IMG/VR virus record: IMGVR_UViG_3300021964_000012
Coordinates: 126,001-190,000 of that record
Reading direction: 5' to 3' (one strand)
Source of the DNA: a virus
Length of the DNA: 64,000 nt
Every line of letters starts with the position of its first letter. Position 1 is the first letter of the stretch. The translations under genes and the position numbers were made by a program. Of the stretch, positions 1 to 64,000 are shown one piece after another. The notes beneath the pieces are model-generated. The model was not told the DNA's origin. It did no database searches and worked only from the letters and a program-made list of their open reading frames with translations.

Positions 1-1711
1 GTAGAAATATGTTTGCTACATCTGGATGGGCTTTTTCAATTTCATCAAACAGCAGGACACTGTAGGGATTTTTACTAACATCTGAAATTAGTTTACCACC
101 GCTGAGTGTGCTATCATCATAGCCGACAAAACCTGGAGGTGCGCCAAGCAAGCTGCTAACTGTGTGTTTGTCTTGATATTCGCTCATGTCATAACGCAAC
201 AGATGCATTTCTAAATTGTTGCTCAACAGTTTAGCAAATTCAGTTTTACCTGTACCAGTAGGACCAAGAAATAAAAATGCTCCCATTGGACGATTTGGCG
301 TGCTTATACCTGCATAGTTTACATAGAGCCTTTCTAGCACTTCGTCTACTACATGATCTTGTCCAAAAAGTTTTTCTTTGATGTTGTTATCTAGATTTTG
401 TACTTTTTCACTAGCATCGCTCGCCACTTTTGTTTCTGGAATGTTTGCAATTCTTGAAACCTGTTTGTCAATTAAATCTTCTGTAATTACCAAACCTTCT
501 TGATCTTTAACACGTTCAGTTGCACATGCTCCATCTACTAGGTCTATGCTCTTGTCTGGATTTTTTTTGTCGTGCATGTATCTAGTTGCTAATTCAACTG
601 CTTTTTCAATGGCGCCTTTGTCTATTGCGACATTGTGAAACTTTTCTAATCTAGGACGCAATCCTTCTAATATCTTTACGGTGGTTTCTTTGTCAGGTTC
701 ATCTATGCTGACTTTGTAAAAGCGCCTCATCAATGCACGATCTTTTTCAAAACTCTCGTAAAATTCTTCCCAGGTTGTACTTGCAATAACTTTGAGATTG
801 CCTTTGGTAATTGCAGGTTTGATCATGTTGGAAAAATCCAAACTGCTTCCACCTGTTGAACCAGCACCTTTCATGGTATGTGCTTCGTCTATAAAAAGTA
901 TACAGTTCTTTTTTGATTCTAAAGCTGAAATAATATCTTTGAGTTTTTCTTCAAATTCGCCACGGTACTTAGAGCCAGCAAGTAGACTGCCTATTTCCAA
1001 ACCCCACACCTCAAAGTTTTTAAGGAACTTTGGTATTTTATTGTCTTTTATTCTAGTTGCCAAGCCTTCTGCAATAGCAGTTTTTCCAACACCTGGATCT
1101 CCTACCATTAATACATTACTTTTAAAACGTTTAGCTAATACTGTAACTATTTCTTCGAGTTCTGTTTCTCGACCAATAACTGGTTCAAGTTTATCGTCTT
1201 TGGCAAGTTTGCTCACATTTATGCAGTGCTCTTCGAGTATTTCATTTGCGGTTGAGATGTCAATTCCGTCTTTGGATTTACCATTATATGTTTGTTGCCA
1301 GTGCATTACAAATTCTTGTTTGACAAGTCCATGTTTCAGCATATAGTAGGCCGCATGACTGTTGGTTTCAGCCATGATTGCTAACCACAGATCAATGGTT
1401 TCCATACTTCGTCTACCACCAAACATAACCTGTGTTAATGCTCTGTTGAAAACTCTTTCAAGTGCATTTGTCTTTTTTGGGTCTCCTTTAACTGGATTGC
1501 TGACCAGCATGGTTTGTGAATCAATATATAATTGTAAATCTGACACAATAGCATCAGAACTGGAACCAAAAGACTCAATGCATCTTTTGAATTTTGGATA
1601 CTGCACCATTGCTAATGTAAGGTGTTCGATTGTCACATAATCGTGTTTCTTGTCTTTCGCAAGTTTATGAGCAGTTGCAAGTATTTGTTCTATTTCAGGA
1701 CTGTGTTGCAT
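1..1711 (-). CDS. clpA: ClpA-like AAA+ unfoldase, 3' end cut by window edge
   Basis: ATP-dependent unfoldase/disaggregase of the Clp/Hsp100 class. The N-terminal region resembles a Clp N domain. The first AAA+ module has Walker [14 protein letters not shown] and Walker [10 protein letters not shown], and the second has [12 protein letters not shown] and [10 protein letters not shown]. The chain begins MQHSPEIEQ with GGAG upstream and runs off the left edge shortly after the second Walker B, so the C-terminal ClpP-docking loop cannot be seen. ClpA in bacteria feeds ClpP. No clpP is visible here, so it may recruit host ClpP or act alone. A dnaJ gene lies just upstream in the same direction. Family call is firm; ClpA rather than ClpB rests on the overall layout and apparent lack of a long middle domain. 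Confidence 0.92.
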
Positions 1712-1732
1712 AATTCTCCTTTGTGTTTATAT

Positions 1733-2527
1733 TTATTGACTGTGTTTCTTGATAGCACGAATTATTTCATCAGGAATCGATACAGGAATCTTTGTGTTTA
1801 TTTTTACAAATATATCTCCAGGATTGTGACCAATTCTCTTTACACCACAGGATGCAAGACGCATGACACTACCTGGATTGGTTCTAGGTGGGATATTTAA
1901 GTTAAAACTGCGTCCTATAATATCTGTAATTTTGATATTGCCTCCAACTACAAGTGTCCACAGGTTTACGTCTTGTTCACTATGCATATCGTTGCCATGA
2001 CGTTGCCAACGTGGATGTGGCTTCAAACGATAGTGTATAACCAAATCTAAACCACCTGGTCCAAGTTTTGGATAACGTATGTTTTCGCCATCAACAACTC
2101 CTGGAGGAACATCTACTTCGATGGTATTTTGTCCAGTCTGCATTTGTAGTGCAAGAGTTCTTTTTCCACCTTTCACTGCATCTTCTAAATCAATTGCCAT
2201 TGTTATTCTTGCATCTCTTGGACGCGGTGGTCGATTAGGATGCATACGTTGTCCAAAAATATTGAATATAGTATCAAAGTCAAAGGGTTGACCTTGTGTT
2301 TGAGAAAATCCAAATCCTTGTTTTTGTGGATCAGAGCTACCAGTTTGATCATAGTATGCACGTTTATTAGGGTCTTTGAGTATATCATACGCATTGCTTA
2401 TTTCTGCAAATTTGCTGGCATCTCCTCCTCGGTCAGGATGATGCTCTTTGGCTTTTTCTTTATAAGCTCGCTTGATTGTATCAGCAGTTGCACCTTTTGC
2501 AACGCCCAATATGGTATAAGGATTCAT
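1733..2527 (-). CDS. dnaJ: DnaJ/CbpA-like J-domain co-chaperone
   Basis: 264 residues. An N-terminal J domain (about 1-65) carries the HPD tripeptide in KEHHPDRGG, which stimulates Hsp70 ATPase. A short G/F-rich linker follows (about 70-90), then a DnaJ C-terminal substrate-binding region (about 105-258, with DVPPGVVDGENIRYPKLG). There is no cysteine-rich zinc finger, so the layout is that of CbpA (type II) rather than canonical DnaJ. No DnaK is encoded here, so it presumably works with host DnaK. It is followed by clpA in the same direction. Confidence 0.92.
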   Translation of the reverse strand: MNPYTILGVAKGATADTIKRAYKEKAKEHHPDRGGDASKFAEISNAYDILKDPNKRAYYDQTGSSDPQKQGFGFSQTQGQPFDFDTIFNIFGQRMHPNRPPRPRDARITMAIDLEDAVKGGKRTLALQMQTGQNTIEVDVPPGVVDGENIRYPKLGPGGLDLVIHYRLKPHPRWQRHGNDMHSEQDVNLWTLVVGGNIKITDIIGRSFNLNIPPRTNPGSVMRLASCGVKRIGHNPGDIFVKINTKIPVSIPDEIIRAIKKHSQ

Positions 2528-2541
2528 AGTATATTGTATTA

Positions 2542-2946
2542 CTATTCTTTGCTTTTGTCAAGCTCTTTGGTCATTGCTTTTTCGTAGTAAACAATAACCT
2601 CATTTTGTTGATTTATGAAACGTCTTAGTTCACTGATATTAAGTGCTAGATTTTCGTATGTATCAATGCTCATTGCAACAAATGCTAATTCACCATTTTG
2701 CTCTGTGAACTCAGCAATAAACGCTTCTAGATTGTTTTTGTTAACAACATATACTTGTGTGTCAGTAAGATTAATCGGCTTTGGTCTTGCCACTATCGGT
2801 ACTGTCACTTTTTGTACTTTTGTCACCACCTTGACTTCCGGTTCCGGCATTATTCGGCTGCAACCAGAAAGGAAGATCACTAGTACTGCCAGTGTTGTTG
2901 CCAGTTTCCGCCATGAGCTCACGCCATAGTTTAGCTGTTGCACCAT
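2542..2946 (-). CDS. Putative outer spanin lipoprotein (Rz1-like)
   Basis: 134 residues with a hydrophobic N terminus and a lipobox LSGC (Cys29 predicted lipidated), so an exported outer-membrane lipoprotein is expected. Its first half overlaps, in another frame, the end of the coiled-coil membrane protein at 2771-3271, which is the nested Rz/Rz1 arrangement of spanin pairs. It lies directly downstream of the lysozyme and inner-spanin genes. Longer than classical Rz1. The role is inferred from context and lipobox; sequence similarity alone would not prove it. Confidence 0.68.
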   Translation of the reverse strand: MVQQLNYGVSSWRKLATTLAVLVIFLSGCSRIMPEPEVKVVTKVQKVTVPIVARPKPINLTDTQVYVVNKNNLEAFIAEFTEQNGELAFVAMSIDTYENLALNISELRRFINQQNEVIVYYEKAMTKELDKSKE

Positions 2947-3271
2947 TCATACGTCCTTCTAAATTTTCTGCATTAGAGATAGCATCTGCTAGTAGATCAA
3001 GTTTTCTTAATCTATTTCTTAGATTGTCTCCATATGCTTCTGCTTTTTGTAATTTTTCCTGTAAATTTTTACTAAGCTCTGCATTCTTTGCAGCTTCATC
3101 CTTTAGTAAGTTTACACTTTTTTCGCTTTGTTCAATTGCTACTTCTAGTTTAGCATTGTTTTCTGATAGAGTTTGTATTTTTTGTTGTGTGCTTGTGTAG
3201 TAAGACTTGGCGGCATAACCTACACCACCCAGTAATGCTACTACAACAACAAGAGCATAGACTTTAACCAT
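2771..3271 (-). CDS. Putative inner spanin (Rz-like), TM plus coiled coil
   Basis: 166 residues: one N-terminal transmembrane segment (about 3-22, signal anchor), a long Lys/Glu/Ala-rich coiled coil (about 28-105), then a Gly/Ser/Asp-rich tail. This is the topology of an i-spanin tethered in the inner membrane and spanning the periplasm. It overlaps the lysozyme stop by a few bases upstream, and the lipoprotein gene is embedded out of frame at its 3' end. Together they would fuse inner and outer membranes at lysis. Confidence 0.7.
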   Translation of the reverse strand: MVKVYALVVVVALLGGVGYAAKSYYTSTQQKIQTLSENNAKLEVAIEQSEKSVNLLKDEAAKNAELSKNLQEKLQKAEAYGDNLRNRLRKLDLLADAISNAENLEGRMNGATAKLWRELMAETGNNTGSTSDLPFWLQPNNAGTGSQGGDKSTKSDSTDSGKTKAD

Positions 3272-3716
3272 CTATCTCAACTGCTCGCATTCTTGCGACT
3301 AACCTATCTGCACGTTTGGTTACTTGTCTATACCAATTTGAATCAACCATTTCGTCAGCGGCTGCATTCCAATCTCTAGCATCAACTCCACGTTTCATGC
3401 CTTTGAACTTTGAAAGTCTTGGACGACCCATGTTGAACATCATGTTTGCAATTATTCTTTGGACTTCTTCTGGGAGTTCATCAAAGTCAGGATATAAGAT
3501 GTTGCAGTCTGAGATGACTGTTTGGACGTCGTTGTCAAAGGCTTCATTGCATCTATCTTCTGAGACAGGTGTTCCAACCGGTTGTCCATGTTCTGGATCA
3601 CTATCAATAACCAAATGACCAATACCAAAAGTAGGCAGCCCGAGATGGTCGAGGTATATTTCATTAACTGAGCCTTCGTCATATGCTATCTCTTCTCTAA
3701 GTTTGTCTATGTCCAT
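3264..3716 (-). CDS. T4-type lysozyme (endolysin, GH24)
   Basis: 150 residues. The phage lysozyme catalytic triad is visible at Glu14 (YDEG), Asp23 (YLDH) and Thr29 (PTFGIGH), with exactly the spacing of T4 lysozyme E11-D20-T26. It cleaves the beta-1,4 MurNAc-GlcNAc bond of peptidoglycan. It overlaps the spanin gene downstream, making a compact lysis cassette. No signal peptide is seen, so release would need a holin, which I cannot identify nearby. A late-promoter-like octamer CATAAATA lies about 25 bases upstream. Confidence 0.93.
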   Translation of the reverse strand: MDIDKLREEIAYDEGSVNEIYLDHLGLPTFGIGHLVIDSDPEHGQPVGTPVSEDRCNEAFDNDVQTVISDCNILYPDFDELPEEVQRIIANMMFNMGRPRLSKFKGMKRGVDARDWNAAADEMVDSNWYRQVTKRADRLVARMRAVEIDG

Positions 3717-4377
3717 AGTTTTTTCCTTCTATTACATGGGTATTTATGTACTTTGCGGCCTCTAGATGTGCTTTTTCAAGTGGATGTCCGCCTGGTCCAA
3801 TAGGAAATTTTTTATGTTTTGCCCATTCTAAAAATGTATATCCGTAAAAATTTACAATATAATGGTTCACTTGTTTCTGTAAAGGTGTAACAAATTTTTC
3901 TTTTGAATACAACATCGGGTCCATACAAGTCATTATAAAGTCAATATTGTTTTGTTCCAGTAGGCAAATTGTACTATGTATTTGTTGTAGATTACGATGT
4001 AGATTCCATTTATCACTGTCTATGTGTTTGTAAAAATAATGGTTAAGTTTATCTTCGTGGCGTGGATGAGTAACTGCCCACCAACTGGTTTCTATATCAA
4101 TATAATCAAAACGTTCAAACCAACTCCAATTTATAATAAACAATGCATCTCTATATTTCTCAAGATACTTACATACACACATGCTTATCCAATGATTGCC
4201 ACGTCCGCCTATTGTCATGGAGTCATATTCGATGCCAAGTGTTTTTGCAACCAAGGCAGGCCAGGTGCTTAGACTGTGAGTATGATGTGATGCTATAGTA
4301 CACGATGTTGAGCAATCAGCCAGTTCGTCACCACGAGTGAAGCTGTCACCAAAAGCCAGTACTTTTTCATAAGGCAT
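3697..4377 (-). CDS. SGNH/GDSL-like hydrolase
   Basis: 226 residues. Block I is FGDSFTRGDEL with the nucleophilic Ser, block III is GGRGNHW with the oxyanion-hole Asn, and a C-terminal GGHPLEKAH supplies the likely catalytic His. SGNH enzymes are esterases or lipases, often acting on acyl or acetyl groups of glycans. Substrate unknown. A second SGNH protein lies at 11132-11761 with the same G-x-SFT-x-GD start. The end overlaps the lysozyme start by 20 bases. Confidence 0.72.
   Translation of the reverse strand: MPYEKVLAFGDSFTRGDELADCSTSCTIASHHTHSLSTWPALVAKTLGIEYDSMTIGGRGNHWISMCVCKYLEKYRDALFIINWSWFERFDYIDIETSWWAVTHPRHEDKLNHYFYKHIDSDKWNLHRNLQQIHSTICLLEQNNIDFIMTCMDPMLYSKEKFVTPLQKQVNHYIVNFYGYTFLEWAKHKKFPIGPGGHPLEKAHLEAAKYINTHVIEGKNYGHRQT
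3741..3748 (-). promoter_or_regulatory. T4-type late promoter octamer (CATAAATA)
   Basis: Minus-strand CATAAATA, one mismatch from the T4 late consensus TATAAATA, about 25 bases upstream of the lysozyme start and inside the end of the SGNH gene. The position fits late expression of the lysis cassette. Confidence 0.5.
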
Positions 4378-4925
4378 TATCTACCTGCGTTTGCTAATAA
4401 ATTTTCTATATCTTTGGCACGTTTGCCTTTGTTATATATAGTTTTAGGAGCAATACCGGCTGCAGTTCTCATCTCATTGAGTTCAAACTGCTCACGTTCT
4501 CGGTAGGTTTTTGGGGAAGTAGGAACTAGCATGTTGAACTGTTCCACAGTAAAAGGCATTTCTTTGCCTCTGTAGCCCATGGTCCATCCATCACCTTCAT
4601 ACTCTGTAAGTGTGTTGAAATCATCTAACAGTGCGGCTAAGTTGTCAGCAGTATAGTTTCTACGTTTAAGTTCAATATATACGAGAAATCTATTTGGCTT
4701 TACTTCACCTGGGCTCATGTCAGCATCCAATACAAAGTCGTAGCCTTTTTCAAACCAGTTGATCAAGTCTACTGCGGCTTGTCTATCACGTACATAAAAA
4801 CTAGCAACAACTATCTCATCGTCATCGCCCATTTTAGATGAAAAGTCATCAATGTAGATGGTGCTTTTCATCATACCTGCTAGGTCTTTATAACCTAAAC
4901 CCTCTGTTAAATTAAACTTGGACAT
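4377..4925 (-). CDS. Conserved phage protein, unknown function
   Basis: About 182 residues starting MSKFNLTEG. A start 36 bases earlier (MQMHNKKW) is also possible, but the shorter one overlaps the upstream gene less and reads more like a protein start. Soluble, mixed alpha/beta, ending in a basic stretch KGKRAKDIENLL. It sits between a probable structural gene and the SGNH gene in one operon, with stop and start overlapping. No recognised domain. Confidence 0.7.
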   Translation of the reverse strand: MSKFNLTEGLGYKDLAGMMKSTIYIDDFSSKMGDDDEIVVASFYVRDRQAAVDLINWFEKGYDFVLDADMSPGEVKPNRFLVYIELKRRNYTADNLAALLDDFNTLTEYEGDGWTMGYRGKEMPFTVEQFNMLVPTSPKTYREREQFELNEMRTAAGIAPKTIYNKGKRAKDIENLLANAGR

Positions 4926-5487
4926 CGATGTTTGTATCCATTTCTTGTTGTGCATCTGCATCCATAACCTGTTGTTGATCTAAGTCTGCATTGTATGCAT
5001 CATCAAGATCCTGCAGATCAACTGTTTCATCTTCTAGTTCTATGCTACCAGTTCTTATGTCTGCCATGAGACTTTTTGGCATAATGATTTCAACCAACCA
5101 AACTGGCTTTTCAATTAGACGTGCAACCTTAGTACCTGCTTTAAAATCACTTGGTGATTTGACCTTAATTGGCACTTTCATTTTGGTTTTTTTCCATTTG
5201 ACTTCACAGTCAAAAGGCAATAAACGTATTGCTCCTCTTGGGTCTGGCATAAGTTTTTCTGGCCATAAAAAAGTACAACTTGTCTTGTACGGGCCTTGTT
5301 CAGGACCCGCTACTAGTTCACCAAGTTCCCAGTTGCGAAATGCAAATATATCAAGTTCATTGAGCACACGTTCAAAGTCAACCAATACACGCATGCTACC
5401 ATCACTCATGTAGATGCCTTTGATATTGTCTGCAACCATCCAATAGTCGGAACCATCCTTAAAAAATTCTGAATCATCTAGAGACAT
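4912..5487 (-). CDS. Conserved phage protein, probably structural or late
   Basis: 191 residues. Beta-rich core (about 15-145) followed by an acidic Asp/Gln-rich tail (about 150-191). First gene of a leftward operon, preceded by ACTAAATA-type late-promoter-like sequences at 5516-5523. No domain recognised. The acidic tail and late-promoter context suggest a virion or assembly role, which is inference. Confidence 0.68.
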   Translation of the reverse strand: MSLDDSEFFKDGSDYWMVADNIKGIYMSDGSMRVLVDFERVLNELDIFAFRNWELGELVAGPEQGPYKTSCTFLWPEKLMPDPRGAIRLLPFDCEVKWKKTKMKVPIKVKSPSDFKAGTKVARLIEKPVWLVEIIMPKSLMADIRTGSIELEDETVDLQDLDDAYNADLDQQQVMDADAQQEMDTNIDVQV

Positions 5488-5515
5488 TTGAGGCCTTTTG
5501 TTCTTACGTTAACAG

Positions 5516-5523
5516 TATTTAGT
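5516..5523 (-). promoter_or_regulatory. Late-promoter-like octamer (ACTAAATA)
   Basis: Minus-strand ACTAAATA about 30 bases upstream of the gene starting at 5487, in the 165-base divergent gap before phoH. Two mismatches from TATAAATA; the CTAAATA form recurs upstream of other genes in this window (50559, 50603). Confidence 0.4.
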
Positions 5524-5652
5524 CCAATACTGAATTGTGGCCGCTAATATATTTAGCGAATAGTATTGTGATTTCACATACAGTATTTCTTATTTTTTTA
5601 TACTGTAAATATTATTGTGGGTAGCGAATAACCTCAACCTTTAGGAGATACA

Positions 5653-6375
5653 ATGTCTCGAGCTAAACGAAAAGCAAAATATCAAAGACAACTTCAACAA
5701 GACAACACAATAAACTTCAACCAAGCACTAAAACGCAAGCACATAGAACTTCTTCCGAAGTCGCGTAATCAAGAACAACTTATCTTAAACCTATTAGATC
5801 CACACACGAGTATCACTGTGGCAACCGGACCTGCAGGCACGGGTAAGACTTATCTTGCAATGTTAGCGGCTATAAAAGCATTTAAAGATGGTGCGTGTGA
5901 ACGTATTGTATTGACTCGTCCAGCAGTAGGTGTTGATGATGAAAAGCATGGATTTTTGCCCGGTGACTTGAACAGTAAAATGGAGCCGTGGACAAGACCT
6001 TTGTTTGATGTACTTCGTGAATTCTATACCACAAAAGAAATAGCACGTATGCTAGAAGAACAAACTATTGAAATATCGCCATTGGCTTTTATGAGAGGAC
6101 GTACATTCAAGGATGCCTGGATTATAGCTGATGAAATGCAAAATGCAACGCCTAGTCAAATGAAAATGCTAATGACAAGAATAGGCAAAAATTCAAAAAT
6201 AGTAATCACAGGAGACGTTGAACAAACGGATAGAACCGTACACAATAACGGTTTAATTGATTTATGCAAAAGACTAGAAACTGCTCGCAGTGGACTAGCC
6301 GTTTGTTACATGAGCAATCAGGATATACAAAGACATCCTATTATTGACACAGTATTGGAGATCTACGCAACTTAA
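5653..6375 (+). CDS. phoH: PhoH-like P-loop ATPase
   Basis: 240 residues. Walker A TGPAGTGKTYLAMLAA near residue 57, a Walker B-type IIADEMQNATPSQ near 158, and sensor VITGDVEQTDR near 183 are diagnostic of the PhoH core. PhoH is a common marker gene in marine phages; its role (RNA metabolism or phosphate-related) is unsettled. Strong Shine-Dalgarno AGGAG precedes the ATG. It is the only plus-strand gene in the first 33 kb and converges on the tRNA at 6380. Confidence 0.95.
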   Translation: MSRAKRKAKYQRQLQQDNTINFNQALKRKHIELLPKSRNQEQLILNLLDPHTSITVATGPAGTGKTYLAMLAAIKAFKDGACERIVLTRPAVGVDDEKHGFLPGDLNSKMEPWTRPLFDVLREFYTTKEIARMLEEQTIEISPLAFMRGRTFKDAWIIADEMQNATPSQMKMLMTRIGKNSKIVITGDVEQTDRTVHNNGLIDLCKRLETARSGLAVCYMSNQDIQRHPIIDTVLEIYAT

Positions 6376-6379
6376 AAAT

Positions 6380-6482
6380 TGGCTCTGGGAGAAGGATTCG
6401 AACCTCCAAGGTTAAATATATTGCAGTACATTCAACCATACGGTTAACAGCCGTACGTGTTTACCAATTTCACCATCCCAGA
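6380..6482 (-). tRNA. tRNA with Asn anticodon (GUU) and long variable arm
   Basis: Read on the minus strand. Acceptor arm TCTGGGA/TCCCAGA, then discriminator G73 and encoded CCA. D arm GTG-AAATTGGTAAA-CAC. Anticodon stem TACGG/CCGTA with loop CTGTTAA (anticodon GTT, at 6446-6448). T arm GGAGG-TTCGAAT-CCTTC. The variable region is 31 nt (6408-6438) and folds into an 11-bp stem (two G-U pairs) with loop CTGCAA. U1-A72, G73 and GUU fit tRNA-Asn, but normal tRNA-Asn is class I with a 5-nt variable loop, and the D arm resembles tRNA-Leu. The 5' end lies 6 bases downstream of the synthetase stop at 6489, so the two are probably co-transcribed. Confidence 0.88.
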
Positions 6483-6488
6483 GTATTC

Positions 6489-7319
6489 TTATACTTTGTT
6501 GATCTTTTCTAGTGCAGGAATCATACGTGTCACACCTATGCCTCCGCCTACTCTTTGAAAGAAGTCAAACTCTAAAAACTTTTCTAGTTCTGCTTCGACT
6601 CTTTCCTTGCCAAACAACTTGAATAGTAGTTTACTATAAGCACCATCTGTAATACTATGGAATGTATCACGCATCATATCAACATCACATGAACGTTCTG
6701 CTGATCCAATAGTTTCCATACCACCTAGTATAACGTCCATCTTCTTTGCAGTATTTCCGTCATCGTTTCTGGCCATGTTCCAAAAAGGTGATGTTAGTTC
6801 AGGGAAGTTTGTAATAAGTGTTTGGCCAAACTCTTCTTCCATCTTAAGTTCGTGTTCTGCTTCCATTTCTGTATCAGCACCTAGTCCAAAATGTTGTTGC
6901 CATTCAGCATAGGTCTTTTCTGTAATATTACCAAATCCTAAGTATTCACATAGTTCATACTCCATGGATTTTAAATCATCTACACTGCCTGGCATTTCAA
7001 ATTCAAACATTGGAAATATTATATCATGTCTGCCTGGTATTGCATTAGGCTCTTGTCTATAGGAAGTGGAGACACAAAAAAACCCCTTACTGTCGGGGCT
7101 ACTTAATAATTCATGTTCCAACCACATCTGGCCGGTTTGCGGTAGTGGCCATACTTGGCCTGCGTAATTGTATGTTGCTACGTTGAATGGATCTTCACAT
7201 GCGGCTAGTATGCTCAATCTGTTTTGTGTGTGTACTTCAAGAAAACCTTTTTCCAAAAAAAATGACCTTAAAAGGCCAACTGTGGAAGTGAATTTGCTTG
7301 GGTCTATTAGTTGCGTCAT
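6489..7319 (-). CDS. Minimal class II aminoacyl-tRNA synthetase core (Asp/Asn type)
   Basis: 276 residues matching the catalytic core of class IIb AspRS/AsnRS in order: motif 1-like EKGFLEVHTQ (about 23), LPQTGQMWLE (about 59), motif 2 with SYRQE and GRHDIIFPMFEFEMPG (about 87-110), GGMETIGSAERSCD (about 200), and motif 3 GGGIGVTRM (about 258). The N-terminal OB-fold anticodon-binding domain of AsxRS is absent. AsnA-type asparagine synthetases share this reduced fold and are the main alternative. The adjacent tRNA with Asn anticodon favours a tRNA-linked role. A TATAAATA late octamer lies about 70 bases upstream. Amino-acid specificity cannot be read directly. Confidence 0.8.
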   Translation of the reverse strand: MTQLIDPSKFTSTVGLLRSFFLEKGFLEVHTQNRLSILAACEDPFNVATYNYAGQVWPLPQTGQMWLEHELLSSPDSKGFFCVSTSYRQEPNAIPGRHDIIFPMFEFEMPGSVDDLKSMEYELCEYLGFGNITEKTYAEWQQHFGLGADTEMEAEHELKMEEEFGQTLITNFPELTSPFWNMARNDDGNTAKKMDVILGGMETIGSAERSCDVDMMRDTFHSITDGAYSKLLFKLFGKERVEAELEKFLEFDFFQRVGGGIGVTRMIPALEKINKV

Positions 7320-7387
7320 TGCTTTTCCTTTTTTTACCTAAAAAAAATTTGCCCAAAAAAAAATTGGACGTTACTTGTTCATCGAGT

Positions 7388-7395
7388 TATTTATA
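7388..7395 (-). promoter_or_regulatory. Exact T4 late promoter octamer (TATAAATA)
   Basis: Minus-strand TATAAATA, identical to the T4 late consensus, about 70 bases upstream of the synthetase start and overlapping the end of a micro-ORF. It would place the synthetase and tRNA in a late or middle-late transcript. Confidence 0.45.
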
Positions 7396-7477
7396 ATAGT
7401 TTGCCTTTTCCTGACAAATATTGTACAGTTGGTTGTGGCTTGAACCATCTTTGTAATATTTTTTCTAACCAATGCAT
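7391..7477 (-). CDS. Possible 28-residue microprotein
   Basis: Starts MHWLEKILQRW and ends SGKGKLL. A strong GGAGG Shine-Dalgarno lies 6 bases upstream of the ATG, which is the main evidence. Amphipathic, basic. No family recognised. Confidence 0.45.
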   Translation of the reverse strand: MHWLEKILQRWFKPQPTVQYLSGKGKLL

Positions 7478-7487
7478 ATCTTACCTC

Positions 7488-7955
7488 CTAAAACTTACCT
7501 AAAAATCTTGCTATATGATGTACCCATGGCAACAACATTATAGCCATAAATGTGTTAGCACCAGTGTGTGCAAGTGCTATTCGAAGTGTATCGCCTTTGG
7601 GCATGCCATCGCTCACAAAAAAACCGGCTAACCAAATGGTGCCGGTAGTTCCAATGTTTGCGCCTAACACTGCCGCTATGGCTGCAGGCAGAGGCAGTGC
7701 CCCTGAGGCCACCAGTGCAATTATTGCCGTTGTACTTAAACTTGAACTTTGCCAAAGCAGTGTCATTACAATACCACCTAGAAACATATAGATTGGATTG
7801 CCTAAAAAGAAGTTTAAGTGTTCCAAGTTACCCATAGACTTCATACCACCTGAGAACATTTTCAGCCCTATATAAAATACTACCAGTCCAACAAGAGCCG
7901 TCATTATGGGATTGCCTAAGTCCATCCTACATACCTTTTTAATAAGTTTGTTCAT
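7488..7955 (-). CDS. Single-repeat Na+/Pi-cotransporter-like membrane protein
   Basis: 155 residues, about four transmembrane segments. The signature LLWQSSSLSTTAIIALVASG followed by LGANIGTTGT is that of the Na/Pi-cotransporter II family, whose full-length members have two inverted copies of this QSSS repeat in 300-550 residues. Only one copy is present here, so it would have to work as a dimer or modify a host transporter. Phosphate uptake is the inferred role. Start has AAGGAA upstream. Confidence 0.78.
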   Translation of the reverse strand: MNKLIKKVCRMDLGNPIMTALVGLVVFYIGLKMFSGGMKSMGNLEHLNFFLGNPIYMFLGGIVMTLLWQSSSLSTTAIIALVASGALPLPAAIAAVLGANIGTTGTIWLAGFFVSDGMPKGDTLRIALAHTGANTFMAIMLLPWVHHIARFLGKF

Positions 7956-8006
7956 TTATAGTTCCTTTTACAAACTCTATTTAAGCCTATAAATGTTACA
8001 GTTTTA

Positions 8007-8609
8007 TTACATTTGGGTAATTTGCTTATAAACTTCCAACCAATTTTTAACAATTGGATAGTCAACATCTGCATTCATGTTGTGTCCATGCTCCATTAGT
8101 ATTGGACGTAGTCCAAATCTCAAACCAGCAGTTGCATTTTCTGGTTTGTCTTCTAACCAGTAACAGTTTGAACCTGCATACTTGCTGAGTGCTTCATCTT
8201 TGTCTGCACCTGTATCCAAACACACAAGTTTGCTAAATGCAGTTTTACCAAACATCTTTTGCAGATTCATTTCTCTTAGTTTGTATGCATTTTCATCTAA
8301 ACTCAAACTTGTTATACAAATAAAAGTATAACCATGTTGTTCATGTAGTCTTTTAACCCAGTACATAGCATCTCTGAGCACTGGAAGAAAGCCTATTGCG
8401 GCACTTTCATTAAACTGTTTTATTAGTTTTTTAACTTGTTCTTTTGTGATACCGTAACGTTCAGCCATATCATATTTGAACTGGTATCCTTCTGTGGTCT
8501 CAAATCCATGTTGTATCATCCAACAATTAAATGCCCACTCCCAATCTAGTAGTACACCATCACAGTCTGTAAGTATTGTTTTTTCGTATTTGTTATATCT
8601 CATTTTCAT
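8007..8609 (-). CDS. HAD-superfamily phosphatase, 5'-nucleotidase-like
   Basis: About 200 residues. HAD motif I is LTDCDGVLLDW with the Asp nucleophile pair, motif II CITSLS, and motif IV WLEDKPENA. The layout resembles 5'(3')-deoxyribonucleotidases, which would fit phage nucleotide recycling. Start taken at MKMRYNKYEKT, just after the stop of the preceding gene; an in-frame earlier ATG (8684) would overlap that gene heavily and is less likely, and ATG at 8603 is also possible. Confidence 0.78.
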   Translation of the reverse strand: MKMRYNKYEKTILTDCDGVLLDWEWAFNCWMIQHGFETTEGYQFKYDMAERYGITKEQVKKLIKQFNESAAIGFLPVLRDAMYWVKRLHEQHGYTFICITSLSLDENAYKLREMNLQKMFGKTAFSKLVCLDTGADKDEALSKYAGSNCYWLEDKPENATAGLRFGLRPILMEHGHNMNADVDYPIVKNWLEVYKQITQM

Positions 8610-8617
8610 CTTTCTAT

Positions 8618-8830
8618 CTATATTAACATCGGCAACTTTGGATACGGTGTTGCTATACCGTTTTGTTGGTCCAAATAAGCACATATGAACTCTAGCATTA
8701 CTGAATCATGCATGGTTAAGTAGTAGTCTAATGCTTCGATACCTACTGCATCTTCATATACAAAATCGTCTACGTTATTCTTGCTAACGTAGTGTTCAAT
8801 TGCTAATCTTTCAGTTTGTATTGTAAACAT
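8618..8830 (-). CDS. Hypothetical 70-residue protein
   Basis: Acidic small protein with no recognised domain. First gene of a short leftward operon driven by the sigma70-type promoter at 8857-8885, with AAGGAA upstream of its ATG. Followed directly by the HAD phosphatase. Confidence 0.65.
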   Translation of the reverse strand: MFTIQTERLAIEHYVSKNNVDDFVYEDAVGIEALDYYLTMHDSVMLEFICAYLDQQNGIATPYPKLPMLI

Positions 8831-8856
8831 ATTTTTCCTTTTTGTTATTATACTTT

Positions 8857-8885
8857 ACAATAACACAGGAAAAGAATTATGTCAA
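8857..8885 (-). promoter_or_regulatory. Sigma70-type early promoter
   Basis: Minus strand: TTGACA (8880-8885), 17-base spacer, TATTGT (8857-8862), then AAGGAA before the gene starting at 8830. Same GGTTGACA context as other early promoters in the window. Confidence 0.7.
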
Positions 8886-9034
8886 CCTTTTTCTACAATT
8901 TGGCAAAATTTATAAGTTTGAGGACGTTTAGATTCCAAGTCTTTCATGTAAACTTTTGCTTGCTCTTGTGAATCAAATTCAGCAACTGTTATTGGATCTT
9001 GTACTCTTGGTTCATAGACAATGCAATATTTCAT
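8882..9034 (-). CDS. Hypothetical 50-residue protein
   Basis: MKYCIVYEPRVQDP start, ends CQIVEKG. The ATG overlaps the TGA of the gene before it (ATGA), indicating translational coupling. Its last codons run into the -35 box of the promoter at 8857-8885. No family recognised. Confidence 0.65.
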   Translation of the reverse strand: MKYCIVYEPRVQDPITVAEFDSQEQAKVYMKDLESKRPQTYKFCQIVEKG

Positions 9035-9270
9035 TCTTGGTTCATTTCCCACATGTTATAAACATCAGCAAAGCCGCCATACATAGGTGAATATTCACTG
9101 ACGTTTTCTTCTCTCCACGCCATGATCTCGTCCCATTGCTCTTGAGTCAATTCATCGATATCTTCTATATCAAAGTGTGTGCTGATAGCATGCTCAACAC
9201 AACTTTGTGCTTCTCTTTCGAGATGTTCTTCGTCCTTGTACATCCTTGCCCAGTCGAATTTATTAGTCAT
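9031..9270 (-). CDS. Hypothetical acidic 79-residue protein
   Basis: Rich in Glu/Asp/Trp (for example LTQEQWDEIMAWREENV). Overlaps neighbours at both ends by a few bases within a leftward operon of small genes behind apt. No domain recognised. Confidence 0.68.
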   Translation of the reverse strand: MTNKFDWARMYKDEEHLEREAQSCVEHAISTHFDIEDIDELTQEQWDEIMAWREENVSEYSPMYGGFADVYNMWEMNQE

Positions 9271-9451
9271 TGTTTGCCTCCTCTAAGATTTGTTTTCTTC
9301 CTTCGACACCGATCTGTGAATCCATCATGGTTTTTACATGTTGTAGCATTGCACACGCCATCATCAGTATATCTTCTCTGCTATCACACATCATAATCTG
9401 TTGTTCTATTGGCTTGCATAATTCTCGCATGCGAGCTTTTACATCAGTCAT
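9263..9451 (-). CDS. Hypothetical 62-residue protein
   Basis: Helical, Met-rich (MTDVKARMRELCKPIEQQ start). ATG overlaps the apt stop (ATGA-type junction), with GGAG-like sequence upstream. No domain recognised. Confidence 0.65.
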   Translation of the reverse strand: MTDVKARMRELCKPIEQQIMMCDSREDILMMACAMLQHVKTMMDSQIGVEGRKQILEEANND

Positions 9452-9993
9452 TTTGTTATCTCCTCTTGTGTTATATGCAATTGACTTTTCATGTCATCTG
9501 TATTAAGGTACGCCAAGTTTATAATACTAGTAAAACCAATTACACGGGCTTCTGCTTGTTCGATCAAACGTTTGGTTGCCAACATACTGCCGCCAGTTGC
9601 AACCAAGTCATCTGCTATTAACACTCTATTAGCATGTCCTAACAGTCCTTCTTGTAGCACCAATGTATCTTCACCATACTCAAGTGCATAGGTTTCCTGC
9701 AACAAACTACCTGGATACTTGCTTCCTTTTTTACGCACCATAACAAAAGGCACTCCTATTGTAGCAGCCAACACTGCTCCTACTACAAATCCTCTGCTTT
9801 CAATACCCACTATGTGTGTGATATCACCGTTACGGTTGAATTGATCTTGAATTACAACTGCCATTTCGGCAGCAACTTGATTCCAAATTGGTTGTGCGAA
9901 CAAACTGTTTACATCATAAAAGTTTACACCTTCTACAGGATAATCCTGCACAGTTCGCATGTAATCTGTTGGTTTAGTTTTTACTGAAGACAT
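9448..9993 (-). CDS. apt: Adenine phosphoribosyltransferase
   Basis: About 181 residues. The PRPP-binding signature VLIADDLVATGGSM and the upstream GIESRGFVVG loop are characteristic of Apt, which converts adenine plus PRPP to AMP. Start chosen at MSSVKTKPTDYM because GGGAGGG lies 5 bases upstream; a longer form from 10032 is less likely. The start overlaps the methylase 3' end. Purine salvage from degraded host DNA/RNA is the expected role. Confidence 0.88.
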   Translation of the reverse strand: MSSVKTKPTDYMRTVQDYPVEGVNFYDVNSLFAQPIWNQVAAEMAVVIQDQFNRNGDITHIVGIESRGFVVGAVLAATIGVPFVMVRKKGSKYPGSLLQETYALEYGEDTLVLQEGLLGHANRVLIADDLVATGGSMLATKRLIEQAEARVIGFTSIINLAYLNTDDMKSQLHITQEEITK

Positions 9994-11101
9994 AAACACC
10001 CTCCCATTTTTCTCTACCTTGTTTTCTATCATTGCCTACACCTGGACGTGTGTTAAGCATCATTTTAATTGTTTCTATGTGTTTGAATCCTAGTTTTTCT
10101 GCCGTCTCAATCCATCTTTGTGTAACTTCATAGGGTTCTTTTCTGTCGTAACTTTTATAGTCTGCAATGTTGGTAGCGAAAAGTCCTTCTCTATTGAGTC
10201 CTCTATGTATGTGTTCAATGGTTGGGACAACGTATCCGTCAAACCATTGATCTTCTGTTTTAAATTGTACCATACACTGGGTTTCTTCATCGCTATACTT
10301 TTCCAAGTTAAAATAAGGAGGACTACTAAATGCTAAATCTACATCCTCGGGTTGATATTCTTCGCTAACACTTTGTACTATGGTACTTCTTACGCCTGTT
10401 GCTTCATCAATGATATCATTTAGATAATTAAGATATTTTACAGTTTCAGTATTAGGTTCAACACCTATGTAATCATACTTAAAATTACTACTACCTATTC
10501 CTAAAAGTCTACCACCATAGCCGCAACTGTAATCATACACTCTGCCCCAAAGCACAGGACATAAATGTTCTGCTATTGCTTTAGCATTTTGTGCCTTAAA
10601 GTTAGTAACATTTTCGCCTGTAACTAGTTCAAGTGCAGTTCTTAATTGTGTGGGTCTTAGCAGTCGTTCACCAGTTCTAAATTCAAAACAGATACGTATA
10701 GCACGTTTAAGTTTACGTTCATCATAGAATCTATCTCGCAAACTATTTGAACCTCTACCTTTAGGTTCTGCAGTCATCATGTTAGGAAACAAAAATCGGT
10801 TAATGGTTTGTCCTCGATTGTTTCCAAGTCCAATCTTGCCTTGTTCTACATTGTTATACGATAGTTTGCTGAATTTACGAACTGCTTCTACCAGTCCCTT
10901 GTGTGTAAAATACACAATAGGAACAAGATCAATTGAACGATATATGTCATATACACTTTCGATAGTGCCTTCAGGATCTTGATCATATTGTGCTTTGTCA
11001 AACGCATCAAGTTGGTTATAAACACTTTCATAACCAGTGAACTCATCACTTTCAATTTGTGATGGATCAATATTCCATATTTGATATAAATCTTGAATCA
11101 T
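9974..11101 (-). CDS. DNA methyltransferase-like protein (SPPYF motif)
   Basis: 375 residues. SAM-binding motif I-like YDYSCGYGGRLLGIG near residue 190 and catalytic SPPYF near 270, the (D/N/S)PP(Y/F) motif of amino-methyltransferases (N6-adenine or N4-cytosine). The order motif I then motif IV fits an N6/N4 enzyme. A partner restriction enzyme is not seen, so it is likely an orphan methylase for protection or regulation. The promoter at 11108-11135 sits so close that the mRNA may be leaderless. Confidence 0.78.
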   Translation of the reverse strand: MIQDLYQIWNIDPSQIESDEFTGYESVYNQLDAFDKAQYDQDPEGTIESVYDIYRSIDLVPIVYFTHKGLVEAVRKFSKLSYNNVEQGKIGLGNNRGQTINRFLFPNMMTAEPKGRGSNSLRDRFYDERKLKRAIRICFEFRTGERLLRPTQLRTALELVTGENVTNFKAQNAKAIAEHLCPVLWGRVYDYSCGYGGRLLGIGSSNFKYDYIGVEPNTETVKYLNYLNDIIDEATGVRSTIVQSVSEEYQPEDVDLAFSSPPYFNLEKYSDEETQCMVQFKTEDQWFDGYVVPTIEHIHRGLNREGLFATNIADYKSYDRKEPYEVTQRWIETAEKLGFKHIETIKMMLNTRPGVGNDRKQGREKWEGVYVFSKN

Positions 11102-11107
11102 AAGTGT

Positions 11108-11135
11108 ATTATAACACTTTTATGTAGTTTGTCAA
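11108..11135 (-). promoter_or_regulatory. Consensus sigma70 promoter, possibly leaderless
   Basis: Minus strand: TTGACA (11130-11135), 16-base spacer, TATAAT (11108-11113). Only six bases separate the -10 box from the ATG at 11101, so transcription would start at or within the start codon. Confidence 0.78.
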
Positions 11136-11761
11136 GACAGATAGTCTATGATTTTATCTGCAATTATTTGATGTGTTTTTGGACCAGGATGTATATTGTC
11201 AACTGGGGCAAAATCTATTTGCATTTTACGCATGCTATCGTCAAGATTAATCCACAAACTTTGATCAGTGTGTAGATCTATATCCTGTATCCAATCTACC
11301 ATGCCATTGATATAAATCACTTTAGTTTCATATACTTTTGCTAGATTATTCAGTATCACACAGTATTCACTAAGATCTTTGAAATTTTGATAATCGCCAT
11401 TTAGTAATAGAAGTGTTTTTTTAAATTTTGTGTGAGTTTCAGCATCGATACTTATTGATTCAGACTGGTAAGGTGCATTACTCCTGTCGTTTGCAAACCA
11501 CCAAACGTTTTTTTCAGGACTGAGCCATAGTCTACTTACTTCACTCCACTGTACAAATACCATTGAATAATCTTCACAATCTATGCTGTTAGCGGCAGCA
11601 TGAAATATTCTTTTATTACTGTTGCCTTTTATTGCAAAGTTATCGTATTCCCAGTTAAAATGATTGCAAACCAATTGCGGATACAAATATATATTTCTTT
11701 CATGTTTGTGAAATCCATCACCTTGTGTAAAACTGCATCCGTGAAAAGCAACCTTTGTCAT
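11132..11761 (-). CDS. SGNH-like hydrolase, second copy
   Basis: 209 residues. Block I FHGCSFTQGDGF with the nucleophile Ser, KGNSN as oxyanion Asn, and DNIHPGPKTH near the C terminus as the Asp/His pair. Same family as 3697-4377. Its ATG overlaps the stop of the preceding gene by 4 bases. Substrate unknown; deacylation of surface or capsular glycans is one possibility. Confidence 0.7.
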   Translation of the reverse strand: MTKVAFHGCSFTQGDGFHKHERNIYLYPQLVCNHFNWEYDNFAIKGNSNKRIFHAAANSIDCEDYSMVFVQWSEVSRLWLSPEKNVWWFANDRSNAPYQSESISIDAETHTKFKKTLLLLNGDYQNFKDLSEYCVILNNLAKVYETKVIYINGMVDWIQDIDLHTDQSLWINLDDSMRKMQIDFAPVDNIHPGPKTHQIIADKIIDYLS

Positions 11762-11985
11762 TCTTGAAACTCTAGTACTTCGATCATATCACACAGTTTT
11801 TCCTGTGCTAAACGTTTGTTTGATGCTGGTACCCATGCCTGCCCAATGCCAGTATGTTCGTCTACTTTGTTTAGTTCTAGTGTGATACGTTCCTTACCAG
11901 TCTTACGCATCTTTAGTGGTCGCGGAGCAGTAAATTTAAGTATGAATACTTGTTCACGTGGTTTAAATTGTACAACTTCACCCAT
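11758..11985 (-). CDS. Hypothetical 75-residue protein
   Basis: Starts MGEVVQFKPREQ; beta-rich small protein. Coupled at both ends (TAATG upstream, ATGA downstream). No domain recognised. Confidence 0.65.
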   Translation of the reverse strand: MGEVVQFKPREQVFILKFTAPRPLKMRKTGKERITLELNKVDEHTGIGQAWVPASNKRLAQEKLCDMIEVLEFQE

Positions 11986-12092
11986 TATTTTTTCTCCATA
12001 AGATATAGTCTAGCACTACGTGGTGAATAGTTGTTGATACAAATATATTTTACTAAAAATTTCCTATATTCGAATAGTAAGACATCATCCAT
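11985..12092 (-). CDS. Possible 35-residue protein between clamp loader and next gene
   Basis: Starts MDDVLLFEYRKF and ends ARLYLMEKK. It begins inside the last codons of the clamp-loader gene and ends in a TAATG overlap with the next gene, so it exactly bridges the gap. In T4 the slot after gene 44 is gene 62, but this is far too short to be gp62. Function unknown. Confidence 0.45.
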   Translation of the reverse strand: MDDVLLFEYRKFLVKYICINNYSPRSARLYLMEKK

Positions 12093-13008
12093 TGATCTGC
12101 GAAAGCTCCACCATTGTTGCACTTAGATTAATTTCTGGATCTGCTACAAAACTGTGATTAACAAGTCCTGTACGTATTGCCATTATGGCACTGTCTTGTC
12201 CTTCTGGAGTTGTACTAAACAATTCCAAGTTATCATACATCCAGCGAAACACATCTTCCATCTCTTCTGGACGTACAGTTGCACACATTAATTTTCTTGC
12301 TTCTACTATTTTTCCTGCCTTAAACAAGTTAACTGCATCAACACGCCAGTCGCTGATGTTTCCTTCATCGCCTTTGACATTTGCAAGTCGACCATTTGTA
12401 CTGTTCATTTGACACAAGTTCAAACACTTACGCAGATCAGGATAGGTGCTACGTACATAAGTGTCTAGTATATCAATGTCTATTTCAACATGTTCTGCAA
12501 CCAATACAGTTGCAACTCTCGCTGTAAATTCTGTTCGGTCTACTTTCTCAATATGAAAACCTTGACACCTTGAATGTAATGCAGGAATAACTCTGTTTGG
12601 ATAGTTGCAAGTCAGTATAAATCTTGCACTTGCATGATAGGTTTCCATAACGCCACGTAGTGCCGCTTGTCCGTTTGGCGATATATAGTCAGCCTCATCT
12701 AATAACACAATCTTAAAGTCGCCAAACGGCATAGTTTGTACAAATCCTGTAATCTTGTCACGGATTGTGTCAATTGAATTCTCTCTTGATGCATTTATTT
12801 CTAGTACATCAAAGTCATCTATTTCAAGTTGTTTGATCAGTATCTTTGCCAGTGTTGTTTTACCTACACCAGGTGCACCACTGAATAACAAATGAGGAAT
12901 AGCACCTTCATCTATCCAAGTTTTAACCTGTGCTTTTTGTTCGTCATCACGGAACACATATCCGTCAATGTCATTTGGCCTATACTTTTCAGTCCACAGT
13001 TGCTTCAT
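12085..13008 (-). CDS. Sliding-clamp loader large subunit, T4 gp44-like
   Basis: 307 residues, AAA+ RFC-type. WTEKYRP near the N terminus (RFC box), Walker A FSGAPGVGKTTLAK (about 42-55), Walker B IVLLDEADYI, and sensor/arginine-finger ALHSRCQGF (about 140). It loads the processivity clamp at primer ends using ATP. AGGAG precedes the ATG and a consensus promoter lies at 13031-13059. No gp62 partner is recognisable nearby. Confidence 0.93.
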   Translation of the reverse strand: MKQLWTEKYRPNDIDGYVFRDDEQKAQVKTWIDEGAIPHLLFSGAPGVGKTTLAKILIKQLEIDDFDVLEINASRENSIDTIRDKITGFVQTMPFGDFKIVLLDEADYISPNGQAALRGVMETYHASARFILTCNYPNRVIPALHSRCQGFHIEKVDRTEFTARVATVLVAEHVEIDIDILDTYVRSTYPDLRKCLNLCQMNSTNGRLANVKGDEGNISDWRVDAVNLFKAGKIVEARKLMCATVRPEEMEDVFRWMYDNLELFSTTPEGQDSAIMAIRTGLVNHSFVADPEINLSATMVELSQING

Positions 13009-13030
13009 ACAATACTCCTAGTTAGACTTT

Positions 13031-13059
13031 ATTATATTATGATTAGCGAGGTAAGTCAA
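13031..13059 (-). promoter_or_regulatory. Sigma70-type early promoter for clamp loader
   Basis: Minus strand: TTGACT (13054-13059), 17-base spacer, TATAAT (13031-13036), then AGGAG and the ATG at 13008. Its -35 overlaps the end of the radical SAM gene. Confidence 0.8.
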
Positions 13060-14734
13060 CCAGTTCTGGAAAAACATCTAATAGTTTTACATTGTAGATT
13101 TTATCTCTTTGTTCAATCTCTTTCCAAAATAGTTTAGGATTAAACGTTTCGTTATTGTCCATGGCATGTATAATTGCCATATAACCAGTTGTACTTTTTC
13201 CATAAGGATCAAGTGGGCGTAACCATTCTACATGTTTTTGAAATTTTTCTCGGATTAGATCTTTGAGATACTCAGGAGCAGTTGTAACACGCAGATATTG
13301 CTTGTTGGTTAGTAGGTTCACAATCCATTGGTCAGCATCTATTAATCCTTGCTCTACCCAATTTCGATGAAAGTCTGGCATATGTAATGCGTTCAGAATT
13401 GTAATTGTTGATTGAACATTAAAGAATATATCTGGGCGTTTTTGTTTAATTTGTTTGGTAAAATCGACAATCTTGTCCCAGGTGTATGATCCAGGGCGTA
13501 AATATAACGCACGATCGTATTCAGCATCAAGACTTGCAAATACAATAATATTTTTAAAGTTTTGCCACAACTTAAAAATATCTCTTGAACCTAATCCAGA
13601 ATAAGTCATGTTTGTAATATACATTAGTTTTATATCGTGTCTTTTTTTCTCATCTAGTTTTTCAACAAAATCATATGTTTCTTTCATCATTAAAGGCTCA
13701 CCACCTTCGAATATGATCTGATTAAAATGATCTATATGTTTAAAATATTGTTCTAGTAAATCTGGATTACTTGCTACAAAGGCTTTATCAGGAACAGTCA
13801 TTCCTAGTAACTTTTCCACACTGTAAAGACTACTCGAAAACTTAGTCTGACACATTCTACATTGCAGATTACATAAATTGTTTGGTTTATAGTTCAGTAA
13901 CTTTATTTCAAATTTTTCAAGACTTCCATCATTATTTGTGCTTAAAACACTTGGAAATTCTTGTATGAAGTCTCTATTATAGGCCGTTCTTGCAGTATCA
14001 CCTTTATATTTTTGATCTTTTAAATAGCAAGTTTTACAAGCCTCTAGTTCTTTGCCTTCAAGCATATCAAGTCTAAGTTGGCGTGTATTTTTATTGTTCC
14101 ATATATCTTCAAGAGTTTCGTTGTTTGCATTTCCTAAAGCGGTGTCTGTAGATATGTAACAACAAGGGTTCACCTTATTATCTTGTGTGACATACTGACT
14201 TATCCACGGTAAAACACAAAATGTTTTACTTTCTAAAAATAGGTGCCTTGCTCTATCTGGCAAATTCTCTAAGAGAACACTGTTATTTCCTAGCCCACTA
14301 AAAGTTTGATAGATTGAAATATCTTTATATGTATTTGTATAATCACCTGAAGCTTTGTATAAATTGATTAGCACAGGGTCAACACTTGTGTTTTTATGAA
14401 CCCAAAGATATTCTTCTTCTAAATTAGGATTAGTTGAAATAATAATTGTAAAAAAATTACTAATATCAAGTTCGTTTAACATTGTCTGCACACTTTGTAG
14501 TACAGTGTTAGATTGTAATTCTTTATAAAAATCTTTTGTTATTGTCAATACAATGCGATGGTGTTCTTGATATGTAGTTTTGTAATTTTTTTTTAATTGA
14601 TTATAAAGCTCGAATAGATTATTTTCGTATAAGTCACAATCAATTACATCAAGAACTGTGTATGTTTCTTTTAGTTCATTTATCCATTGTTCTATTGTTG
14701 GGAGATTACTACCTTTGGTAAATGTCAATGGCAT
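13043..14734 (-). CDS. Radical SAM protein with twitch/SPASM-like cysteine cluster
   Basis: 563 residues. N-terminal about 170 residues unrecognised. A Cys-rich segment (about 175-240: FCVLPWISQ, NPCCY, CKTCYLK) resembles SPASM/twitch auxiliary-cluster domains. A radical SAM core follows with CNLQCRMC (CxxxCxxC, about 292) and EGGEPLMM. The auxiliary cluster before the core is the order seen in marine phage 'twitch' proteins. Substrate unknown. Related to 33762-35315. It overlaps the GroES-like gene start by 26 bases. Confidence 0.87.
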   Translation of the reverse strand: MPLTFTKGSNLPTIEQWINELKETYTVLDVIDCDLYENNLFELYNQLKKNYKTTYQEHHRIVLTITKDFYKELQSNTVLQSVQTMLNELDISNFFTIIISTNPNLEEEYLWVHKNTSVDPVLINLYKASGDYTNTYKDISIYQTFSGLGNNSVLLENLPDRARHLFLESKTFCVLPWISQYVTQDNKVNPCCYISTDTALGNANNETLEDIWNNKNTRQLRLDMLEGKELEACKTCYLKDQKYKGDTARTAYNRDFIQEFPSVLSTNNDGSLEKFEIKLLNYKPNNLCNLQCRMCQTKFSSSLYSVEKLLGMTVPDKAFVASNPDLLEQYFKHIDHFNQIIFEGGEPLMMKETYDFVEKLDEKKRHDIKLMYITNMTYSGLGSRDIFKLWQNFKNIIVFASLDAEYDRALYLRPGSYTWDKIVDFTKQIKQKRPDIFFNVQSTITILNALHMPDFHRNWVEQGLIDADQWIVNLLTNKQYLRVTTAPEYLKDLIREKFQKHVEWLRPLDPYGKSTTGYMAIIHAMDNNETFNPKLFWKEIEQRDKIYNVKLLDVFPELVDLPR

Positions 14735-15092
14735 CTGCTAGAGTATCGTCATGTCCAGGGTCTTGATCGCTTAAAAGTAAAATGTCTTTGTTATCAACCT
14801 TACGTATGGTTGTTTCACCGTTTTCATCTTCAATCTTAACACCTCTACTCCAACGACCGTGTGCAATCATAATCCATTGTCCTGGAACTACGTCAGTCTG
14901 ATCAGGACCAATTGCATATACTTTGCCCCATCTTGGACGAATCCCATGACCTTTGCCGTCGTCGTCTAATAATATAATACCACTTTGTAATTTTCTTTCT
15001 TTGAAAGCCATTTCTTCTACAATTACGTCATCACGTAAAGCACGAAACCTATTTCTATTAACCTTGTATGCGTCATGATTAAGTGTAGCCAT
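14709..15092 (-). CDS. GroES/gp31-like co-chaperonin
   Basis: 127 residues. Core pattern RALRDDVIVEE, SGIILLDD (mobile-loop region), GKVYAIGP and GQWIMIAHGRWSRGVKI is GroES-like. T4 gp31 replaces GroES during capsid folding by host GroEL, and a similar role is likely. The ATG overlaps the preceding stop (TAATG). Confidence 0.83.
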   Translation of the reverse strand: MATLNHDAYKVNRNRFRALRDDVIVEEMAFKERKLQSGIILLDDDGKGHGIRPRWGKVYAIGPDQTDVVPGQWIMIAHGRWSRGVKIEDENGETTIRKVDNKDILLLSDQDPGHDDTLADAIDIYQR

Positions 15093-15649
15093 TATATTTT
15101 TTTAACTCCTTCTGCTTGTTTTGCACGTTCTTTTGGTGGGACAATTGCTTCTTGTTTGATTCGTTTTGCACGGGCTATAGCATCAGCAAGTCCGCCCACT
15201 GGCGTAGATTTAGTTTCTTCTGCTTTTTCTAAATTTGATTCAATGTTGTTTAAATCGTTAATATCAACATCTGCAGATTTAACTTTTTCTTTTGTTGCAA
15301 CTTTTGGTTTTGTAACTTTGGTCTTAGATGCTTTTGGTTTTTTAGCAACAGTTTTCTTTGGTTTTTCAACAACCAAATGAACAGGATCAACTATAACTTC
15401 ATCTGCAACTGCGGCTGCAAGTTTGGTCTTGCTCTCTGATGGAACAACATCTTGCGGTCCAATTTGTTTGCTGTACTGACGTTTTTTTTGATTTATACGA
15501 CTGTCAATAGATTTATTTTTGTTGTTAATTATATCACCACGAGCATTTACACCCATATTACCAACTGCTCTAACATTTTCATTTTGTAACAACAGACTGC
15601 CGAGGTCTATTGATTTACCTTGCGAACTTCTGTACATTTTTCCAGCCAT
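15092..15649 (-). CDS. Conserved phage protein, basic Lys/Ala/Pro-rich
   Basis: 185 residues. Starts MAGKMYRSSQGKSIDLGSL, with a conserved-looking N terminus (GVNARGD) and a long, highly charged Lys/Ala/Val linker (about 95-125). Similar proteins occur in T4-like marine phages with no assigned role. AGGAG precedes the ATG and GATAAATA lies about 30 bases upstream. Confidence 0.72.
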   Translation of the reverse strand: MAGKMYRSSQGKSIDLGSLLLQNENVRAVGNMGVNARGDIINNKNKSIDSRINQKKRQYSKQIGPQDVVPSESKTKLAAAVADEVIVDPVHLVVEKPKKTVAKKPKASKTKVTKPKVATKEKVKSADVDINDLNNIESNLEKAEETKSTPVGGLADAIARAKRIKQEAIVPPKERAKQAEGVKKI

Positions 15650-15679
15650 TTACAACTCCTATTAACTGCGTAGTTAATA

Positions 15680-15687
15680 TATTTATC
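15680..15687 (-). promoter_or_regulatory. Late-promoter-like octamer (GATAAATA)
   Basis: Minus-strand GATAAATA about 30 bases upstream of the gene starting at 15649, one base from TATAAATA. Confidence 0.45.
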
Positions 15688-16156
15688 TGAGAAATTCACC
15701 AGGGTCTAAATCATAGTACATGCTATCAATCTTGTGTACACCAAGTAGATAAAGCACATAACTTGCAACACTAGATCCTCTGCCTACACCCCATATTATG
15801 TTATTATCTCTCATAGTATCCACAAGATACTTTAAATATTTTAATAAATTAAATAAATTTCTTTCTTGAAACATCAACAGTTCTTCGCCCGCACGTTGTA
15901 TTTCAGCATCTGTCTTACAACAATCAATTACGTGTTGGGCAATATCTAGCTGTTGGTATTCTTCGGGCATTAGCCAATTGCGTTGATTCATCATATCATA
16001 TTCATCAACGCTCAATGATATGTCAGTTTCAGGAACTGTATTTTCTAATTGTACTGTACTATCCACAGTAATACCCGCAGTTGATTTCTCTGTCATTATC
16101 AAATCAACTACGTCTTCTATGTTGTATACTATTTCACTGAATTTATTTTTTATCAT
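15683..16156 (-). CDS. DnaE-like palm fragment protein
   Basis: 157 residues. The C-terminal third contains WGVGRGSSVASYVLYLLGVH and YYDLDPGEFL, matching the GRGSxxxS region of bacterial DNA polymerase III alpha. It stops right after that block and lacks the catalytic Asp motifs, so it cannot be a polymerase. Stand-alone versions occur in T4-like marine phages. Possibly a decoy or a nucleotide-binding protein; role unknown. Overlaps the next gene by 14 bases. Confidence 0.7.
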   Translation of the reverse strand: MIKNKFSEIVYNIEDVVDLIMTEKSTAGITVDSTVQLENTVPETDISLSVDEYDMMNQRNWLMPEEYQQLDIAQHVIDCCKTDAEIQRAGEELLMFQERNLFNLLKYLKYLVDTMRDNNIIWGVGRGSSVASYVLYLLGVHKIDSMYYDLDPGEFLR

Positions 16157-16784
16157 TAGGTTTAAATTCTACTACATTTTCACCAATGTTGTCAACCTTT
16201 TCGACTTGTTTTTCAAGTTTTACTTCAATCACTGGTTCTTCTGCCTCGCCGTCATCCCAATCTAAATCTAAACTTTTCCATGTAGGATTATTTAATGTAA
16301 CAACTTTTTTACCTGCTTTTGGTATTGTAATACAACCCGGTCCAGTATCTGTCCACCATCCTGTGTTTTCAAATGGGCCTACAGTTTCTTCATCATGATG
16401 CAAATAACTAATACCGCCTCCCATTGTACTTCGTATGCTGATATCAAGTATGTCCATTACATCTTCGGTAACTGCTTGTAGTTTACAATATAATGCTAGG
16501 CCAACTATTTGATCAGCAGGTTCGTCTGGTAACACAATGGTTCGAAAATCTACTTCTTCATATTTTTTAGTAAGGCTTTTGTGTGCTTTACCAAAAATTA
16601 TAGCATCTGAAAACTGTTCATATAAAATATACTTGCATCTTTCCATTGCAATATTTTGATCAACTTGATTTGTTGATTTTGTTATTATTTGTAAATCAAC
16701 ACTATACGTATTCATTATAACTCCAGTGTCAAAGTACACGCCAGTGGTAAATGTTGGACTCCAACCTATTCTTACATAACTCAT
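16143..16784 (-). CDS. Conserved phage protein, unknown function
   Basis: 213 residues: a mixed alpha/beta body (about 20-175) and an acidic C-terminal tail. No domain recognised. ATG overlaps the preceding TGA. Confidence 0.7.
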   Translation of the reverse strand: MSYVRIGWSPTFTTGVYFDTGVIMNTYSVDLQIITKSTNQVDQNIAMERCKYILYEQFSDAIIFGKAHKSLTKKYEEVDFRTIVLPDEPADQIVGLALYCKLQAVTEDVMDILDISIRSTMGGGISYLHHDEETVGPFENTGWWTDTGPGCITIPKAGKKVVTLNNPTWKSLDLDWDDGEAEEPVIEVKLEKQVEKVDNIGENVVEFKPNDKK

Positions 16785-17017
16785 GATATATCTATTTTAT
16801 CCTCAAAGTCGTTGTTGTCTCCAGAACGTGCTTTAACCTGCTTTTCTGTGAGTTTGTTGCGATAGGTATTGATTGCAAGGCTCACTTGATTGATAAGTGA
16901 ACTGTTGCCCATTCGCATTGCAATAGTTAGTTTTCCATTTAGTTCGGTAATTTTATCCAACAGTTCTGACTCACTGAGGTCGTCAATTTTACCAATCAAT
17001 GGATGTTCCATCGACAT
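16781..17017 (-). CDS. Hypothetical 78-residue helical protein
   Basis: Mostly helical (LSESELLDKITELNGKL), acidic C terminus. Coupled to MazG upstream. No domain recognised. Confidence 0.68.
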   Translation of the reverse strand: MSMEHPLIGKIDDLSESELLDKITELNGKLTIAMRMGNSSLINQVSLAINTYRNKLTEKQVKARSGDNNDFEDKIDIS

Positions 17018-17424
17018 TAGATGTCACCGTCTTTTCTGTTTTCACTATAGTGTGCATCAAAGTCACCGCCTGGGTAACGTGCTTTAAGTTTATCAATATT
17101 CATTTGTATAACAATATTTGGATCTACATCAAGTGCCATACATCCTTGCATCCAATACCACATGATGTCACCGAGTTCTCTTTTCATATGATAGATGTTT
17201 TCATCATCAAGTGGCTTGCCTTGAAATATGATCTTTTTCACTATCTCAGTAAACTCACCTGCTTCTGCACCCATTCCGCAACTTGCAGTAAGCAGTCGTG
17301 GCATATCAGCCATGCGTTGATTGTTTAGAGATGCCCAGTTGTGTGTGAACGCATCATTACTTTTGCTTTCATCACTGGTTACTGCATCCACAAATTCTTT
17401 GTACTTGTTTAGATCTATTTTCAT
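17017..17424 (-). CDS. mazG: MazG-like nucleotide pyrophosphohydrolase
   Basis: 135 residues. Metal-binding helices GAEAGEFTEIVKK and MKRELGDIMWYW give the ExxE...ExxD pattern of MazG. These enzymes hydrolyse (d)NTPs; phage MazG has been linked to nucleotide supply and ppGpp. AAAGGAG is 6-7 bases upstream, and that Shine-Dalgarno is one arm of a hairpin at 17431-17464 which contains its own promoter. Confidence 0.88.
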   Translation of the reverse strand: MKIDLNKYKEFVDAVTSDESKSNDAFTHNWASLNNQRMADMPRLLTASCGMGAEAGEFTEIVKKIIFQGKPLDDENIYHMKRELGDIMWYWMQGCMALDVDPNIVIQMNIDKLKARYPGGDFDAHYSENRKDGDI

Positions 17425-17430
17425 AAAAAA

Positions 17431-17464
17431 ACTCCTTTACTCAATAATTATACAGCAAAGGAGT
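17431..17464 (-). terminator. Hairpin plus T-run overlapping mazG Shine-Dalgarno
   Basis: Minus-strand ACTCCTTT (17457-17464), 18-base loop, AAAGGAGT (17431-17438), then a run of T up to the mazG ATG. For RNA coming from the tail genes this is an intrinsic-terminator-like hairpin that also pairs with the mazG Shine-Dalgarno. Confidence 0.55.
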
Positions 17465-17475
17465 TAGTATGTCAA
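17447..17475 (-). promoter_or_regulatory. Perfect-consensus sigma70 promoter
   Basis: Minus strand: TTGACA (17470-17475), 17-base spacer, TATAAT (17447-17452). The -10 lies inside the loop of the hairpin at 17431-17464, so RNA started here lacks the upstream arm and leaves the mazG Shine-Dalgarno free. Confidence 0.85.
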
Positions 17476-17490
17476 TTATTATTTTGCTCG

Positions 17491-18399
17491 TTATGCAAAA
17501 GCGGCACCGTTGTTACCTATCACAAACCATTTGCTGTTTATGTACATTAGAGTGCATGCTTCGCCAATGTTAGCAAAAGTAATAGTTCCAGTTCCAGATG
17601 CTTTCCATCCTGCATTGGTAACTGTTGTAACCATGTCGCCACTGTCAGCATACATAGCAAGTACTTTAATTTGTCCTTCAACACCTGCAGCCAATGTGCT
17701 TGTTTCAGCAGCCGCTGTTGAAAAATAACTTGCGGTTTTGGTCAAATCAGCGGCGCCAGCATCTGCTAGATCTTCTGAGCCTGTTAATTTTATTGGATTA
17801 GTTAATGTGTCTCTTGGTCTTGTAAGTTCGCTTAGAAATATGCTTGTTCCGCCGTCGTCTGTGTGAAATTGGAATTCATATGTGCCTGTTTCTGCAAATG
17901 TAATAACGTTTGAACTAATGCCTTGTATGCCTACTATGCTTTTTGCACTTACACCGTTTCCTACTGCACTTGGCAGTGTCACAGTGTGAGCTACGTTAGC
18001 AACTGTAATTACAACTGTAATAAATGATTGGTTTCCTGCGGCTGGTATATTTGAAAATGCTAGTGTAATTGATCCTGAAGTTGTTACACTGTACCAGTTA
18101 CCTCCGCTATAATCAATTGCTGCAGAACCTGATATTGCTCCAAGAGCCACTCTAGTTGCTCTATAGCCTTGTATTTTGGTGTTTTTTATTACTGCACCAG
18201 ACATATCGTTATCAAGTGTTGTGCCTGTTAATGCACTTTTAAAAATGCCTTTTGCTTGTAGATCGTCAATTTCAGTCTCTGCATATTCAAAATTGGTTTT
18301 GATGTTTGTGAAGTTATCACGAAATCCTTGACTGTCATTGTCCTGTCCAGCAACTGGATAGGTTGTATCTATGTTGTTTGGATTGATACTACTTGCCAT
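17491..18399 (-). CDS. Putative tail fibre/virion protein
   Basis: 302 residues. The N terminus (NPNNIDTTYPVAGQDNDSQGFR, then FTNIKTNF) resembles the start shared by fibre-like genes of marine T4-like phages. The rest is Ser/Thr/Gly-rich beta structure. Last gene of the tail block. A GATAAATA octamer lies about 50 bases upstream. Confidence 0.68.
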   Translation of the reverse strand: MASSINPNNIDTTYPVAGQDNDSQGFRDNFTNIKTNFEYAETEIDDLQAKGIFKSALTGTTLDNDMSGAVIKNTKIQGYRATRVALGAISGSAAIDYSGGNWYSVTTSGSITLAFSNIPAAGNQSFITVVITVANVAHTVTLPSAVGNGVSAKSIVGIQGISSNVITFAETGTYEFQFHTDDGGTSIFLSELTRPRDTLTNPIKLTGSEDLADAGAADLTKTASYFSTAAAETSTLAAGVEGQIKVLAMYADSGDMVTTVTNAGWKASGTGTITFANIGEACTLMYINSKWFVIGNNGAAFA

Positions 18400-18413
18400 G
18401 TTTTTATCTCTTT

Positions 18414-21400
18414 CTATGTTCCTAAAATATTCTTCTTGGGGAATACGAGGTATTTATCATATGAATCCGTCTTGCCGTAAACATCTACAGGGCTGGTAAA
18501 CCTTAGACTGTTGCCATCAAAGGTAGTTGGATTTCCACTTGGTGTTGGATTAGCAGTCTGGTCTGTATTAAATGTAGTGCTTAATGGTGGTGATGGATTC
18601 CAATTTCCGCCATCTGTTGAATCTTCATTTGGTACCCAATTTGCAGTAAGTTGATTGTCCAGTATGTATCTATCGCTGATAAAATCAACTCTATTGAGTA
18701 TTTCACCGAACTGTGTGCGAATGTTATAACTTATTCGATCTGATTCACCTGGTTTTGTATAACAAATCACCCATGCTTTAGTAAAGCCTAATACTCTACC
18801 GTTGGTTTGTTTTGATGTCATCCATAAAGGCAATATTGTATTTGTTTGTCCAATTGTATCAACAACCCTGTCTCGCATGTTTATCAAACTGTTTGGGTAA
18901 ACAGTTTGTGTAGTTACTGCAAGTTCGTCAAGTGGTGTTAAAAATTGATCATAAAATGTTAGCAACTGCTCGTAGTGTGCATTTATATCAAGATCACCAG
19001 ACGCTTGTGGTTTTGGAAATATACAAGCAATACCGTTGTTTTCTGGATTGAAAGGATCTGTTGGATTCTTTAATGCATATCCATAGCAACAACAGATTTG
19101 ATGATTTAATCCAGTATCTTTTTTGCCTTTGTCATTTAGATAAAGTGCGTCAAAGTTTATTTCAAGTCCAACATGCACAAATCCCATTGCAATATAAGGC
19201 ACTGTTGGTATGGTATCGTTTATGTTAGTAAGGCGTTTCCATCTATCAACCATTTTATTTCCGTTGATGTCGGTTAGATTGTCAAACCAAGTGCGAAACT
19301 TAAGGTTACCAACTCTTGGACTAGCCGATGGCAATCCTTCAATTTCAAATTTATTCAGACTGACTGCATAAGCACAAACTAGTGTAGCCATTGCACTTCC
19401 TAAACTATGACTGCATATACGTAATTTTGTTTTTGTTGTGTTTTCTAGAGCTTGTTGTAGTGTTATTCCGGGAACATCACTACCTCTTGTGTATCCCGGA
19501 GCAGATGCACTTGCTGGGACACCTAGTCCTTGGAATGCCTTCAGCCAGCCACTTCCAATTTGTCCTTGGCCTAGCGGATTATCAACTTTATTGGCCGCAT
19601 CAACATCTAGTTTAACATTGCCTTCTCCCAATGTACCACGAATTACAATATAAGCATGATCACCTTGTTCAACTAGAAAGGCAAAAGGTTCAATATACCT
19701 TTGTACATTGCCATTTTCTTCCTTACCGGTGTAGTATTCACTATAGATAATGTTATTTGCAAGTGCTGCGGCTTCCAGTTGTGTTTTAAAAAGGTCGTAT
19801 CTAACATTATCACTATAGGTATCACACTCGTTCCTAGGTGACCATGTAAAAGTTCCTGATGGGTCATCGCCTGCAGGATCTCCCGGGCTTCCGGCAGCGG
19901 CCCAATCTTTTGACATTTGGCTGGCAACAGTCGCTAGTAAGTTTGCATTAAGTGCTGGTTCTAGATAGTCAACGCCTTGATTAGCTAATCCTACTTTAGC
20001 AGTGATTGTTTCGTTACTCAGTCTGTCTGGGTGATCAACACCGTCTACTGTTAATTCTACTGGCCATTTTATACTCTGGGGCGGCGATTGCCCTAGTTTA
20101 TTAACGCCGGTATCAATAACATCACTATAAACAACTTCATATTCGACAGTACCATCTGCGTTCAATGCTTGTGCAGTTTTTATTTCCCCTAGTATCAGTT
20201 TCTTTTCAAAATGATTCTGTGTAAGTGCATTTACATATTCTTCTAGTGTTGCAGTATCTAAACTGTAGGCATGATTATACACTACATTTTTTGCCACACC
20301 AAAGTAGGGATCATCTGCTCGATAAACTCTTGATGGCGGTATTATGTCAGTGTTTTGAATTAGACTTCTTATAAAAGTTCTATCATTTTGATCAGGCATT
20401 GCTTTGATATAGATTCCGTTGTATGGAGAATTGTACTCTCTATCTACAGTGATACGGAACGTTCTACTAACACTAACCAAGCCGTCACTGCTGTATGCAA
20501 CCACAGTGAAGTCAAATGCTTTATCAAATGTTGTTTCTCCACTTATTAATCTTGTGCTAACTTCTTTATCAAAAGTGGTTGTTCCGCTATCAATTGCAAA
20601 GGTATTAAAACTAACACGCCCACTGATGTTTCCGCTTGATAGTAACTCTAATCCCTGAGGTAGAAGATTGTATTGTCCAGGAGTATCTGGATAACTGCCT
20701 GCTTTCAATTTGAATTGTAGTGTCCGTCCGCTTGGGTTTGAGGCTTTTACTGCTAGTCTTGATACTGCACCGTTATCGATTGTTCCTAGTGAATATACAG
20801 GTGCTAGTTCAGTACCAGGAACAAAAGTTCCTGTCAACCAAGTAACCGCATTCTCTATGTTTCCTATGACAGTAATATTGTAATCATAGGGTTCACTTTG
20901 AACTTCAGGACGATTTGCTTTGGCAATAATAATGCTAAAGTTAAATGTTTGTTCAGTTGCACCTTGATCTGGAAAATAACCACTTAACCATCCTGTTAGT
21001 GTATTAAATGTTATGCCCGGAGGAAGGTCGCTACTATCGCCAGTTACAATTGAAAATTCAATTGGATCATTATCGCAATCAAATCCTTTGATTTGATAGG
21101 CAAAGAAGTTATCATGTCTAAATGTTCCGATTGTTCCGGCAGATACTGCCGGAGGTCCAACAATAGCAGGTGGATAGTTTTCAATATATGGTGTGCTGAG
21201 TGGCGATAGATCAGCAGTTAGTATGTCAGTGTCAGCAGTGAAATCGAGTGTATCCGCAGTTAAACTATCTCTACTTACTACATACATTGTAAATGTTCTT
21301 AGATTTTGATCTTTACCATCACTGATTCTCAGTGTAAATTCATAGTTTTTGTTTATACTTCTGTTTGGAAAATCAAACGGATATAGATCAAATGCACTAG

Positions 21401-21950
21401 CATCAAAGCCGCTCGTAGCACTGTCTGGTAGATTGCTTATTGGTGATATGTGACCAGATATCAATCCGGTTGTTGCATTTAGTGTTAACCCAGGTGGCAA
21501 TTCACCGTTATCAACTTCGATAGTAACTGTATCATTTGGATCACTGTCTGTAAACCCAATTGTGATGTTTACATTATCACAGTCAAAAAATGTACCCAAA
21601 CTACCAGCCGGTGTTGTGAAAGTAGGTGCGTCCTGCCCAGTGACTGTTAGGCTAAATGTTCTATCATTGATACTCAATCCATCTGGCGAGGTTGCACGTA
21701 TTGCAAAAGTGCTTGTTACATTTTCACTGACTTCGGTCGGTGTTCCTCTCAGCGTCACAAAGGCTTGCGGGACACCTTCAATCAGTCCGTTTGATGTTAC
21801 TTGAACACCTTCTGGAAGTCTGCCAGCAATTAAAGTATATGTAAGTGTACCGCCGTCTGGATCAACGGCTTCTATTGGTCTTTGGAAAAATAAATTTTCT
21901 GCAATAGTTCCAAGATCTCCTGCTGGTGTTACCCATACTGGTTGTGCCAT
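18414..21950 (-). CDS. Large Ig-like virion protein with embedded class 3 lipase domain
   Basis: 1178 residues. Roughly residues 1-515 are four or more cadherin/He_PIG-type Ig-like repeats (LTYTLIAGRLPEGVQVTSNG and similar 'LPPGLTLN...TGLISG' units). About 700-1010 reads as a class 3 lipase: nucleophile elbow CSHSLGSAMATLV near 848, acid block NDTIPTVPY near 918, and a candidate His in DINAHYEQLL near 975. The C-terminal 150 residues are Thr/Asn-rich. Tail location is inferred from neighbours. It would let the virion cut acyl esters in the host envelope. First elbow residue is Ser rather than Gly. Confidence 0.78.
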   Translation of the reverse strand: MAQPVWVTPAGDLGTIAENLFFQRPIEAVDPDGGTLTYTLIAGRLPEGVQVTSNGLIEGVPQAFVTLRGTPTEVSENVTSTFAIRATSPDGLSINDRTFSLTVTGQDAPTFTTPAGSLGTFFDCDNVNITIGFTDSDPNDTVTIEVDNGELPPGLTLNATTGLISGHISPISNLPDSATSGFDASAFDLYPFDFPNRSINKNYEFTLRISDGKDQNLRTFTMYVVSRDSLTADTLDFTADTDILTADLSPLSTPYIENYPPAIVGPPAVSAGTIGTFRHDNFFAYQIKGFDCDNDPIEFSIVTGDSSDLPPGITFNTLTGWLSGYFPDQGATEQTFNFSIIIAKANRPEVQSEPYDYNITVIGNIENAVTWLTGTFVPGTELAPVYSLGTIDNGAVSRLAVKASNPSGRTLQFKLKAGSYPDTPGQYNLLPQGLELLSSGNISGRVSFNTFAIDSGTTTFDKEVSTRLISGETTFDKAFDFTVVAYSSDGLVSVSRTFRITVDREYNSPYNGIYIKAMPDQNDRTFIRSLIQNTDIIPPSRVYRADDPYFGVAKNVVYNHAYSLDTATLEEYVNALTQNHFEKKLILGEIKTAQALNADGTVEYEVVYSDVIDTGVNKLGQSPPQSIKWPVELTVDGVDHPDRLSNETITAKVGLANQGVDYLEPALNANLLATVASQMSKDWAAAGSPGDPAGDDPSGTFTWSPRNECDTYSDNVRYDLFKTQLEAAALANNIIYSEYYTGKEENGNVQRYIEPFAFLVEQGDHAYIVIRGTLGEGNVKLDVDAANKVDNPLGQGQIGSGWLKAFQGLGVPASASAPGYTRGSDVPGITLQQALENTTKTKLRICSHSLGSAMATLVCAYAVSLNKFEIEGLPSASPRVGNLKFRTWFDNLTDINGNKMVDRWKRLTNINDTIPTVPYIAMGFVHVGLEINFDALYLNDKGKKDTGLNHQICCCYGYALKNPTDPFNPENNGIACIFPKPQASGDLDINAHYEQLLTFYDQFLTPLDELAVTTQTVYPNSLINMRDRVVDTIGQTNTILPLWMTSKQTNGRVLGFTKAWVICYTKPGESDRISYNIRTQFGEILNRVDFISDRYILDNQLTANWVPNEDSTDGGNWNPSPPLSTTFNTDQTANPTPSGNPTTFDGNSLRFTSPVDVYGKTDSYDKYLVFPKKNILGT
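18451..18458 (-). promoter_or_regulatory. Late-promoter-like octamer (GATAAATA)
   Basis: Minus-strand GATAAATA about 50 bases upstream of the tail gene starting at 18399. Confidence 0.4.
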
Positions 21951-21960
21951 CTGGACCTAC

Positions 21961-24201
21961 CTATAATTTCAACATACACTCGACGAGCTTTTCACCTTCG
22001 TCTGCGTTATCTTCAAGTGCAATACCTATCAAGTGTCCTTCTGAGTTCTTACTTGCTCTTCCCATGATGTCAGAATACACCAGTTGTCCTTTTTGCACTG
22101 ATCCAAAAATTCTTACTGGAACACGACCAACTAAAGCCACCGGTAAACCAGCTGTTAAATCACTGTTCATGAGATATGCTGGATCAGTTGAGATAACTCC
22201 AGCTGGATAATCTCCTAAACCACATATAGTGATTTCGAGAGGACCACCAATTGATATCACTGTACCTGGATCATAATCATGATCTGAAAGATAGTTTTCT
22301 GCTAAGTCAGCATATCTTGCTTGAGTTGCAGTTAGTGTGGCTATATTAGCACTAAAACTAGCATTGCTATCTCTAAAAATTATTGTACTAGGCGTACTAG
22401 CATCAGTAGCATTTGATGCTACAGTAAATGTACCACTTTCGCTGTTAACACTACCACTAATACCGTTTCCTGAAGTTGCTCCTTGTTGGACATAAGCCCC
22501 TGTTGTATCTGTGCCTAAAGCGACTGAATCGGCTGCAATTGTTGTAGCAAATGATACATTACCTAAATTGGTCATTGTACCTGAACCAGTAACATCACCC
22601 GTTAGAGTAATTGTTGGATCAGCAGTTAGTGTTGTCGCAATACTTGCAGTATCGCCTGCGTTGGTAAATGTGGCACTGCCTGTTACGTTTCCTGTTAGTT
22701 GCACGGTTACCGCACTTGATAAACCACCAGCAGTACCTGTTGTGTTTTGGTTAAGTGTTGCCACCCTAGCGGCAGCAACTGTACCTGTTGTTATATTTGA
22801 TCCATTTAAAGCACTCAATAATGCACCTGATCCAGCAAAGGATGCGGCAGTTATATTGCCTGTTGCATCTACGTCGCCAGCTGTAGTAATGTTGCCACCA
22901 CTTACATTGCCTGTGGCCGAAATAGTTGTACCTGCTGTTATTCCATTTGTAGCGTCAACATTGTCAGCCTGTACCTGTCCTGTAGTAGTAACGTTACCAC
23001 CACTTACGTTACCAGTTGCTGATATTGTTGTACCAGCAGTAATGCCATTGGTTGCGGCAAAGTTGTCACCTGCCACTTGACCAGTTGCACTGATTATACC
23101 AGTTACTGCTGAGCCAGTTGATCCAACATCCAAAACTGTTGTACCAGCAACACCTACTGTTGTATTTGCATTATTTGCAACAAATACATTTGATGTTCCA
23201 TTTACTATTGTATTTGCGTTAGGTAGGTTTGATAATTGACTTCCGTCGCCAAGTATATAGGTACCTGAAATATTACCTGTTGCAGTGATGTTTGCAGTTG
23301 TCATTGGAACTATAACGTCAATTGTGGTTCCGTCAGTTTGAAATACCAGTGTTCCACCTGATGTGATTTCTACATTACCACCTGAACTTGAAATACCAAC
23401 AATCGATGTTCCGTTGGCAATTTGTGTAACTGCTACGTTTGATGCTGCTGTAACGTTGGATAAAAATCCTCCGTCGCCAATAAAAAATCCGCCAGTGCTT
23501 TCTACATTTCCTGTTGCACTCATGTCACCTGTTGCAACAACACCTGAGCTGTTTACATTGCCTGCATCTACGTTTCCTGTAGCAGTAACTGAACCTCCAG
23601 TGATAATGTTACCACCAGTGACGTTGCCTGTTGCGTCAACAAATCCTGAAGTAATTAGATTACCAGCAGTAACATTTCCTGTGGTTACTTTGTTACCACC
23701 AATAACAACATCATTTAGTGCTATGATGTTTCCGCCTTGGACGTTTCCTCCACTTGTAATGTTGCCAGTGGCATCAATAATAACACTGTTAACTTCTTGG
23801 TATCTTAGTGTGCTGTTTCCAAGATATCTTGTTGCATTTGTATCAGGAAGTAAATTTGAACCAATTGTACCATTCACAATCAGTTGATCGCCAATGGTAA
23901 AATCTTGTGTAATAGTTAAACTGTTTCCAACATCAAGGTCAGTTGCAATGGTTACGTTTCCACTAATGCTTGTTTCTGTTCCAGAAAATGTAACCACATT
24001 AGAACTTCCAGCAATGCTAATAGTCACATTAGCACTGTCAGCAACAGACACATTTGAAGTACCGTTTATAATTTCTGTTGGAGTGATAGTAGTGTCAAAA
24101 AGTGATTTGAAGTTATCATTACATTTAATGTATGCAGTTCTTAGGCCGTCACCGGTACCATCGTTTGCGGTTGCACCAACATTGATTATTTCTCTTGCCA
24201 T
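21961..24201 (-). CDS. Repeat-rich tail fibre protein
   Basis: 746 residues. The N-terminal 30 residues (INVGATANDGTGDGLRTAY) match the start of the next fibre gene. Residues about 90-470 are degenerate GNVTGGN/ATGNVSGGN repeats expected to form a beta-rich shaft. The C-terminal 130 residues (ARYADLAENY to ECMLKL) are a globular tip of the sort found on marine phage fibres. GAGG precedes the ATG and CATAAATA lies 28 bases upstream. Receptor binding is inferred. Confidence 0.83.
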   Translation of the reverse strand: MAREIINVGATANDGTGDGLRTAYIKCNDNFKSLFDTTITPTEIINGTSNVSVADSANVTISIAGSSNVVTFSGTETSISGNVTIATDLDVGNSLTITQDFTIGDQLIVNGTIGSNLLPDTNATRYLGNSTLRYQEVNSVIIDATGNITSGGNVQGGNIIALNDVVIGGNKVTTGNVTAGNLITSGFVDATGNVTGGNIITGGSVTATGNVDAGNVNSSGVVATGDMSATGNVESTGGFFIGDGGFLSNVTAASNVAVTQIANGTSIVGISSSGGNVEITSGGTLVFQTDGTTIDVIVPMTTANITATGNISGTYILGDGSQLSNLPNANTIVNGTSNVFVANNANTTVGVAGTTVLDVGSTGSAVTGIISATGQVAGDNFAATNGITAGTTISATGNVSGGNVTTTGQVQADNVDATNGITAGTTISATGNVSGGNITTAGDVDATGNITAASFAGSGALLSALNGSNITTGTVAAARVATLNQNTTGTAGGLSSAVTVQLTGNVTGSATFTNAGDTASIATTLTADPTITLTGDVTGSGTMTNLGNVSFATTIAADSVALGTDTTGAYVQQGATSGNGISGSVNSESGTFTVASNATDASTPSTIIFRDSNASFSANIATLTATQARYADLAENYLSDHDYDPGTVISIGGPLEITICGLGDYPAGVISTDPAYLMNSDLTAGLPVALVGRVPVRIFGSVQKGQLVYSDIMGRASKNSEGHLIGIALEDNADEGEKLVECMLKL
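22891..23058. repeat. Internal tandem repeat in fibre gene, about 102-base period
   Basis: Two copies of a segment encoding NGITAGTTISATGNVSGGN, starting near 22891 and 22993 (period 34 codons), with synonymous differences between copies. Part of a broader low-complexity repeat field. Confidence 0.65.
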
Positions 24202-24228
24202 TGGGATCCTCTAACTTACTGTTATGAG

Positions 24229-24236
24229 TATTTATG
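24229..24236 (-). promoter_or_regulatory. Late promoter octamer (CATAAATA)
   Basis: Minus-strand CATAAATA 28 bases upstream of the 746-residue fibre gene. Confidence 0.5.
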
Positions 24237-24243
24237 GCTTTTA

Positions 24244-24705
24244 TTAGTTAAGATCGACCCAAGAAGAACCAGTGTATCCTTGAAATTTTGTTCCGCTAGT
24301 CACAAAGATTATCATGCCAGCAACAGGAGAAGTGATAGCGGCATCTCTAGCAGTAGCATCGGCGTAGGTTGGAAGAGTAAATGGGCCACTGCTTATCACT
24401 CCAACAGTGCCGATATATGCACCCAATGGACGTACATTAGCATTACCAATGTATCTTGTATTGTTAGCATCAGGAATAACATCTTGTGCTATACGTATTG
24501 TGCCTGTACCGTCTGGTGCAAGAACTATATCACCATTGGTATTATAACTTGAAATAGTTTGCCCATTCATTGCAATGTTGGAACTTACACTATTGGCTCC
24601 GTAGAGTTCAGTGAAATTATCGTTGACTTTGTCCATTGCACTACGGAGATTGTCACCGGTACCGTCGTTTGCTGATGTTCCTAAATTGATTGTTTGCTGT
24701 GCCAT
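24244..24705 (-). CDS. Short tail fibre-like protein
   Basis: 153 residues. N terminus QTINLGTSANDGTGDNLRSA parallels the long fibre. The C-terminal half contains a short fibre motif (VTSGTKFQGYTGSSWVDLN). Likely a fibre or fibre-attachment protein. AAGGA precedes the ATG and CATAAATA lies 24 bases upstream. Confidence 0.75.
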   Translation of the reverse strand: MAQQTINLGTSANDGTGDNLRSAMDKVNDNFTELYGANSVSSNIAMNGQTISSYNTNGDIVLAPDGTGTIRIAQDVIPDANNTRYIGNANVRPLGAYIGTVGVISSGPFTLPTYADATARDAAITSPVAGMIIFVTSGTKFQGYTGSSWVDLN

Positions 24706-24728
24706 CTATACATCCTTTAATACTTGTG

Positions 24729-24736
24729 TATTTATG
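24729..24736 (-). promoter_or_regulatory. Late promoter octamer (CATAAATA)
   Basis: Minus-strand CATAAATA 24 bases upstream of the short fibre gene. Confidence 0.5.
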
Positions 24737-24738
24737 TC

Positions 24739-25047
24739 TTAGACTGCGAAGCTTTCTCCACAACCACAACTGGCAACTGCATTTGGATTGATAACTTTTA
24801 GATAGTTACCGCCTAATTCGTTTACCCAATCAACTGTGCAACCTAGCACAAACATTTCTGCTATTGGATCTACAACCAGTATATCATTGATAGGTTCGCT
24901 CCACTTAACATCTGGCCATTTTGATTTATGATCCCAAACATATGTAAAGCCACTACATCCGCCGCCCTTCACGCCAAGAGTAACATAGTCACCCTCAGGT
25001 GTTACCGACTTTAAATATTCGCTTGCTTTTTCAGTTAACTTTAACAT
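24739..25047 (-). CDS. A-type Fe-S carrier (IscA/ErpA/HesB family)
   Basis: 102 residues. The three cluster-ligand cysteines are present: Cys31 in GGGCSGF and Cys94/Cys96 in the C-terminal SCGCGESF. These proteins bind and deliver Fe-S clusters. The phage has at least three radical SAM proteins and a ferredoxin that need clusters, which gives a plausible reason for it. Coupled by TAATG to the small membrane gene upstream. Confidence 0.92.
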   Translation of the reverse strand: MLKLTEKASEYLKSVTPEGDYVTLGVKGGGCSGFTYVWDHKSKWPDVKWSEPINDILVVDPIAEMFVLGCTVDWVNELGGNYLKVINPNAVASCGCGESFAV

Positions 25048-25214
25048 TACTTCTCACGTTTGTAAATTGTCCATGCACCGTATGCAATAGCCGCATAGGC
25101 TGCTAGTTTAGCAAATGGGCCTGCTATAAGCACAATTATGCCTACACCAATTAAGATTGCACCATCTAATGATGTGCGTTCTTCTAGTCTGCTTGTGATA
25201 AATTTTTTAATCAT
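25047..25214 (-). CDS. Small membrane protein, 55 residues
   Basis: Starts MIKKFITSRLEERTSLD, followed by a hydrophobic segment with small residues (about 20-47), and ends IYKREK. GGAG lies 6 bases upstream of the ATG, and the stop overlaps the iscA-like start. Probable single or paired transmembrane helix. No family. Confidence 0.68.
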   Translation of the reverse strand: MIKKFITSRLEERTSLDGAILIGVGIIVLIAGPFAKLAAYAAIAYGAWTIYKREK

Positions 25215-25240
25215 GTCGATCTCCTTGAACTATATTTATT

Positions 25241-25723
25241 TTATACATTTTCGTATTCAAAGTTCTGACATTCCTCACCTTTTTCTAGCAGTATTGCACC
25301 GTTACGTAGATGAAACCGTTCAGCCATCTGTGTAAGTGGGGATAATGTTACAAATCTTGTACAACCTTTGGTTTCTTTAATATGCTTTGCGGCTTCTAGT
25401 ATGATTTCTCTACCGGCTCCTTTTGAATAACTCCATACAGTATAAAATACAGCCGTATCTGGTGTGGTGTTAGTACTGCTCCATGATTCTGTACTCATCC
25501 AATCTAACTGTTGTTCTGTTAGAGGAACCTGGTTGGTATATCCAACACAGATTACTGCACGTTTGCCTTCTTCTAGTGGCAGTGCATACTGTGCATATTG
25601 GTCTTCATATAAGGCATAAACTTCTCTGCCACACATAATACGCCAATCTGCTGGAAGATGTGGACGCACTGGGTCCTCCGCAACAACCTCAGCTACATCT
25701 TGTAAATTCAATCTTGATAACAT
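25241..25723 (-). CDS. GNAT-like acetyltransferase
   Basis: 160 residues. The segment YSKGAGREIILEAAKHIKET followed by TLSPLTQMAERFHLRNGA resembles the acetyl-CoA loop and C-terminal helices of GNAT folds, with a variant pyrophosphate loop. Substrate unknown. Confidence 0.6.
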   Translation of the reverse strand: MLSRLNLQDVAEVVAEDPVRPHLPADWRIMCGREVYALYEDQYAQYALPLEEGKRAVICVGYTNQVPLTEQQLDWMSTESWSSTNTTPDTAVFYTVWSYSKGAGREIILEAAKHIKETKGCTRFVTLSPLTQMAERFHLRNGAILLEKGEECQNFEYENV

Positions 25724-25743
25724 TTTTTACCTTTTACAGTTTA

Positions 25744-25962
25744 TTAGAGTCGACGTGTAATACGACCTTTACTTAGATCATATGGTGAAACCTCAAGTTC
25801 TACAGTATCACCTAACAAGACTTTTATCTTGTACATACGCATTTTACCATTTATTTGAGCAATAACTTCGTGTTTAGGTTCTTTTAACGCAACCCTAAAC
25901 ATGCCACCACGCATTAGCTCAGTAACTGTGCCTTCAAATTTTATTAATTCTTCTTTAGCCAA
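25744..25962 (-). CDS. infA: Translation initiation factor IF-1
   Basis: 72 residues, the exact length of bacterial IF-1, with an OB-fold. Family blocks present: [34 protein letters not shown], and the hallmark [12 protein letters not shown]. Start chosen as TTG (LAKEELIKF) because GGAG lies 5 bases upstream and this matches the usual MAKE start; an in-frame ATG at 26031 would add 23 non-IF-1 residues inside the preceding gene. IF-1 occupies the ribosomal A site during initiation. Coupled to the gene at 25944-26219. Confidence 0.93.
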
Positions 25963-26219
25963 TTGGTCTCCTTGGTTCCTTGTAAACGGTCCCAACGAAA
26001 ACTTCTCCAGCCACCTACTGTTGTATCCCATACCACTTGTGTATCAGGATTAACTTTTCGGTCTGCTTTCTCCTCAACTTTTGGCATGATATTTTCTTGT
26101 AAGGTTGCCTTCATTTTCCGAAGTGAACCATCTGCTTTCAGAAATTCAATTTCAACAACGCCGTTGATTAATGCATCAACAACTGTCTTTTGATTTTCTA
26201 CTTCTGTATATTTAACCAT
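25944..26219 (-). CDS. Small SH3-like/DUF2693-type protein
   Basis: 91 residues. [20 protein letters not shown] and the C-terminal [17 protein letters not shown] resemble small beta-barrel proteins common in phages (DUF2693-like), which are of unknown function. Its end overlaps the IF-1 start; its start overlaps the preceding stop. Confidence 0.65.
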
Positions 26220-26508
26220 TTAATGCCTCCAAATTTACCTTAATTAAATCATCGTAGGTCCAGTTCACAGGTGCGGCCCCACCAAAACTGCCTGTTTTAA
26301 TTCCTTTGCTGAAACTCACACCACGCCATTCACGTTGTTCACGACGTAGTTCTTTGTGTAAAAATTCAGGCTTTACACCATGACGTTTGGTCATGTCATA
26401 CATTGCCAAGTGTTTACCGTACTTCATTGCCAGCATGCTTGCTTCAGCTTCGGTCATACTAACACAATCGTTTTTACCACATATAGTTACACTATAAACA
26501 CGTTTCAT
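26212..26508 (-). CDS. Hypothetical 98-residue protein
   Basis: Starts MKRVYSVTICGKND; basic central helix (HKELRREQREWRG). Overlaps neighbours at both ends (ATGA). No domain recognised. Confidence 0.65.
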   Translation of the reverse strand: MKRVYSVTICGKNDCVSMTEAEASMLAMKYGKHLAMYDMTKRHGVKPEFLHKELRREQREWRGVSFSKGIKTGSFGGAAPVNWTYDDLIKVNLEALNG

Positions 26509-26684
26509 AACTTACTCTCTATTTCTTTCTTTCGGTTGGTAATATACTTGAGAATTGTTTCTAATTCTTTCTCATCGATGTTCCAACGAGCTTTTGTATC
26601 TACAACTTTTAAAACTGCTTCTTCATATCGAAGACAGGCAAACAAGGCAAGTTCGATTCCGTCTGGTTTGTTTGTGCTTGCCAC
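26505..26684 (-). CDS. Hypothetical 59-residue protein, GTG start
   Basis: Begins GTG (VASTNKPDGIELALFA) immediately after a TAG stop in a TAGTG overlap, with GAGG upstream, and ends in an ATGA overlap. Helical. Coupling at both ends supports it as a gene. Confidence 0.6.
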   Translation of the reverse strand: MASTNKPDGIELALFACLRYEEAVLKVVDTKARWNIDEKELETILKYITNRKKEIESKL

Positions 26685-27076
26685 TAGCCTCTCCTCATAC
26701 GTGCAATTTCTTTTGCATCATTTGAATCTTTGCGTACAGGCACCATGTTGCTCTTGTGCAACATACCTATACCTGCTAATTCATTACCAGTATAGACATT
26801 TTCTGTTTTCTTTGCAGTACTGCCAACTATGTTGTTACTGCATCTATAACTGCCTTGATGCTCTCTGTAATTTGGAATACTGAAGATACCTTTGCGATTG
26901 CCTTTAGCATCAGTTGGAAGTTTTGCCTTAAGTTGATCGGGAGCAATACCTCTAGAACGTAACCATTTATCATGTGCCATATCTGTTGCAATTTGCTTGG
27001 CGCTTTTTTGCTTTTTGGATTTTTTACGTGAATATTTTGTAGTGGTCATGTACGGACCAACTAAATGCATTGACAT
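26684..27076 (-). CDS. Hypothetical basic 130-residue protein
   Basis: Lys/Arg-rich N-terminal half (KYSRKKSKKQKSAKQ). Reminiscent of nucleic-acid-binding or ribosome-associated phage proteins, with no recognised domain. AGGAGG precedes the ATG, and the promoter at 27103-27130 drives it and the downstream operon ending with IF-1 and IscA. Confidence 0.65.
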   Translation of the reverse strand: MSMHLVGPYMTTTKYSRKKSKKQKSAKQIATDMAHDKWLRSRGIAPDQLKAKLPTDAKGNRKGIFSIPNYREHQGSYRCSNNIVGSTAKKTENVYTGNELAGIGMLHKSNMVPVRKDSNDAKEIARMRRG

Positions 27077-27102
27077 ACTACCTCCTGCTGTATTAATTGT
27101 TT

Positions 27103-27130
27103 ATTGTAACACACTAAACAACAATGTCAA
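27103..27130 (-). promoter_or_regulatory. Sigma70-type early promoter
   Basis: Minus strand: TTGACA (27125-27130), 16-base spacer containing TAGTGTGT, TACAAT (27103-27108). Heads the operon containing the IF-1 gene. Confidence 0.72.
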
Positions 27131-27136
27131 CCACTA

Positions 27137-27472
27137 TTAGCCACGATCTAGTAGATCAATTTTGTTTGGAACATCTTTCCATTCGGCGGCGTCTGCAGGA
27201 CGCCGGCTTTCGTCTACTTCGGTGATTTCTACAAATGATGGCAACTTTGCAAGTTCTGCATTTAGATGAAGCCATGGATCGTTTGGTTCAATATCAGTGT
27301 CGGCCACAATAGCATCTACAGGACATTCTGGAACACATACTGCACAGTCTATGCACTCATCTGGGTCTATAACCATAAAGTTTGGACCAATTTTAAAACA
27401 GTCAACTGGACAAACAGTCACACAGTCTTGATGCAAACATTTAATGCAATTTTCAGTCACTACATAAGTCAT
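27137..27472 (-). CDS. 7Fe-type ferredoxin (FdxA-like)
   Basis: 111 residues. The first cluster region is [18 protein letters not shown] and the second [16 protein letters not shown], the pattern of FdxA [3Fe-4S][4Fe-4S] ferredoxins. A C-terminal extension of about 45 residues matches the bacterial type. Electron donor for the phage radical SAM enzymes is a reasonable inference. ATG overlaps the stop of the preceding gene. Confidence 0.92.
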
Positions 27473-27909
27473 TAATCGTCCTTGTTAAGAGTATCCCACA
27501 TTTGTTTTTTTTCTAAGAGATTGCGTTCTAGCTCAATGTATTTTTGTCTAATATCTCTTAGCTCTTTGAATTCTGCTTCGAGTGCTATGTTTGGTTCAAG
27601 TATTGCCATGCGTTCTTGTAAACTGTGCAAAGTGTCTTTGAGACTGACGCCATTAATTTCTATATCAGCATCTTCGCCAGTTATTCTCATCTTCCCATCG
27701 ATGTCATGACTCATTGAAAATATATTGCTGGTTGCAATATCCTCTGATGCTGGTAATATATAAGGACTTGGGTGGTAGGTACATCCAACATCATAGTCAT
27801 ATTCTAGATCTTCAATTGCTTCATAATCAGATAAATCCCCTGATAACGTGTTGTTCTCAATATGTGTTACCAAACCATTAGCATCAATGGTAAGTTTTTC
27901 ACCGCTCAT
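27472..27909 (-). CDS. Conserved phage protein, unknown function
   Basis: 145 residues: an acidic beta N-terminal part and a C-terminal coiled coil (about 100-140, [20 protein letters not shown]). No domain recognised. Coupled to the H1-like gene upstream. Confidence 0.68.
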
Positions 27910-28085
27910 TATATAGCGGCTTTTTCTTCTATGATTTCTTTACGGCGTTCTTTAACTGCTTTGCCTATTTCTTGAAGAGCGGCTCTTGCTCTGGTTGCGG
28001 CAGCCTTTACTTTCTTTTCAGTAAACTTTTTATTTTCTGCAATGTAGTTTTCCATTTGCTCTACTAGTGTATCGTGTGCTGACAT
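27909..28085 (-). CDS. Histone H1/Hc1-like small basic protein
   Basis: 58 residues: KKFTEKKVKAAATRARAAL then KAVKERRKEIIEEKAA, the pattern of bacterial H1-like (Hc1) proteins, which bind DNA. GGAG lies upstream of the ATG and the stop overlaps the next start. Possible nucleoid or genome-packaging role. Confidence 0.65.
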   Translation of the reverse strand: MSAHDTLVEQMENYIAENKKFTEKKVKAAATRARAALQEIGKAVKERRKEIIEEKAAI

Positions 28086-28107
28086 TGAAATCTCCTAAAG
28101 TAGTCAG

Positions 28108-28413
28108 TTAGTGTAAAATCACGTTCTTTGGAATTGATAGATGACTATCGTCAATTTTTTCAAAACCCATTTGTTCAATTTGATCATAAAAGTTATCTGG
28201 TAATTCAAATACTTTATCATCTTGTTCAATTGCTTTTTCTTGTTCAACGCCAAGCAAACGCATTAGACCTCCGACGTGAACATGTCGAACTCCGTTATCA
28301 AACAAAGTAGCACAAATTGCAATAACAAGTCCAGCTATCGCATCATTGTCACCAAACATTGAGTCTATTTCTGCTTTGCTCTTAAACATGCTCTTACTTA
28401 TATGCAAATGCAC
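28108..28413 (-). CDS. Conserved phage protein, unknown function
   Basis: 101 residues starting MHLHISKSMF, with a hydrophobic helix AIAGLVIAICATLFDNGV. No domain recognised. Confidence 0.65.
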   Translation of the reverse strand: MHLHISKSMFKSKAEIDSMFGDNDAIAGLVIAICATLFDNGVRHVHVGGLMRLLGVEQEKAIEQDDKVFELPDNFYDQIEQMGFEKIDDSHLSIPKNVILH

Positions 28414-28425
28414 GATATTGATAAT

Positions 28426-28809
28426 TTACCAGCTCAATCCAAAAGTTTCAAAACCACCAAAAGGCAAACTAGCTATCCAAGCAATTGAGAGTAAGATCAT
28501 TTTAATGGGCCACCAAAATATATAAAACATGCTACCCCACCAACTCATGGTATCACTTACACTCCAAATCAATGTACCAACAAACACCCAAACTCCTATT
28601 AGTGCTAGGATCCATACTGCATCACTTTCAGTTTCACCTCCTGATGAGTACGAAACTGATTGATTATTTTGTTGCTCCCGCATCATCTGCATCTGTTCTT
28701 GATGTATCTTTTCGTTGCTTTGTCTAAGTCTACAGGCGGAACACAATCCACTGCTGTCAGCTGAATGAGTATTACATCCGTAGCAATAACTGTTTCCGCC
28801 TAGTGCCAT
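28426..28809 (-). CDS. Membrane protein with N-terminal zinc-ribbon-like cysteines
   Basis: 127 residues. Two CxxC pairs near the N terminus (CYGC and CSAC) suggest a small zinc ribbon. A Gln/Met-rich helix follows, then two to three transmembrane segments (about 65-120). Function unknown. Confidence 0.65.
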   Translation of the reverse strand: MALGGNSYCYGCNTHSADSSGLCSACRLRQSNEKIHQEQMQMMREQQNNQSVSYSSGGETESDAVWILALIGVWVFVGTLIWSVSDTMSWWGSMFYIFWWPIKMILLSIAWIASLPFGGFETFGLSW

Positions 28810-29201
28810 TAGTCAATCTCCAACTCTGTTGTGTTAACATCTACAAATCCTGCTTGTTCAAGTATAGCAGTTGGTGTAATAGAATTATCTACCTTACGTG
28901 AACGTATTTCAGCAATAGAAATAGGTTTCTTATACTCGCCACGTTTGGCTTCTTTATTCTTTTCATATAATTTTTCTGTGATAGCATAACCTGCATCAAA
29001 ATCTTTTTTACCCCAATTCAAACTTTCTAAATGCTTTAGTGCTTCTAGTTTTGTCATAGGTTCTGGAAGTTCGATAAGATTGATGTTTTCACAATTGTTC
29101 TTGATCAATATCTTTGTTCTACTCACAATGTCATTGGCAAACCTAACTTTTGTTATGCCATGTTGCGATGCAGTCCCTGCGACTGTGAATTTCTTTTCCA
29201 T
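28809..29201 (-). CDS. Hypothetical 130-residue protein
   Basis: Starts MEKKFTVAGTASQHG; mixed alpha/beta, charged. Adjacent to and in operon with 29204-29875. No domain recognised. Confidence 0.65.
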   Translation of the reverse strand: MEKKFTVAGTASQHGITKVRFANDIVSRTKILIKNNCENINLIELPEPMTKLEALKHLESLNWGKKDFDAGYAITEKLYEKNKEAKRGEYKKPISIAEIRSRKVDNSITPTAILEQAGFVDVNTTELEID

Positions 29202-29203
29202 TT

Positions 29204-29875
29204 TTATAGTACCTTTACTCTGTTAATTGTTGTAGTATCATTCGTGTGCTTTGTAACAGTGCCACGAACTTTCACTGCATCCCCTATTTCAAGTTTATCT
29301 CTGTAGTAGAAACTGGTCTTGTAACCATCTTTTGTAATAGCATTATAACGGAATGTACCCCAATCTGTCAACCAAAATCTACTGACTGGTTTGAGTTCAA
29401 CATCAATTCTTTCTTTGATATTACCATATGTTCCATACACATAATCTTTGGTTAGTTGTTCTTCTTTTATTGCACGTTCATACTGGACAATCTGTGAATT
29501 CACAATACCAATAAGCATTCTATCCTGTGGCACAACAAACTCGTCGAGTTCAACTGCACGGCTTAAACTTTGCTGAAAATCTGATAATTTTCTTGTTATA
29601 GCAGTTACCATTAATCTACTGCTTATAAACTTTCTTACTTCTGCTCCTTTGCATCTATCTTCTACAGAGATCTTACCGCCAAGTGCAAGTGCATTTCTTG
29701 CCACAGTTCTGTTAGCTTCGCGAACACATTCACCATTGGCATTGAACTCGTCTTCTTTATAATAACCCTTGTTAATTCTTTGAGCATAAACTGCCGCGGC
29801 CCAAATGTCATAAGCAGTGTGTACTACCTTTTGTGCGTCTTTCATTTTTCCAACCTTGAAACTATACATCTTCAT
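29204..29875 (-). CDS. Conserved phage protein with OB-like C terminus
   Basis: 223 residues. A helical body (about 1-140) and a beta-rich C-terminal part ending LEIGDAVKVRGTVTKHTN, which looks like an OB-type strand pattern. Nucleic-acid binding is possible but unproven. Overlaps the SWIM gene start. Confidence 0.65.
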   Translation of the reverse strand: MKMYSFKVGKMKDAQKVVHTAYDIWAAAVYAQRINKGYYKEDEFNANGECVREANRTVARNALALGGKISVEDRCKGAEVRKFISSRLMVTAITRKLSDFQQSLSRAVELDEFVVPQDRMLIGIVNSQIVQYERAIKEEQLTKDYVYGTYGNIKERIDVELKPVSRFWLTDWGTFRYNAITKDGYKTSFYYRDKLEIGDAVKVRGTVTKHTNDTTTINRVKVL

Positions 29876-30059
29876 CCCCTAAAAATCTTGCTTCAATACC
29901 CTTAATGTGCTTGCACATTCTATAGGCAGGACATGAACATTCCCAACCTCTATCCAGTAGAGTTACAGTATATTGATCACCTTTACTGCCCACAACTGGC
30001 CATTCAACACCAACGGCCCAATGCCCTTTTGTTACCATGTTTTCTGTTGGATGTGCCAT
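29862..30059 (-). CDS. SWIM zinc-finger small protein
   Basis: 65 residues. WECSCPAYRMCKHIKGIEA is a SWIM finger (CxC...CxH), associated with DNA or protein binding. ATG overlaps the stop of the preceding gene. Confidence 0.78.
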   Translation of the reverse strand: MAHPTENMVTKGHWAVGVEWPVVGSKGDQYTVTLLDRGWECSCPAYRMCKHIKGIEARFLGDEDV

Positions 30060-30427
30060 TAGGCTGCCAACCAGTTTGTTGTTAACTTGTCCTCATCAAC
30101 TTCCAACCAACCAATGCTATCACAAAACCATGCACCGTCATTGGCAACAAGTATATCACCAACACTAACAGTTGTCATCTTAGGAGCAATTCTTTCAATA
30201 CGGTCCTTCTGGTAAGTTCCACTTACTTCAAATGCATGGTCAATATCATCAGCAACAATGTTACCAACATGTGTGTAACAACCATTTGCAAGACCAATTT
30301 TTGGCTTACCGTTACGGCTTTCGATATAACTCTTAGCCTTAACATGACAATCCCAACCTTCTTTGTTGATAAGATCGGATAAATCTTTGTCTATAACGAT
30401 TTGAAAAACTTTGATTAACTGTGCCAT
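30059..30427 (-). CDS. Hypothetical 122-residue protein
   Basis: Starts MAQLIKVFQIVID, mixed alpha/beta. First gene of an operon with GGAG upstream; a weak promoter-like TTGACT at about 30482-30487 lies upstream without a good -10. No domain recognised. Confidence 0.65.
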   Translation of the reverse strand: MAQLIKVFQIVIDKDLSDLINKEGWDCHVKAKSYIESRNGKPKIGLANGCYTHVGNIVADDIDHAFEVSGTYQKDRIERIAPKMTTVSVGDILVANDGAWFCDSIGWLEVDEDKLTTNWLAA

Positions 30428-30482
30428 TTAGCATCTCCTTGTTTCTAACTGTATATACAGCTTAACACAAAATGCTCTAAAG

Positions 30483-32378
30483 TCAACCTTTTTCTAGAAA
30501 AAGAGTTGTTTTTTCTGTGGAATATTCTACACGAGCCTGCCATTTTTTGTTTTTACGTGTACTGTTCATCCACTGTGGCCAGGTCACAACCAAGCCTTTT
30601 GCTGGATATGCTCTGTGTATTCGATAGTCAGTAGGGCGAATATTGAGGTCTTCTTTACCAAGTGCATATTCAAACACGTTGGCTCCTAGTGTTATTTCTG
30701 TCACTGGCTCATGTGCAAATATAGTTTGCTGCCGTTCTTGTATGTACATTAAATCTAAGATTAGTTTATCATCTGGAGCAAAGTGTTGTGCTACTGTAAG
30801 TATATCTTGGAAAGTTTGTGAACGATTGGTTATTCCTAGATCTTCAATTACAGGTGCATAGGTTAAACCTGCTAAGAACATATTGAATTCTAAGCGATCA
30901 GCATAACCTTGCCATTTTGTCAGCCATTTGTGTGCCGCACAATCTTTGTTTTCTAATCCCCAGTCTAACATATACTCATAAAACTTTTCAAATGGTACGC
31001 CGTGACGTTTGTTTAGATATCGTGTAATAATCTGTGTAAAACCATTGGCATCCATCATTGAAGTGTACCAAGTCCATAACCATAGTTTCTTCATTTGTTC
31101 TGCAGGCAAATCTTTTGTGCCTGTGAGTGTTTCTTGATATTCATCTACTATATTAGAAAAATAACTTTTAAGGGTGGTTTGTGTAATACCGTGTTTTTTC
31201 TTGTATTCAGGTTCATTCATCTCTGAGTTTTCAAGAATAGTCACAGGATATGCTTCTACAATAATATCTCTGCTCAACAGATCACACAAGCCTGTAGTCC
31301 ATGACTTCCAGGTTTCTCCGGGCAAGCCAATTATTAATTCTGTGTTTATGCTTAACCCTTCTTTGTGAGCAGTGTCTGCTACTTTCTGCATGGCTTCTTC
31401 TTTGAGATTTACACGTTTAATATGCTTCAGAACTTCTGGATTGGTACTTTGCAACGCCATAGTAAAACGTCGCATCATATCGGCTTCCATCAGTTTAACT
31501 GCCATGTCGACCAACTGCACTGTGGCATTTTTACTCCAGTTGGTATCAAACAACACTGGAAATCCATACTTCTTTTTTGTGCGAATAAGCATATCTGTGA
31601 TTTCCATATCTCTATCTTTGAATATACCAAAATTAGCATCTGTGTTTGTTATTAGTTCTAGTTTGTTTCGGCCTATCCATTCTAGTTCAGCTTCAATGCG
31701 TTCTAGGTTAAACTTCTTTACTTTAGAAAAGGTTGTACCTCCCCAGTCACAGAAGGTACACATAAACGGACAACCTCTGTTGGTTTCCAATACTGCATTC
31801 CAAATTTTACCTGGATACATGTCAGGCAAATGATCAAACAGTCCCATCAGATAAGGCGATGGTACTGCTGACAAATCCATTATACGTTGACTTGGACCTG
31901 TTAACACTGTCTTGCCGTTACGGTTGATGCTGATACCAGGCACCATTTCTTCGTCTTGTTTGCCGACAAAACTTTGCAACAATCCAGTAAAACTTATTTC
32001 ACCTTCTTGGTGTATGAGATAATCAATATAGGGTTTGTCTGCAAAAAAGTTTTCTGACTTGTTTGGTGTTTCTGCGCCACCAATAATTATTTTACATTCT
32101 GGATAACGAGCCTTTACGGCTTTAGCCAAAGCCTGATTGTAACTTACGTTCCATACGTAACTGCTTAGTCCAACAACCGCAGGGTCAACCATCTTATCCA
32201 CCAGCATGTCGATTGGCTCTTTTACACTGTACAAACCTGCAAGACAATAGTTGTCAAGTATATGAGGTTGTGTAGTTGCATAGGCCCAAACAACACCAAC
32301 ACTATATGGAAAGTAATAATAGTTGCTACCTGGCAACTCCAGACTCATTTGTGCCATGTAAACATTCTTCATATTCAT
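30483..32378 (-). CDS. B12-binding-type radical SAM protein
   Basis: 631 residues. The N-terminal about 150 residues resemble a cobalamin-binding Rossmann domain (VVGLSSYVWN, IIIGGAETP). The radical SAM core has CPFMCTFCDWGG (CxxxCxxC, about 208-215) and later NTELIIGLPGETW. The C-terminal 200 residues resemble the DUF4080-like tail of such proteins. The usual DxHxxG cobalamin motif is not evident, so B12 use is uncertain. Substrate unknown; class members do methylations or rearrangements. Confidence 0.85.
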   Translation of the reverse strand: MNMKNVYMAQMSLELPGSNYYYFPYSVGVVWAYATTQPHILDNYCLAGLYSVKEPIDMLVDKMVDPAVVGLSSYVWNVSYNQALAKAVKARYPECKIIIGGAETPNKSENFFADKPYIDYLIHQEGEISFTGLLQSFVGKQDEEMVPGISINRNGKTVLTGPSQRIMDLSAVPSPYLMGLFDHLPDMYPGKIWNAVLETNRGCPFMCTFCDWGGTTFSKVKKFNLERIEAELEWIGRNKLELITNTDANFGIFKDRDMEITDMLIRTKKKYGFPVLFDTNWSKNATVQLVDMAVKLMEADMMRRFTMALQSTNPEVLKHIKRVNLKEEAMQKVADTAHKEGLSINTELIIGLPGETWKSWTTGLCDLLSRDIIVEAYPVTILENSEMNEPEYKKKHGITQTTLKSYFSNIVDEYQETLTGTKDLPAEQMKKLWLWTWYTSMMDANGFTQIITRYLNKRHGVPFEKFYEYMLDWGLENKDCAAHKWLTKWQGYADRLEFNMFLAGLTYAPVIEDLGITNRSQTFQDILTVAQHFAPDDKLILDLMYIQERQQTIFAHEPVTEITLGANVFEYALGKEDLNIRPTDYRIHRAYPAKGLVVTWPQWMNSTRKNKKWQARVEYSTEKTTLFLEKG

Positions 32379-32406
32379 ACTTATGTTAATTTATTTTATT
32401 CAAAAG

Positions 32407-32430
32407 AAAAGCCACCCTAGGGTGGCTTTT
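32407..32430 (-). terminator. Intrinsic terminator GCCACCCTAGGGTGGC
   Basis: Perfect 8-bp inverted repeat GCCACCC-TA-GGGTGGC (32411-32426) with a T-rich tract on both sides. It lies downstream of the gene at 32451-32711 on the minus strand and could act in both directions. Confidence 0.85.
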
Positions 32431-32450
32431 TTTGTGCTCTAAAGATATAA

Positions 32451-32711
32451 TTAAGCAGTTCTTGATGCTAAAGCTCTGTAACCAGCGGCAATAACTTCTC
32501 TAGGTGCTTTTGTGCCCATTGTATAAACCTTGGACTTGTTGCCTTTTCTACCTACAGTGTTTAAGAACACTGGGTAACCAGCAAATTTAATTGCTTGAAT
32601 AGCAGCACCAGGATTTGATACGTTGAATTTTGACTTGATGTCAGCTGATGTTAATCTCTCACCTGACTGTAGGGCTTCAAGGATTGCACCTTGTTTACTG
32701 TTAGTTCTCAT
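32451..32711 (-). CDS. Small HTH protein
   Basis: 86 residues. KQGAILEALQSGERLTSADIKSKFNV looks like a winged helix-turn-helix of the type found in small phage regulators. Its own promoter (32772-32799) and terminator (32407-32430) make it monocistronic, fitting a highly expressed early regulator. Target unknown. Confidence 0.72.
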   Translation of the reverse strand: MRTNSKQGAILEALQSGERLTSADIKSKFNVSNPGAAIQAIKFAGYPVFLNTVGRKGNKSKVYTMGTKAPREVIAAGYRALASRTA

Positions 32712-32771
32712 TTAGATTTACTCCGTATATCTAGTTTAAATTGTTGTCGGCCTTTCCAACAACATGTACAC

Positions 32772-32799
32772 AGTATAGCACCTATCTAGAAGAAGTCAA
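32772..32799 (-). promoter_or_regulatory. Sigma70-type early promoter
   Basis: Minus strand: TTGACT (32794-32799), 16-base spacer, TATACT (32772-32777), upstream of the HTH gene. Confidence 0.7.
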
Positions 32800-33300
32800 C
32801 TATTTGTTAGCCTTTTTGTAGTTTTTGGTACGATAAAACAAATGATCGTCGATTCGGGCTACATAGTTAAAGTCATGTCTCCACTTAGGACGTACATTTT
32901 GTGCATGATACCACATGCTACCTTCACTGATATCTGTACCTAGGTTCCACAGGGTATAGGCATCTTTTGCAACTACGAGAGCATTTCTCCATGTGGTTGG
33001 TTCTTTGGGCTCATCTGATAAACCATCACAGTACCATGAGAACTGACACTTGTTCTTAAGCATCACAGTTTTACCATGTTCTTTTTTCCACCATCTGGAA
33101 GTTAGTCCTTGTTCAACAACTCCACAAATTGTGTCAGGATATCTTTTACTTTTAACTCTGTTCAACACCACATGCGATACTGCAATCTGTCCTGCAGTGC
33201 TTTGGTTACGTGCTTCAAAGTAGATATTTTTAGCAAGACAACTCCATTCTGCTGGTGATGCAAATAAAAATTGTAATGTTAATAATGTTTCTTTAATCAT
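32800..33300 (-). CDS. SleB/CwlJ-type cell-wall hydrolase
   Basis: 166 residues. CLAKNIYFEARNQSTAGQIA with the catalytic Glu, then FSWYCDGLSD and MWYHAQNVRPKW, are the Hydrolase_2 (SleB) family pattern. A short hydrophobic N terminus suggests export. Cleaves peptidoglycan; possibly an accessory lysin in addition to the T4-type lysozyme at 3264-3716. Confidence 0.88.
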   Translation of the reverse strand: MIKETLLTLQFLFASPAEWSCLAKNIYFEARNQSTAGQIAVSHVVLNRVKSKRYPDTICGVVEQGLTSRWWKKEHGKTVMLKNKCQFSWYCDGLSDEPKEPTTWRNALVVAKDAYTLWNLGTDISEGSMWYHAQNVRPKWRHDFNYVARIDDHLFYRTKNYKKANK

Positions 33301-33336
33301 AATGTTCTCCGCTTAGATAATATATATTTAAAGATA

Positions 33337-33642
33337 TTATGCCGCAACCTTTCCTGTAATCAATGACTTATCTAACTTAACCTGTGTGCTACCAATTGAA
33401 GCACCAGTGTTTTGAAATACCAACACGGTTCTTGGATTAACTTTGTAAACCTTACCAAACTTTTTAATACCACCGTATGTCCACTCGATGGTATCACCAA
33501 TTTTAACCGCAAACTTGTTAGCTTTCATTTTACCTAAGAAAGTAATGTGTCTGTTATACTCACTTGCCAATACGTGCATGTCAGAAGTATCTGTAATTTT
33601 TCTCATTGCTTCTAATGCTAATTCTAATTCTTTTGAGTACAT
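33337..33642 (-). CDS. Hypothetical 101-residue protein
   Basis: Helical N-terminal half, beta C-terminal half (VKIGDTIEWTYGGIKKFGKV, SH3-like). GGGAG precedes the ATG, and it is driven by the promoter at 33674-33701. No family. Confidence 0.65.
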   Translation of the reverse strand: MYSKELELALEAMRKITDTSDMHVLASEYNRHITFLGKMKANKFAVKIGDTIEWTYGGIKKFGKVYKVNPRTVLVFQNTGASIGSTQVKLDKSLITGKVAA

Positions 33643-33673
33643 AAACTATCTCCCTGTTTCTAAGTATACATAT

Positions 33674-33701
33674 ATAATAACACACTATACGTCGTTGTCA
33701 A
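33674..33701 (-). promoter_or_regulatory. Sigma70-type early promoter, repeated cassette
   Basis: Minus strand: TTGACA (33696-33701), 16-base spacer with TATAGTGTGT, TATTAT (33674-33679). Nearly the same sequence as promoters at 49165 and 52987. Confidence 0.75.
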
Positions 33702-33761
33702 CCTTTTTCTGTGTTTTGGTTTATTTGTATGGTATTAAATGTTTAGATAATTACTAATATC

Positions 33762-35315
33762 ATGCGAATATTAGTACTAGGAAATAACACAAAAGATACT
33801 GACGATCAAGTCAAAGAGCTTGCAGAGAAGGCTGGTACATATAATCACGGGCTCGTTGAAACAACAGATCAAGATTTCTCACAACACGGATATTACCACA
33901 CCACATTAATAGATTTATCACCTGGTGAAATAATGAAATTTGTACACCAGTTTGATGAAGTGATGGTGTTAGATCAACCAGCAAGGAGTTGGGATAGTCA
34001 AAAGCCAAGACTTAGCACCTATAAGTTGATCACTTCCCTAGAAAGACAGAGCAATAGACTAGGTCTTAAAGTTAGCGGTACTGATAATGACAGTTTTGTT
34101 GATATGAAGTATTGGACAGATTTGTTCAAATCAAATCGAAGTTTTTGTGCTTATCCATGGATAGTACATAGTCAAGACAAGGTTGATGCTAATAAATTAA
34201 ATCTTTGTGCTCGAAGTTCGCACGAAGTCACTTCATTAAAAGATCTTGGCAACTGGCAAACAAATCCTGCCTTTACAAAAATTAGAGAAAAAATGAAACG
34301 TGGCGAAAAACTTCCAGGCACATGTCGTGTATGTTACAAATACGAAGATCGTGGATTAACAGGATATAGAACACACGACAGCCTAGACTGGATTGCACGT
34401 TTAGGACTAAAAAATATTAAAGATTTTGACAAGATAGATAGTCCGTATTATTATGAGCTTAGACTTAGTAACCGATGCAACCTAATGTGTCGAATGTGTA
34501 CACCTCAACACAGTCATCTACTAAAGCAGGAGTTTGAAGAAAATCCTGGTTTGGTCAATAGTGGCCAGATGGACGATCCAACCCAAAGTTGGACAGATAC
34601 CGGTGTAGTTGACATAGAAAAATTAACATCTAAACATAAAGTTTACCTAACCGGCGGTGAGCCAATTATTATGCATGAAGTCTATGCATTCATGCGACAA
34701 TGCATAGACTTAAGAAAAACTGATTTTCTTTTTACCCTTGGAACAAATGCTCAACGATTAAATCCATTGTTCTTAAATCTTGCTAGTAAATTTAGCAATA
34801 TGCACTTCAGTGTAAGTATTGATGGTTATGGAAAAGTAAATGATTATATAAGATGGAAAAGTGATTTTGATACCATAATTAAAAATTGTCATATTCTAAT
34901 CAATCAAGGACACCAAATAACATGGAATCATGTTCCAACCATATGGGGAGTACATCGAACACACGAATTGTTTGAATACGTCAGCGAACATTTTCCTAAG
35001 GTTCCTCTCTATTTACAATACAATCGTGTTGAAATTACCAGTGCATTTAAAAGTCCGCTCATTGAGGAGACAATCGAAAGCATGGAACGATGTAAAAAAA
35101 CAATATTGTACACTAGTGACGGCAAAGACTGTACCAGTGGAATTGATGCTTTTTATGATCACTATAGTAGATATAAAGTTAACAAAGATGATTTAAAAAA
35201 GTTTTTTACATGGAATGATTTAATGGACAAAGCCAGAAATATATCAATGGCAGATTATATCCCAGAGCTAGACAGATGCAGAACAATGCTAGAGGTGAAC
35301 CAGAATGCAATTTGA
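33762..35315 (+). CDS. Radical SAM protein with twitch/SPASM-like domain
   Basis: 517 residues. Auxiliary Cys region FCAYPWIVHS, LNLCARSS, CRVCYKYED (about 126-200), then radical SAM CNLMCRMC (about 239-246) and TGGEPIIMHE. Homologous in layout to 13043-14734. First gene of the plus-strand accessory operon; substrate unknown. Its end overlaps the next gene by about 10 bases. Confidence 0.87.
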   Translation: MRILVLGNNTKDTDDQVKELAEKAGTYNHGLVETTDQDFSQHGYYHTTLIDLSPGEIMKFVHQFDEVMVLDQPARSWDSQKPRLSTYKLITSLERQSNRLGLKVSGTDNDSFVDMKYWTDLFKSNRSFCAYPWIVHSQDKVDANKLNLCARSSHEVTSLKDLGNWQTNPAFTKIREKMKRGEKLPGTCRVCYKYEDRGLTGYRTHDSLDWIARLGLKNIKDFDKIDSPYYYELRLSNRCNLMCRMCTPQHSHLLKQEFEENPGLVNSGQMDDPTQSWTDTGVVDIEKLTSKHKVYLTGGEPIIMHEVYAFMRQCIDLRKTDFLFTLGTNAQRLNPLFLNLASKFSNMHFSVSIDGYGKVNDYIRWKSDFDTIIKNCHILINQGHQITWNHVPTIWGVHRTHELFEYVSEHFPKVPLYLQYNRVEITSAFKSPLIEETIESMERCKKTILYTSDGKDCTSGIDAFYDHYSRYKVNKDDLKKFFTWNDLMDKARNISMADYIPELDRCRTMLEVNQNAI

Positions 35316-35841
35316 ATTTTTTACAGGCGTTCCTGGCAGTCGCTGGAGCGGAATAGCAGGTGAGATAAAACTAGCACCTGAATATGACACATCAGACCGT
35401 GCACCACACAGAGTGTATACACACCATGAATTCGCAGGACACAAAGAAGCATATTTTGGTACAGGTATGGAGTTTTCGTGCAACCTTGACAAAGAGAATC
35501 TTGCGGCTCCATTTGCAAAAAACACAACTACATTGACCAAATTGCTAATGTCTCACGAATGGCCATACTATTTTGATGAAATTGTAGAGCAGTACCCTGA
35601 CGCACCAATTACACTTGTATATCGTAACAACGAAGCCTCAATGGACTGGTGGCTTGAAGCAGGTGGATTCAACATTACCTATCCCAACTACGAATTCTAC
35701 TGTGATACCACTGGCATGTGGGAACAAATAGAAAAACAGAACAAACTAATACTTGACTTTGGACAGAAACACATGCTACAATGGAAACAACATCACACTC
35801 ACAGTGATATTTTTATTGCAACTTATCGAGGTAAACCATGA
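35305..35841 (+). CDS. Phage protein with P-loop-like start, sulfotransferase-like
   Basis: 178 residues. FFTGVPGSRWSGIA at the N terminus resembles the PAPS-binding loop of sulfotransferase-type P-loop proteins. The remainder is unrecognised. Overlaps both neighbours, so co-translated with the radical SAM gene and the methyltransferase. Confidence 0.55.
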   Translation: MQFEFFTGVPGSRWSGIAGEIKLAPEYDTSDRAPHRVYTHHEFAGHKEAYFGTGMEFSCNLDKENLAAPFAKNTTTLTKLLMSHEWPYYFDEIVEQYPDAPITLVYRNNEASMDWWLEAGGFNITYPNYEFYCDTTGMWEQIEKQNKLILDFGQKHMLQWKQHHTHSDIFIATYRGKP

Positions 35842-36518
35842 ATCATAAAATACTCAACAAACTAGAACAGATGATCCATATATCACCTCAACTTTTACGC
35901 AATGCAAATACCATGCGTCAAGCAATACAGGCTACATTCAACGTTACCGTAGAGGATGTTGAATATGCAAACATTGGACAACTAGTGGATAGGATCGATG
36001 ACAAAGTCCTTGAACATTATTTTGCCAACGTTTGGCAAGGTGAAATGTCAAAATACAAGTACAGTGGTCCTGCATTAATAGATGAAATAAACAAACTAAA
36101 ACCTAGACGTGTGCTAGATATTGGATGTGGGTATCATGAGTTTCGAGGCAAGATAGACAATATCATAGGTATTGATCCTTATAATACAAAAGCAGACATG
36201 ATGATAAAACTACTGGATTATCATCCTCAAGAACGTTTTGATGCAGTACTAGCACTAGGCTCAATTAACTTTGGATCAACAGATAAAATATTTGCTGAAC
36301 TAGAACATGCAGTCAGTTTGTGCAATCCAGGTGCAGTACTATTTTTTAGAGCAAATCCAGGACTGCCACACGATAAAACAGAATCAAGTTGGATCAGTTT
36401 CTATCCCTGGGACGCAAACTTTGTGGTAAACTGTGCTAATCAACTGGGTGTAGACATATTGGATCTACGTACAGACAGTCATAAAAATCGACTGTACTTT
36501 GTTTGGCGTACTAAGTAA
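35838..36518 (+). CDS. SAM-dependent methyltransferase-like protein
   Basis: 226 residues. Motif I RRVLDIGCGYHEFRG and acidic loop NIIGIDPYN define a class I methyltransferase. Substrate unknown. ATG overlaps the stop of the gene before it (ATGA). Confidence 0.78.
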   Translation: MNHKILNKLEQMIHISPQLLRNANTMRQAIQATFNVTVEDVEYANIGQLVDRIDDKVLEHYFANVWQGEMSKYKYSGPALIDEINKLKPRRVLDIGCGYHEFRGKIDNIIGIDPYNTKADMMIKLLDYHPQERFDAVLALGSINFGSTDKIFAELEHAVSLCNPGAVLFFRANPGLPHDKTESSWISFYPWDANFVVNCANQLGVDILDLRTDSHKNRLYFVWRTK

Positions 36519-36526
36519 AAAGACAC

Positions 36527-36565
36527 TTAGAAGCAACGCCTGAATGTAAAAGAGTTCGCTTCTAA
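36527..36565 (+). other. Hairpin upstream of tctA
   Basis: TTAGAAGC (36527-36534) and GCTTCTAA (36558-36565) form a perfect 8-bp stem with a 23-base loop in the 95-base gap before tctA. No U-run directly follows, so it is not a clear terminator. Confidence 0.45.
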
Positions 36566-36613
36566 TATCCCCTAATTTTTTAAAGGCACTGCCGTTATGG
36601 CCGTGGATTCGTT

Positions 36614-38053
36614 GTGGCGGAAATTTATGCCCTTGTGGCAGGTACATTGTATGGACTACTAATAGGTATTATACCCGGAGCAGGTGCTACCACTGGCTTG
36701 ATATTCTTGTTTCCTTTTATGATGATGTTTCCAGATCCTTATCTAGCAGTAATATTTGTAATGGCAGTGGTAGCAGCCTCAACAACAGGTGATACTTACA
36801 CTGGTGTGTTGCTAGGAATACCCGGTGCTAACAGTGCAGCCGCTACCATGGTAGATGGATTTCCACTTGCACTTCAAGGTCGTGCAACCTATGCTATCAG
36901 TGCCGCAGTAACAACATCAACTGTTAACGGATTACTATGGGGTAGTTTGGTTTTCTTTTTATTGCCTTGGTATACAGGACTTATAATGATATTTGGTGTT
37001 CCTGAGCTGTGGGCTTTTACCTTGCTTGCACTGGTAACAGTGACCTTTGTAAGTAACCGATGGTGGATACGTGGATTAATTGCATTATGCACAGGAATAT
37101 TTGTTGGAATGATAGGCGTGGATCCAAATACAAATGCTGATCGTTTTACATTTGGTTGGGAATACTTAGGCGATGGCGTGCAAATATTGCCAATGATTGC
37201 AGGCTTGTTTGCCATACCAGAGTTATTGGATGGACTTAAAAACAGACACACAACTGCTTCAGCAACAACTACAAATGGAACACAGACTCGTGAAGGAATC
37301 TTAGCAGTATGGAGCAATCGTTGGTTAGCACTACGTGGAGGATTCATTGGTGCATTTATTGGTATACTTCCAGGACTAGGTGGAGCAATGGCAGACTGGA
37401 TGGCATATGGTCAGGCAGTTGCTACAACAAAGAATCCTTCAGTGCCTTTTGGCAAAGGCAACATCAGAGGAGTAATTGGGCCAGAAGGTGCTAACAATGC
37501 ACAAAAAGCAACATCAATGATTCCTACAGTTTTATTTGGAATACCTGGAGCTCCTTTTGCGGCTATTATTATTGGTTTGTTTATGTACTTGGACTTTGAG
37601 CTTGGTACTATTGATCTAGCACAAGACGATCAATTCTTTGATAGTATGCTTTATGGATTCATGTTGGCAACACTGTTGGTTGGTGCTCTATGCTTATGGT
37701 TAACAAAATATATTGCCATGATTGCGACTGTGCCTTACAAATACTATTTTCCTCTACTGTTAACGTTTATAATAGCGGCATGTGTACAATACACAGGTGG
37801 ATGGGAAGATTATGCTATATTGATCGTCTGCTCCATAGTAGGAATCAGTGCAAAGAAATTCAAGTTCTCAAGACCTGCAATGCTATTTGGTTTTATACTT
37901 GCAGAAAGAGTTGAGGCTTTAACTATACAGATGCACGGTCTGTATACATTCGACAGACTGTTAACTCGTCCTATATTTTGGACATTGTTAGCAGTTGTAA
38001 TAGCTGTGTTAATTTGGGGTTTAACCAAACGCAGTAAACTAGATTATGCATAA
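36614..38053 (+). CDS. tctA: TctA-family tricarboxylate transporter permease
   Basis: 479 residues, about 10-12 transmembrane segments, close to the usual about 500 of TctA. Signature loops GLLIGIIPGAGATTG, LLGIPGANSAAATMVDGFPL and GILPGLGGAMADWM match the TctA family, the large permease of tripartite tricarboxylate transporters. The first possible start is GTG (VAEIYALVAG); an upstream in-frame stop at 36581 limits alternatives. No TctB follows. Paired with a TctC-like binding protein directly downstream. Confidence 0.9.
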   Translation: MAEIYALVAGTLYGLLIGIIPGAGATTGLIFLFPFMMMFPDPYLAVIFVMAVVAASTTGDTYTGVLLGIPGANSAAATMVDGFPLALQGRATYAISAAVTTSTVNGLLWGSLVFFLLPWYTGLIMIFGVPELWAFTLLALVTVTFVSNRWWIRGLIALCTGIFVGMIGVDPNTNADRFTFGWEYLGDGVQILPMIAGLFAIPELLDGLKNRHTTASATTTNGTQTREGILAVWSNRWLALRGGFIGAFIGILPGLGGAMADWMAYGQAVATTKNPSVPFGKGNIRGVIGPEGANNAQKATSMIPTVLFGIPGAPFAAIIIGLFMYLDFELGTIDLAQDDQFFDSMLYGFMLATLLVGALCLWLTKYIAMIATVPYKYYFPLLLTFIIAACVQYTGGWEDYAILIVCSIVGISAKKFKFSRPAMLFGFILAERVEALTIQMHGLYTFDRLLTRPIFWTLLAVVIAVLIWGLTKRSKLDYA

Positions 38054-38068
38054 CATAGGAGAAATAGA

Positions 38069-39112
38069 ATGCGTAAATTACTACTAACACTAGCATTATT
38101 GCTAGGCTACACTAGTTCAGCAGTTGCTGATTATACGTTTGTTGTACCTCAAAGAGCAGGACAAGGAACAACTGTTTGGGCAGAAATTATTGCCAAAGAA
38201 CTAGAGCCTTTTTTAGGTGAAAAGATTAAAATTAAAATGTTACCGGGTGCAAGAGATATTCCTGGATTTAACAAATGGCACAATGATCTAAGATTAGATG
38301 ACAAAACTGTGATGGTATCTCATGGCGGTAATGGTGTTTCATTTTTACAAGAGAAAGTAGACTATGACTATAGACAGTACGATAGTGTTGGCATGATGAA
38401 TTTAAATATCATTGCCGGTAAACGCAAGGGTGCTGACATGGACAAGCCAGTATTTCCAGCAGGTTCTGGAATGGTGCCTGAGGCTTTTGCAATGGCGTTG
38501 CTTATATGTGGTCCAGACAAAACAGTTGATGAATACATAGCATGTTTCAAAAAAAATGTTACTTGGGTTAAAGGAATGAAAACATCAGAAAGACGTTTAG
38601 CATTCAAACGTGGTGAATTAACAGGCACACGAGAGAATCCAGCAACTTACAAAAAACACGTTGCACCAGACGAGAATGCAGAACTTTGGTTTCATCATGG
38701 ACTACTACAAGCAGATGGTTCTCATGCAGACGATCCAAACTTTCCAGGATTACAAATGGAAATCCTTTATGAAGTATATTGGAAACAGGCTCCTAAAGGT
38801 GAATTCTACGATGCTTACAAGCTGGTAAAATCATTCCGTGATGGATTACAAAAAGCATTATGGGTAAACAAAGGAAACCCAAACAGAGATAAACTTGCGG
38901 CGGCACTTACTGCAATGAGCAAGGACCCAACTGCAATTGCTAACCTGATCAAAAAGAACGGTAAGTATGATTGGTACATTGGAAAAGCAGGTGATGCACA
39001 ACGTGATAAACTGTTGACCTTTGTTACAGAAAAATCACTTAAAAACCTAGTAAAGTTCAATAAAGAAGCACTAGGACTTAAGAGTATATACAAGGAAGGC
39101 TTAGTAAAATAA
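38069..39112 (+). CDS. TctC-like periplasmic solute-binding protein
   Basis: 347 residues. Cleavable signal peptide (MRKLLLTLALLLGYTSSAVA). YTFVVPQRAGQGTTVWAEIIAKEL is the start of the TctC/Bug fold, which binds carboxylates for TctA. AGGAG precedes the ATG, 15 bases after tctA. Ligand cannot be inferred. The stop overlaps the next start (TAATG). Confidence 0.85.
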   Translation: MRKLLLTLALLLGYTSSAVADYTFVVPQRAGQGTTVWAEIIAKELEPFLGEKIKIKMLPGARDIPGFNKWHNDLRLDDKTVMVSHGGNGVSFLQEKVDYDYRQYDSVGMMNLNIIAGKRKGADMDKPVFPAGSGMVPEAFAMALLICGPDKTVDEYIACFKKNVTWVKGMKTSERRLAFKRGELTGTRENPATYKKHVAPDENAELWFHHGLLQADGSHADDPNFPGLQMEILYEVYWKQAPKGEFYDAYKLVKSFRDGLQKALWVNKGNPNRDKLAAALTAMSKDPTAIANLIKKNGKYDWYIGKAGDAQRDKLLTFVTEKSLKNLVKFNKEALGLKSIYKEGLVK

Positions 39113-39777
39113 TGGAAAGCAACTGGGACAAACTAAAGCCTAGAACTGACTACCATTTTGATCCTTTTAAAACAGACCCGGCATACGACAGTATGCGATA
39201 TGTCGGGCGTTTTATTGGTGATTGGAGTCAAGAACTAGATGCAACAATTGAATCAAGTAAAGAAATTACTTGGCGTAATAGAAATCCAAAAGACGGAACA
39301 AGCAAAGATATTGTAGCCGAAGAATATGATTTGATTCGTTCTGGTGCCGATGCTGACCTGGTGCTCACCAACCTTGAATATGAATTACTGCCTGTGTTTC
39401 GACGAATGACAGATACATTACATTTATCAGGTGGTGATAAAAAAGAAATACAAAGTCGAGTGCATGTTCAATATCCTGGACAAGTATGGAACTTGCACAT
39501 TGATAAACTTGAAAAATGGTTACCTGAAGATCCACATAGTGTATATCGATTTATGGTTATGCTAAATGATTGGGAACCTGGACACTTCATACAGTATGGC
39601 AACTTTGTACACACAGGCTATCGTGCTGGTGAAATATACAGTTTTGATTGGTATAATACTCCACACTGCACGGCTAATGCTGGTTTAGGCCCACGTTGTA
39701 CACTGTTAGTTACAGGTGTAGCAACAGATAGCACACTGCGTATGTTTAGCAAATACAATAATAAAATAGAAATATAA
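39112..39777 (+). CDS. 2OG-Fe(II) oxygenase-like protein
   Basis: 221 residues. Iron ligands HID (HxD, in WNLHIDKLEKW) and distal His in TPHCTANAG, with the 2-oxoglutarate-binding Arg in GPRCTLLVTG. Hydroxylation is the expected reaction; substrate unknown. Related in motif layout to 59177-59692. Confidence 0.78.
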   Translation: MESNWDKLKPRTDYHFDPFKTDPAYDSMRYVGRFIGDWSQELDATIESSKEITWRNRNPKDGTSKDIVAEEYDLIRSGADADLVLTNLEYELLPVFRRMTDTLHLSGGDKKEIQSRVHVQYPGQVWNLHIDKLEKWLPEDPHSVYRFMVMLNDWEPGHFIQYGNFVHTGYRAGEIYSFDWYNTPHCTANAGLGPRCTLLVTGVATDSTLRMFSKYNNKIEI

Positions 39778-39779
39778 CA

Positions 39780-40019
39780 ATGTCAAAAGAAAACAACCGA
39801 GTGATAGTCTGCATTAAATATGCAAGTGCAGTCGTTATACTTGTTGCAATGGTACTGCATGTTGCAGGCATAACTCCATGGAACAGCATACTACAAATGA
39901 TAGGTGCTAGTGGTTGGATTTATGTAGGATATAAATGGAATGAGAAAGCAATCATACTAAACTTTTTACCACAGTTTGCTATTATCGTTCCTATGTTAAT
40001 TTGGATGTATCTATTATGA
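39780..40019 (+). CDS. Small membrane protein, about 3 TM
   Basis: 79 residues with hydrophobic segments at about 12-30, 33-50 and 58-77. Follows the TctC and oxygenase genes. TctB proteins are small 4-TM proteins, so this could be a TctB stand-in, but similarity is not evident. Confidence 0.65.
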   Translation: MSKENNRVIVCIKYASAVVILVAMVLHVAGITPWNSILQMIGASGWIYVGYKWNEKAIILNFLPQFAIIVPMLIWMYLL

Positions 40020-40034
40020 GAACTAAGTAAAAAC

Positions 40035-40709
40035 ATGGACAACATATTCATTATATTCTCGCCCGGAAGTGGTGGGAACCATCTTGCTAATATATTAAGC
40101 ACTGCTGATAATTTTGTCAGCAGGTGTACTGTTGAAGATTATGATCACCATCCAACGCCGGAGCAACAAAGCCGTGCTTATGCAAATGCACATTATTCTA
40201 AAATTGATAATCTTGATCCTGATATTGTAAAAAATTTACCACCAACGACCAATGTCTTATGCGGTCATTTTTACAGCTATAATCGTCTAGAATTGTTAGA
40301 ATTAACTAATAAATTTGTGAACAAAGTTATTGTTGTATTAGAACCACCTATTTCAGGACTTGCCTACAAAAGATATATGTATCACAATGATAAAATTCGA
40401 CCACAACTTTACAATGAGCAGCGTTTGATTTATTCAACACATTTTATTAAAAAATATTTTAATCAAAAAACTGTGTCTATTTCATGTGAAGCAATTTTTG
40501 AACACAAATTAGACAGGCTATATTCCATTATCGAAGATAAATTAGATCTTGAGGTTGACAAAAATATGTGTAATCAAATACACAAAAAATGGCACTGGCC
40601 GGTTAATCTTGAACAGAGCAACCGTCCCAAAATTCCCCAACATCCTTTATATCATGATATAAAGGATGACATCCTTACTTTAAAGCCACTTGTCAGAGGT
40701 AAAATCTAA
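40035..40709 (+). CDS. Sulfotransferase-like P-loop protein
   Basis: 224 residues. FIIFSPGSGGNHLANIL at the N terminus is a PAPS-binding-loop-like sequence, and VIVVLEPPISGLAYKR may be the 3'-phosphate-binding region. The rest is divergent. Acceptor unknown. Co-transcribed with an APS-kinase-like gene. Confidence 0.6.
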   Translation: MDNIFIIFSPGSGGNHLANILSTADNFVSRCTVEDYDHHPTPEQQSRAYANAHYSKIDNLDPDIVKNLPPTTNVLCGHFYSYNRLELLELTNKFVNKVIVVLEPPISGLAYKRYMYHNDKIRPQLYNEQRLIYSTHFIKKYFNQKTVSISCEAIFEHKLDRLYSIIEDKLDLEVDKNMCNQIHKKWHWPVNLEQSNRPKIPQHPLYHDIKDDILTLKPLVRGKI

Positions 40710-41431
40710 TGTATTCAATCAACCAACCATGGGATTCACTGGACATATGTGTTGTTGGGCGTACCTATCCGCCACATGCTTTTGATTCATTAGAAGATGT
40801 AGAATACAAAACTCAATTGCAAAAAATAGCCACTGAAACTGAAGAAGATTTTTGTAATTTAATTAATACTTTACATAAATTTAATGTACACACCATACGT
40901 CCATATGTTTCAGTGCTGCCAGACATTAATGACATCGCAAGTCCAGAAAGTATGAAACCACGTCGTGGATTGCGTATGATTGGCAATGACTTTTATTTTT
41001 ATCCTAATAATTATGTAATAGAAACTTCAAATTGGAACAAGTCAGTGTATGAAAACCTAAAAGGTTCTAGTTGGCCAAAAGAATTTACTGCTTACGAACA
41101 ATTGCCTGATTGGATAAAACAAGAATGCACAGATATTTTAAACTTTACATATGATCCAGATGCAGATATAATCCTTGATGAAACAAATTGGTGGCAACCA
41201 ATTGTTAATGTAGTCGAAGGTGCAGGTAATGCAATTGTAAACGAAAAACCTGAAGAAATTACCAAACCAAATGATATACTTGTCATAGACTCAAAAAATA
41301 TTATTGTAAGCAAAAATTCTGAACATCTCAATTATCACGACTGCACAGTTCATGTTTGTGAGTTTCGACACAAGAACTTTTGGAATTGTGACATATATGA
41401 TTTAACATTAGATATTAATAGAACGGCGTAA
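40709..41431 (+). CDS. Amidinotransferase-like protein lacking catalytic Cys
   Basis: 240 residues. The N terminus (INQPWDSLDICVVGRTYPPH) and C terminus (FWNCDIYDLTLDINRTA) align with amidinotransferases. The C-terminal active-site block, usually GG-I/H-H-C-VTLD, here reads NCDIYDLTLD, so His is Tyr and Cys is Asp. It is about 70 residues shorter than the full-length relative at 58248-59180. Probably catalytically dead or repurposed. Confidence 0.65.
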   Translation: MYSINQPWDSLDICVVGRTYPPHAFDSLEDVEYKTQLQKIATETEEDFCNLINTLHKFNVHTIRPYVSVLPDINDIASPESMKPRRGLRMIGNDFYFYPNNYVIETSNWNKSVYENLKGSSWPKEFTAYEQLPDWIKQECTDILNFTYDPDADIILDETNWWQPIVNVVEGAGNAIVNEKPEEITKPNDILVIDSKNIIVSKNSEHLNYHDCTVHVCEFRHKNFWNCDIYDLTLDINRTA

Positions 41432-41435
41432 AAAA

Positions 41436-41882
41436 ATTAAAATACTAATATTTGGACTACCAGGCAGTGGTAAAAGCACACTTGCAAAACCTTTTGCTGA
41501 ACTAATTGGAGCAGTATGGATAAATGCTGATCAAGTTAGAGAAAGATACAATGACTGGGATTTCTCACCTAAAGGTAGAATACGGCAAGCACAACGTATG
41601 CGTCACCTAGCAGATGGTGTGGTAATGGCTGGTAAGATCGCGATTACAGATTTTGTGTGCCCAACAGATCAAGCACGTGAAGAGTTTGATGCTGACTATA
41701 CAGTATGGATGGACACAATTGAACAAGGCAGATTTGAAGATACCAACCGTATGTTTCAAAAACCTAAACACTACGACTATCATGTGGCAAAATGGTTTGA
41801 CGATACACCATTACAACTGATGGAAGTTGTGCAAAACTATCAACTGAAAAAAACAGGCGAACCACTTGGAGTAAAAAAATAA
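41436..41882 (+). CDS. APS-kinase-like (CysC-type) P-loop kinase with ATT start
   Basis: 148 residues. IKILIFGLPGSGKSTLAKPF gives a Walker A at residues 7-15, then WINADQVRERYNDW and ITDFVCPTDQAREEF, resembling adenylylsulfate-kinase-type proteins of phages. No ATG, GTG or TTG precedes the P-loop in frame after the TAG at 41409. ATT at 41436, where ATG would be expected in an M-K-I-L start, is the best start; ATA at 41418 is an alternative. Downstream of the amidinotransferase-like gene by 4 bases, TAATG-coupled to the next. Confidence 0.72.
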   Translation: MKILIFGLPGSGKSTLAKPFAELIGAVWINADQVRERYNDWDFSPKGRIRQAQRMRHLADGVVMAGKIAITDFVCPTDQAREEFDADYTVWMDTIEQGRFEDTNRMFQKPKHYDYHVAKWFDDTPLQLMEVVQNYQLKKTGEPLGVKK

Positions 41883-42295
41883 TGTTTGATTCACAAAAAC
41901 CTACAACACAGATGTTAGGTAGATGGCAACCTTGGCATGATGGTCACACTGAACTGTTCAAACGAGCATTAGCCGAAACTGGACAGGTATGTATTATGGT
42001 CCGTGATGTGGGTGGAATAGTTGGCAGAGATGCAGGTGCTGGTCGTACAAACATACAGGAAGACAATCCGTTTAGTCAAAAAGAAGCAGAAGCACAAATT
42101 GAAATTGGCCTGCGTGAAGCAGGCTTCACACTAGGTGTTGAATATGTTATACTGCCTGTTCCAAACATAGTAGACATAAGTTATGGTAGAGGTGTTGGCT
42201 ACACATTTACAGAACACGACTTAGGCAAGAGTGTTGAATCTATTAGTGCTACAAAAATACGTGCAGAAATGAGAGCTAGTGGAACTCTTAAATAA
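41882..42295 (+). CDS. Cytidylyltransferase-type nucleotidyltransferase
   Basis: 137 residues. LGRWQPWHDGHTELF has the HxGH motif and SISATKIRAEM the ISxTxIR motif of the nucleotidyltransferase superfamily, which includes NMN adenylyltransferase, cytidylyltransferases and ATP sulfurylase. Exact substrate unknown. Adjacent to the APS-kinase-like gene. Converges with the minus-strand gene at 42288. Confidence 0.8.
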   Translation: MFDSQKPTTQMLGRWQPWHDGHTELFKRALAETGQVCIMVRDVGGIVGRDAGAGRTNIQEDNPFSQKEAEAQIEIGLREAGFTLGVEYVILPVPNIVDISYGRGVGYTFTEHDLGKSVESISATKIRAEMRASGTLK

Positions 42296-42830
42296 AAGTA
42301 AATAGTTTATAATGATCATCTAGATTCATATTGGTATCAACTGGATGTCCATCATGTGTTTTAAACACACTTTCAAAACAATAACTGTAACGTAACCAAA
42401 AATTATAAACATCTGGTGTGTTGTTAGCCCATCCTTTTTCACGTAACAGATTATCTGATTCTTTGCTCAATCTACAAGTTGGCACGTTTAATGCTTGTTC
42501 AACAGAGATCTTTCCTGCTAGTACACAATCACGAACGGTACTAGCAGGAATCATATGTTCAAATATGCCATTGCCTTTTAAGCCAACTTCAACATAGTGG
42601 GCTCCGATGTTTTCTTTTATAGCATAGTTGTGATAACGTCTCAGATAATAGTCTATTTCATTTCGTATTTCACGCAGTGCCTGTGCATCGTGTTCTATAG
42701 TTCTATACTCTTGTGCAAGTTCTGTTATCTTCAGAGTACAACGTTTTCTAAGGCTATCGTATGTATCAAAACTTCTTCTGGTTTTGGAATACACAGGTTG
42801 TATAAAACTTTCTAAATTTTCTTTTAACAT
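42288..42830 (-). CDS. Possible HNH-like protein
   Basis: 180 residues. VEVGLKGNGIFEHMIPAST followed by a conserved-looking NVPTCRLSKESDNLL and NFWLRY resembles HNH-endonuclease surroundings (EH-P and a later His), but the full set of ligands is not clear. Third gene of the operon 44458-42288. Confidence 0.5.
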   Translation of the reverse strand: MLKENLESFIQPVYSKTRRSFDTYDSLRKRCTLKITELAQEYRTIEHDAQALREIRNEIDYYLRRYHNYAIKENIGAHYVEVGLKGNGIFEHMIPASTVRDCVLAGKISVEQALNVPTCRLSKESDNLLREKGWANNTPDVYNFWLRYSYCFESVFKTHDGHPVDTNMNLDDHYKLFTFI

Positions 42831-43886
42831 CTACGCCGCCGTAAACAGTAAAGGTGATTGATTGGTGTCTAACTGCATTACACTTCCGCTTGCACTTGGA
42901 AGATTTAGTGTTCCGCCATTGTACATATACAGTTCACGTAAAAAGTCTCCCATTATACTTGATTGCCATACATGTCCAGGCATTGTATGTTTCTTCTGTG
43001 TATCAGCTTTTGATTTATATAAACTGGTATTCATCACAGTTAAACTGGTTGGATATGATATTGCACACTTTTCAAGCACATCAATCATCCAACCTTCAGG
43101 AAGTTCGCCTGTATAGTCCATACAATGTATTGTATATAAACCAATAAACAAATCCTGTGATATTTCTTCATCGTCTGGGTAGACAGTGGAGATAGCATTT
43201 AATATTTTGTGCATGAGTTTGCCGCTTTTATCTGCATTCATTATTTTTTCAGCAAAGTTAAAGTGTGAAAAGAAATGCTTTCCACTGCCTTTGTTTTTGC
43301 TTTTACGTGTTGCTTTATCTTCAAGGTCAACATCATTATTATTAAAGGCCTGTTCGCATACGTATGCTTGAACAACTTCAGCACTTCTATCGCCAAGAGC
43401 ATGCCGTGTAAGCCTATTACGATAGAAGTCTTTTGGTTCTAATGCTTTTACATTGGTGTTGCATTCTTCAAATGCATAACTTGCAAAACTTGGACGATCA
43501 TCTTCGACTATTGTGATTGGCACTTCTTCATAACCTAAGATAGCACTGGCAACGATTCTATGTTGTCCATCATATACACCTACTGTAGATTCCATGTTGT
43601 TAATATCATCTGTAACTGCACTTGCAGGAGCACACAATTGCGGATTATACCTGGTAATTATTTTGATAATATGCTTGTAATCAATATCACGTTGAACTGT
43701 GTAATCCAGTGCTAGGTTAGCAATTGGATACATAAAAGATCCATGTGCAAACTTTTTGCCTGTGTTTTCTATACGTGCTTTTTCTGCATCAATTTTGTTT
43801 TGTGCAAAATTATATTCTGTTGCTAGGGTAGTTTTTACTTCTTTAACAACATCGCTTAAAAATCGTATTTCTCTGATTGCTCTCAT
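42831..43886 (-). CDS. DGQHR/ParB-like domain protein
   Basis: 351 residues. VGVYDGQHRIVASAILG near residue 105 is the DGQHR signature shared with DndB and ParB-type N domains. A charged middle (KATRKSKNKGSGKHF) follows. DndB regulates phosphorothioate modification; ParB-like domains bind DNA and nucleotides. Middle of a three-gene operon. Confidence 0.72.
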   Translation of the reverse strand: MRAIREIRFLSDVVKEVKTTLATEYNFAQNKIDAEKARIENTGKKFAHGSFMYPIANLALDYTVQRDIDYKHIIKIITRYNPQLCAPASAVTDDINNMESTVGVYDGQHRIVASAILGYEEVPITIVEDDRPSFASYAFEECNTNVKALEPKDFYRNRLTRHALGDRSAEVVQAYVCEQAFNNNDVDLEDKATRKSKNKGSGKHFFSHFNFAEKIMNADKSGKLMHKILNAISTVYPDDEEISQDLFIGLYTIHCMDYTGELPEGWMIDVLEKCAISYPTSLTVMNTSLYKSKADTQKKHTMPGHVWQSSIMGDFLRELYMYNGGTLNLPSASGSVMQLDTNQSPLLFTAA

Positions 43887-44458
43887 TATGCTGCCTCCTC
43901 AAAAAGATTATTAATAATTTTAATATGTGCAGGTACAGGTGCTACATTTAAACACATTTGCTCAAACGTATCTACTTCATATGCCCACCATTTATTTGAG
44001 CGTCTTGGATTACCATCTAAGGTAAAAGGAATTTCTATATTAGATGATTTAGGAATGTTGCAATATGAATGGTACGGGATTCTAAAATAGTAAAATTTAT
44101 TTTGTTTTCTTTCATAAACTTGTACTAGTAGGTCACCTGTTTTGTTGCGAATTCCTTGTACAGGTGCTGAGTATTGTGTACCATATGTACAAGTACGTAC
44201 AGTAGATAATTTTGCATCACTTCCGCAACTTAGATCTGCATGGTTCTGACTTATAACTTTTGTTCCAGATAAGTTAGCTATCGCATGTTCGAATGCTGTA
44301 CTTACTTCGATTAAACCTGTTTTTAAAAGTGTATCGACTGTGGTAATATCCATTCTATTAATTTTTGGAATATAATTTTTGAATGCACTGAAATGTGCAA
44401 TTTGTAAATTTAGATTATCTGCGATTGTAGCCATTTTGTCACTCCGTATGTTTAACAA
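43886..44458 (-). CDS. Unknown protein, first gene of DGQHR operon
   Basis: 190 residues. Starts MLNIRSDKMATIADNLN. A beta-rich region near ISQNHADLSCGSDAKLS and VYERKQNKFYYFRIPYHSY suggests a nuclease-like fold, but no certain motif. Driven by the promoter at 44501-44528. Confidence 0.65.
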   Translation of the reverse strand: MLNIRSDKMATIADNLNLQIAHFSAFKNYIPKINRMDITTVDTLLKTGLIEVSTAFEHAIANLSGTKVISQNHADLSCGSDAKLSTVRTCTYGTQYSAPVQGIRNKTGDLLVQVYERKQNKFYYFRIPYHSYCNIPKSSNIEIPFTLDGNPRRSNKWWAYEVDTFEQMCLNVAPVPAHIKIINNLFEEAA

Positions 44459-44500
44459 TTAAACTAGTCCAGGTGCAATACCTTTTCTAGAAGTTAACTT

Positions 44501-44528
44501 ATAATAACACAATTGAAGGCTGTGTCAA
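44501..44528 (-). promoter_or_regulatory. Sigma70-type early promoter
   Basis: Minus strand: TTGACA (44523-44528), 16-base spacer ending TTGTGT, TATTAT (44501-44506), upstream of the DGQHR operon. Confidence 0.75.
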
Positions 44529-44529
44529 C

Positions 44530-44598
44530 CTATTTTTTACTACCTGCAATTCTTTCCCACAGTTTCCGTACACCATAGTTTTGTCTAGGCACGAACAT
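44530..44598 (-). CDS. Possible 22-residue microprotein
   Basis: MFVPRQNYGVRKLWERIAG..., overlapping the stop of the preceding gene. Only the coupling and amphipathic basic sequence support it. Confidence 0.3.
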   Translation of the reverse strand: MFVPRQNYGVRKLWERIAGSKK

Positions 44599-44770
44599 CA
44601 ACTGTGGTTTTTGACATTCCAGATACAGTGGACTTTTCTTTGACAGGTTGTCCGTTATGCTCTTTTGATTTGTTGGTAGTGGCACTTAACCATCCTTTGC
44701 TAGGTTCAAAAGCAAAGCCATTATATCGTGTACTCACTGGCACCCAAAGTCTTGGATCTGCTTTAAGCAT
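44585..44770 (-). CDS. Hypothetical 61-residue protein
   Basis: Start chosen at MLKADPRLWVPV because GGAG lies 8 bases upstream and the longer form from 44800 would overlap the preceding gene extensively. No domain. Confidence 0.6.
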   Translation of the reverse strand: MLKADPRLWVPVSTRYNGFAFEPSKGWLSATTNKSKEHNGQPVKEKSTVSGMSKTTVDVRA

Positions 44771-44981
44771 ATTTACTCCAATACTCGTTCCATGCATCAT
44801 CGCAGATATCTCTTACAATGTCATCAAACATTCCAAAGATTACATTGCTTTCATTAGACATACTTTCTTCTAATTTAGTATATAACTCTGATACATGTTC
44901 ACATTCTGCAACCATGTCTTCTGTGAGATGCTCGTATACTTTATCTTCTACTTCCATAATAAAACTTTTTAACTTTGACAT
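44763..44981 (-). CDS. Hypothetical acidic helical 72-residue protein
   Basis: Strongly acidic (EVEDKVYEHLTEDMVAECEH). Preceded by the promoter at 45012-45040 and AGGAG. No domain recognised. Confidence 0.65.
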   Translation of the reverse strand: MSKLKSFIMEVEDKVYEHLTEDMVAECEHVSELYTKLEESMSNESNVIFGMFDDIVRDICDDAWNEYWSKYA

Positions 44982-45011
44982 ATCGTCTCCTATTTTCTAA
45001 CTGTTATATAC

Positions 45012-45040
45012 AGTATAGCCGAAAAAGACAAAAAGGTCAA
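45012..45040 (-). promoter_or_regulatory. Sigma70-type early promoter
   Basis: Minus strand: TTGACC (45035-45040), 17-base spacer, TATACT (45012-45017). The -35 overlaps the end of the gene at 45037-45276. Confidence 0.68.
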
Positions 45041-45276
45041 CCATATTTTAGTATAAAAGCAAAAAAATCTGCATCATTACTGAAAAAGAATGCATAAGCA
45101 CCTGGTGTGTTAGTTGAACTTGATGTGAGAATTTGCCACTTCCATCCTGGAGATAGCTCTTGTTTACACCAATCTACTACAGCATCAATCTTGCCGGTGG
45201 GAAGATGCAGTGTTTTTGCATGTGGATAACCTTCTTCAATTTTGATTACCCTGGTGTATTCTTCAATCAATTCCAT
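45037..45276 (-). CDS. Hypothetical 79-residue protein
   Basis: Starts MELIEEYTRVIKIEEG. Ends in the downstream promoter region. No family. Overlaps the start-proximal gene by 14 bases. Confidence 0.62.
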   Translation of the reverse strand: MELIEEYTRVIKIEEGYPHAKTLHLPTGKIDAVVDWCKQELSPGWKWQILTSSSTNTPGAYAFFFSNDADFFAFILKYG

Positions 45277-45694
45277 GATACAATGCTTCGTCTAAATAGT
45301 CTACAGGCAAATTCCAATCACTATAACCTTGTTGCAAAAGGTCAATATAACCAGCACTTGGTGCACTGTACACCAATGGTGGATTCATATCATATGCCAT
45401 AAAGGTATCCCCATCTTGTTCTAACCACATCTTGGTATAGTAGTAAGGGAATCCTTCAAAATGATCTAGTGTCTCTTCGCAAGCAGGCGTGATGTTCCAC
45501 AGGCATCCTGGTACACGATGGCCAGGTGCAGGTTCTATTGTGGCATGATGACAGAACACCAATCGCCAGTCTCTAACTGTATAGGCTCCAAGAGGTATGG
45601 CATCTGGACAACGGTACTTCATTGCCTCTAGTGCCATGTTAGCACCATAAGCAAAGTACAGTCTAGTTGGTTTTTGTAATAGATTTAATTTCAA
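45263..45694 (-). CDS. Gamma-glutamylcyclotransferase-like (AIG2/GGCT)
   Basis: 143 residues. YFAYGANMALEAMKYRCP is the YGxN substrate loop and EGFPYYYTK carries the likely catalytic Glu. Family members release 5-oxoproline from gamma-glutamyl compounds. Substrate here unknown. Confidence 0.8.
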   Translation of the reverse strand: MKLNLLQKPTRLYFAYGANMALEAMKYRCPDAIPLGAYTVRDWRLVFCHHATIEPAPGHRVPGCLWNITPACEETLDHFEGFPYYYTKMWLEQDGDTFMAYDMNPPLVYSAPSAGYIDLLQQGYSDWNLPVDYLDEALYHGID

Positions 45695-45830
45695 TATTGT
45701 TTCCTGTTAGTTGTGCAATAGCTTCTTGTTCCGATTCGGCCAACACAGTCTTTTCATTTATCTGTCTGTAACTACTTGGTGGACAACAATGATCTTTCTG
45801 TTCACTGTATATTACGAGATACACGTTCAT
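45663..45830 (-). CDS. Hypothetical 55-residue protein
   Basis: MNVYLVIYSEQKDH start with beta-alpha pattern, including ESEQEAIAQL. Ends inside the GGCT gene. Its ATG overlaps the preceding stop (TGATG). No domain. Confidence 0.6.
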   Translation of the reverse strand: MNVYLVIYSEQKDHCCPPSSYRQINEKTVLAESEQEAIAQLTGNNIEIKSITKTN

Positions 45831-46417
45831 CAGATTGGCTCATATTCAAAATAATCTAATTCTTCAGCAAAGTGTCTTTTGATACATTTTACAAATTCTG
45901 TGCTCAATTCACTTACGTGCAAGTTTGAAGTGCGACTATGTACTGTGTGATCTAGTGGAACCGTACTGTTAAACAATTCCTGTATCTTGTAAAAATCTTC
46001 TGCAAGTGATTCATATGGTACTAATAGATCTACATCTTTTATATACTTCAGTTGATCATGATGTGATCTTACTTCTGGATTTTCAAAGATATAATCACAG
46101 AACGGTACAATACCAAGACGCCAGTACTTTTGATGTCGTTTTGCCATTTTATAGTTTTCACTTGTTTCTAAATTTTTTTTTAAAGTTTTTGTGTATTTGT
46201 AATCTGCCCAGTTATACAAACTCAAAATTCTTCTGTAGGTGTTTCTTGGTATGGCGAAAGTTTTATCATAATGAAGTTTATTGTATTCAGCTAAACTGTT
46301 GTGTCCAATTTCCACAAAAACATTAGCATGATTTTCTCGTGCCCAATGTGTTATACTTGCTCCTGCTGATTTAGGAATATGAACAAACCCTACTTTCATT
46401 GTTGTTTTTGTCTCCAA
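45830..46417 (-). CDS. Sulfotransferase-family protein
   Basis: 195 residues. 5'-PSB-like loop FVHIPKSAGASITHWA and 3'-phosphate-binding-like IPRNTYRRILSLYNW are the PAPS-binding motifs of the sulfotransfer_2 family. Transfers sulfate from PAPS to a glycan or other acceptor, unknown here. One of three to four PAPS-type proteins in the window. Confidence 0.72.
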   Translation of the reverse strand: METKTTMKVGFVHIPKSAGASITHWARENHANVFVEIGHNSLAEYNKLHYDKTFAIPRNTYRRILSLYNWADYKYTKTLKKNLETSENYKMAKRHQKYWRLGIVPFCDYIFENPEVRSHHDQLKYIKDVDLLVPYESLAEDFYKIQELFNSTVPLDHTVHSRTSNLHVSELSTEFVKCIKRHFAEELDYFEYEPI

Positions 46418-46596
46418 CGTGCATACATATCAAATATGGTTATGGATATCCATATGCCTAGCAATGCATTGAGAATAAAAGCAGGTCCACTGGCTATTAG
46501 TTGTTTTACATGTATAAACAAAAACATTGTGGTAATGAATACCATTACTTGATCAGTGATTGTTAACTTCGGTATTTCGTTCTGCACGTAGGGCAT
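46396..46596 (-). CDS. Small membrane protein, 66 residues
   Basis: Two hydrophobic segments (about 17-35 and 39-56). Overlaps both neighbours in the leftward operon. No family. Confidence 0.62.
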   Translation of the reverse strand: MPYVQNEIPKLTITDQVMVFITTMFLFIHVKQLIASGPAFILNALLGIWISITIFDMYARWRQKQQ

Positions 46597-46753
46597 CCTC
46601 TAGTTCAGTTATTCTTTTTTCCAATGCTACAATTCTTTTGGAAGCTTCAATTGGATTCATTATTACATCTTTTAGTTTACAATCTTCTTGACGCATTTTC
46701 CACAATATCCAGTCGTAGAATCTTTCTGGTTCTCTATCATCTTGTAAAGTCAT
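46553..46753 (-). CDS. Coiled-coil protein, 66 residues
   Basis: C-terminal heptad pattern (EASKRIVALEKRITELEDAL). N terminus MTLQDDREPERFYDWIL. No function assigned. Confidence 0.62.
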   Translation of the reverse strand: MTLQDDREPERFYDWILWKMRQEDCKLKDVIMNPIEASKRIVALEKRITELEDALRAERNTEVNNH

Positions 46754-46904
46754 CTTTTATCTTCCTATTCATTATTTCATGTTCATCTGGATTGTTACGT
46801 CTCCATTCTCTTTCTTTATACCAGTCATGTACAAAATGACATGCTATTAATCCAACAACCAGTACTACTGTTGAGATAGAGATATAAATTATGTATTCAA
46901 CCAA
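46737..46904 (-). CDS. Small membrane protein with TTG start
   Basis: 55 residues, starting TTG (LVEYIIYISIST), with one transmembrane helix (about 3-23) and a charged C terminus (DWYKEREWRRNN). The start lies in the end of the preceding gene. No ATG is available in frame. Confidence 0.55.
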   Translation of the reverse strand: MVEYIIYISISTVVLVVGLIACHFVHDWYKEREWRRNNPDEHEIMNRKIKDDFTR

Positions 46905-47118
46905 TTAGATCTCTGACGAAAACACATGCTCCATACCCGTATAATAACACAACTGGTGTAATGATTACATAGTTTGGATCATGAAACTTCTTTAGTATTT
47001 TTAACATTACTTCCCTCTTTGTTTTTGTTTTTTCTAAATAAACTGGCCAGTTAAGCATGACGTAGAAAACTGCTACTATTGATCCTAAGCCTAGACCTAA
47101 AATATAACCTGTGCTCAT
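46897..47118 (-). CDS. Small membrane protein, 73 residues
   Basis: Two transmembrane segments (about 5-24 and 50-66) flanking a basic loop (EKTKTKREVMLKILKKF). No family. Confidence 0.65.
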   Translation of the reverse strand: MSTGYILGLGLGSIVAVFYVMLNWPVYLEKTKTKREVMLKILKKFHDPNYVIITPVVLLYGYGACVFVRDLIG

Positions 47119-47223
47119 TTAATCGTGGTATCCGTCATCTTCGTCGAGTACTTTAATGTCTTTGACTTCAGACTGTGATTCTGGAAACAGTTCTAATTGT
47201 TCTGGTTCTCTTGGATCATCCAT
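47119..47223 (-). CDS. Acidic 34-residue microprotein
   Basis: MDDPREPEQLELFPESQ start, GGAG upstream of the ATG, directly before the gene at 46897-47118. Acidic throughout. Confidence 0.55.
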   Translation of the reverse strand: MDDPREPEQLELFPESQSEVKDIKVLDEDDGYHD

Positions 47224-47227
47224 CTCG

Positions 47228-47479
47228 CTACTCCTTGTTGTTGTCTTTAAATGGAAAAATTTTAGTATGTTCTTCTTGTGGATCTCTTTCCCAACTGATC
47301 TTTGCCCATGCTCTTTCGTGAAAATAGTACAATGCCATTTTGGTTATTACTTCTATGCTTGCTATTGCTCCTGCCAATTGCCATGTGCCAGTAATAATCC
47401 AACTTATTAAAAATGTGTCAGAGGTAGCAACAATACGCCAACTGAAAGTTTTAGCAAGACTCCGTTTGTAAGTTGCTAT
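47228..47479 (-). CDS. DUF2061 membrane protein with ATA start
   Basis: 83 residues. KRSLAKTFSWRIVATSDTFL, IEVITKMALYYFHERAW are the DUF2061 signature (two TM helices). No ATG/GTG/TTG occurs between the upstream in-frame stop and the domain. ATA at 47479 has AAGGAG with a 7-base gap and would give the normal family N terminus. It overlaps the ArfA gene. Confidence 0.82.
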   Translation of the reverse strand: MATYKRSLAKTFSWRIVATSDTFLISWIITGTWQLAGAIASIEVITKMALYYFHERAWAKISWERDPQEEHTKIFPFKDNNKE

Positions 47480-47579
47480 TGGCTTTCTCCTTGTTTCTGT
47501 TGTAAGAACCTTTGCCTTTGCGATTTACAACCACTGAGGATCGCAATGTTCTAACTGCTTTGGCTATTGGATTCTTCAC
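47451..47579 (-). CDS. arfA: ArfA-like alternative ribosome-rescue factor
   Basis: 42 residues with GTG start. NPIAKAVRT followed by VVNRKGKGSYNRNKEK matches the ArfA core, whose KKGKGSYxRK segment sits in the mRNA channel of stalled ribosomes while recruiting RF2. The tail (ANSNLQTESC) is divergent. Starts inside the preceding gene and overlaps the DUF2061 gene. Phage-borne copies are unusual in my knowledge. Confidence 0.78.
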   Translation of the reverse strand: MKNPIAKAVRTLRSSVVVNRKGKGSYNRNKEKANSNLQTESC

Positions 47580-47829
47580 TGTTGTTTTCTTTTTCATTTT
47601 CTGACTTTTTCTTCAATGCTCTTGAGAGTGCTGGTGCAGGAATATCTTCAGTTACTGAGATGTGCATTCTTGGATTTTCTTCTTGTAAAAGTTGTGCCAT
47701 TTTTTCTGCACGTTCTCGTCTTGTAAAAACATGTACTACACTATCTTCCATATCTCTCATCAAATAGTAGTTTTTTTCGTTCAGAATAGAATTTTTTGGT
47801 TTGGTAAGATAAACTTTTATTGCATACAA
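47551..47829 (-). CDS. Hypothetical 92-residue protein
   Basis: N-terminal alpha/beta (MYAIKVYLTKPKNS) and a Ser/Glu/Asn-rich tail. It ends inside the ArfA start. No domain. Confidence 0.62.
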   Translation of the reverse strand: MYAIKVYLTKPKNSILNEKNYYLMRDMEDSVVHVFTRRERAEKMAQLLQEENPRMHISVTEDIPAPALSRALKKKSENEKENNSEESNSQSS

Positions 47830-48171
47830 TTAATTGGCCACACTTTTATCAACGGCTGTATCTAATACATACCAATCGTTTAGAACTGCCAACAGGTCTC
47901 TGTTACTCTGATCATTAACATATATTCTTCCGTCCCTGGGCAAGTTTTGTTCGACCTCTCGCGGAGTATGACCTTGTGCTAGAAATTGATCAGTTACACA
48001 TTCATACACGTAAAACTCGCCATCGCGTACTTCTATTCTACATGGCACTAGTTTTGCAACAAATTCTTTTAGAAGTTTTTCATACATTCTATTTTTCATC
48101 TGAGTATCTCTGTACCACATTATACCAGTGGATAGTATAAACAGTACTATTCCTATTATTACATATTCCAT
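47830..48171 (-). CDS. Membrane-anchored protein, 113 residues
   Basis: One N-terminal transmembrane helix (about 2-20) then a soluble domain with SH3/beta elements (CRIEVRDGEFYVYECV). No family. Promoter at 48195-48222. Confidence 0.65.
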   Translation of the reverse strand: MEYVIIGIVLFILSTGIMWYRDTQMKNRMYEKLLKEFVAKLVPCRIEVRDGEFYVYECVTDQFLAQGHTPREVEQNLPRDGRIYVNDQSNRDLLAVLNDWYVLDTAVDKSVAN

Positions 48172-48194
48172 CGTACACCTATTTATTTTATTGT

Positions 48195-48222
48195 ATTATA
48201 CGACCGTGTTGATAATTTGCAA
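48195..48222 (-). promoter_or_regulatory. Sigma70-type promoter
   Basis: Minus strand: TTGCAA (48217-48222), 16-base spacer, TATAAT (48195-48200), upstream of the gene starting at 48171. A late-like AATAAATA (48180-48187) lies between. Confidence 0.6.
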
Positions 48223-48226
48223 CTGT

Positions 48227-48502
48227 TTAGGACAAATAATAGTAGGCCATTCCGGCTACGGCTACCAAGGTCATCACACTGTTGGTGATAATAAGACTCC
48301 ATTCACGCCACATGCAACTCACTATCAACCATACCACACCACCAGCTATTAGTACTACCGGTCCAATAGGATACAATTCAGGAAAAGCACTGTTGATAAA
48401 ACTTCCAACCACAAGTGTAGCCGTGGCTATCCATTTCAAATAAAAATCAATCTTCATGTGCAGTCCTTTCAAATGCTTCAATCTCAGCTTGTTTACGTTC
48501 AA
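48227..48502 (-). CDS. Membrane protein, 91 residues
   Basis: Two to three transmembrane segments (about 22-85). The start is uncertain: ATG at 48502, or the internal MKIDFYLKWIA. No family. Confidence 0.6.
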   Translation of the reverse strand: MNVNKLRLKHLKGLHMKIDFYLKWIATATLVVGSFINSAFPELYPIGPVVLIAGGVVWLIVSCMWREWSLIITNSVMTLVAVAGMAYYYLS

Positions 48503-48614
48503 TCATGAGATCAATTGTTCGCACTGCAATAACTGTCTCAGGCTTGTTTACTCGCTTGATACTTTCGACAACACCTTCAAGTTCTGCAATATCATGCAGT
48601 AATTCATTTATCAT
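48447..48614 (-). CDS. Hypothetical 55-residue helical protein
   Basis: MINELLHDIAELEGVVES start, helical. Start overlaps the preceding TGA (ATGA), end overlaps the membrane gene. No domain. Confidence 0.6.
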   Translation of the reverse strand: MINELLHDIAELEGVVESIKRVNKPETVIAVRTIDLMIERKQAEIEAFERTAHED

Positions 48615-48766
48615 TGAGACACCTCTTGATAAGCATTGTATGCTTCAATTGTTCGATTACTAAAAGCATACGGGTTACGTTGAATAAAGATTAACAATTC
48701 TTTCATTGTTAAACCTAAAAAATCACACTCTCTTTTGAGAACTGTTGTTGCACCACGAATAGTCAT
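48611..48766 (-). CDS. Hypothetical 51-residue protein
   Basis: MTIRGATTVLKRECDFLG start. TAATG coupling with the previous gene and ATGA with the next. Pattern weakly resembles a short HTH. No domain named. Confidence 0.6.
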   Translation of the reverse strand: MTIRGATTVLKRECDFLGLTMKELLIFIQRNPYAFSNRTIEAYNAYQEVSQ

Positions 48767-49134
48767 TACGCTGCCTCCTTAGACTTTGTGCAAACATAAG
48801 GCTTGTTCCATTTACCAACATTGATATCTGTGTAATGACTAACATGGAAATAGTCGCTTTGGATATCTGACTTATCAAACCAGTCTGGACCTTTCATGGC
48901 GGCTAACAATTCGTTTAGGAAATCTTTAGCAACACCTGTGTAATGTCTATCAATATGGTAAACATTTACACTGGTAAAATCGTTGTGATCAAAATCAATT
49001 GGGCCACTTTGTAGGTTAACTACTAAACTAAAGTGATGCTTTACTGCAATAGTACCCTTCATATTGTACTTTTTAAGAACTGCTTTGATTGCTGGGCTTA
49101 ACTTTGCTTTTGTTTCTTGACTAACATATGCCAT
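48766..49134 (-). CDS. Conserved phage protein (LPD29-like)
   Basis: 122 residues. VKHHFSLVVNLQSGPIDFD and later FHVSHYTDINVGKWNKPY resemble a small domain widespread in T4-like phages (LPD29-type). Function unknown. Driven by the promoter at 49165-49192. Confidence 0.68.
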   Translation of the reverse strand: MAYVSQETKAKLSPAIKAVLKKYNMKGTIAVKHHFSLVVNLQSGPIDFDHNDFTSVNVYHIDRHYTGVAKDFLNELLAAMKGPDWFDKSDIQSDYFHVSHYTDINVGKWNKPYVCTKSKEAA

Positions 49135-49164
49135 CTAACTCTCCTATTTTCTAACTATACATAT

Positions 49165-49192
49165 ATAATAACACACTATATGATATTGTCAA
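49165..49192 (-). promoter_or_regulatory. Sigma70-type early promoter, repeated cassette
   Basis: Minus strand: TTGACA (49187-49192), 16-base spacer with ATATAGTGTGT, TATTAT (49165-49170). Nearly identical to 33674 and 52987. Confidence 0.75.
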
Positions 49193-49346
49193 CCTTTTTA
49201 TATAAAAAGAATAATAAAATTAGATTATTGCTCGATAGTAAACAATAATATTGTTTCAAATTCGATTGTTGCTATTTAAGCAAGACTGTTTTTACAAAAA
49301 ACGGCTCTAAAATAGCCAAAAAACCTGGTTTTTCAATTTTTCCTTG
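49193..49346. other. Non-coding divergent AT-rich gap
   Basis: Part of the 328-base gene-free stretch 49135-49462. I see no ORF. It holds a weak GGCT/AGCC hairpin near 49303-49318 and an AAAAACC-T-GGTTTTT palindrome near 49319-49333. Confidence 0.5.
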
Positions 49347-49354
49347 TATAAATA
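49347..49354 (+). promoter_or_regulatory. Exact T4 late promoter octamer (TATAAATA)
   Basis: Plus-strand TATAAATA. Start of transcription about 6-7 bases downstream would be near 49360-49361, exactly where a stem-loop begins. Confidence 0.65.
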
Positions 49355-49359
49355 AAAAT

Positions 49360-49439
49360 GTAGCAAGAAATTGTTACAAGGCACCTGGGAAAGACCAAGT
49401 GACGGCGGAAATAGACCGCGGTATTGCTCCCCTCAAGCA
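49360..49439 (+). promoter_or_regulatory. Structured 5' leader RNA, four hairpins
   Basis: Consecutive hairpins: GTAGCAA-GAAA-TTGTTAC (49360-49377), CACCTGG/CCAAGTG (49382-49401, one mismatch), GCGG/CCGC (49405-49419), TGCT/AGCA (49425-49439). It precedes a Shine-Dalgarno AGGAG and the gene at 49463. It matches no riboswitch I can name. Confidence 0.5.
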
Positions 49440-49462
49440 TATAACATTAATAGGAGAAAAAA

Positions 49463-49621
49463 ATGGCAAAAAAGCTATCTAAGACTCTTGTGGCTATGTT
49501 TCAAAACATGTTTGATTCAAGAAGTGCCCAAGAAAAATATCTAGCACAGAGTGCAGACTTGTGCGAGTTAGAAATGAGAATGAAAAAACTACATACTACA
49601 TTTGGAAGGTTCGGTATATAA
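49463..49621 (+). CDS. DUF3563-like 52-residue protein
   Basis: AKKLSKTLVAMFQNMF then EKYLAQSADLCELEMRMKKL resembles small bacterial DUF3563 proteins (YLAQSxDxxELExRM). Strong AGGAG upstream. First in a microprotein operon behind the structured leader. Confidence 0.7.
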   Translation: MAKKLSKTLVAMFQNMFDSRSAQEKYLAQSADLCELEMRMKKLHTTFGRFGI

Positions 49622-49622
49622 A

Positions 49623-49835
49623 ATGACTGCTTTAGTATTAAACACAAAAACTTTTTTACAAGATTTACTAGTAGGCTGGAGTCTTGCTACTGGTAAAATC
49701 AAAGATTCATATAAGAAGGTATCTCATATTGCTGAGAGAATTGGTACTGCACGAGCAGCATCACATTTAGCCAGCATGGGACATTATGAAATTGCAAAAT
49801 CATTGATGGAATATAATGAAAAAGAAGGAAAGTAA
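49623..49835 (+). CDS. Small protein, DUF1127-like C terminus
   Basis: 70 residues, starting MTALVLNTKTF, one base after the previous stop. RIGTARAASHLASMGHYEIA resembles the small arginine-rich C-terminal pattern of DUF1127-type proteins. The start at 49602 is less likely. Confidence 0.65.
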   Translation: MTALVLNTKTFLQDLLVGWSLATGKIKDSYKKVSHIAERIGTARAASHLASMGHYEIAKSLMEYNEKEGK

Positions 49836-49836
49836 G

Positions 49837-49932
49837 ATGAAAAATTTTTTACAAGCAACCACAGGCGTATTTGCACTTTTAGTAATTCTTGGTGCAGTAG
49901 GCATGGTAAGCACTGTATCAGTTGTAGCATAA
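49837..49932 (+). CDS. 31-residue single-TM microprotein
   Basis: MKNFLQATTGVFALLVI start, one hydrophobic helix, stop TAA overlapping the next ATG. Aligned with the operon. Confidence 0.55.
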   Translation: MKNFLQATTGVFALLVILGAVGMVSTVSVVA

Positions 49933-49973
49933 TGTGGCCATATACCGACGAGGAAAATGAGTTTCTCAGTTAA
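49932..49973 (+). CDS. 13-residue peptide ORF
   Basis: MWPYTDEENEFLS, starting in a TAATG overlap with the previous gene. Very short, but similar MWP-TxEE peptides accompany DUF1127-type genes in alphaproteobacteria, from memory. Confidence 0.4.
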   Translation: MWPYTDEENEFLS

Positions 49974-49981
49974 GTACATGT

Positions 49982-50212
49982 ATGAAAAGTATTTTAATAG
50001 TAGTAGTAATGTTGTTAAATGTGCAACAGGATCTATACATCATTCAAAAACCTAGCTTCGGGAGTGTACCCGAATGTTCTTATTTTGTACAACTGTATTC
50101 ACAACTGATTATCAGTAAGGCAAGGATAGAGTATCCAGAGCATGAGTTAGACAATATCTATTGTGTTCCAAAAGAAAGTCTTGATCAGTTATACCAACAA
50201 GCTCATATTTAA
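49982..50212 (+). CDS. Exported small protein
   Basis: 76 residues. Hydrophobic N terminus (KSILIVVVMLLNV) looks like a signal peptide or anchor; the rest contains two Cys. Last gene before a strong terminator. No family. Confidence 0.6.
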   Translation: MKSILIVVVMLLNVQQDLYIIQKPSFGSVPECSYFVQLYSQLIISKARIEYPEHELDNIYCVPKESLDQLYQQAHI

Positions 50213-50254
50213 AAAAGGTAGAGGTTTTGCCAAAAGGCCTTGCTCTACCTTTTT
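50211..50254 (+). terminator. Intrinsic terminator after microprotein operon
   Basis: AAAAAAGGTAGAG (50211-50223) pairs with CTCTACCTTTTT (50243-50254), with an inner GCC-AAAA-GGC, followed by U-run. Confidence 0.88.
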
Positions 50255-50280
50255 CAGTGAGTAGCTATATTATATGTGAT

Positions 50281-50514
50281 TTATTTTGATTTGTATATAT
50301 GATATAGTACCCATATAGCAACTAAGCCAACTAGGCCTTGTGCTGAGAAACCTGCTATAATGTTTTGCACATTAGCAATTACATTAATGTCAGGCCAGAA
50401 TGGAACATTGTTTCCGCCAACTAATACCTCAAGCACAATGCCTAGAGCTAGTAAACTGACAGCAACTTCTGTTAATGAGTTTGCCCATCCTTTTATGTTT
50501 TTTAAGATATCCAT
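50281..50514 (-). CDS. Small two-TM membrane protein
   Basis: 77 residues, starting MDILKNIKGWANSLTEV, with hydrophobic segments near 17-32 and 55-73. Start chosen by GGAG 7 bases upstream. Holin-like size and topology, but no clear family. CCTAAATA lies about 45 bases upstream. Confidence 0.68.
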   Translation of the reverse strand: MDILKNIKGWANSLTEVAVSLLALGIVLEVLVGGNNVPFWPDINVIANVQNIIAGFSAQGLVGLVAIWVLYHIYKSK

Positions 50515-50558
50515 AGAAATATCTCCTTCTGTTGTTAACTGGTTTAAAACCAGCATAG

Positions 50559-50566
50559 TATTTAGG
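50559..50566 (-). promoter_or_regulatory. Late-promoter-like octamer (CCTAAATA)
   Basis: Minus-strand CCTAAATA about 45 bases before the gene starting at 50514. A mirror copy lies at 50603 on the plus strand. Confidence 0.4.
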
Positions 50567-50602
50567 TCCAGGTTCTATTATGTAATAACATATGTTATTA
50601 TC

Positions 50603-50610
50603 GCTAAATA
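50603..50610 (+). promoter_or_regulatory. Late-promoter-like octamer (GCTAAATA)
   Basis: Plus-strand GCTAAATA, 27 bases before the gene starting at 50637. Confidence 0.4.
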
Positions 50611-50636
50611 CTATCATAAGAAACTAGAGTGATATT

Positions 50637-51692
50637 ATGCTTATCAAACAAATTATTATGGAAAACGAACAAAGTAAACGTATTGACTTTATCGTTGATC
50701 AATTAAAACAGAATCCTGAAGTTATGAAAAAAGTGTATCGTTTGGTTAAAAGCGAACAGGATTTAGTAGCAAATAAATCACCTGAAGACATGCTTAAACC
50801 AGAACTTACAAAACCAGAAACAGATTATACCAACAGAGGTGTACTAGGTGAATTTATCAAAGCACTTAACAACACTCCTGGTGACTACGATGACCTTGCT
50901 AGTTTTTTATCCACCTATGGTAAAGTTAGTTATGTAGATGAAAAAGCACTTATGTCTCCTGGATATAGTGGTTGGAGTTCATGGCTACGTGGAAACGGCA
51001 ATGTAAGCGAAGATTTTATCAATGCATTATACAAGAACTTATTCAGTGTTCAATTAAACATACAAGGTTCAAATAGAGGTCCCGGCGAAGTTGGACTTGC
51101 TCTCTTGTCACCTAACATAAAATTTGCATCATTAGGCGACTTATCTATAAACGGTGTAGAAGTCGAAGTAAAAGGTGAAATGAGCACCGGCGGAGGCAGA
51201 CTGAAAAACAATATCAACGACTTTGGCAAACCAAACCTACAAGCAGTATACAATAAATTTAAGATTCCAAAAGAATCTATTCCGCCACGTTTACCAAGTG
51301 GTAATGCGGGTGCTAGAGACCGACACTTCCAAGATATTGCACTACAATTAGATCAAATTGCTGTAGGTGCAGGTCAAGCCTATATGGATGAATTGTTCAA
51401 CAGTACATTTATCAATGGCGATCAAAGCATGATAAACAAAATAGTATCTGACTACGATAGGATGGACAAAGCAAGCATAAGTCTTCTTGCAATGAAAATT
51501 GCATACAGCAGTTATGCCAACATTCTCAAAGGCAAAGGATTTTCAATGTTCTTATTTTTAAAACTCAAAGGCGAAAAGAGTTTGGCTTTTGATGTTGATG
51601 ATTATGAAGGCTTTTTAGAATACTTTAGACTAGGAAGTCTAGACTTTGCCGACACACAAAACGGCCCAGCTGTTCAAGCAAGTATGGTATAA
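50637..51692 (+). CDS. Phage protein with PD-(D/E)XK-like motif
   Basis: 351 residues. GEVGLALL followed by GDLSINGVEVEVKGEM near residues 165-182 fits the G-D-x(n)-E-x-K pattern of PD-(D/E)XK nucleases. The rest is helical and unrecognised. Monocistronic, late-like promoter, followed by a strong terminator; a structural protein is the alternative reading. Confidence 0.6.
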   Translation: MLIKQIIMENEQSKRIDFIVDQLKQNPEVMKKVYRLVKSEQDLVANKSPEDMLKPELTKPETDYTNRGVLGEFIKALNNTPGDYDDLASFLSTYGKVSYVDEKALMSPGYSGWSSWLRGNGNVSEDFINALYKNLFSVQLNIQGSNRGPGEVGLALLSPNIKFASLGDLSINGVEVEVKGEMSTGGGRLKNNINDFGKPNLQAVYNKFKIPKESIPPRLPSGNAGARDRHFQDIALQLDQIAVGAGQAYMDELFNSTFINGDQSMINKIVSDYDRMDKASISLLAMKIAYSSYANILKGKGFSMFLFLKLKGEKSLAFDVDDYEGFLEYFRLGSLDFADTQNGPAVQASMV

Positions 51693-51697
51693 AGATA

Positions 51698-51734
51698 GCC
51701 GGCCCTTCTATCATTTAAGTATGTAAGGGCCGGC
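51698..51734. terminator. Bidirectional terminator between convergent genes
   Basis: GCCGGCCCTT (51698-51707) pairs with AAGGGCCGGC (51725-51734) around a 17-base loop. Genes at 50637-51692 and 51745-52515 converge here. Confidence 0.8.
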
Positions 51735-51744
51735 CTAGGGGATT

Positions 51745-52515
51745 CTATCTACATTGTCTTTGATTGACTACACTGATTCTAGCCTGTCCAATTCTATCTG
51801 CATCTTCTGGTGATACTACTAAACTTATTCTGCTGCGTAGTTCTAACCAACCATTGATTTTTACACCATTGCCCATTGGATGAACCATTTTCTTTTGTGC
51901 TTGCCTATTGCTCTGTGTTCTGCCACTCAGCTCTGGTATATCCCAACAACCCAAGTTTCTACCGTTTAACGTGACTTGTAGTTGTGGTCCAGGACGTACC
52001 AAACCAAATAGCACTTTTTCACCACGTATTCTATCAAATTGAAAACTACTGTGTCCAGCACCCCAATGTTCTTCTGTGTACAGTGTTGCCCAATGTGTTG
52101 CCGCACGCGAATCACTGGCATTCCTGAGTATACTATCCAACTGTCTTAGATAGTTTTGGTTCCATCTTACAACAAAACCAATGTCTGCTACAACCTGCCT
52201 ATTTCTCACACTTAGTCTAACTGGATTAGTAAGCACATCAAATGCTCTATGAGGAAACTGGCTTAGTACTGTATCAACTTGACCATCATGGTATTGGTTG
52301 TTTTGTTGCTCTTGTCTGTATATTTGTCCAATAGTCTTACCATGATTATAGTTTATGGTTTCAGTAGGTTTGGGCTTTGACAATTGTAATATGCCAGTTA
52401 ATACTCCAGCAGGTGAAGGTTTTAATAATTCGTTGAACCAATCAGCTGTTGCTCTGTTGCTAGTACCACAACCAATTAATGTTGCAATAATACCTATTAA
52501 GAATAACTTATACAT
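51745..52515 (-). CDS. Predicted lipoprotein
   Basis: 256 residues, starting MYKLFLIGI with GGAG upstream. Lipobox LIGC early in the chain. The rest is beta-rich (ADIGFVVRWN, ISLVVSPEDADRIG). Outer-membrane or periplasmic; phage-encoded lipoproteins can block superinfection, which is inference. Confidence 0.65.
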   Translation of the reverse strand: MYKLFLIGIIATLIGCGTSNRATADWFNELLKPSPAGVLTGILQLSKPKPTETINYNHGKTIGQIYRQEQQNNQYHDGQVDTVLSQFPHRAFDVLTNPVRLSVRNRQVVADIGFVVRWNQNYLRQLDSILRNASDSRAATHWATLYTEEHWGAGHSSFQFDRIRGEKVLFGLVRPGPQLQVTLNGRNLGCWDIPELSGRTQSNRQAQKKMVHPMGNGVKINGWLELRSRISLVVSPEDADRIGQARISVVNQRQCR

Positions 52516-52681
52516 ATGTAAAACTCCAATCACTCATTATCACACTAATTAGTATCAGCACAAAAACAATACCAATTGCAATTACACTCAACTTAAACAC
52601 TGCGTCAAGTATTGTGGGAAAAAACTTTATCAGCACATAGGCTATAGCAACAAATCCTGCAATCTGCAATAAGGTTTCCAT
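52508..52681 (-). CDS. Small membrane protein, 57 residues
   Basis: METLLQIAGFVAIAYVLI start, two hydrophobic segments. Linked by TAATG to the preceding gene and overlapping the lipoprotein start. Confidence 0.62.
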   Translation of the reverse strand: METLLQIAGFVAIAYVLIKFFPTILDAVFKLSVIAIGIVFVLILISVIMSDWSFTYV

Positions 52682-52956
52682 TATGCTACCTCTGCGGCTT
52701 TTTTATCATCAAGCTCGTAACCATCTTGCCATAGTATCCATGCACCATCATGGTTGTCAAAACCATATTCATCTGCAAAATCCATTGAACTGCTGTGCAT
52801 TACTCTATCTGCTAAACCTCTAGTTTTGATTATATAATTTACCATTTCAGCAGTTTTTGCAAAACCAACACAATTAAGTTCCATAGCAACATCATCTCTA
52901 CCACCGTAAAACTTAATACCACCGTTTTCAGCACTTATAAAATCTATCTTTGACAT
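52681..52956 (-). CDS. Hypothetical acidic 91-residue protein
   Basis: Starts MSKIDFISAENGGIKF. No domain. Driven by the promoter at 52987-53014. Confidence 0.63.
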   Translation of the reverse strand: MSKIDFISAENGGIKFYGGRDDVAMELNCVGFAKTAEMVNYIIKTRGLADRVMHSSSMDFADEYGFDNHDGAWILWQDGYELDDKKAAEVA

Positions 52957-52986
52957 CTAGCTCTCCTTGTTTCTAACTATACATAT

Positions 52987-53014
52987 ATAATAACACATTA
53001 TAAGCACCTGTCAA
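52987..53014 (-). promoter_or_regulatory. Sigma70-type early promoter, repeated cassette
   Basis: Minus strand: TTGACA (53009-53014), 16-base spacer, TATTAT (52987-52992). Same downstream ATATGTATAGTTAGAAAC-type leader as at 49165. Confidence 0.75.
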
Positions 53015-53062
53015 CCTTTTTGTTTGTTTTGGTACAATAAATAAGTTATAAGGAGCTAATAC

Positions 53063-53548
53063 ATGGGACAATTCAACAATAAAATTATGGCTGAGTTTAA
53101 TCCACCTAGAAAGTGGACACTCGGCAGAGATCTATCTTATACGACTAATGAACTAACAGTAGATGAAATCAAAGCACTCAAAGGTGTAGGTGTAAAAGTT
53201 AAAAGAGAAACCAACAAGACAGAAACTATCACAGTACCAAAAGGATTTGTGACAGATCTAGCCAGTGTGCCTCGTGCCATGTGGTGGTTAATAGCACCAT
53301 TTGATGTTGCACGAGCCGCTATAATACACGACCTCTTATACAAAGTAATAAGACAGTATCGTTGGAAAAAGAAAGATGCAGAAGATAAAGATCTAGTTAA
53401 AGCCGCAAAAATTGCCGCAGACAAAGTTTTTTTGCTTGGTATGCAAGATGCTGATCCTAAAATACCTGGCTATAAGATCTATCTAAGTTGGAAAGCAGTT
53501 GATCTGTTTGGCAATGGAAGTATAAAGCCAACAAAAGATAACATTTAG
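53063..53548 (+). CDS. DUF1353-family protein
   Basis: 161 residues. VPKGFVTDLASVPRAMWWL and AAIIHDLLYKV are the DUF1353 pattern, a small phage/prophage family thought to act on cell wall or as a virion component. AGGAG precedes the ATG. Converges with 53545-53739. Confidence 0.8.
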   Translation: MGQFNNKIMAEFNPPRKWTLGRDLSYTTNELTVDEIKALKGVGVKVKRETNKTETITVPKGFVTDLASVPRAMWWLIAPFDVARAAIIHDLLYKVIRQYRWKKKDAEDKDLVKAAKIAADKVFLLGMQDADPKIPGYKIYLSWKAVDLFGNGSIKPTKDNI

Positions 53549-53739
53549 TTTTTCACTAGTCCTGCTTTAAGAGCTTTCTTAGCCATTCTATAACTGAGTC
53601 TTGCAGTGTTACGTCTTGCACTTCTATACTCTTCACTTGGCCTTCCGCCTGGCTTTACTCCTTCAGGTTGATATCTGTGCATGAAATCACTTACGCAGTT
53701 GAATCTTCCTTGCCATATGTGTCCGTTACCTTGATACAT
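53545..53739 (-). CDS. Hypothetical basic 64-residue protein
   Basis: MYQGNGHIWQGRFN start, Arg-rich C terminus. AGGAG upstream. No domain. Confidence 0.6.
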   Translation of the reverse strand: MYQGNGHIWQGRFNCVSDFMHRYQPEGVKPGGRPSEEYRSARRNTARLSYRMAKKALKAGLVKN

Positions 53740-53747
53740 GTCGTCTC

Positions 53748-53867
53748 CTATTTAAAATAATATACTAATGGTAGTACTATTGCAAAAAATGCAAACAAGT
53801 GCCATAACTTTACAGTTGGATACACTACTTTATCTTTTGGTGCTTCGTTAAAAAAATCTTTATCCAT
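53748..53867 (-). CDS. 39-residue single-TM protein
   Basis: MDKDFFNEAPKDKVVYPT, then one transmembrane helix ending VYYFK. Overlaps the end of the methyltransferase gene. Confidence 0.55.
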   Translation of the reverse strand: MDKDFFNEAPKDKVVYPTVKLWHLFAFFAIVLPLVYYFK

Positions 53868-54762
53868 TGTTGCAATTCCTTCTGGTGTTTATACAATGAA
53901 ACATAAAACGTCTGCGATACGTAGATGTTTCTATTTGTTTTTTATTAAAAGTGCAATTTTTTTGCCAACTCCAATGTTGTATATACCATCCATAATAATC
54001 TAATACCTGTACCCAAAAAGGTAGGTTAGTCTCTACACGTAAACACGGTAAATTTTCTTGCCAACCAGTTCCGCCATAATGATAGCCATCATCAAAATAA
54101 TGCACAAGCATTGGTTCTTTGTGATTATAACTCTTATCGTTGATGCACTCGAACATCGGTAAGCCTCTTATTTGGTCAGTGATTAATATATCTTTTACAC
54201 CTGCACGATTGACATTCTTGAAAAATTCAACATGACAATTGGTCCAACTTAGACATTGAAAGGCACACACAGTATCAAATTGTTGTAGATAATCTACAGT
54301 CAAATTGTTTACATCTTTTACTTCAAATTTAACTTTGCTTTTAAAATGCGTTTTAATTTTATTGCAAATATCAATGTTTTCTGCATGCACATCTGCTGCG
54401 GTTACAGTTTTTGCACCTAGTTTTTCCATAACAAAAGCAAGGTCACCATTACCGCAACCTATGTCTAGTACATGTTTTCCTTTGAAACATTCTGCATAAG
54501 GAAGTAATTGTGTACCTGCTTCTATATAAGCTCTGTATTCTTTGGGATAGTTGCCAAACATTTCATCTTGCCCTGCTTCTAAACTACCAAGTCTTTTGAT
54601 GTCATATGGTGCTATTCGCAAGGACTTACGATTGTATAAACTTTCTGTAAAGTCAAAATAACCAGTTGGCCACAGATCGTTTGCAGTGTCCTGATCTATA
54701 TCAAGCACTGTTTCTGGTTCTCTTATTAGGTCATACACAAATATGTCTTCGAGGGACTTCAT
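53860..54762 (-). CDS. Class I SAM methyltransferase
   Basis: 300 residues. Motif I GKHVLDIGCGNGDLAF (about 95-110), acidic loop TAADVHAEN, and post-motif FDTVCAFQCLS. Sits in the slot a cmoB gene takes next to cmoA in enterobacteria, but is not clearly CmoB. Overlaps its upstream neighbour by 4 bases. Confidence 0.75.
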   Translation of the reverse strand: MKSLEDIFVYDLIREPETVLDIDQDTANDLWPTGYFDFTESLYNRKSLRIAPYDIKRLGSLEAGQDEMFGNYPKEYRAYIEAGTQLLPYAECFKGKHVLDIGCGNGDLAFVMEKLGAKTVTAADVHAENIDICNKIKTHFKSKVKFEVKDVNNLTVDYLQQFDTVCAFQCLSWTNCHVEFFKNVNRAGVKDILITDQIRGLPMFECINDKSYNHKEPMLVHYFDDGYHYGGTGWQENLPCLRVETNLPFWVQVLDYYGWYIQHWSWQKNCTFNKKQIETSTYRRRFMFHCINTRRNCNNG

Positions 54763-55427
54763 TTAATTGCAATTGCTCCAATAAACATATGGTTTTGCCA
54801 TATACGTTCATAAGCAGTAAATCCTGCATCAGTTAGAGATACTTGTATCTCTTTCCATGTATTTGGTTTAAGCATATGTCTCAGTTGTTTTTCTTTCAGC
54901 ATTATTTCTTCACTGCTAAAGTTTTTACTTTTGTAATCATAGTAGTTAAAAGTAAGCATGTCTTGTATTGCGGTATTCCTGCACATTATTTTTTCTGCAA
55001 AAATAAATGCACCGCCTGTGTTTAGTCCGTTGTATATATTTTTTAGAACTTCTAATCTATCTTTTTTTGGCATAAACTGTAGTGTAAAAAGACTGGTAAT
55101 CAAACTACAATTAACAAATTTATAATCGCGTACATCAGCATGTATAAATTCATATTGTGAATGCTTTTGTAAATCTTTTTGAAATCCTTCAGCAATTTCT
55201 ATACCAATATAGTTACCTTGCTTACAATGGTCCTTGTTAGAAATGTATAAGAGGTCAGTAAGTTTGCCAGTACTACAACCTATATCAACTATGTTAGTAT
55301 CATCTTCAACAAAATACCTACTGAAGTCTACTACGTCTTGTAATAATTGATCATAGTTCCTGATGCTTAGTTTTATATGTTCGTCAAACCCTCCTTGTAC
55401 ATGTGCGAAAGTAAAATCTTCAGCCAT
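54759..55427 (-). CDS. CmoA-like SAM enzyme
   Basis: 222 residues. NIVDIGCSTGKLTDLLY motif I, then SLFTLQFMPKKDRLEVL, IYNGLNTGGAFIFAEKIM, YDYKSKNFS, and MLKPNTWKEIQVSLTDAGF align closely with CmoA, which makes carboxy-SAM for tRNA wobble uridine (cmo5U). Substrate not provable here. Confidence 0.72.
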   Translation of the reverse strand: MAEDFTFAHVQGGFDEHIKLSIRNYDQLLQDVVDFSRYFVEDDTNIVDIGCSTGKLTDLLYISNKDHCKQGNYIGIEIAEGFQKDLQKHSQYEFIHADVRDYKFVNCSLITSLFTLQFMPKKDRLEVLKNIYNGLNTGGAFIFAEKIMCRNTAIQDMLTFNYYDYKSKNFSSEEIMLKEKQLRHMLKPNTWKEIQVSLTDAGFTAYERIWQNHMFIGAIAIK

Positions 55428-55429
55428 TG

Positions 55430-56446
55430 CTATTCAACATAGTTATTATAAAATTCATGACTGGCAAGATTCTTACACTTGCTTTCGCACTGTATATCCC
55501 AGTTATCTGCAAAGGTGGCTGCCCATTCGTTAACTGCGTGATTCCAATAGAAGTCACTATGGGCACGTAGTTTTTGTTTCTTGTAGCCTTGCTCAAGTAA
55601 TGTGGTCATATCAGGGCGAGTATTAGGATCATGGTCAACTAATATGTCTTCTCTAGATACACTGTAGTGCAATGCTGGACGTACTCCACGCCATGAATCA
55701 ATTATGCGAGAACATCTATCGTCGGTGGTGTTAATATACTCGCCTGAAGCGACCCAGTGATGGTGTATGTCAAGCACAAGTGCAACGTCTTTGGCAAGTT
55801 CAAGCGAGGCTTCAAGCCCCCATTTGTTTTCGTCGTTTTCAATTGTGATAGTATTTCTCGCCTCCGGAGATAGTCTTGGGAGGATTGCTTTAATACCGGC
55901 TGGACCTTGTCTACCGGATATATGGACGTTGCATTTAAAGTCTTGAAATTTGCGGCCGTAGCCCATCCATCGGATAATGTCAACATGATATTCAAACTCC
56001 TCTATACTGCGTTCTACTATGTCTGGATTGTCACTGGCAAGCACTGTAAACTGTCCAGGATGAAAACTAAGACGTACTCCTAGTTCTCTTGCTAACTCAC
56101 CTACACGAGCATATCCTACTGCTAGTTCATCACGTATATCTGGTTGTTGCCAAAAGTAACGCCAGTCTGGTTGTGTATACATAGGCAACTGATTACTGCC
56201 AATACGACACATACGTAAGCCAGGCTTGAGATTACCTACATATTCGACAAGATTGTATGCACTTTGCATATTGTGCGTCATGATATCATACAGTCTTTGT
56301 TCTGCTTCATTAACAGTCTGTCTATTAAGCCATGCAACTGTTGTACACTTTTCTGTAAGTGGACGTTGAATTTCTTCTAGTAGTTTAGGTTTCTGTGTTT
56401 GATCTGGATGTAGATATTTGCAACAAAAGCCGACACGTGCAGTCAT
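55430..56446 (-). CDS. uvsE: UV-damage endonuclease
   Basis: 338 residues. RVGFCCKY start, FRMCRIGSNQ-like LRMCRIGSNQLP, LSFHPGQFTVLAS, ITIENDENKWGL and LVLDIHHHW are UVDE/UvsE family blocks of a TIM-barrel metal nuclease that nicks 5' of UV lesions. Useful in sunlit waters. Confidence 0.92.
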   Translation of the reverse strand: MTARVGFCCKYLHPDQTQKPKLLEEIQRPLTEKCTTVAWLNRQTVNEAEQRLYDIMTHNMQSAYNLVEYVGNLKPGLRMCRIGSNQLPMYTQPDWRYFWQQPDIRDELAVGYARVGELARELGVRLSFHPGQFTVLASDNPDIVERSIEEFEYHVDIIRWMGYGRKFQDFKCNVHISGRQGPAGIKAILPRLSPEARNTITIENDENKWGLEASLELAKDVALVLDIHHHWVASGEYINTTDDRCSRIIDSWRGVRPALHYSVSREDILVDHDPNTRPDMTTLLEQGYKKQKLRAHSDFYWNHAVNEWAATFADNWDIQCESKCKNLASHEFYNNYVE

Positions 56447-56459
56447 GTATATCTCCTAA

Positions 56460-57005
56460 TTACATAAGTAATTGTAACACGTTTTCGTAAGTATCGCAAG
56501 ATATATTTTCAATATTTTCAAAACTTTTGTCTAAACCATCAGGATGATCAATAAACACAAATTGGGTATTAGGATTGTTTTTAATAACTGCACGAACTGC
56601 CGCTTCATAACTTTTTGCTAGAAACTTTGCTTTACGATCGGTTACAGTTATTTCCTGTAGATCAAATCCAAGACACAGTACAATCTCGCTGTGGCTACAA
56701 AGATGCAGTGCAATCACATCTTCTTGTTTAGGAAAATCATCTGGAAAGTCACCATCAAAAATCTTTACACCTTTTGGACGATTTAATTCAATATAAGACT
56801 TTTGTGGAATATAAAAATTACAGATTCCATGAAAAGCACGGCGAATTAAATCTTTTGATTTTGTATTATCTGCACACAAAACATTATTTGTATTATAACT
56901 TCGCCAGGTTTTCCAAGATCCCCATGTGGATCCTATTTCTTCTAGTTTTTTAGAATCAATTGTAGGATTAGCATAATCCTCACTTATTACCCAACATGCT
57001 TCCAT
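56460..57005 (-). CDS. Unknown protein
   Basis: 181 residues. Alpha/beta, with IVLCLGFDLQEI and QFVFIDHPDGLD suggesting Rossmann-like strands. No recognised motif. ATG overlaps the stop of the preceding gene. Confidence 0.63.
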   Translation of the reverse strand: MEACWVISEDYANPTIDSKKLEEIGSTWGSWKTWRSYNTNNVLCADNTKSKDLIRRAFHGICNFYIPQKSYIELNRPKGVKIFDGDFPDDFPKQEDVIALHLCSHSEIVLCLGFDLQEITVTDRKAKFLAKSYEAAVRAVIKNNPNTQFVFIDHPDGLDKSFENIENISCDTYENVLQLLM

Positions 57006-58255
57006 TATTGCGACTTTAACTCATGCCATCTAAAAGCGCCAAGACACAACCATGCAAATGTTCCACCAGGAACAAAAGCAGTATTGAAAACCAAATCTCC
57101 TTTTGCACCACTATATCCGGGAGTTTCTGTTCCGTGTGATATTCTGTTTCTACCGAGCACCAATTTGTTTACCCATGTGGTTCCATCTTTGTCTACTTTT
57201 ACTTGTTCTTTATTATTGGTTATTAAAACTAAATCTTGTGCTTTTGTTGTTCCAATTTGTGCCGTATTAAGACTGCGTTTTCCTATATCTACAGTGATTT
57301 CATTATCCCAAATACTAAGAGCCGCAGTAGGAGCTTGTGTGTTGATTCCAACTCTGGTATTGTCAGCATTCAGTGTTGTGCCAACTTTAAGACTTCTAAG
57401 TGTCCCAACTGATTCAAGGCTACTGTTTTTTATTCCAGAACCTAGTTGATTGCCTTGTACCAATGGTAAGTTGTTAATTTGTACATTTTCAATTGAAATA
57501 CCTTTTACAATATCTTGCTTGATTGTATCTGCGACACTACCAACAAAATCACCTTTGAGTTCAGCAATAGCTTGATCCTTTATAACAGAACCTAATTCTT
57601 TAAATGCAAGATTATCTGTTGCTATTCTTCCTTTTATTACCAGGTCACGATCTATAACTAACGAGCCGTGTATTGTACTGTCACCGCCGATATCTGCTCC
57701 ACCAGTGGATCCAATAGTATAACTATTCAAATGTCCTTTTACCGCAACCACTCCGTCAGCAAATTCGACTTCTCTATTTAAATCGTTGGTTAGTAGTTCA
57801 CGATTTTCTATTAGAACGTCTTTAATTTTATCTTTGACATTTACATCTTTTAATGCACGTGATAAACGTTCGGTAGTTTCCCTGCTTATCTGATTTTGTA
57901 TTTTTTCAACCCATGCCTGATTTGACAGAAGACTTTCTACACTTCCTGATACTAAATTTTCAACTGCATGATCTACTGCCTGGGTAAGCAAAGTGGTATC
58001 AACCATGTTTTCAATGTTAGGAACAAATCCTTTATCAAATAAATCTTGAACACTTGTTTTGACAGTATCAACCAAATCAGGAACAGTTTGAATATTACTG
58101 AAACGTGCAGTTATACGTTTCTGTACAAAATCTATAATTTTGTTTTCTAATTCAATAACCCATTCAGGACTGTTAATAGCCTGACTTACCTGTAGTTCAA
58201 CTTGACGTTTCACTTCAGATTTTACTAATTTTTCAATTGCATCTTCTTTAAGCAT
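57005..58255 (-). CDS. Putative structural/fibre-like phage protein
   Basis: 416 residues, starting MLKEDAIEKLVKSEV with GAGG upstream. Helical first half (about 1-165); beta-helix-like second half (DGVVAVKGHLNSY, GDSTIHGSLVIDRDLVIKG). C terminus resembles a fibre tip (PGGTFAWLCLGAFRWHELK). Virion role inferred. Confidence 0.65.
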   Translation of the reverse strand: MLKEDAIEKLVKSEVKRQVELQVSQAINSPEWVIELENKIIDFVQKRITARFSNIQTVPDLVDTVKTSVQDLFDKGFVPNIENMVDTTLLTQAVDHAVENLVSGSVESLLSNQAWVEKIQNQISRETTERLSRALKDVNVKDKIKDVLIENRELLTNDLNREVEFADGVVAVKGHLNSYTIGSTGGADIGGDSTIHGSLVIDRDLVIKGRIATDNLAFKELGSVIKDQAIAELKGDFVGSVADTIKQDIVKGISIENVQINNLPLVQGNQLGSGIKNSSLESVGTLRSLKVGTTLNADNTRVGINTQAPTAALSIWDNEITVDIGKRSLNTAQIGTTKAQDLVLITNNKEQVKVDKDGTTWVNKLVLGRNRISHGTETPGYSGAKGDLVFNTAFVPGGTFAWLCLGAFRWHELKSQ

Positions 58256-59180
58256 ATGGCCTCGATTCTCTCCAGGTATCAAGTGTTACACAATGATGTC
58301 CTCCACCAAGTGTGCGTGAATGCCGTAGGGTATGAGGAATAACTGTGAAACCTTTTTTCTCTAGTACTTTACTTAGCTCTAATTGTGCCGTATCCATTAT
58401 AACTGTGGTGGGATTCACTACCAACATGTTAAGTCCAATCCATTTACTTGCATAAGGATATTGATAGAATACACTTGCCACAACATCCTCAACCCAGATA
58501 ATTTCCCAATCTTTCATACACTTTGGCAAATAACGTTTGCTTTTCACTCTTGGTTTATTGCATATTGCAAGTCCTTGACGTAGTGGAACTATGGTACTAT
58601 CAATATGTACTCCAGCATAAAAGTTTACTTTTTCAATGTTTATATGTGGATATTGTTCACACAACCATTCGTAAGCAGCTTGGTTACCACTTTCGCTTTC
58701 TAAGTATACCCAATCATTTCCTAATCTACAGATATTAGCCGCATCTAAAACCATTCCAGAATTCAGTGGCATTTGCTTTATAGTATTATCTTTAAGCATA
58801 GCGCCGTAGCATAACTGCTCCATTTGTCGGCAAGGATACATCATTGCTGGATTAAGGATTTCTCTGCCTGCAATTAAAAATCTATCTCGTGGACAATAAT
58901 TGTACATTCCACCAAGCCCTTGAAAGTTTAAGGTATTGTTTGGACGATTAACTTTTACATCTTGTTTAATTAATATTTCTGCTAGTGAGTCTAAATCTTC
59001 ATTTGCTTCTTCAATAATCCAGTCTGGTACTGGCCCGCTTGGCACCGGTGTTTCTTTCCAAAGAGTTTTTTCACTTTCATTTGCAAACACTGGGTCCTCA
59101 TTGGGCCAGTTTGCCCAATCTGCAACACCAACATAACATTCTTTAAGTTGGTCCCATTCGTTAAAACTTCTTATTTTCAA
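58248..59180 (-). CDS. Amidinotransferase (GATM-like)
   Basis: 310 residues. HIDSTIVPLRQG carries the catalytic His region, and TLGGGHHCVTLDTWR the catalytic Cys near the C terminus, as in glycine/inosamine amidinotransferases. Transfers the arginine amidino group to an amine. Precedes 2OG oxygenase and UDP-sugar dehydrogenase genes, so an envelope or secondary-metabolite role is inferred. Confidence 0.83.
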   Translation of the reverse strand: MKIRSFNEWDQLKECYVGVADWANWPNEDPVFANESEKTLWKETPVPSGPVPDWIIEEANEDLDSLAEILIKQDVKVNRPNNTLNFQGLGGMYNYCPRDRFLIAGREILNPAMMYPCRQMEQLCYGAMLKDNTIKQMPLNSGMVLDAANICRLGNDWVYLESESGNQAAYEWLCEQYPHINIEKVNFYAGVHIDSTIVPLRQGLAICNKPRVKSKRYLPKCMKDWEIIWVEDVVASVFYQYPYASKWIGLNMLVVNPTTVIMDTAQLELSKVLEKKGFTVIPHTLRHSRTLGGGHHCVTLDTWRESRPYA

Positions 59181-59692
59181 TCAATTACTCCAGTAATTTG
59201 TAGTGTATATCTAGATGTTTTTCCAACATTGGCTGCAAGATGCGGAGTGTCATTTTTCCATACTATGTAATCGCCAGCACGCCAGTCTGTGATTACTGTG
59301 TCTTCAATTTCACTTACATGGCCACTTTGCCAATCTTCTAAATAAATTATGGCTCTGTGAATATCACCTTGCCAGTTGTGTAGTTCGCGAAATCTTGCGT
59401 AGGTATCTCCATGCATTGGTAAACAACAACCTGGATTCATTCTATACACACTCCAACTAAAATAGCGCCAGTCAAATACATTACGTATTAGATGCATCCA
59501 TTCAGGTTCTTCTTGTCGCATGTCATACATGTCACCTGTGAATTTGGTCTGTGTGTAACCGAGGTTACGCCATTCCTTTAAACTTACAGGATCATTGAAT
59601 GGTTCGTTGATGTACATTAGGTCTTTGAATGCATCCATCCATACAGGATAGGTGTGACCACTATACCAGTTTTTTTGTTCTTGTATTTCCAT
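59177..59692 (-). CDS. 2OG-Fe(II) oxygenase-like protein
   Basis: 171 residues. HGD in LPMHGDTYARF, distal His in TPHLAANVG, and Arg in SRYTLQITG fit the double-stranded beta-helix fold. Overlaps the dehydrogenase gene by about 30 bases. Substrate unknown. Confidence 0.78.
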   Translation of the reverse strand: MEIQEQKNWYSGHTYPVWMDAFKDLMYINEPFNDPVSLKEWRNLGYTQTKFTGDMYDMRQEEPEWMHLIRNVFDWRYFSWSVYRMNPGCCLPMHGDTYARFRELHNWQGDIHRAIIYLEDWQSGHVSEIEDTVITDWRAGDYIVWKNDTPHLAANVGKTSRYTLQITGVID

Positions 59693-60905
59693 AGTGTATT
59701 ACTTTGTACTTGTTGGTTTTTGTAGGCAGTGTACGCCATGGGTCTACAATTGTAGATCCATTGGGTATGTCGCAGTAGAAATTACTCATTACTGCAATAT
59801 GGCCAGTGTAACCATATGTAATGTTTCTGTTATGTGCATAGAGTATTATTGATGGTTCGTTAATTTTGTCAACACAATTCGTATTATCGTCGGCTAGTGG
59901 ATCAACATAGGTAATTTTTTGTCCTTGTTGTTCAATGTAGTATCCAACCAGTGTGCTATAACTTCCAATACAGAATGGTACGTCTGGCTTGTATGCTTTG
60001 CCGTGTATAACAATTGGTTTTCCATCTGCATGCTCTATTAAAAAATCTGCTAGGTTCTTTGCTTGTACTTCTCTGGCACCCATTATAGTATCAAACATGT
60101 CGTAACCAATGTTGTATTCCTGTGCTAGCCAACGCAGAGCAATATTATCTCTTGGATGGCATGCTCCTGCATCTCCCATGCCGGCAGTCATATACTTTGG
60201 CCCCATAATACGCATTGTACTTTGTGCTAGAGCATCAGTAACAACATCAACGTTGATATTACCTATCTTAAGTGCAAAGTCCTGTATCATATTTACAAGC
60301 CCTACTTTAGCACTAATAAATGTGTTGTAGAATATTTTAATTGCTTCACATTCGTCCCAAGTTCCTGTAACATATCTTGGATCATTTTTCATCAATGGTT
60401 TATATAGATTGATAAGATCTTCCATCTCACTTGGATTGCCTGTTTCTGTTCCTATCATTACCATTTCAGGATTTGCAAAATCCCATTTTACACTACCCAT
60501 TGCAATTAAATATGGATTGTACAAAAATTGATGCTTGTTATCCAACAGGGTATAGAAGTGTCTACGTGTTGTACCAGGTAAGACTGTTGATATCAATACT
60601 ATACGTTTTGGTTTGGTTGCATTTTCATTCACCATTTGAATTGCATCTTTAACTGCATCATGACCAAAGTCTCGTGGTTCCATATGTGAACTTGGCACAC
60701 TGCCATCATAGCCTTCTGCATGGGGCGTTTGTACTGCAATAAATATCCAGTCACTGTTGTCTATCATTTCTTTTGGTGTGTTGCAAACTTTTACACTGTC
60801 GCTGGTACGTGGGTAAATATCATAACCATGCACACTATATTTTTCAGCCATAACTTCAGCACAATCAAGACCAAGTTTTCCCAAGCCTATAAATCCAATT
60901 TTCAT
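59661..60905 (-). CDS. UDP-glucose/GDP-mannose dehydrogenase family
   Basis: 414 residues. N-terminal NAD site IGFIGLGKLGLD, catalytic Cys in AGACHPRDNIALRW, and C-terminal VIHGKAYKPDV domain. Oxidises a nucleotide sugar to a uronate. With glycosyltransferase and amidinotransferase nearby, a glycan role is likely. Confidence 0.87.
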   Translation of the reverse strand: MKIGFIGLGKLGLDCAEVMAEKYSVHGYDIYPRTSDSVKVCNTPKEMIDNSDWIFIAVQTPHAEGYDGSVPSSHMEPRDFGHDAVKDAIQMVNENATKPKRIVLISTVLPGTTRRHFYTLLDNKHQFLYNPYLIAMGSVKWDFANPEMVMIGTETGNPSEMEDLINLYKPLMKNDPRYVTGTWDECEAIKIFYNTFISAKVGLVNMIQDFALKIGNINVDVVTDALAQSTMRIMGPKYMTAGMGDAGACHPRDNIALRWLAQEYNIGYDMFDTIMGAREVQAKNLADFLIEHADGKPIVIHGKAYKPDVPFCIGSYSTLVGYYIEQQGQKITYVDPLADDNTNCVDKINEPSIILYAHNRNITYGYTGHIAVMSNFYCDIPNGSTIVDPWRTLPTKTNKYKVIHYGNTRTKKLV

Positions 60906-60926
60906 TTTTTAATGGAACCTTTCTAA

Positions 60927-62126
60927 ATGTCTATTCCTACTAATAATTTATACAATTTTGTAGCCCAGGCCTTAGAAAACAGGTATCTGATAAAATACTT
61001 TTATCCCTGGGGACAAAAAGGATTTGCAAATATTACCTGTAATGATGAGGACAAACATCCTAATTACTTCAGTGACCTCTTATTGGATAAGCCTACTGTG
61101 ATGTGTCACGACCAGGAACCATTGGATTTTGACTTATACAACGATAATGCCCTTAGTGAACAAATACACAACATGAATCCACATATTTTACGAGAATACG
61201 AAGGTCACAAAACTGATAAAAGCAGACGTAACTCTTGGCACGATTTAAATCTTAGATGGCATCTACCTAACGATAGCAGTAACTTTTGGGTTCTATTACA
61301 TAGTGAACTGAATTCTCCTGAAATTGCAAAGTATGAAAACACAGGTTTGTTTAAATGTGCGTATTGGTGGGCACATGCACCTATTGCAATTGATTGGTTT
61401 AGATTTGCTCGTTATGATAACAGACTAAAACGACAAAGTCAAGACATAAAGGCAAACTTTTTACTCTATGCTCGAGAAACTACAGGAAAACGTGCATATA
61501 GGAAAAATTTTTTAACACAATTAAAAAATACAGATAGTGTGCAACTAGGTAGTTTTAACAAATATCCTATATCTAGCAATAGCAGTGCAATATACGACCC
61601 AGACGACTTTGCATACACAAACTGTAGTATTGTATTAGAAACTGTAAATGATAGAATACATCTTACAGAGAAAACACTTCGTCCACTTGCATGTGGACAT
61701 CCTTTCTTGTTGGTAAACGGTCACGGCGCCTTAGAAAAAATAAGGTCGTATGGATTCAAGACATTCCATCCATTCCTTGATGAAAATTACGATCTAGAAC
61801 CAGATCGAGACAAACGTATGGCAATGGTAATAGCAGAAATCGACAGAATAGACACCTCAAGTGAAAAGTATCAACAGTGGATATGGAACGGTTGCCAAGA
61901 AATTGCGGACTATAACAAACGTTTATTCTTTGATGATAAATTTATATGGCGTGTTAAGACTGAACTTCAGCGTACTGTTAGAGAACACGGTATGCCAACT
62001 CTTACACATAAAAGATTACGTAAAATATCTGCTATGATGTCACGAGAATATAGATTAAGTATGGATCAGACCAAAAGACGCAGACGTGCAGAACTATATC
62101 TAAAGTTAAAATCTTCTTCTGTATAG
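60927..62126 (+). CDS. Glycosyltransferase-like protein
   Basis: 399 residues. ETVNDRIHLTEKTLRPLACG followed by HPFLLVNGHGALEKI and GFKTFHPFLDENYD is the donor-site block of phage-type glycosyltransferases (fucosyltransferase/GT10-like). Basic C terminus. Acceptor unknown. It diverges from the dehydrogenase gene by 21 bases. Confidence 0.7.
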   Translation: MSIPTNNLYNFVAQALENRYLIKYFYPWGQKGFANITCNDEDKHPNYFSDLLLDKPTVMCHDQEPLDFDLYNDNALSEQIHNMNPHILREYEGHKTDKSRRNSWHDLNLRWHLPNDSSNFWVLLHSELNSPEIAKYENTGLFKCAYWWAHAPIAIDWFRFARYDNRLKRQSQDIKANFLLYARETTGKRAYRKNFLTQLKNTDSVQLGSFNKYPISSNSSAIYDPDDFAYTNCSIVLETVNDRIHLTEKTLRPLACGHPFLLVNGHGALEKIRSYGFKTFHPFLDENYDLEPDRDKRMAMVIAEIDRIDTSSEKYQQWIWNGCQEIADYNKRLFFDDKFIWRVKTELQRTVREHGMPTLTHKRLRKISAMMSREYRLSMDQTKRRRRAELYLKLKSSSV

Positions 62127-62729
62127 TTCATAATCTTCTTCAATATAATTTTCTATATAGGTTTTATTTTGTGCAAACCATTTGTTATACTCAATGGTAA
62201 ATTGTGTGGTATATCTACTGGTATTTTCCTGCATCCATTTAATGTCTATACCACTTAATGCACTTAGTATGTGTCTTAGTTGTCGCATATCGCCTGTACT
62301 GAACCAATTGTCAATGTTAATAGGTGCATTTTTAATAAAAACATGCTGAGGCACAAAATGCACCAGCAGGTCAACTTGATTAGGTGTGAATTCTTTTGGT
62401 AGTTGTTTACCAAGAAACCAATTGCCAATATCTTCAACTGTAAATTTGTACTGGTATTTTGCACTAGTTCCATAGGCAAATGCACTCTTAAGTCTTCCAT
62501 AAGGTTCACGTAGGATAGTGAATGTATAAGGAAAATCAATCTTACCATCCCGAGTTGCCATTTGTGCAGCCCATGCGGCAATGGTTTGTGTAGCACATTT
62601 TGGAATGTTCACAAACAAGAAATTGTCAACAGTTGGTTTGCTACAATGATATTTTGCTGTTGCAGTTTGAAATCTGTCAAAAAATCTAAATTGTAAGTTG
62701 TCACTTACCTTAGATAACAGATACTTCAC
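62106..62729 (-). CDS. Sulfotransferase-family protein
   Basis: 207 residues. NIPKCATQTIAAWAAQ is the PAPS 5'-phosphosulfate loop and ILREPYGRLKSAFAYG the 3'-phosphate loop. Acceptor unknown. 3' end overlaps the convergent glycosyltransferase. Confidence 0.8.
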   Translation of the reverse strand: MKYLLSKVSDNLQFRFFDRFQTATAKYHCSKPTVDNFLFVNIPKCATQTIAAWAAQMATRDGKIDFPYTFTILREPYGRLKSAFAYGTSAKYQYKFTVEDIGNWFLGKQLPKEFTPNQVDLLVHFVPQHVFIKNAPINIDNWFSTGDMRQLRHILSALSGIDIKWMQENTSRYTTQFTIEYNKWFAQNKTYIENYIEEDYELYRRRF

Positions 62730-63058
62730 TATTTTTTAGCTTTGCCTACTGCTTGTGCACCAAAAAATGCTGCCACAATAGCCGCAACTGATACAAAGTA
62801 TACTGCTGCCATATCACCTAATATCTTAGCAGCTTGATCCATGCCAATTATATTTGCTATTAGTACTATTGCAGGATATAGTAACATACCAAACAGTGCA
62901 AACCATGCCATGCTACGTTGTGCATCACGCATAGCATCTGCATCTTCTAGTTCTTTGCGTTTGAACTCTAGATACATTGCCTGTTCTTCTTCAGTTACTT
63001 TTCCATCACCGTTTGTATCTGCAGGATGAAAACCTGCTTGTTTAATTTCTTCTGCCAT
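62729..63058 (-). CDS. Membrane protein with EF-hand-like loop
   Basis: 109 residues. DTNGDGKVTEEE (about 14-25) is a canonical EF-hand loop, followed by a helix and two transmembrane segments (about 48-70 and 80-102). Size and topology fit a holin; a calcium-sensing role is speculative. ACTAAATA lies just upstream. Confidence 0.7.
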   Translation of the reverse strand: MAEEIKQAGFHPADTNGDGKVTEEEQAMYLEFKRKELEDADAMRDAQRSMAWFALFGMLLYPAIVLIANIIGMDQAAKILGDMAAVYFVSVAAIVAAFFGAQAVGKAKK

Positions 63059-63086
63059 TCTAGCTCTCCAATGGTTAACTTTCTAT

Positions 63087-63620
63087 TTAGTTTGCTAATG
63101 GGTTGTCCAAAGCCCTTTGTATTTTACGCATAAGTCTATCTTCTAGTTCTTTAGTATCGCGATTTACTGTTTCTCTTAAACTATCTCGTTTAGTTTCAAA
63201 TCTACTTTCAGCATCGGTTATCATATTACGCACATCATCTACACTTTTACGAACCATGTCTTCAGTTCTATCTGCTTGTTGCTCAATACGCAGTATGTCA
63301 TCACGTAATCCGCCTTTAATATCACGTGTATATTCCACAGTGTCTTCCATTTTGGATTCCATGATTTGCATACGTTTGTCATATGCATTGATTTTTGCTT
63401 CATATTCTTCTTGTTGTTCAACAAACTCTATAGCTTGTTCAACCTTTTGATACATTAGAAAGCCACCATATAATGCACCAAGCACACTACCAATAACTGC
63501 AACAAGAGCAGACATTGACATAAAACTCACTTTAAAACCAAGGATACGAAACTCTTTATTTTTAAGGTTTTCTATACCCTCTTCGATATTTTCAAGTTCA
63601 TCTCCTAAATTTTTAGCCAT
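63087..63620 (-). CDS. Membrane coiled-coil protein
   Basis: 177 residues. One TM segment (about 34-56) and a long coiled coil (about 60-172) rich in Arg/Glu/Asp. No family assigned; could be virion or lysis related. Confidence 0.65.
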   Translation of the reverse strand: MAKNLGDELENIEEGIENLKNKEFRILGFKVSFMSMSALVAVIGSVLGALYGGFLMYQKVEQAIEFVEQQEEYEAKINAYDKRMQIMESKMEDTVEYTRDIKGGLRDDILRIEQQADRTEDMVRKSVDDVRNMITDAESRFETKRDSLRETVNRDTKELEDRLMRKIQRALDNPLAN

Positions 63621-63632
63621 GTTCTCTCCAAA

Positions 63633-64000
63633 CTACTTTACAGTTTTTTCAATTTTAACATTATTCTTAAGTTTGTTTTTAAGTTGCAGTTCTCGTAACT
63701 TTTTTAGTTCTTGTTCCAGTTTCAAAACTTCTAGTCTTTTCTTTTTAAGCTCTAACTGGTATAGTGTATTACAGTTTATACGTTCTTTAGGACCGTCTAA
63801 TGGTACAGTTATTCTTGCATAAACACCTATATCTTTGGTACTGTTGCCTACGGTTGTATTGTCGTCAAAAGGACTTTGATAGTTATCAATGATGCCAGTC
63901 ACACCAAATTCCAAGTTGGTACTACCACCGATAGCATTTTGGCAATCTAAATCGCCTGCTTTGAATTTATCACTGGAAAAGTTGCTAGATGCGTTTGGTA
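63633..64000 (-). CDS. Partial gene at right edge, coiled-coil C terminus
   Basis: Open in frame to the window edge; internal TTG/ATG starts are not needed. N-terminal part has NAIGGSTNLEFGVTGI-like beta residues and two Cys; C-terminal about 50 residues are a Lys/Leu/Glu coiled coil. Unknown function. Confidence 0.6.
   Translation of the reverse strand, partial: PNASSNFSSDKFKAGDLDCQNAIGGSTNLEFGVTGIIDNYQSPFDDNTTVGNSTKDIGVYARITVPLDGPKERINCNTLYQLELKKKRLEVLKLEQELKKLRELQLKNKLKNNVKIEKTVK

What the first reader, a model, noticed from the sequence alone, without database searches (positions are those of the whole stretch)
6380..7319. Phage-borne synthetase core fused in operon to a tRNA-Asn with an outsized variable arm
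The tRNA has anticodon GUU, U1-A72 and G73, all Asn-like, yet a 31-nt variable region that forms an 11-bp stem, and a D arm like tRNA-Leu. Known tRNA-Asn is class I. Six bases upstream sits a 276-residue AspRS/AsnRS-type catalytic core that lacks the OB-fold anticodon-binding domain. I suggest the pair is co-evolved: the enzyme may recognise the variable arm instead of the anticodon, giving a dedicated charging system for AAC/AAU codons, or for decoding them differently. Many alphaproteobacteria lack AsnRS and rely on GatCAB, so a direct route would be useful. The alternative is an AsnA-like asparagine-making enzyme next to an odd tRNA by chance.
Basis: partly seen in the sequence, partly recalled or inferred. 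Interest (0 to 1): 0.93.

Follow-up and report, generated by a model that had tools for sequence, protein, structure and literature searches.

The report
Phage synthetase core with hybrid tRNA-Asn
Hundreds of marine phages carry a two-gene cassette, a stripped-down asparaginyl-tRNA-synthetase-like enzyme directly followed by a tRNA for asparagine codons built on a leucine-tRNA body with a long extra arm; it looks like a self-contained charging pair that needs no anticodon reading, which would be a new kind of natural enzyme-tRNA pair.

Summary
In detail: a GUU tRNA with an 11-bp variable arm lies 6 nt behind a 276-aa class II core. It is not a one-off. Enzyme-first, 157 of 159 assessable phage loci have this tRNA beside the core (by my count). 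tRNA-first, all 223 assessable hits have the core directly upstream. In Prochlorococcus phages P-SSM2/P-SSM7 the pair is annotated only as 'tRNA ligase' and 'tRNA-Asn'.

All parsed tRNAs keep GUU, U1-A72 and G73. All five helices covary. The body is tRNA-Leu-like. Position 37, normally a purine, is U in most, and position 33 is sometimes C.

The enzyme models confidently as an AspRS/AsnRS core without the OB domain, has an AsnRS-like pocket, and belongs to no named family. Best reading: a dedicated Asn-tRNA pair charged independently of the anticodon, possibly replacing nuclease-attacked host tRNA-Asn. Charging itself is inferred.

Main complication: tRNA-less cousins with the same active site sit beside pyrD/E/F in bacteria, several of which lack detectable PyrB, PyrC and CarB. 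The enzyme may descend from, or still be, a pyrimidine enzyme. No paper describing the pair was found in the held library.

The parts
6489..7319 (-). 276-aa class II AspRS/AsnRS-type catalytic core, no anticodon-binding OB domain (PHROG_29758, unknown function)
   Evidence: Pfam tRNA-synt_2 4.5e-16; PHROG_29758 8.9e-130; model pLDDT 94.3; nearest folds AspRS/AsnRS
6383..6482 (-). tRNA, anticodon GUU, U1-A72, G73, long variable arm
   Evidence: Rfam RF00005 56 bits; MFE cloverleaf; covariation in 60 relatives
6446..6448 (-). anticodon GUU, invariant in all 83 distinct parsed tRNAs of this kind
   Evidence: the tally was restricted to GUU; the only non-GUU parse was a different downstream tRNA in L050
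6408..6438 (-). 31-nt variable region: 1 nt, 11-bp stem, 6-nt loop, 2 nt; same geometry in nearly all of 41 distinct variable regions
6380..6382 (-). encoded CCA end (present in this clade, absent in the cyanophage clade)
   Evidence: sequence; relatives
6483..6488 (-). 6-nt gap between the stop codon of the enzyme and the tRNA (median 8 nt in 148 relatives)

Best explanation
A self-contained phage aminoacyl-tRNA synthetase/tRNA pair. The enzyme is a minimal AsnRS-like core that activates asparagine and joins it to the adjacent tRNA. Because it has no anticodon-binding domain, it most likely recognises the acceptor end (U1-A72, G73) and the class II shape (long variable arm, Leu-like core). 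The tRNA delivers Asn to AAU/AAC codons, independent of the host's AsnRS or GatCAB route. A plausible reason is that host tRNA-Asn is attacked or limiting during infection, and a tRNA with a foreign body and an altered anticodon loop escapes host nucleases, modification and charging enzymes. Shown: both genes, their structure, their strict linkage, covariation, predicted fold and pocket residues. Inferred: charging, the amino acid, the recognition mode, decoding and the selective reason.
For: tRNA-first scans with two different patterns: 113/114 and 110/118 have the core directly upstream; all 9 exceptions have under 75 nt of contig upstream. Enzyme-first: nearly all phage loci carry the tRNA, usually within 30 nt (142 of 148). 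The cassette keeps together in unrelated gene contexts in P-SSM7, P-SSM2/5 and the window. All five helices pair in 100% of cells, 20 of 23 pairs with double-sided changes, including all 3 base pairs scored at the foot of the variable arm. GUU, U1-A72 and G73 are invariant while stems and arm length (13-32 nt) vary. G73 and the anticodon are the known bacterial Asn determinants (PMC9976931). Class II motifs 2 and 3 are kept. The family has L67/E68 where AsnRS has Leu-Glu and AspRS has Lys-Gln. The best sequence-profile match in the PDB is an AsnRS. Huge-phage relatives outside the tRNA clade have ordinary class I tRNA-Asn instead.
Against: No charging data. Every active-site residue checked except N92 is identical in cellular relatives that have no such tRNA nearby, and many of those relatives sit beside pyrimidine genes. 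The enzyme is very acidic: net charge about -19 in the tRNA clade, -9 in the others. The conserved Pro of motif 1 is replaced in most members. Position 37 is a pyrimidine in most relatives although 177 of 182 other tRNAs in the fetched loci have a purine there, so decoding may be inefficient. Both known bacterial Asn determinants are present, so host AsnRS might charge the tRNA too. Two close phage relatives (L037, L054) have the enzyme without the tRNA beside it.
Confidence: 0.62

Rival explanations
1. The enzyme is a metabolic ligase acting on Asn or Asp (a pyrimidine or asparagine step, like its cellular cousins), and the tRNA is a co-selected tRNA-Asn charged by the host. The two are linked because both concern asparagine supply.
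For: Cellular homologues without the tRNA lie beside pyrF/pyrE/pyrD. PyrB/OTCase, PyrC and CarB were not found (CarB: not over cut-off) in 9, 9 and 11 of 12 sampled genomes. A few phages with the cassette also carry a phosphoribosyltransferase near or just upstream of the core, and a DHODH-like protein. The active site is unchanged across the family.
Against: Does not explain why the tRNA is never found without the enzyme (223/223 assessable), why it has a tRNA-Leu body with a long arm, or why it lost the usual position 37. Scores far below the asparagine synthetase model (NF005055 18 bits against a cut-off of 389). Leu-Glu rather than the AspRS Lys in the pocket.
Confidence: 0.2
2. The pair makes Asn-tRNA (or another aminoacyl-tRNA) as an amino-acid donor for a non-ribosomal reaction rather than for decoding.
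For: Pyrimidine at position 37 and C33 in some members would be poor for decoding.
Against: GUU is invariant although the enzyme has no domain to read it, which points to codon reading. No conserved third gene was seen in the differing contexts.
Confidence: 0.07
3. The tRNA carries an amino acid other than Asn and reassigns AAY codons in part.
For: The enzyme would charge without regard to the anticodon; SerRS can accept long-arm tRNAs with G73 (PMC7609411).
Against: AAY positions in the phage enzyme align most often with Asn in cellular homologues. The host tRNA-Asn would compete. The arm geometry is the Leu type (two unpaired nt), not the Ser type.
Confidence: 0.05
4. The tRNA-like element is a passive processing or integration element behind the gene, not a working tRNA.
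For: tRNA genes co-occur with variable, non-syntenic regions of cyanophage genomes (PMC3037559).
Against: Perfect covariation, invariant anticodon and discriminator, encoded CCA in one clade.
Confidence: 0.03

Closest known systems
Asparaginyl-tRNA synthetase (AsnS, TIGR00457)
   Same: Class II fold, motifs 2 and 3, Leu-Glu pocket signature, best PDB sequence-profile match
   Different: No OB anticodon-binding domain; 36.5 bits against a curated cut-off of 342.6; about 18-20% identity to solved structures
Archaeal asparagine synthetase A (AsnS-like, NF005055; PDB 3p8t)
   Same: AsnRS-related core without anticodon domain, similar length
   Different: 18 bits against a cut-off of 389; linked to a tRNA; pocket looks Asn-type
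PylRS/tRNA-Pyl
   Same: Dedicated class II enzyme with a tRNA of unusual variable region and no anticodon reading (from knowledge; variable arm described in PMC7609411)
   Different: Unrelated tRNA; sense anticodon GUU; long instead of minimal variable region; AsnRS-like enzyme
tRNA-Leu (class II)
   Same: D arm nearly identical; variable arm with one nt before and two after the stem; the cellular matches of the covariance model that were checked are tRNA-Leu
   Different: GUU anticodon, U1-A72, G73 instead of A73
Phage tRNAs proposed to evade anticodon nucleases (PMC10264068)
   Same: Anticodon-loop changes in a phage-borne tRNA
   Different: There no dedicated synthetase or foreign tRNA body is involved
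P-SSM2/P-SSM7 'tRNA ligase' (T4-GC 194) and tRNA-Asn
   Same: Same pair, deposited in cyanophage genomes; listed as a sporadic gene in PMC3037559
   Different: Not described as a pair or as having a class II tRNA-Asn in the papers searched here

Membership tests
AsnRS | Class II catalytic core with motifs 2 and 3 | tested here: met
   R88, E90, H98, F102, E106 and R265 invariant in 97 sequences; fold match
AsnRS | N-terminal OB anticodon-binding domain | tested here: not met
   276 aa, whole chain modelled as catalytic core
AsnRS | Score over the NCBIfam cut-off | tested here: not met
   36.5 against 342.6 bits
AsnRS | Charges tRNA-Asn with Asn | not testable with these tools
   needs an aminoacylation assay
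Asparagine synthetase A (archaeal type) | Score over NF005055 cut-off | tested here: not met
   18.4 against 389 bits; cellular cousins also far below
Asparagine synthetase A (archaeal type) | Makes Asn from Asp and ammonia | not testable with these tools
   needs an enzyme assay
tRNA-Asn | GUU anticodon, G73 | tested here: met
   invariant in the parsed set
tRNA-Asn | Class I variable loop of 4-5 nt | tested here: not met
   13-32 nt, always a stem
tRNA-Asn | A37 (site of t6A) | tested here: inconclusive
   A37 in the window tRNA; U or C in most relatives
tRNA-Leu | D-arm sequence and variable-arm geometry | tested here: met
tRNA-Leu | A73 and Leu anticodon | tested here: not met
   G73, GUU
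Orthogonal aaRS/tRNA pair (as PylRS) | tRNA found only with its enzyme | tested here: met
   223 of 223 assessable hits
Orthogonal aaRS/tRNA pair (as PylRS) | No cross-charging with host enzymes | not testable with these tools
   needs a charging assay

The most novel reading that the evidence does not exclude
A natural anticodon-blind AsnRS/class II tRNA-Asn pair, made in phages by joining an enzyme from a metabolic family (whose cellular members stand in for missing steps of early pyrimidine synthesis) to a tRNA-Leu body with Asn acceptor and anticodon. It serves as a private, nuclease-resistant Asn decoding route.
Probability: 0.3. Interest if true: 0.95.

Novelty: new variant of a known kind. 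Interest (0 to 1): 0.82.

Why it matters
No tRNA-Asn with a long variable arm and no anticodon-domain-less AsnRS charging one was found in the literature searched. If real, the pair would be a naturally orthogonal synthetase/tRNA system on a sense codon, useful for genetic code work, and a sharp test of why phages carry tRNAs (supply versus evasion of tRNA-cutting defences). It also shows a tRNA identity rebuilt from another tRNA's body, and it flags a cellular enzyme family found beside pyrimidine genes in genomes that mostly lack detectable PyrB, PyrC and CarB.

Tried and rejected
Chance adjacency: rejected by linkage in both search directions. Misfolded class I tRNA: rejected by covariation and MFE. 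Serine-type tRNA body: the D arm and the two unpaired nt after the variable stem fit Leu, not Ser. Ordinary AsnRS, AspRS or archaeal AsnA membership: far below curated cut-offs. Recoding of AAY: no support. Host AsnRS status: could not be tested (no handle on the host; the paper search gave nothing usable). The covariance model R1 also matches ordinary tRNA-Leu, so it does not isolate this tRNA in cells, but it showed the kinship. Scanning with the distant LR756508 protein found nothing new.

Full report
WHAT IS THERE. The window is 126001-190000 of a 328,292-bp virus record. On the minus strand, a 276-aa ORF (7319-6489) is followed after 6 nt by a tRNA (6482-6383) with an encoded CCA. Rfam scores the tRNA at 56 bits against a gathering score of 29; ARAGORN misses it. 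It folds into a five-armed cloverleaf at -33.1 kcal/mol, z = -3.5: anticodon GUU, U1-A72, G73, 31-nt variable region with an 11-bp stem. A PhoH gene converges from the other side.

CONSERVATION. tBLASTn in annotated phages finds the enzyme in Prochlorococcus phages P-SSM7, P-SSM2 and P-SSM5 (65-67% identity, 'tRNA ligase') and in huge uncultured phages (46-48%). In the three cyanophages a long tRNA-Asn(gtt) follows it directly. Of 159 phage loci of the clade where enough downstream sequence exists, by my count 157 have the tRNA and L037 and L054 do not. The median gap is 8 nt. Reverse test: a DNA pattern for the tRNA of the window's clade gave 114 hits, 113 with the enzyme directly upstream; a cyanophage-type pattern gave 118 hits, 110 with the enzyme. 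All nine exceptions have under 75 nt of contig upstream. The pair stays together while neighbours differ (gp23 and a tRNA cluster in P-SSM7, a different set of genes in P-SSM2, PhoH here), so it behaves as one cassette.

THE tRNA. Among distinct tRNAs parsed (83), GUU, U1-A72 and G73 never vary. All 23 base pairs counted, including three at the foot of the variable arm, are standard in every one of 60 sequences; 20 show double-sided changes; the covariation score is 0.68 against 0.21 shuffled and 0.15 or less when slid. 41 distinct variable regions (13-32 nt) all form a stem. Nearly all have the pattern 1 nt, stem, loop, stem, 2 nt, with a mean MFE of -5.9 against -1.8 kcal/mol shuffled. That pattern matches a tRNA-Leu in the fetched loci (L183) and not a tRNA-Ser (L209). 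The D region is closest to tRNA-Leu, and the best cellular matches of a covariance model built from these tRNAs that were checked are tRNA-Leu. So the molecule is a Leu-like body with Asn acceptor identity and anticodon. Position 37 is U in most, C in one and A in about ten distinct tRNAs, among them the window's; position 33 is C in nine. In other tRNAs of the fetched loci 177 of 182 have a purine at 37, and several exceptions appear to be misreadings of this same tRNA. Bacterial Asn identity rests on anticodon and G73, and t6A37 adds to it in yeast (PMC9976931), so the loop change is notable. Loop changes in phage tRNAs have been proposed to escape anticodon nucleases (PMC10264068).

THE ENZYME. 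Pfam tRNA-synt_2; PHROG_29758, unknown function; far below every NCBIfam cut-off. AlphaFold2: pLDDT 94.3. Foldseek: AspRS and AsnRS, TM mostly 0.70-0.78 on the query, e.g. Pyrococcus AsnRS 1x54 at 0.78. Profile search: AsnRS from Brugia best, 4e-13. Motifs 2 and 3 and R209 are invariant in 97 sequences. In the printed alignments the family reads Gln-Met-Trp-Leu-Glu where AsnRS reads Gln-Leu-Tyr-Leu-Glu and AspRS Gln-Leu-Tyr-Lys-Gln. From knowledge, that Lys binds the Asp side chain in AspRS, so Asn is the likelier substrate. Motif 1 lacks its usual Pro in most members.

THE COMPLICATION. A genome scan found cellular relatives at 50-60% identity in Patescibacteria, Midichloriaceae, Dependentiae, Bacteroidota, Pasteurella atlantica and others, with no such tRNA beside them. 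A quick tree puts the tRNA-bearing enzymes in one region nested among tRNA-less ones; four label changes are counted, at least one of them a contig-end artefact (L154). In many cellular loci the gene lies beside pyrE/pyrF and pyrD. In 12 sampled genomes with the core PyrB/OTCase was absent in 9, PyrC in 9 and CarB over cut-off in 11, while all 14 controls gave matches. Genomes may be incomplete, and only some of the 12 have the gene in a pyr cluster. A few phages with the pair carry a phosphoribosyltransferase near the core and a DHODH-like protein. Nearly all active-site residues compared are the same in both groups. Formally dihydroorotate equals asparagine plus CO2 minus water, so an Asn-binding ATP enzyme could replace CarAB/PyrB/PyrC; this is speculation.

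MECHANISM. The tRNA depends on the enzyme (never seen without it); the enzyme can occur without the tRNA. The simplest reading is that the tRNA needs this enzyme for charging. With no OB fold, the enzyme should ignore the anticodon and use the acceptor end and the class II shape; the invariance of GUU then reflects decoding of AAU/AAC. Class II synthetases approach tRNA from the variable-loop side (from knowledge), so a long arm would tend to exclude host AsnRS/AspRS and fit a compact core. Why a phage needs it is open: evasion of tRNA-targeting defence, or independence from the host's charging route. The host's AsnRS status could not be tested.

NOVELTY. The parts have been in GenBank since the cyanophage genomes ('tRNA ligase', T4-GC 194, in PMC3037559). 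Ten literature searches found no description of the pair or of a class II tRNA-Asn; only open-licence papers are held.

Noticed in passing
L200 3607-6889 and about 17 other cellular loci: A tRNA-less AsxRS-core family sits beside pyrD/pyrE/pyrF in diverse bacteria; in 12 sampled genomes with the core, PyrB, PyrC and CarB are mostly not detectable. Possibly a bypass enzyme of early pyrimidine synthesis.
   Followed up: partly
L141 3174-3716; L381 11105-12350; L313 1246-1956: Some phages with the cassette carry an orotate-phosphoribosyltransferase-like gene just upstream of the core, or a short DHODH-like protein next to a phosphoribosyltransferase.
   Followed up: partly
L173 downstream of 5855: Only an acceptor-stem remnant (TCCGGGG T CCCCCGGAGCCA) remains where the tRNA should be: internal deletion or assembly artefact.
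   Followed up: no
L037 and L054, downstream of the core: Close relatives (about 88% identity) with an intact core but no tRNA nearby.
   Followed up: partly
NC_006883.2 (L003): The RefSeq record places the P-SSM2 tRNA-Asn at 164094-164179, but the tRNA actually lies at 162083-162168, right behind the tRNA ligase gene.
   Followed up: yes
Patescibacterial loci such as L187: The core lies between a tRNA-dihydrouridine synthase and dnaX in about 10 Patescibacteria; in 4 other loci it follows an argH-like gene.
   Followed up: no
L372, L373, L375 (huge phages LR756501, LR756508): Odd tRNA predictions of 91-99 nt, including a four-base anticodon call (ttac), in huge phages that have class I tRNA-Asn.
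   Followed up: no
virus record G000:C1:61906-63340 (outside the window): Three other tRNAs (Thr-TGT, Trp-CCA, Arg-ACG) are in the same virus record.
   Followed up: no
window 7488-7955 (-) and 9448-10032 (-): A short Na/Pi-cotransporter-like protein and an adenine phosphoribosyltransferase-like gene lie near the cassette.
   Followed up: no

Follow-up and report, generated by a model that had tools for sequence, protein, structure and literature searches.

The closest described counterparts of the locus examined here are the prototypic tripartite tricarboxylate transporter (TTT) TctCBA and a group of bacterial loci in which a TctA-TctB fusion is encoded together with a solute-binding protein (SBP) and a PrpF-like protein. 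As summarized in passages of the review PMC5812351, TctA carries a glycine motif in both TM1 and TM7, the function of TctB is called unknown, and in one bacterial system deletions showed that neither membrane subunit can be dispensed with. In viruses, the relevant passages of Roux 2014 (PMC4164917) list a tctA domain and a 2-oxoglutarate oxygenase among the putative AMGs of SUP05 viral contigs, with the role of tctA given as unknown, and those of Gazitua 2020 (PMC8115048) place tricarboxylate-transport genes around norB/nirK on a T4-like myovirus scaffold; a clamp loader and a gp9-like gene on that scaffold are features of the record studied here as well. These passages of both papers treat the transporter genes in passing and describe no SBP, dioxygenase linkage or family. 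BFVD entries annotated as PBP2_Bug_TTT or Bordetella-uptake proteins of uncultured Caudovirales phages (e.g., A0A6J5T247) share the fold of the SBP described below at 11-15% identity. Our literature searches found no paper devoted to a phage TctA+SBP pair. To our knowledge, a phage-borne permease accompanied by a dedicated binding protein has seldom been described.

Here we analyze such a pair in a window of 64,000 nucleotides, the whole stretch of DNA under study, which lies within a 328,292-bp virus record (IMGVR_UViG_3300021964_000012). The locus resembles TctCBA in that its TctA has both glycine motifs and its SBP the TctC/Bug fold, but differs from it in that no TctB was found, the SBP is missed by the Pfam TctC model and the permease gene precedes the SBP gene. 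With the bacterial fusion loci it shares the permease family, the divergent SBP subfamily and the placement of the SBP beside the permease; those loci, however, feature a TctB-like tail and PrpF or tricarballylate genes, whereas the phage TctA is tail-less and often found with a dioxygenase gene. Phage-borne genes of this transporter type have already been mentioned, and what is new here is a candidate TTT-type importer of viral origin that lacks TctB.

Results

The permease and its binding protein

Table 1. Features of the TctA-SBP locus (window coordinates)
Feature	Coordinates	Strand	Basis
Possibly P-loop sulfotransferase-like protein, 178 aa	35305..35841	+	Weak Sulfotransfer_4 match, E=0.062, below cut-off
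Methyltransferase-like protein, 226 aa	35838..36518	+	Methyltransf_23, E=1.2e-5, 25.5 bits vs cut-off 27
TctA permease, 479 aa, full length, unfused	36614..38053	+	PF01970, E=2.7e-99, profile 2-422 of 423
TctC/Bug-type SBP of 347 aa; N-terminus resembles a signal peptide (by eye)	38069..39112	+	Predicted fold
Fe(II)/2-oxoglutarate dioxygenase, 221 aa	39112..39777	+	Fold and motif
DUF6552 small membrane protein, 79 aa	39780..40019	+	PF20189, E=1.1e-11

The permease, which the original prediction had called near full-length, indeed spans the PF01970 profile (Table 1) and carries the duplicated G-x3-G-x3-G-x2-P-G-x-G motif of TM1 and TM7 at residues 10 and 242. Across 73 viral TctAs, the TM7 motif is present in 71 and a relaxed form of the TM1 motif in 68, the strict TM1 form being found in only 17. 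The gene begins with a GTG codon, and this start is supported by the relatives, most of which start at the same residue (ATG in 37 of the 45 rows listed, one row being the window's own GTG). The TctA profile gave no meaningful match in the PDB, and only seven weak matches (26-30% identity) among GenBank phages, in records that mostly resemble bacterial or faecal DNA.

For the SBP, no family match was found in Pfam, PHROGs or NCBIfam, and no relative in GenBank phages. Because a profile search of the PDB by sequence returned marginal matches to BugD (E=0.029) and TctC (E=0.063) mixed with unrelated proteins, family assignment needed the fold. An AlphaFold2 model built on the aligned sequences of the window protein and 29 relatives from viruses has a pLDDT of 89.1; Foldseek ranks 1-15 against the PDB are all TctC/Bug-family binding proteins, and in VIA-align the 11 best PDB entries reach Z-scores of 17.3-20.0 (rmsd 3.3-4.2 over 262-273 residues), with the next protein at 11.9. 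These 11 entries comprise Bug, TctC, MatC, terephthalate-binding and oxoadipate-binding proteins, together with 2dvz, which is titled only 'periplasmic transporter'. As modeled, the protein so has the TctC/Bug fold, and with its signal-peptide-like start, recognized by eye, it agrees with the TctC-type, signal-peptide-bearing binding protein originally proposed. The Pfam TctC model PF03401 misses the phage SBP, but it also misses two bacterial relatives encoded beside fused permeases (0 families in one; E=0.064, below cut-off, in the other), which suggests that the SBP subfamily lies outside its range. An R-L-A-F/Y-x-R motif is present in 75/75 viral SBPs and is also visible in seven bacterial relatives (L086-L092).

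TctB and the small membrane protein

A search for TctB (PF07331) gave no match in 10 virus records longer than 100 kb, some of which may be fragments, while all three bacterial genomes in the same search were positive; the original statement that TctB is missing thus held across these records. Its suggestion that the 79-residue membrane protein stands in for TctB did not hold as far as descent is concerned: the hhalign probability was 0.9% with canonical TctB and 0.4% with the TctB tail that the bacterial fusions carry, compared with 91% for the positive control, and inspection by eye recognized no TctA in six bacterial DUF6552 loci. Named by eye, the neighbors of DUF6552 are a short-chain dehydrogenase-like gene in four of these six loci, choline/betaine genes in one and a cytochrome-oxidase gene in one. 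DUF6552 itself scored above cut-off in 9 of 398 bacterial genomes and lies near the pair in 17 of 46 viral loci, and it may be a functional, non-homologous stand-in for TctB. Because no TctB match was found and DUF6552 is not homologous, we file the pair as a TctB-less variant rather than a complete TTT.

The 14 best bacterial TctAs outside 'Marine bacterium B5-7' within our sample are proteins of 649-683 residues with a C-terminal extension, a tail that the phage TctA lacks and that matches, at profile level, four proteins whose genes occupy the place of TctB in ordinary TctA loci (probability 91%, E=1.1e-6); Pfam, run on three of the fusions, did not report TctB in any of them. The lack of a TctB match in 10/10 long records, set beside the essential membrane subunits that a passage of PMC5812351 reports for one bacterial system, is an observation that we counted against an importer.

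Viral setting, distribution and selection

The record that contains the window encodes a T4 gp23 capsid protein (PF07068, E=4.5e-100), and the window itself contains a clamp loader, an endolysin-family match, a short baseplate/tail-fiber-connector match and PhoH, in keeping with the phage surroundings originally noted for the pair. The source is a giant T4-like virus. Gp23 is encoded on 5 of the 34 searched records bearing the TctA+SBP pair, namely the window's record and four others, many of the 34 being short fragments. The T4 late-promoter-like sequence TATAAATA has no occurrence in the operon region and one per strand across the whole window.

The gene order methyltransferase-TctA-SBP-dioxygenase-DUF6552 is repeated on three contigs from metagenomes 3300025137, 3300025138 and 3300035162, the first two of which, being consecutively numbered, perhaps belong to one study. 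These contigs match the window at 97% (TctA) and 95% (SBP) protein identity with approximately 30% synonymous difference, which indicates related viruses rather than one assembly; the radical SAM gene on the left and two genes on the right (40035-41431) have no match listed on them. A chimeric join with bacterial DNA, the risk named with the original prediction, is very unlikely given this repeated core order and the gp23 gene on the record. A search of marine viromes for the same neighborhood had been suggested. In a profile scan of IMG/VR, 402 of 431 pattern-matching stretches (80 fetched) were confirmed as SBP-encoding. When 84,980 prokaryote species were scanned in a similar way, 1 of 31 pattern matches was confirmed, that of 'Marine bacterium B5-7'. 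One of two search patterns was common to both scans, which detect close relatives only; at this level the SBP family appears nearly virus-exclusive, with distant bacterial relatives found by profile.

Wherever it could be followed, the SBP gene has a TctA partner: among the distinct SBP-found loci with at least 1.6 kb of upstream sequence, TctA lies upstream in 63/63 and within 150 nt in 55, and with TctA-found loci added these counts become 83/83 and 72. In the 11 other loci, the distance to TctA is 384-2036 nt, and in several of them further members of the gene set intervene. Reading frames are clean in 73/75 TctA and 75/75 SBP loci. A script of our own put dN/dS against the nearest relatives (L001-L003) at 0.05 (TctA), 0.077 (SBP) and 0.10 (dioxygenase), and TctA yields 0.05-0.16 against eight viral relatives; these low values indicate purifying selection on all three genes. 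Values against distant relatives (0.07-0.23, and 0.41 for one dioxygenase paralogue) are rough, as synonymous sites are near saturation and fully saturated in two SBP pairs. The pair resides in a genuine viral genome, as marked by gp23, and is kept by selection, as indicated by dN/dS; its members are candidate auxiliary metabolic genes, which would alter host metabolism during infection.

The dioxygenase and other neighbors

The gene downstream of the SBP overlaps its stop codon by one base, and its product is, by predicted fold and motif, an Fe(II)/2-oxoglutarate dioxygenase. Residues H129, D131, H185 and R195 are invariant in a 17-row alignment, and the H-x-D...H...R pattern recurs in 36/36 viral relatives; in such enzymes H-x-D...H forms the metal triad and the downstream R is the 2-oxoglutarate residue. 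The model (pLDDT 82.8) has the double-stranded beta-helix fold, its best VIA-align match is proline 3-hydroxylase (Z 12.5, rmsd 3.2 over 148 residues), and the 50 VIA-align matches listed are all Fe/2-oxoglutarate enzymes or a putative oxygenase, the Foldseek list also including cupin-fold enzymes of different kinds, phosphoglucose isomerase among them.

Among loci with enough flanking sequence, the dioxygenase lies within 5 kb of the SBP in 28/46 and is absent near the pair in the remaining 18 (22/35 within 5 kb in the SBP-found set). Where 8 kb of sequence was available on either side of the SBP (16 loci), all 15 dioxygenase hits are less than 4 kb from it and the 4-8 kb range is empty, counted as tblastn hits rather than genes. 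The best dioxygenase match in the 10 records longer than 100 kb is 324-1475 bases from TctA in nine and 48 kb away in one; here the profile was built from TctA-adjacent genes, two records (G410 and G411) contain the same locus, and of the 18 matches 8 are weaker and lie elsewhere in the records. The link to the pair is real and frequent, but neither universal nor obligatory.

Upstream, a methyltransferase-like gene is found within 5 kb of the pair in 44/46 loci at any identity and in 26/46 at 45% identity or more, and the gene for the 178-residue protein in 35/46 and 16/46, respectively, so both links are weaker than they first seemed. With 8-kb flanks at the 16 loci, the methyltransferase gives 14 hits within 4 kb and one beyond, and the 178-residue protein 13 and one. 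A second TctA (PF01970, E=2.5e-61) is encoded outside the window at 74301-75569 of the same record, and a second TctA was seen in 3 of the 34 records. It is followed by a 320-residue protein with a signal-peptide-like start and, one gene later, by three proteins with the H-x-D...H...R pattern, a repeated association of TctA with dioxygenase-like genes that is suggestive. The 320-residue protein has three viral relatives only, and an identity as TctC found no support in Pfam, PDB or profile matches.

Bacterial relatives and candidate substrates

The B5-7 locus (BQJD01000039.1) encodes relatives of TctA (53% identity), the SBP (57%), the 178-residue protein (37%) and the methyltransferase (35%), but differs from the phage locus in that these copies sit among bacterial-looking genes. 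A 17-kb stretch of it contains no match to the 221-residue dioxygenase, and other 2-oxoglutarate-oxygenase-like genes were seen by eye on the contig. In the TctA tree, viral TctAs and B5-7 split from 15 other bacterial TctAs with support of 100/99. A phage origin of the B5-7 copy was considered and set aside, its position inside the viral group in a quick tree (SH-aLRT 95) being unsupported in a careful one (p-AU 0.389), which is compatible with a place inside that group or as its sister.

More distant relatives came from a sample of 398 genomes belonging to the same phylum as B5-7, 44 of which matched the SBP profile: seven matches cover the middle and C-terminal part (E=3e-13 to 1e-17), and the rest are mainly weak and in the N-terminal part. 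By eye, five bacterial loci have the SBP, a fused permease of 649-665 residues and a PrpF-like gene as neighbors, PrpF being confirmed by Pfam in two (L097 and L099) and the SBP of L101 being seen through the overlapping L092; in one of the five, an isocitrate/isopropylmalate dehydrogenase gene follows. Identities between the phage and fusion-locus proteins are 24-32% for the SBP (four loci) and 35-38% for TctA (five loci). Ten plasmid records contain a distant SBP relative, and two were examined. On Paracoccus marcusii plasmid pCP157_01, the SBP (28% identity) has as neighbors a permease of the TTT type, the tricarballylate-use proteins TcuA/TcuB and a '4-oxalomesaconate tautomerase', while the Sagittula stellata locus has the SBP and permease with no PrpF or Tcu genes. 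Rhodobacterales relatives of the SBP are distant, at ~27-28% identity among the matches listed. Sagittula, with its locus devoid of PrpF/Tcu, and the 18/46 viral loci missing the dioxygenase were both counted against the importer reading.

The neighbors of the bacterial branch point to tricarboxylates or related acids as its substrate, and solved proteins of the SBP fold bind malate, oxoadipate and terephthalate according to their PDB titles. A di- or tricarboxylate as the phage substrate, taken from bacterial loci at 24-32% SBP identity, is only a lead: both SBP and TctA are distant from those systems, so the phage ligand may differ. Established reactions convert citrate, aconitate and tricarballylate to 2-oxoglutarate, a route that fits the adjoining dioxygenase.

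Discussion

We propose, with a probability of roughly 0.6, that the pair represents a virus-adapted TTT-type importer reduced to TctA and SBP, without a TctB of its own and possibly feeding 2-oxoglutarate enzymes. The phage SBP would be exported to the host periplasm, as its fold and N-terminus suggest, and capture a small di- or tricarboxylate there, which it would hand over to the phage TctA in the inner membrane for import by ion symport, as might be expected from the family. TctA could work without TctB, be joined by the host's TctB or be helped by an unrelated small protein such as DUF6552. The imported acid would enter the host tricarboxylic acid cycle, and infected cells may thereby gain carbon, reducing power and 2-oxoglutarate, which the dioxygenase of the next gene would use as co-substrate. 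The boost of carboxylate uptake originally suggested is thus a plausible effect of the pair. The more ambitious version, in which marine T4-like viruses would have evolved a TctB-independent carboxylate importer together with a nearly virus-exclusive SBP family, coupled to a viral dioxygenase via 2-oxoglutarate, we hold only tentatively and regard as rather doubtful.

A partly host-dependent arrangement, in which the pair borrows the host's TctB or the SBP mainly serves host TctA/TctB so that an existing importer is redirected to another substrate, strikes us as unlikely but deserving of serious attention. Cyanophage PstS, for one, is thought to serve the host phosphate permease. Such borrowing would account for TctB being found in 0/10 long virus records compared with 3/3 bacterial genomes, and for the TctB-like tail seen, B5-7 aside, in the 14 top-ranking bacterial relatives of TctA (649-683 residues); yet the matching TctB would have to come from the host, and TctA upstream of the SBP at 63/63 SBP-found loci means that the virus brings its own permease. 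This constant company of a permease, at every locus checked, also weighs against the SBP being a sensor or a scavenger, for instance of metal carboxylates, whose main benefit would be metal or signal supply rather than carbon. The downstream enzyme should indeed require iron, but no two-component regulator was noticed among the neighboring genes looked at, and we consider this role improbable.

That the genes are recently captured host DNA without function in the virus might be argued from the tricarboxylate-transport genes that passages of PMC8115048 place in what is probably a genomic island, in a marine virus of the T4-like kind. Against this stand the 402 viral stretches, the deep viral TctA group, the clean frames in 73/75 TctA and 75/75 SBP loci and dN/dS of 0.05-0.10 to the nearest relatives, which together leave it a very slim chance. 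Slimmer still, to the point of being negligible, is the chance that the record is chimeric or a misclassified bacterial contig: bacteria commonly carry TctA, but gp23 is present on this record and on four other pair-bearing ones (5/34), the core order recurs on three metagenome contigs at 95-97% protein identity and ~30% synonymous difference, and a single close relative was found in 84,980 prokaryote species.

A TctB-less importer of viral origin would make it possible to ask, in a natural system, whether TctB is required by TctA, and the pair gives a concrete substrate-supply hypothesis for the 2-oxoglutarate dioxygenases of such phages. If the importer is truly coupled to the dioxygenase, the locus would constitute a module of substrate supply and enzyme rather than a stray transporter. 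And if the pair works, many viruses would help decide the organic-acid uptake of the cells they infect and, through it, the use of organic carbon.

Additional genes of the phage and bacterial counterparts

Beyond the TctA permease and its solute-binding protein, the window encodes the further proteins tabulated below, and the same phage carries a second TctA locus; an ARAGORN search of the window found no tRNA genes.

Further features of the phage
Feature	Location	Strand	Remarks
Class II aminoacyl-tRNA-synthetase-like protein	window 6489-7319	-	
DnaJ protein	window 1733-2527	-	
Radical SAM protein (1 of 3)	window 30483-32378	-	similar to KedN5-type B12-dependent methyltransferases, score under that model's cut-off
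Radical SAM protein (2 of 3)	window 33762-35315	+	twitch-domain type, above its NCBIfam cut-off
Radical SAM protein (3 of 3)	window 13043-14734	-	phrog_14086-like
UDP-glucose dehydrogenase-like gene	window 59661-60905	-	phrog_9148
Second TctA locus	2758-9686 within L083 (record 66001-84000)		

The second TctA locus encodes a 320-aa protein with a signal-peptide-like N-terminus and three proteins carrying the H-x-D...H...R pattern of Fe(II)/2-oxoglutarate dioxygenases, and a serine hydroxymethyltransferase gene (PF00464) lies close by.

The sole close bacterial relative is located on a contig of Marine bacterium B5-7 (stretches L084 and L102-L103), where YcaO/TfuA-like, radical SAM and sulfotransferase-like genes were also identified by eye. 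It is possible that phages of this type and Marine bacterium B5-7 have exchanged genes.

At a bacterial locus of DUF6552, the family of the window's 79-residue membrane protein, the gene has an apparent choline dehydrogenase gene on one side and an apparent betaine aldehyde dehydrogenase gene on the other (L232, G100:C8:84300-93300), neighbours that hint at the role of this family.

Follow-up and report, generated by a model that had tools for sequence, protein, structure and literature searches.

When a phage cuts or loses mRNA, stalled ribosomes are to be expected, and few studies have addressed how phages keep ribosomes available. The question raised by the locus described here is whether a very short open reading frame (ORF), overlapping two other genes in a virus record, encodes a functional ribosome-rescue factor of the ArfA type, as had been claimed in an earlier note. 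We analyzed a stretch of 64,000 nucleotides, hereafter called the window, which represents bases 126001-190000 of the 328,292-base virus record. Our favoured reading, to which we assign a probability of roughly 0.8, is that the ORF would encode a working phage ArfA that rescues non-stop ribosomes via the RF2 of the host.

Gene structure and overlaps

The two motifs on which the claim was built, NPIAKAVRT and KGKGSYNRNK, are both present in a minus-strand ORF of the window (Table 1), which translates into MKKKTTVKNPIAKAVRTLRSSVVVNRKGKGSYNRNKEKANSNLQTESC. The length of 42 residues proposed in the earlier note, counted from a GTG codon at 47579, had to be revised. The ATG at 47597 was preferred since the copies of the gene in two related viral contigs, L117 and L119, also start with ATG at this position (MKKQT and MKKKT, respectively), and the GTG was set aside as a start. 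The homologue in Caulobacter phage Cr30 has a possible start, MPKKTTT, that is in line with the longer N-terminus. A strong Shine-Dalgarno sequence was absent at both ATG 47597 and GTG 47579.

Table 1. Features of the arfA locus, in window coordinates.
Feature	Position	Strand	Remarks
arfA-like gene, 48 aa	47451..47597	-	ATG start at 47597, TAA stop at 47453-47451; Pfam and profile matches
N-terminal core NPIAKAVRTLRSSVVV	47526..47573	-	aligns with the RF2-contacting minidomain of E. coli ArfA
Predicted basic mRNA-channel segment NRKGKGSYNRNK	47490..47525	-	KGKGSY codons at 47502-47519
Upstream 92-aa gene	47551..47829	-	3' end overlaps arfA by 47 nt (47551-47597)
Downstream DUF2061 gene	47228..47479	-	Pfam PF09834, 42.9 bits; probable ATA start at 47479, inside arfA

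The proposed overlap with two other genes was borne out, these being the 92-aa gene upstream and the DUF2061 gene downstream. The DUF2061 gene has no ATG, GTG or TTG start. It is likely to start at the ATA codon at 47477-47479 on the minus strand, which is preceded by AAGGAG at a spacing of 7 nt, equal to the spacing observed at the ATG of the next gene (47223); this ATA may represent a rare AUA start, a mutation or a sequence error. A homologue of the DUF2061 gene (L092) has an ATG one codon upstream of the position that aligns with ATA 47479, and an alternative rare start in the window is ATC 47524. The KGKGSY codons are located between the two overlaps if the DUF2061 gene starts at ATA 47479, and inside the DUF2061 overlap if it starts at ATC 47524.

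Other genes in the window were also recorded. Two transporter-like genes at 36614-39112 (+), an unusual cargo for a phage, presumably encode the tripartite tricarboxylate transporter proteins TctA and TctC. The putative TctA shows 28-40% identity to proteins in 22 of the 289 genomes of the class examined, and no host was called from it, the identity being just 28-40%. The clamp loader encoded at 12085-13008 (-) has its closest counterparts among named phages in the PA5oct-like Pseudomonas phages (55% identity). Near arfA, at 45263-46417 (-), gamma-glutamyl cyclotransferase-like and sulfotransferase-like genes were recognized with PHROGs.

Homology to ArfA

The Pfam model of ArfA (PF03889) matched the window protein with an E-value of 7.2e-5 and a score of 22.6 bits, which misses by 2.9 bits the curated cut-off of 25.5, a reporting line that marks no biological feature. 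The search with the ArfA model that the earlier note had proposed as a check thus returned a match, although below the cut-off. When the whole record was searched with PF03889, the sole match was the arfA place (E 4.5e-5).

When 1,796 window ORFs were scored with a profile of 31 other phage proteins (alignment A2 minus the window row), the arfA ORF reached 61.8 bits (E 3e-18), a score that is somewhat favoured since the members of A2 were gathered by searches starting from the window protein. The second-best window ORF reached 4.2 bits, and the top score in six control sequences, one reversed and five with shuffled base triplets, was 8.5 bits.

Searches of the PDB with the phage profiles provided an independent check on homology. 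Profile A1 retrieved six distinct ArfA chains at E about 1e-7, which were the sole matches below E 0.2; the remaining matches up to E 1 were four selenium-transferase sequences at E about 0.3. Profile A2 retrieved six distinct ArfA sequences at E about 1e-8 and nothing further up to E 1. The segment KGKGSYNR of the window protein aligns with the channel segment of the ArfA proteins in the PDB. With the window protein alone as the phmmer query, the solved ArfA chains were matched at E 0.9-1.5 and a capsid protein ranked higher (E 0.11), a weak result that is expected because the query is so short. Searches of PHROGs and NCBIfam gave weak matches at best (E of 0.05 or higher), no DNA similarity of the arfA region to named phages was found, and the GGQ motif is absent from the 48-aa sequence. 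The profile comparisons confirm that the ORF is real and support its identification as a phage homologue of ArfA.

Conservation at the locus and selection

Using the upstream 92-aa gene as the query, we retrieved five viral loci (L117-L121). The homologues of this gene show 67% identity in L117 and 63% in L119, and in both contigs an arfA-like ORF follows. The L117 protein is MKKQTKPMNPIARVVRTIKPAVVASKKGKGSYNRKKQTIK, and its gene overlaps the upstream gene by 47 nt; the L119 protein is MKKKTKKRNPLAKILSKFKPLVIKPKKGKGSYLRLRGHNAINTD, with an overlap of 50 nt. In L118 and L120 the upstream gene is kept and arfA is absent, and L121 is not informative as it ends before the arfA place. The gene is thus found at the same place in two of the four informative related contigs (L117 and L119), a further check that the earlier note had proposed, and this conservation together with the homology backs the identification as a phage ArfA. 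Among 12 related virus records, hand-chosen from the loci found in the searches for relatives and possibly fragments, PF03889 had no match in 10, and the two with a match were the same L117 and L119.

The earlier note had named a loss of KGKGSY in homologues, or selection on the overlapping frames only, as grounds on which to abandon the claim. KGKGSY was instead found to be kept in L117 and L119, where no DUF2061 match was observed in the stretch fetched, and the downstream gene therefore cannot be what keeps the motif there. Between the N and the Y of the core, stops break up both other same-strand frames; this holds for the window, L117 and L119 as well as for 45 of 66 distinct sequences. 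If the KGKGSY part is taken alone, the +1 frame of L117 and L119 is free of stops.

These results bear on the idea that the ORF is a chance open frame, or that its sequence has been shaped solely by the overlapping genes. The ORF is short and overlaps two genes, which fits this idea, and acidic tails can give rise to basic peptides when read in another frame. However, the leave-window-out profile gave 61.8 bits for the window ORF as compared to at most 8.5 bits in the controls, KGKGSY is kept in two contigs with no DUF2061 match, and homologues sit in other gene contexts. The profile score, the L117 and L119 copies and the frame stops refute a chance or overlapping-frame artefact at the sequence level, and we regard it as extremely improbable.

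The three closest copies have diverged considerably. The window copy and that of L117 differ by 14 nonsynonymous and 8 synonymous codons out of 36, and the window copy and that of L119 by 17 nonsynonymous and 5 synonymous codons out of 34. In the part that is free of the upstream overlap, the window and L117 differ by 5, 4 and 11 changes at the first, second and third codon positions, with the third highest. The close trio shows that the frame and the motif are maintained rather than strongly conserved throughout. For 49 loci in 11 clusters of viral relatives, the pooled pN/pS was 0.22, calculated from pairs that are not independent and with fused forms and single sequences left out. The ratio was below 1 in 10 of the 11 clusters (0.04 to 0.60, with 0.60 in cluster H, which has 9 loci) and undefined in the eleventh, a pair without silent change. 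These ratios show purifying selection in the clusters of viral arfA relatives.

If the gene were instead a decaying remnant of ArfA, open only through its short overlaps with the neighbours, one would expect a patchy presence, and L118 and L120 indeed have the same upstream gene but no arfA. The large number of amino-acid differences between the three closest copies also fits this explanation, as does the +1 frame, which stays open through KGKGSY in L117 and L119. Yet the reading frame has stayed open in all three copies, which also retain the ATG and KGKGSY; stops break both other same-strand frames over the core as a whole in each of them, and the clusters of relatives are under purifying selection. 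We therefore consider a remnant quite improbable and retain a maintained phage ArfA as the better explanation.

Relatives in viral contigs and named phages

A first scan of viral contigs confirmed 8 loci out of 65 pattern matches, and a profile scan confirmed at least 131 relatives among at least 599 pattern matches. The best 80 of the at least 131 confirmed loci were kept, of which the motif filter recognized 76 (all except L050, L058, L059 and L064). A scan of genome contigs with A2 gave at least 598 pattern matches, one of which was confirmed against the window sequence, and is no census. In the 32 aligned proteins (window included), residues N9, P10, A12, G28, K29 and R34 never vary, and K27, G30 and S31 hardly do.

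Comparison of the window protein with named phages by tblastn identified five records, namely Cr30 (two copies, E 0.04), CRP-212 (E 0.4) and Citrobacter phage Merlin (two copies, E 4); the Merlin matches were taken as chance. No named phage was found with the L041 protein as the query. The motif was identified in six named phages: Caulobacter phage Cr30, Roseobacter phage CRP-212, Erythrobacter phages XM05 and vB_EliS-L02, Citromicrobium phage RXM and Pelagibacter phage HTVC027P, with NIIA for NPIA in XM05. ArfA is named in only one of the six named-phage records with the full motif, that of RXM. The ORF is annotated as a hypothetical protein in XM05 and HTVC027P, and has no annotated gene in Cr30 and vB_EliS-L02, in agreement with the suggestion that a gene of this kind would be missed by gene callers.

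The PF03889 scores exceeded the cut-off in Cr30 and L012 (27.3 bits each), CRP-212 (33.3 bits), L041 (34.1 bits) and XM05 (36.9 bits). Scores under 25.5 bits were obtained for L117 (24.8), L119 (22.3) and gp30 of HTVC027P (20.2), the last of which has been published as ArfA. The ORFs of Cr30 and CRP-212 resemble the window protein in the NPIAKAL or NPVAKIL core and in KGKGS[FY]. Unlike the window gene, the Cr30 copy overlaps an unrelated upstream gene, for which no alignment with the 92-aa gene was obtained. In CRP-212, the arfA-like ORF (L010:2492-2617) lies within gp38, in a different reading frame of its acidic 3' end.

Phage ArfA as such is already known, having appeared in print at least twice. 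According to the two reports, g10 of Citromicrobium phage vB_CbaS-RXM was named ArfA (PMC8953757), and gp30 of pelagiphage HTVC027P is a PF03889 ArfA homologue that is highly expressed both early and late in infection (PMC12753301). Both are phage-encoded ArfA homologues like the window protein, but they carry KGRGSY (RXM) or KGRGSF (HTVC027P) where the window protein has KGKGSY, and their core is longer. No systematic study of phage ArfA was found in the open-access literature.

Fused forms, in which an ArfA-like N-terminus is joined to a longer basic protein, were observed in L014-L024, L026, L029 and L083. The two that were tested, L014 and L083, end in phrog_17747, to which PHROGs assigns no function. 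Parts resembling the fused C-terminus were found in 17 named phage records, 12 of which are Pelagibacter or Roseobacter phages.

Chromosomal ArfA in SAR11-type genomes

An ArfA-like protein is also encoded in the chromosome of a Pelagibacteraceae MAG (L094:2989-3129, plus strand). In the order of this genome, the Pelagibacterales, PF03889 matched 119 of 197 genomes, 63 of them over the cut-off. In its class, matches were obtained in 10 of 385 genomes, 8 over the cut-off, and three of these 10 belong to the order set. PF03889 had no match in Caulobacter, one of the 14 control genomes. When the ten best-scoring loci of the order were compared, arfA was located in eight of them between the same two genes, named from their sequences as response-regulator-like and PfkB-like. 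The SAR11-type chromosomal loci comprise L094 and L097-L106.

According to PMC8012679, ArfA occurs only in some beta- and gammaproteobacteria, and a 2024 survey of 15,259 genomes reported ArfA in none of 2,376 Alphaproteobacteria (PMC11633108). Our result suggests that the survey missed short forms of ArfA or did not include the carrier genomes.

DUF7230 as a probable sister family

Acinetobacter phage Acj61 and Roseobacter phage CRP-9 encode short proteins that have the N-terminal half and lack KGKGSY, and these proteins match DUF7230 (PF23876). DUF7230 proteins (Acinetobacter phages Acj61 and AbTZA1, and CRP-9) share with the window protein the N-half pattern NP[IV]AKxLRTPxxKxxV. They are unlike it in that KGKGSY is missing, and (D)KTKY-like letters are found at this place in most of the six aligned sequences. 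Profile-profile comparison of the phage ArfA alignment with six DUF7230-type sequences (L110, L111, L112, L202, L203 and L204) gave a probability of 97.4%; three of the six were obtained via an ArfA query and three via the DUF7230 model. The DUF7230 model matched 5 of the 385 genomes of the class, and of the five model loci, L205 (no clear protein) and L206 were left out of the DUF7230 alignment A3. The window protein had no match to the DUF7230 model up to E 1, the DUF7230-type profile had no match in the PDB, and no mention of DUF7230 was found in the open-access literature. By these comparisons, DUF7230 looks like a sister family of ArfA.

Core length, RF2 contacts and proposed mechanism

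The known system taken for comparison is ArfA (YhdL; PF03889; PDB 5MDV, 5H5U, 5U4I and others), which we take to be that of E. coli. Off the ribosome, ArfA is expected to be largely disordered. The window protein and E. coli ArfA have in common the KGKGSYxR channel segment, the NxI of the minidomain and, at an offset of 7, a deltaC17-like length. The window protein differs in having NPIAK for NAIEA, in being encoded by a virus, in a stop codon of its own right after the tail with no hairpin beyond chance, and in a core that is two residues shorter (24 residues from N to Y, as compared to 26). Among 66 distinct sequences (window included), the core has 24 residues in 23, 26 in 39, 27 in three and 28 in one; 11 of the 23 sequences with a 24-residue core are the N-termini of the longer basic protein type.

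As described in PMC5378476, the C-terminal part of E. coli ArfA sits in the empty mRNA channel, the minidomain contacts RF2 through Leu19, Leu24 and Phe25, and a cut at Asn47 is tolerated whereas a cut after Met40 is not. According to PMC4245945, functional E. coli ArfA is C-terminally truncated, with ArfA-deltaC17 serving as the wild type. The window protein ends at the equivalent of E. coli residue 55 (offset 7), which corresponds to the deltaC17 length and is past Asn47. The two-residue gap is located in the RF2-contacting stretch (E. coli Leu24/Phe25), Lys13 aligns with E. coli Ala18, and Val15 and Leu18 may stand in for the E. coli RF2-contact residues. Since the tail and the length match E. 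coli ArfA but the gap and Lys13 fall in the RF2-contact stretch, we grade the predicted binding to the mRNA channel as very likely and the predicted recruitment of RF2 as likely.

In E. coli, a stem-loop makes the arfA mRNA non-stop, so that tmRNA limits ArfA (PMC8012679). A hairpin control of this kind was rejected for the window gene, which has its own TAA stop; no RNA hairpin beyond chance was found at arfA, the fold of 47421-47620 giving z 0.42 against shuffles. The stop codon and the lack of excess folding point to tmRNA-independent expression, and the window arfA is probably free of RNase III/tmRNA control. No match to PF00472 (RF1/RF2/ArfB) or to tmRNA was found in the record, which is possibly incomplete; both families were matched in the control genomes. 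A phage-encoded RF1, RF2, ArfB or tmRNA was thus set aside, and host RF2 would therefore be used. A search for the RegB mRNA nuclease gave no match, and likewise none in any of the 14 control genomes, so that this negative outcome carries no weight. Degradation of host mRNA by this phage, as supposed in the earlier note, is hypothetical.

We infer translation of the 48-aa protein, ribosome binding, use of host RF2, rescue, tmRNA independence and a benefit to the phage, as follows. The protein would be made during infection, and its basic tail (KGKGSYNRNKEK) would enter the empty mRNA channel of ribosomes at the 3' end of a cut message. The N-terminal minidomain (NPIAKAVRTLRSSVVV) would recruit host RF2 and open it, after which RF2 would release the peptide without a stop codon and the ribosome would be freed for phage translation. 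Because its own stop codon comes close after the core, arfA would be made regardless of whether the host tmRNA is busy. In this mode of action, the window protein would resemble ArfT of Francisella and BrfA of Bacillus, each of which is a small protein described as bringing a release factor to non-stop ribosomes.

The same contacts could serve a protein that binds the ribosome and/or RF2 as ArfA does yet brings about no rescue. As a decoy or regulator, it would keep RF2 inactive or obstruct the rescue factors of the host, for example so that termination is changed in favour of the phage. The shortened core in the RF2-contacting stretch fits such a role, as do the DUF7230-type phage proteins, which keep the N-half and not KGKGSY. 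So does Lys13 at the Ala18 position, where A18T inactivates E. coli ArfA by permitting RF2 binding but blocking release (PMC5378476). However, KGKGSY and the basic tail are kept in the window protein, L117 and L119. Moreover, Lys, Arg and Glu are also found at the Ala18 position in the chromosomal SAR11-type proteins, where a decoy makes little sense. We consider a non-rescuing role unlikely, and a working phage ArfA remains the preferred reading.

Implications

New aspects of this phage ArfA are a core two residues shorter than that of E. coli and a gene with a stop codon and no hairpin beyond chance, in addition to the overlooked relatives in named phages, the chromosomal ArfA in SAR11-type genomes and the link to DUF7230. 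The locus also illustrates how phage genes that are tiny and overlap others are overlooked even when their function is known, with the gene named in one of six named phages. With a phage-borne ArfA, the question of how ribosomes are kept free can be tested using a protein of 48 aa and standard E. coli strains.

In a broader interpretation, which we hold with about even confidence, phages, including phages of Alphaproteobacteria, may encode an extensive family of trimmed ArfA proteins, most of them overlooked, which would provide RF2-dependent rescue free of tmRNA control to hosts in which ArfA is mostly missing. Proteins with a 24-residue core, the window protein among them, would then form a subclass that has to contact RF2 otherwise than E. 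coli ArfA does, and DUF7230 would represent a sister branch in which RF2 is recruited but the channel is plugged differently.
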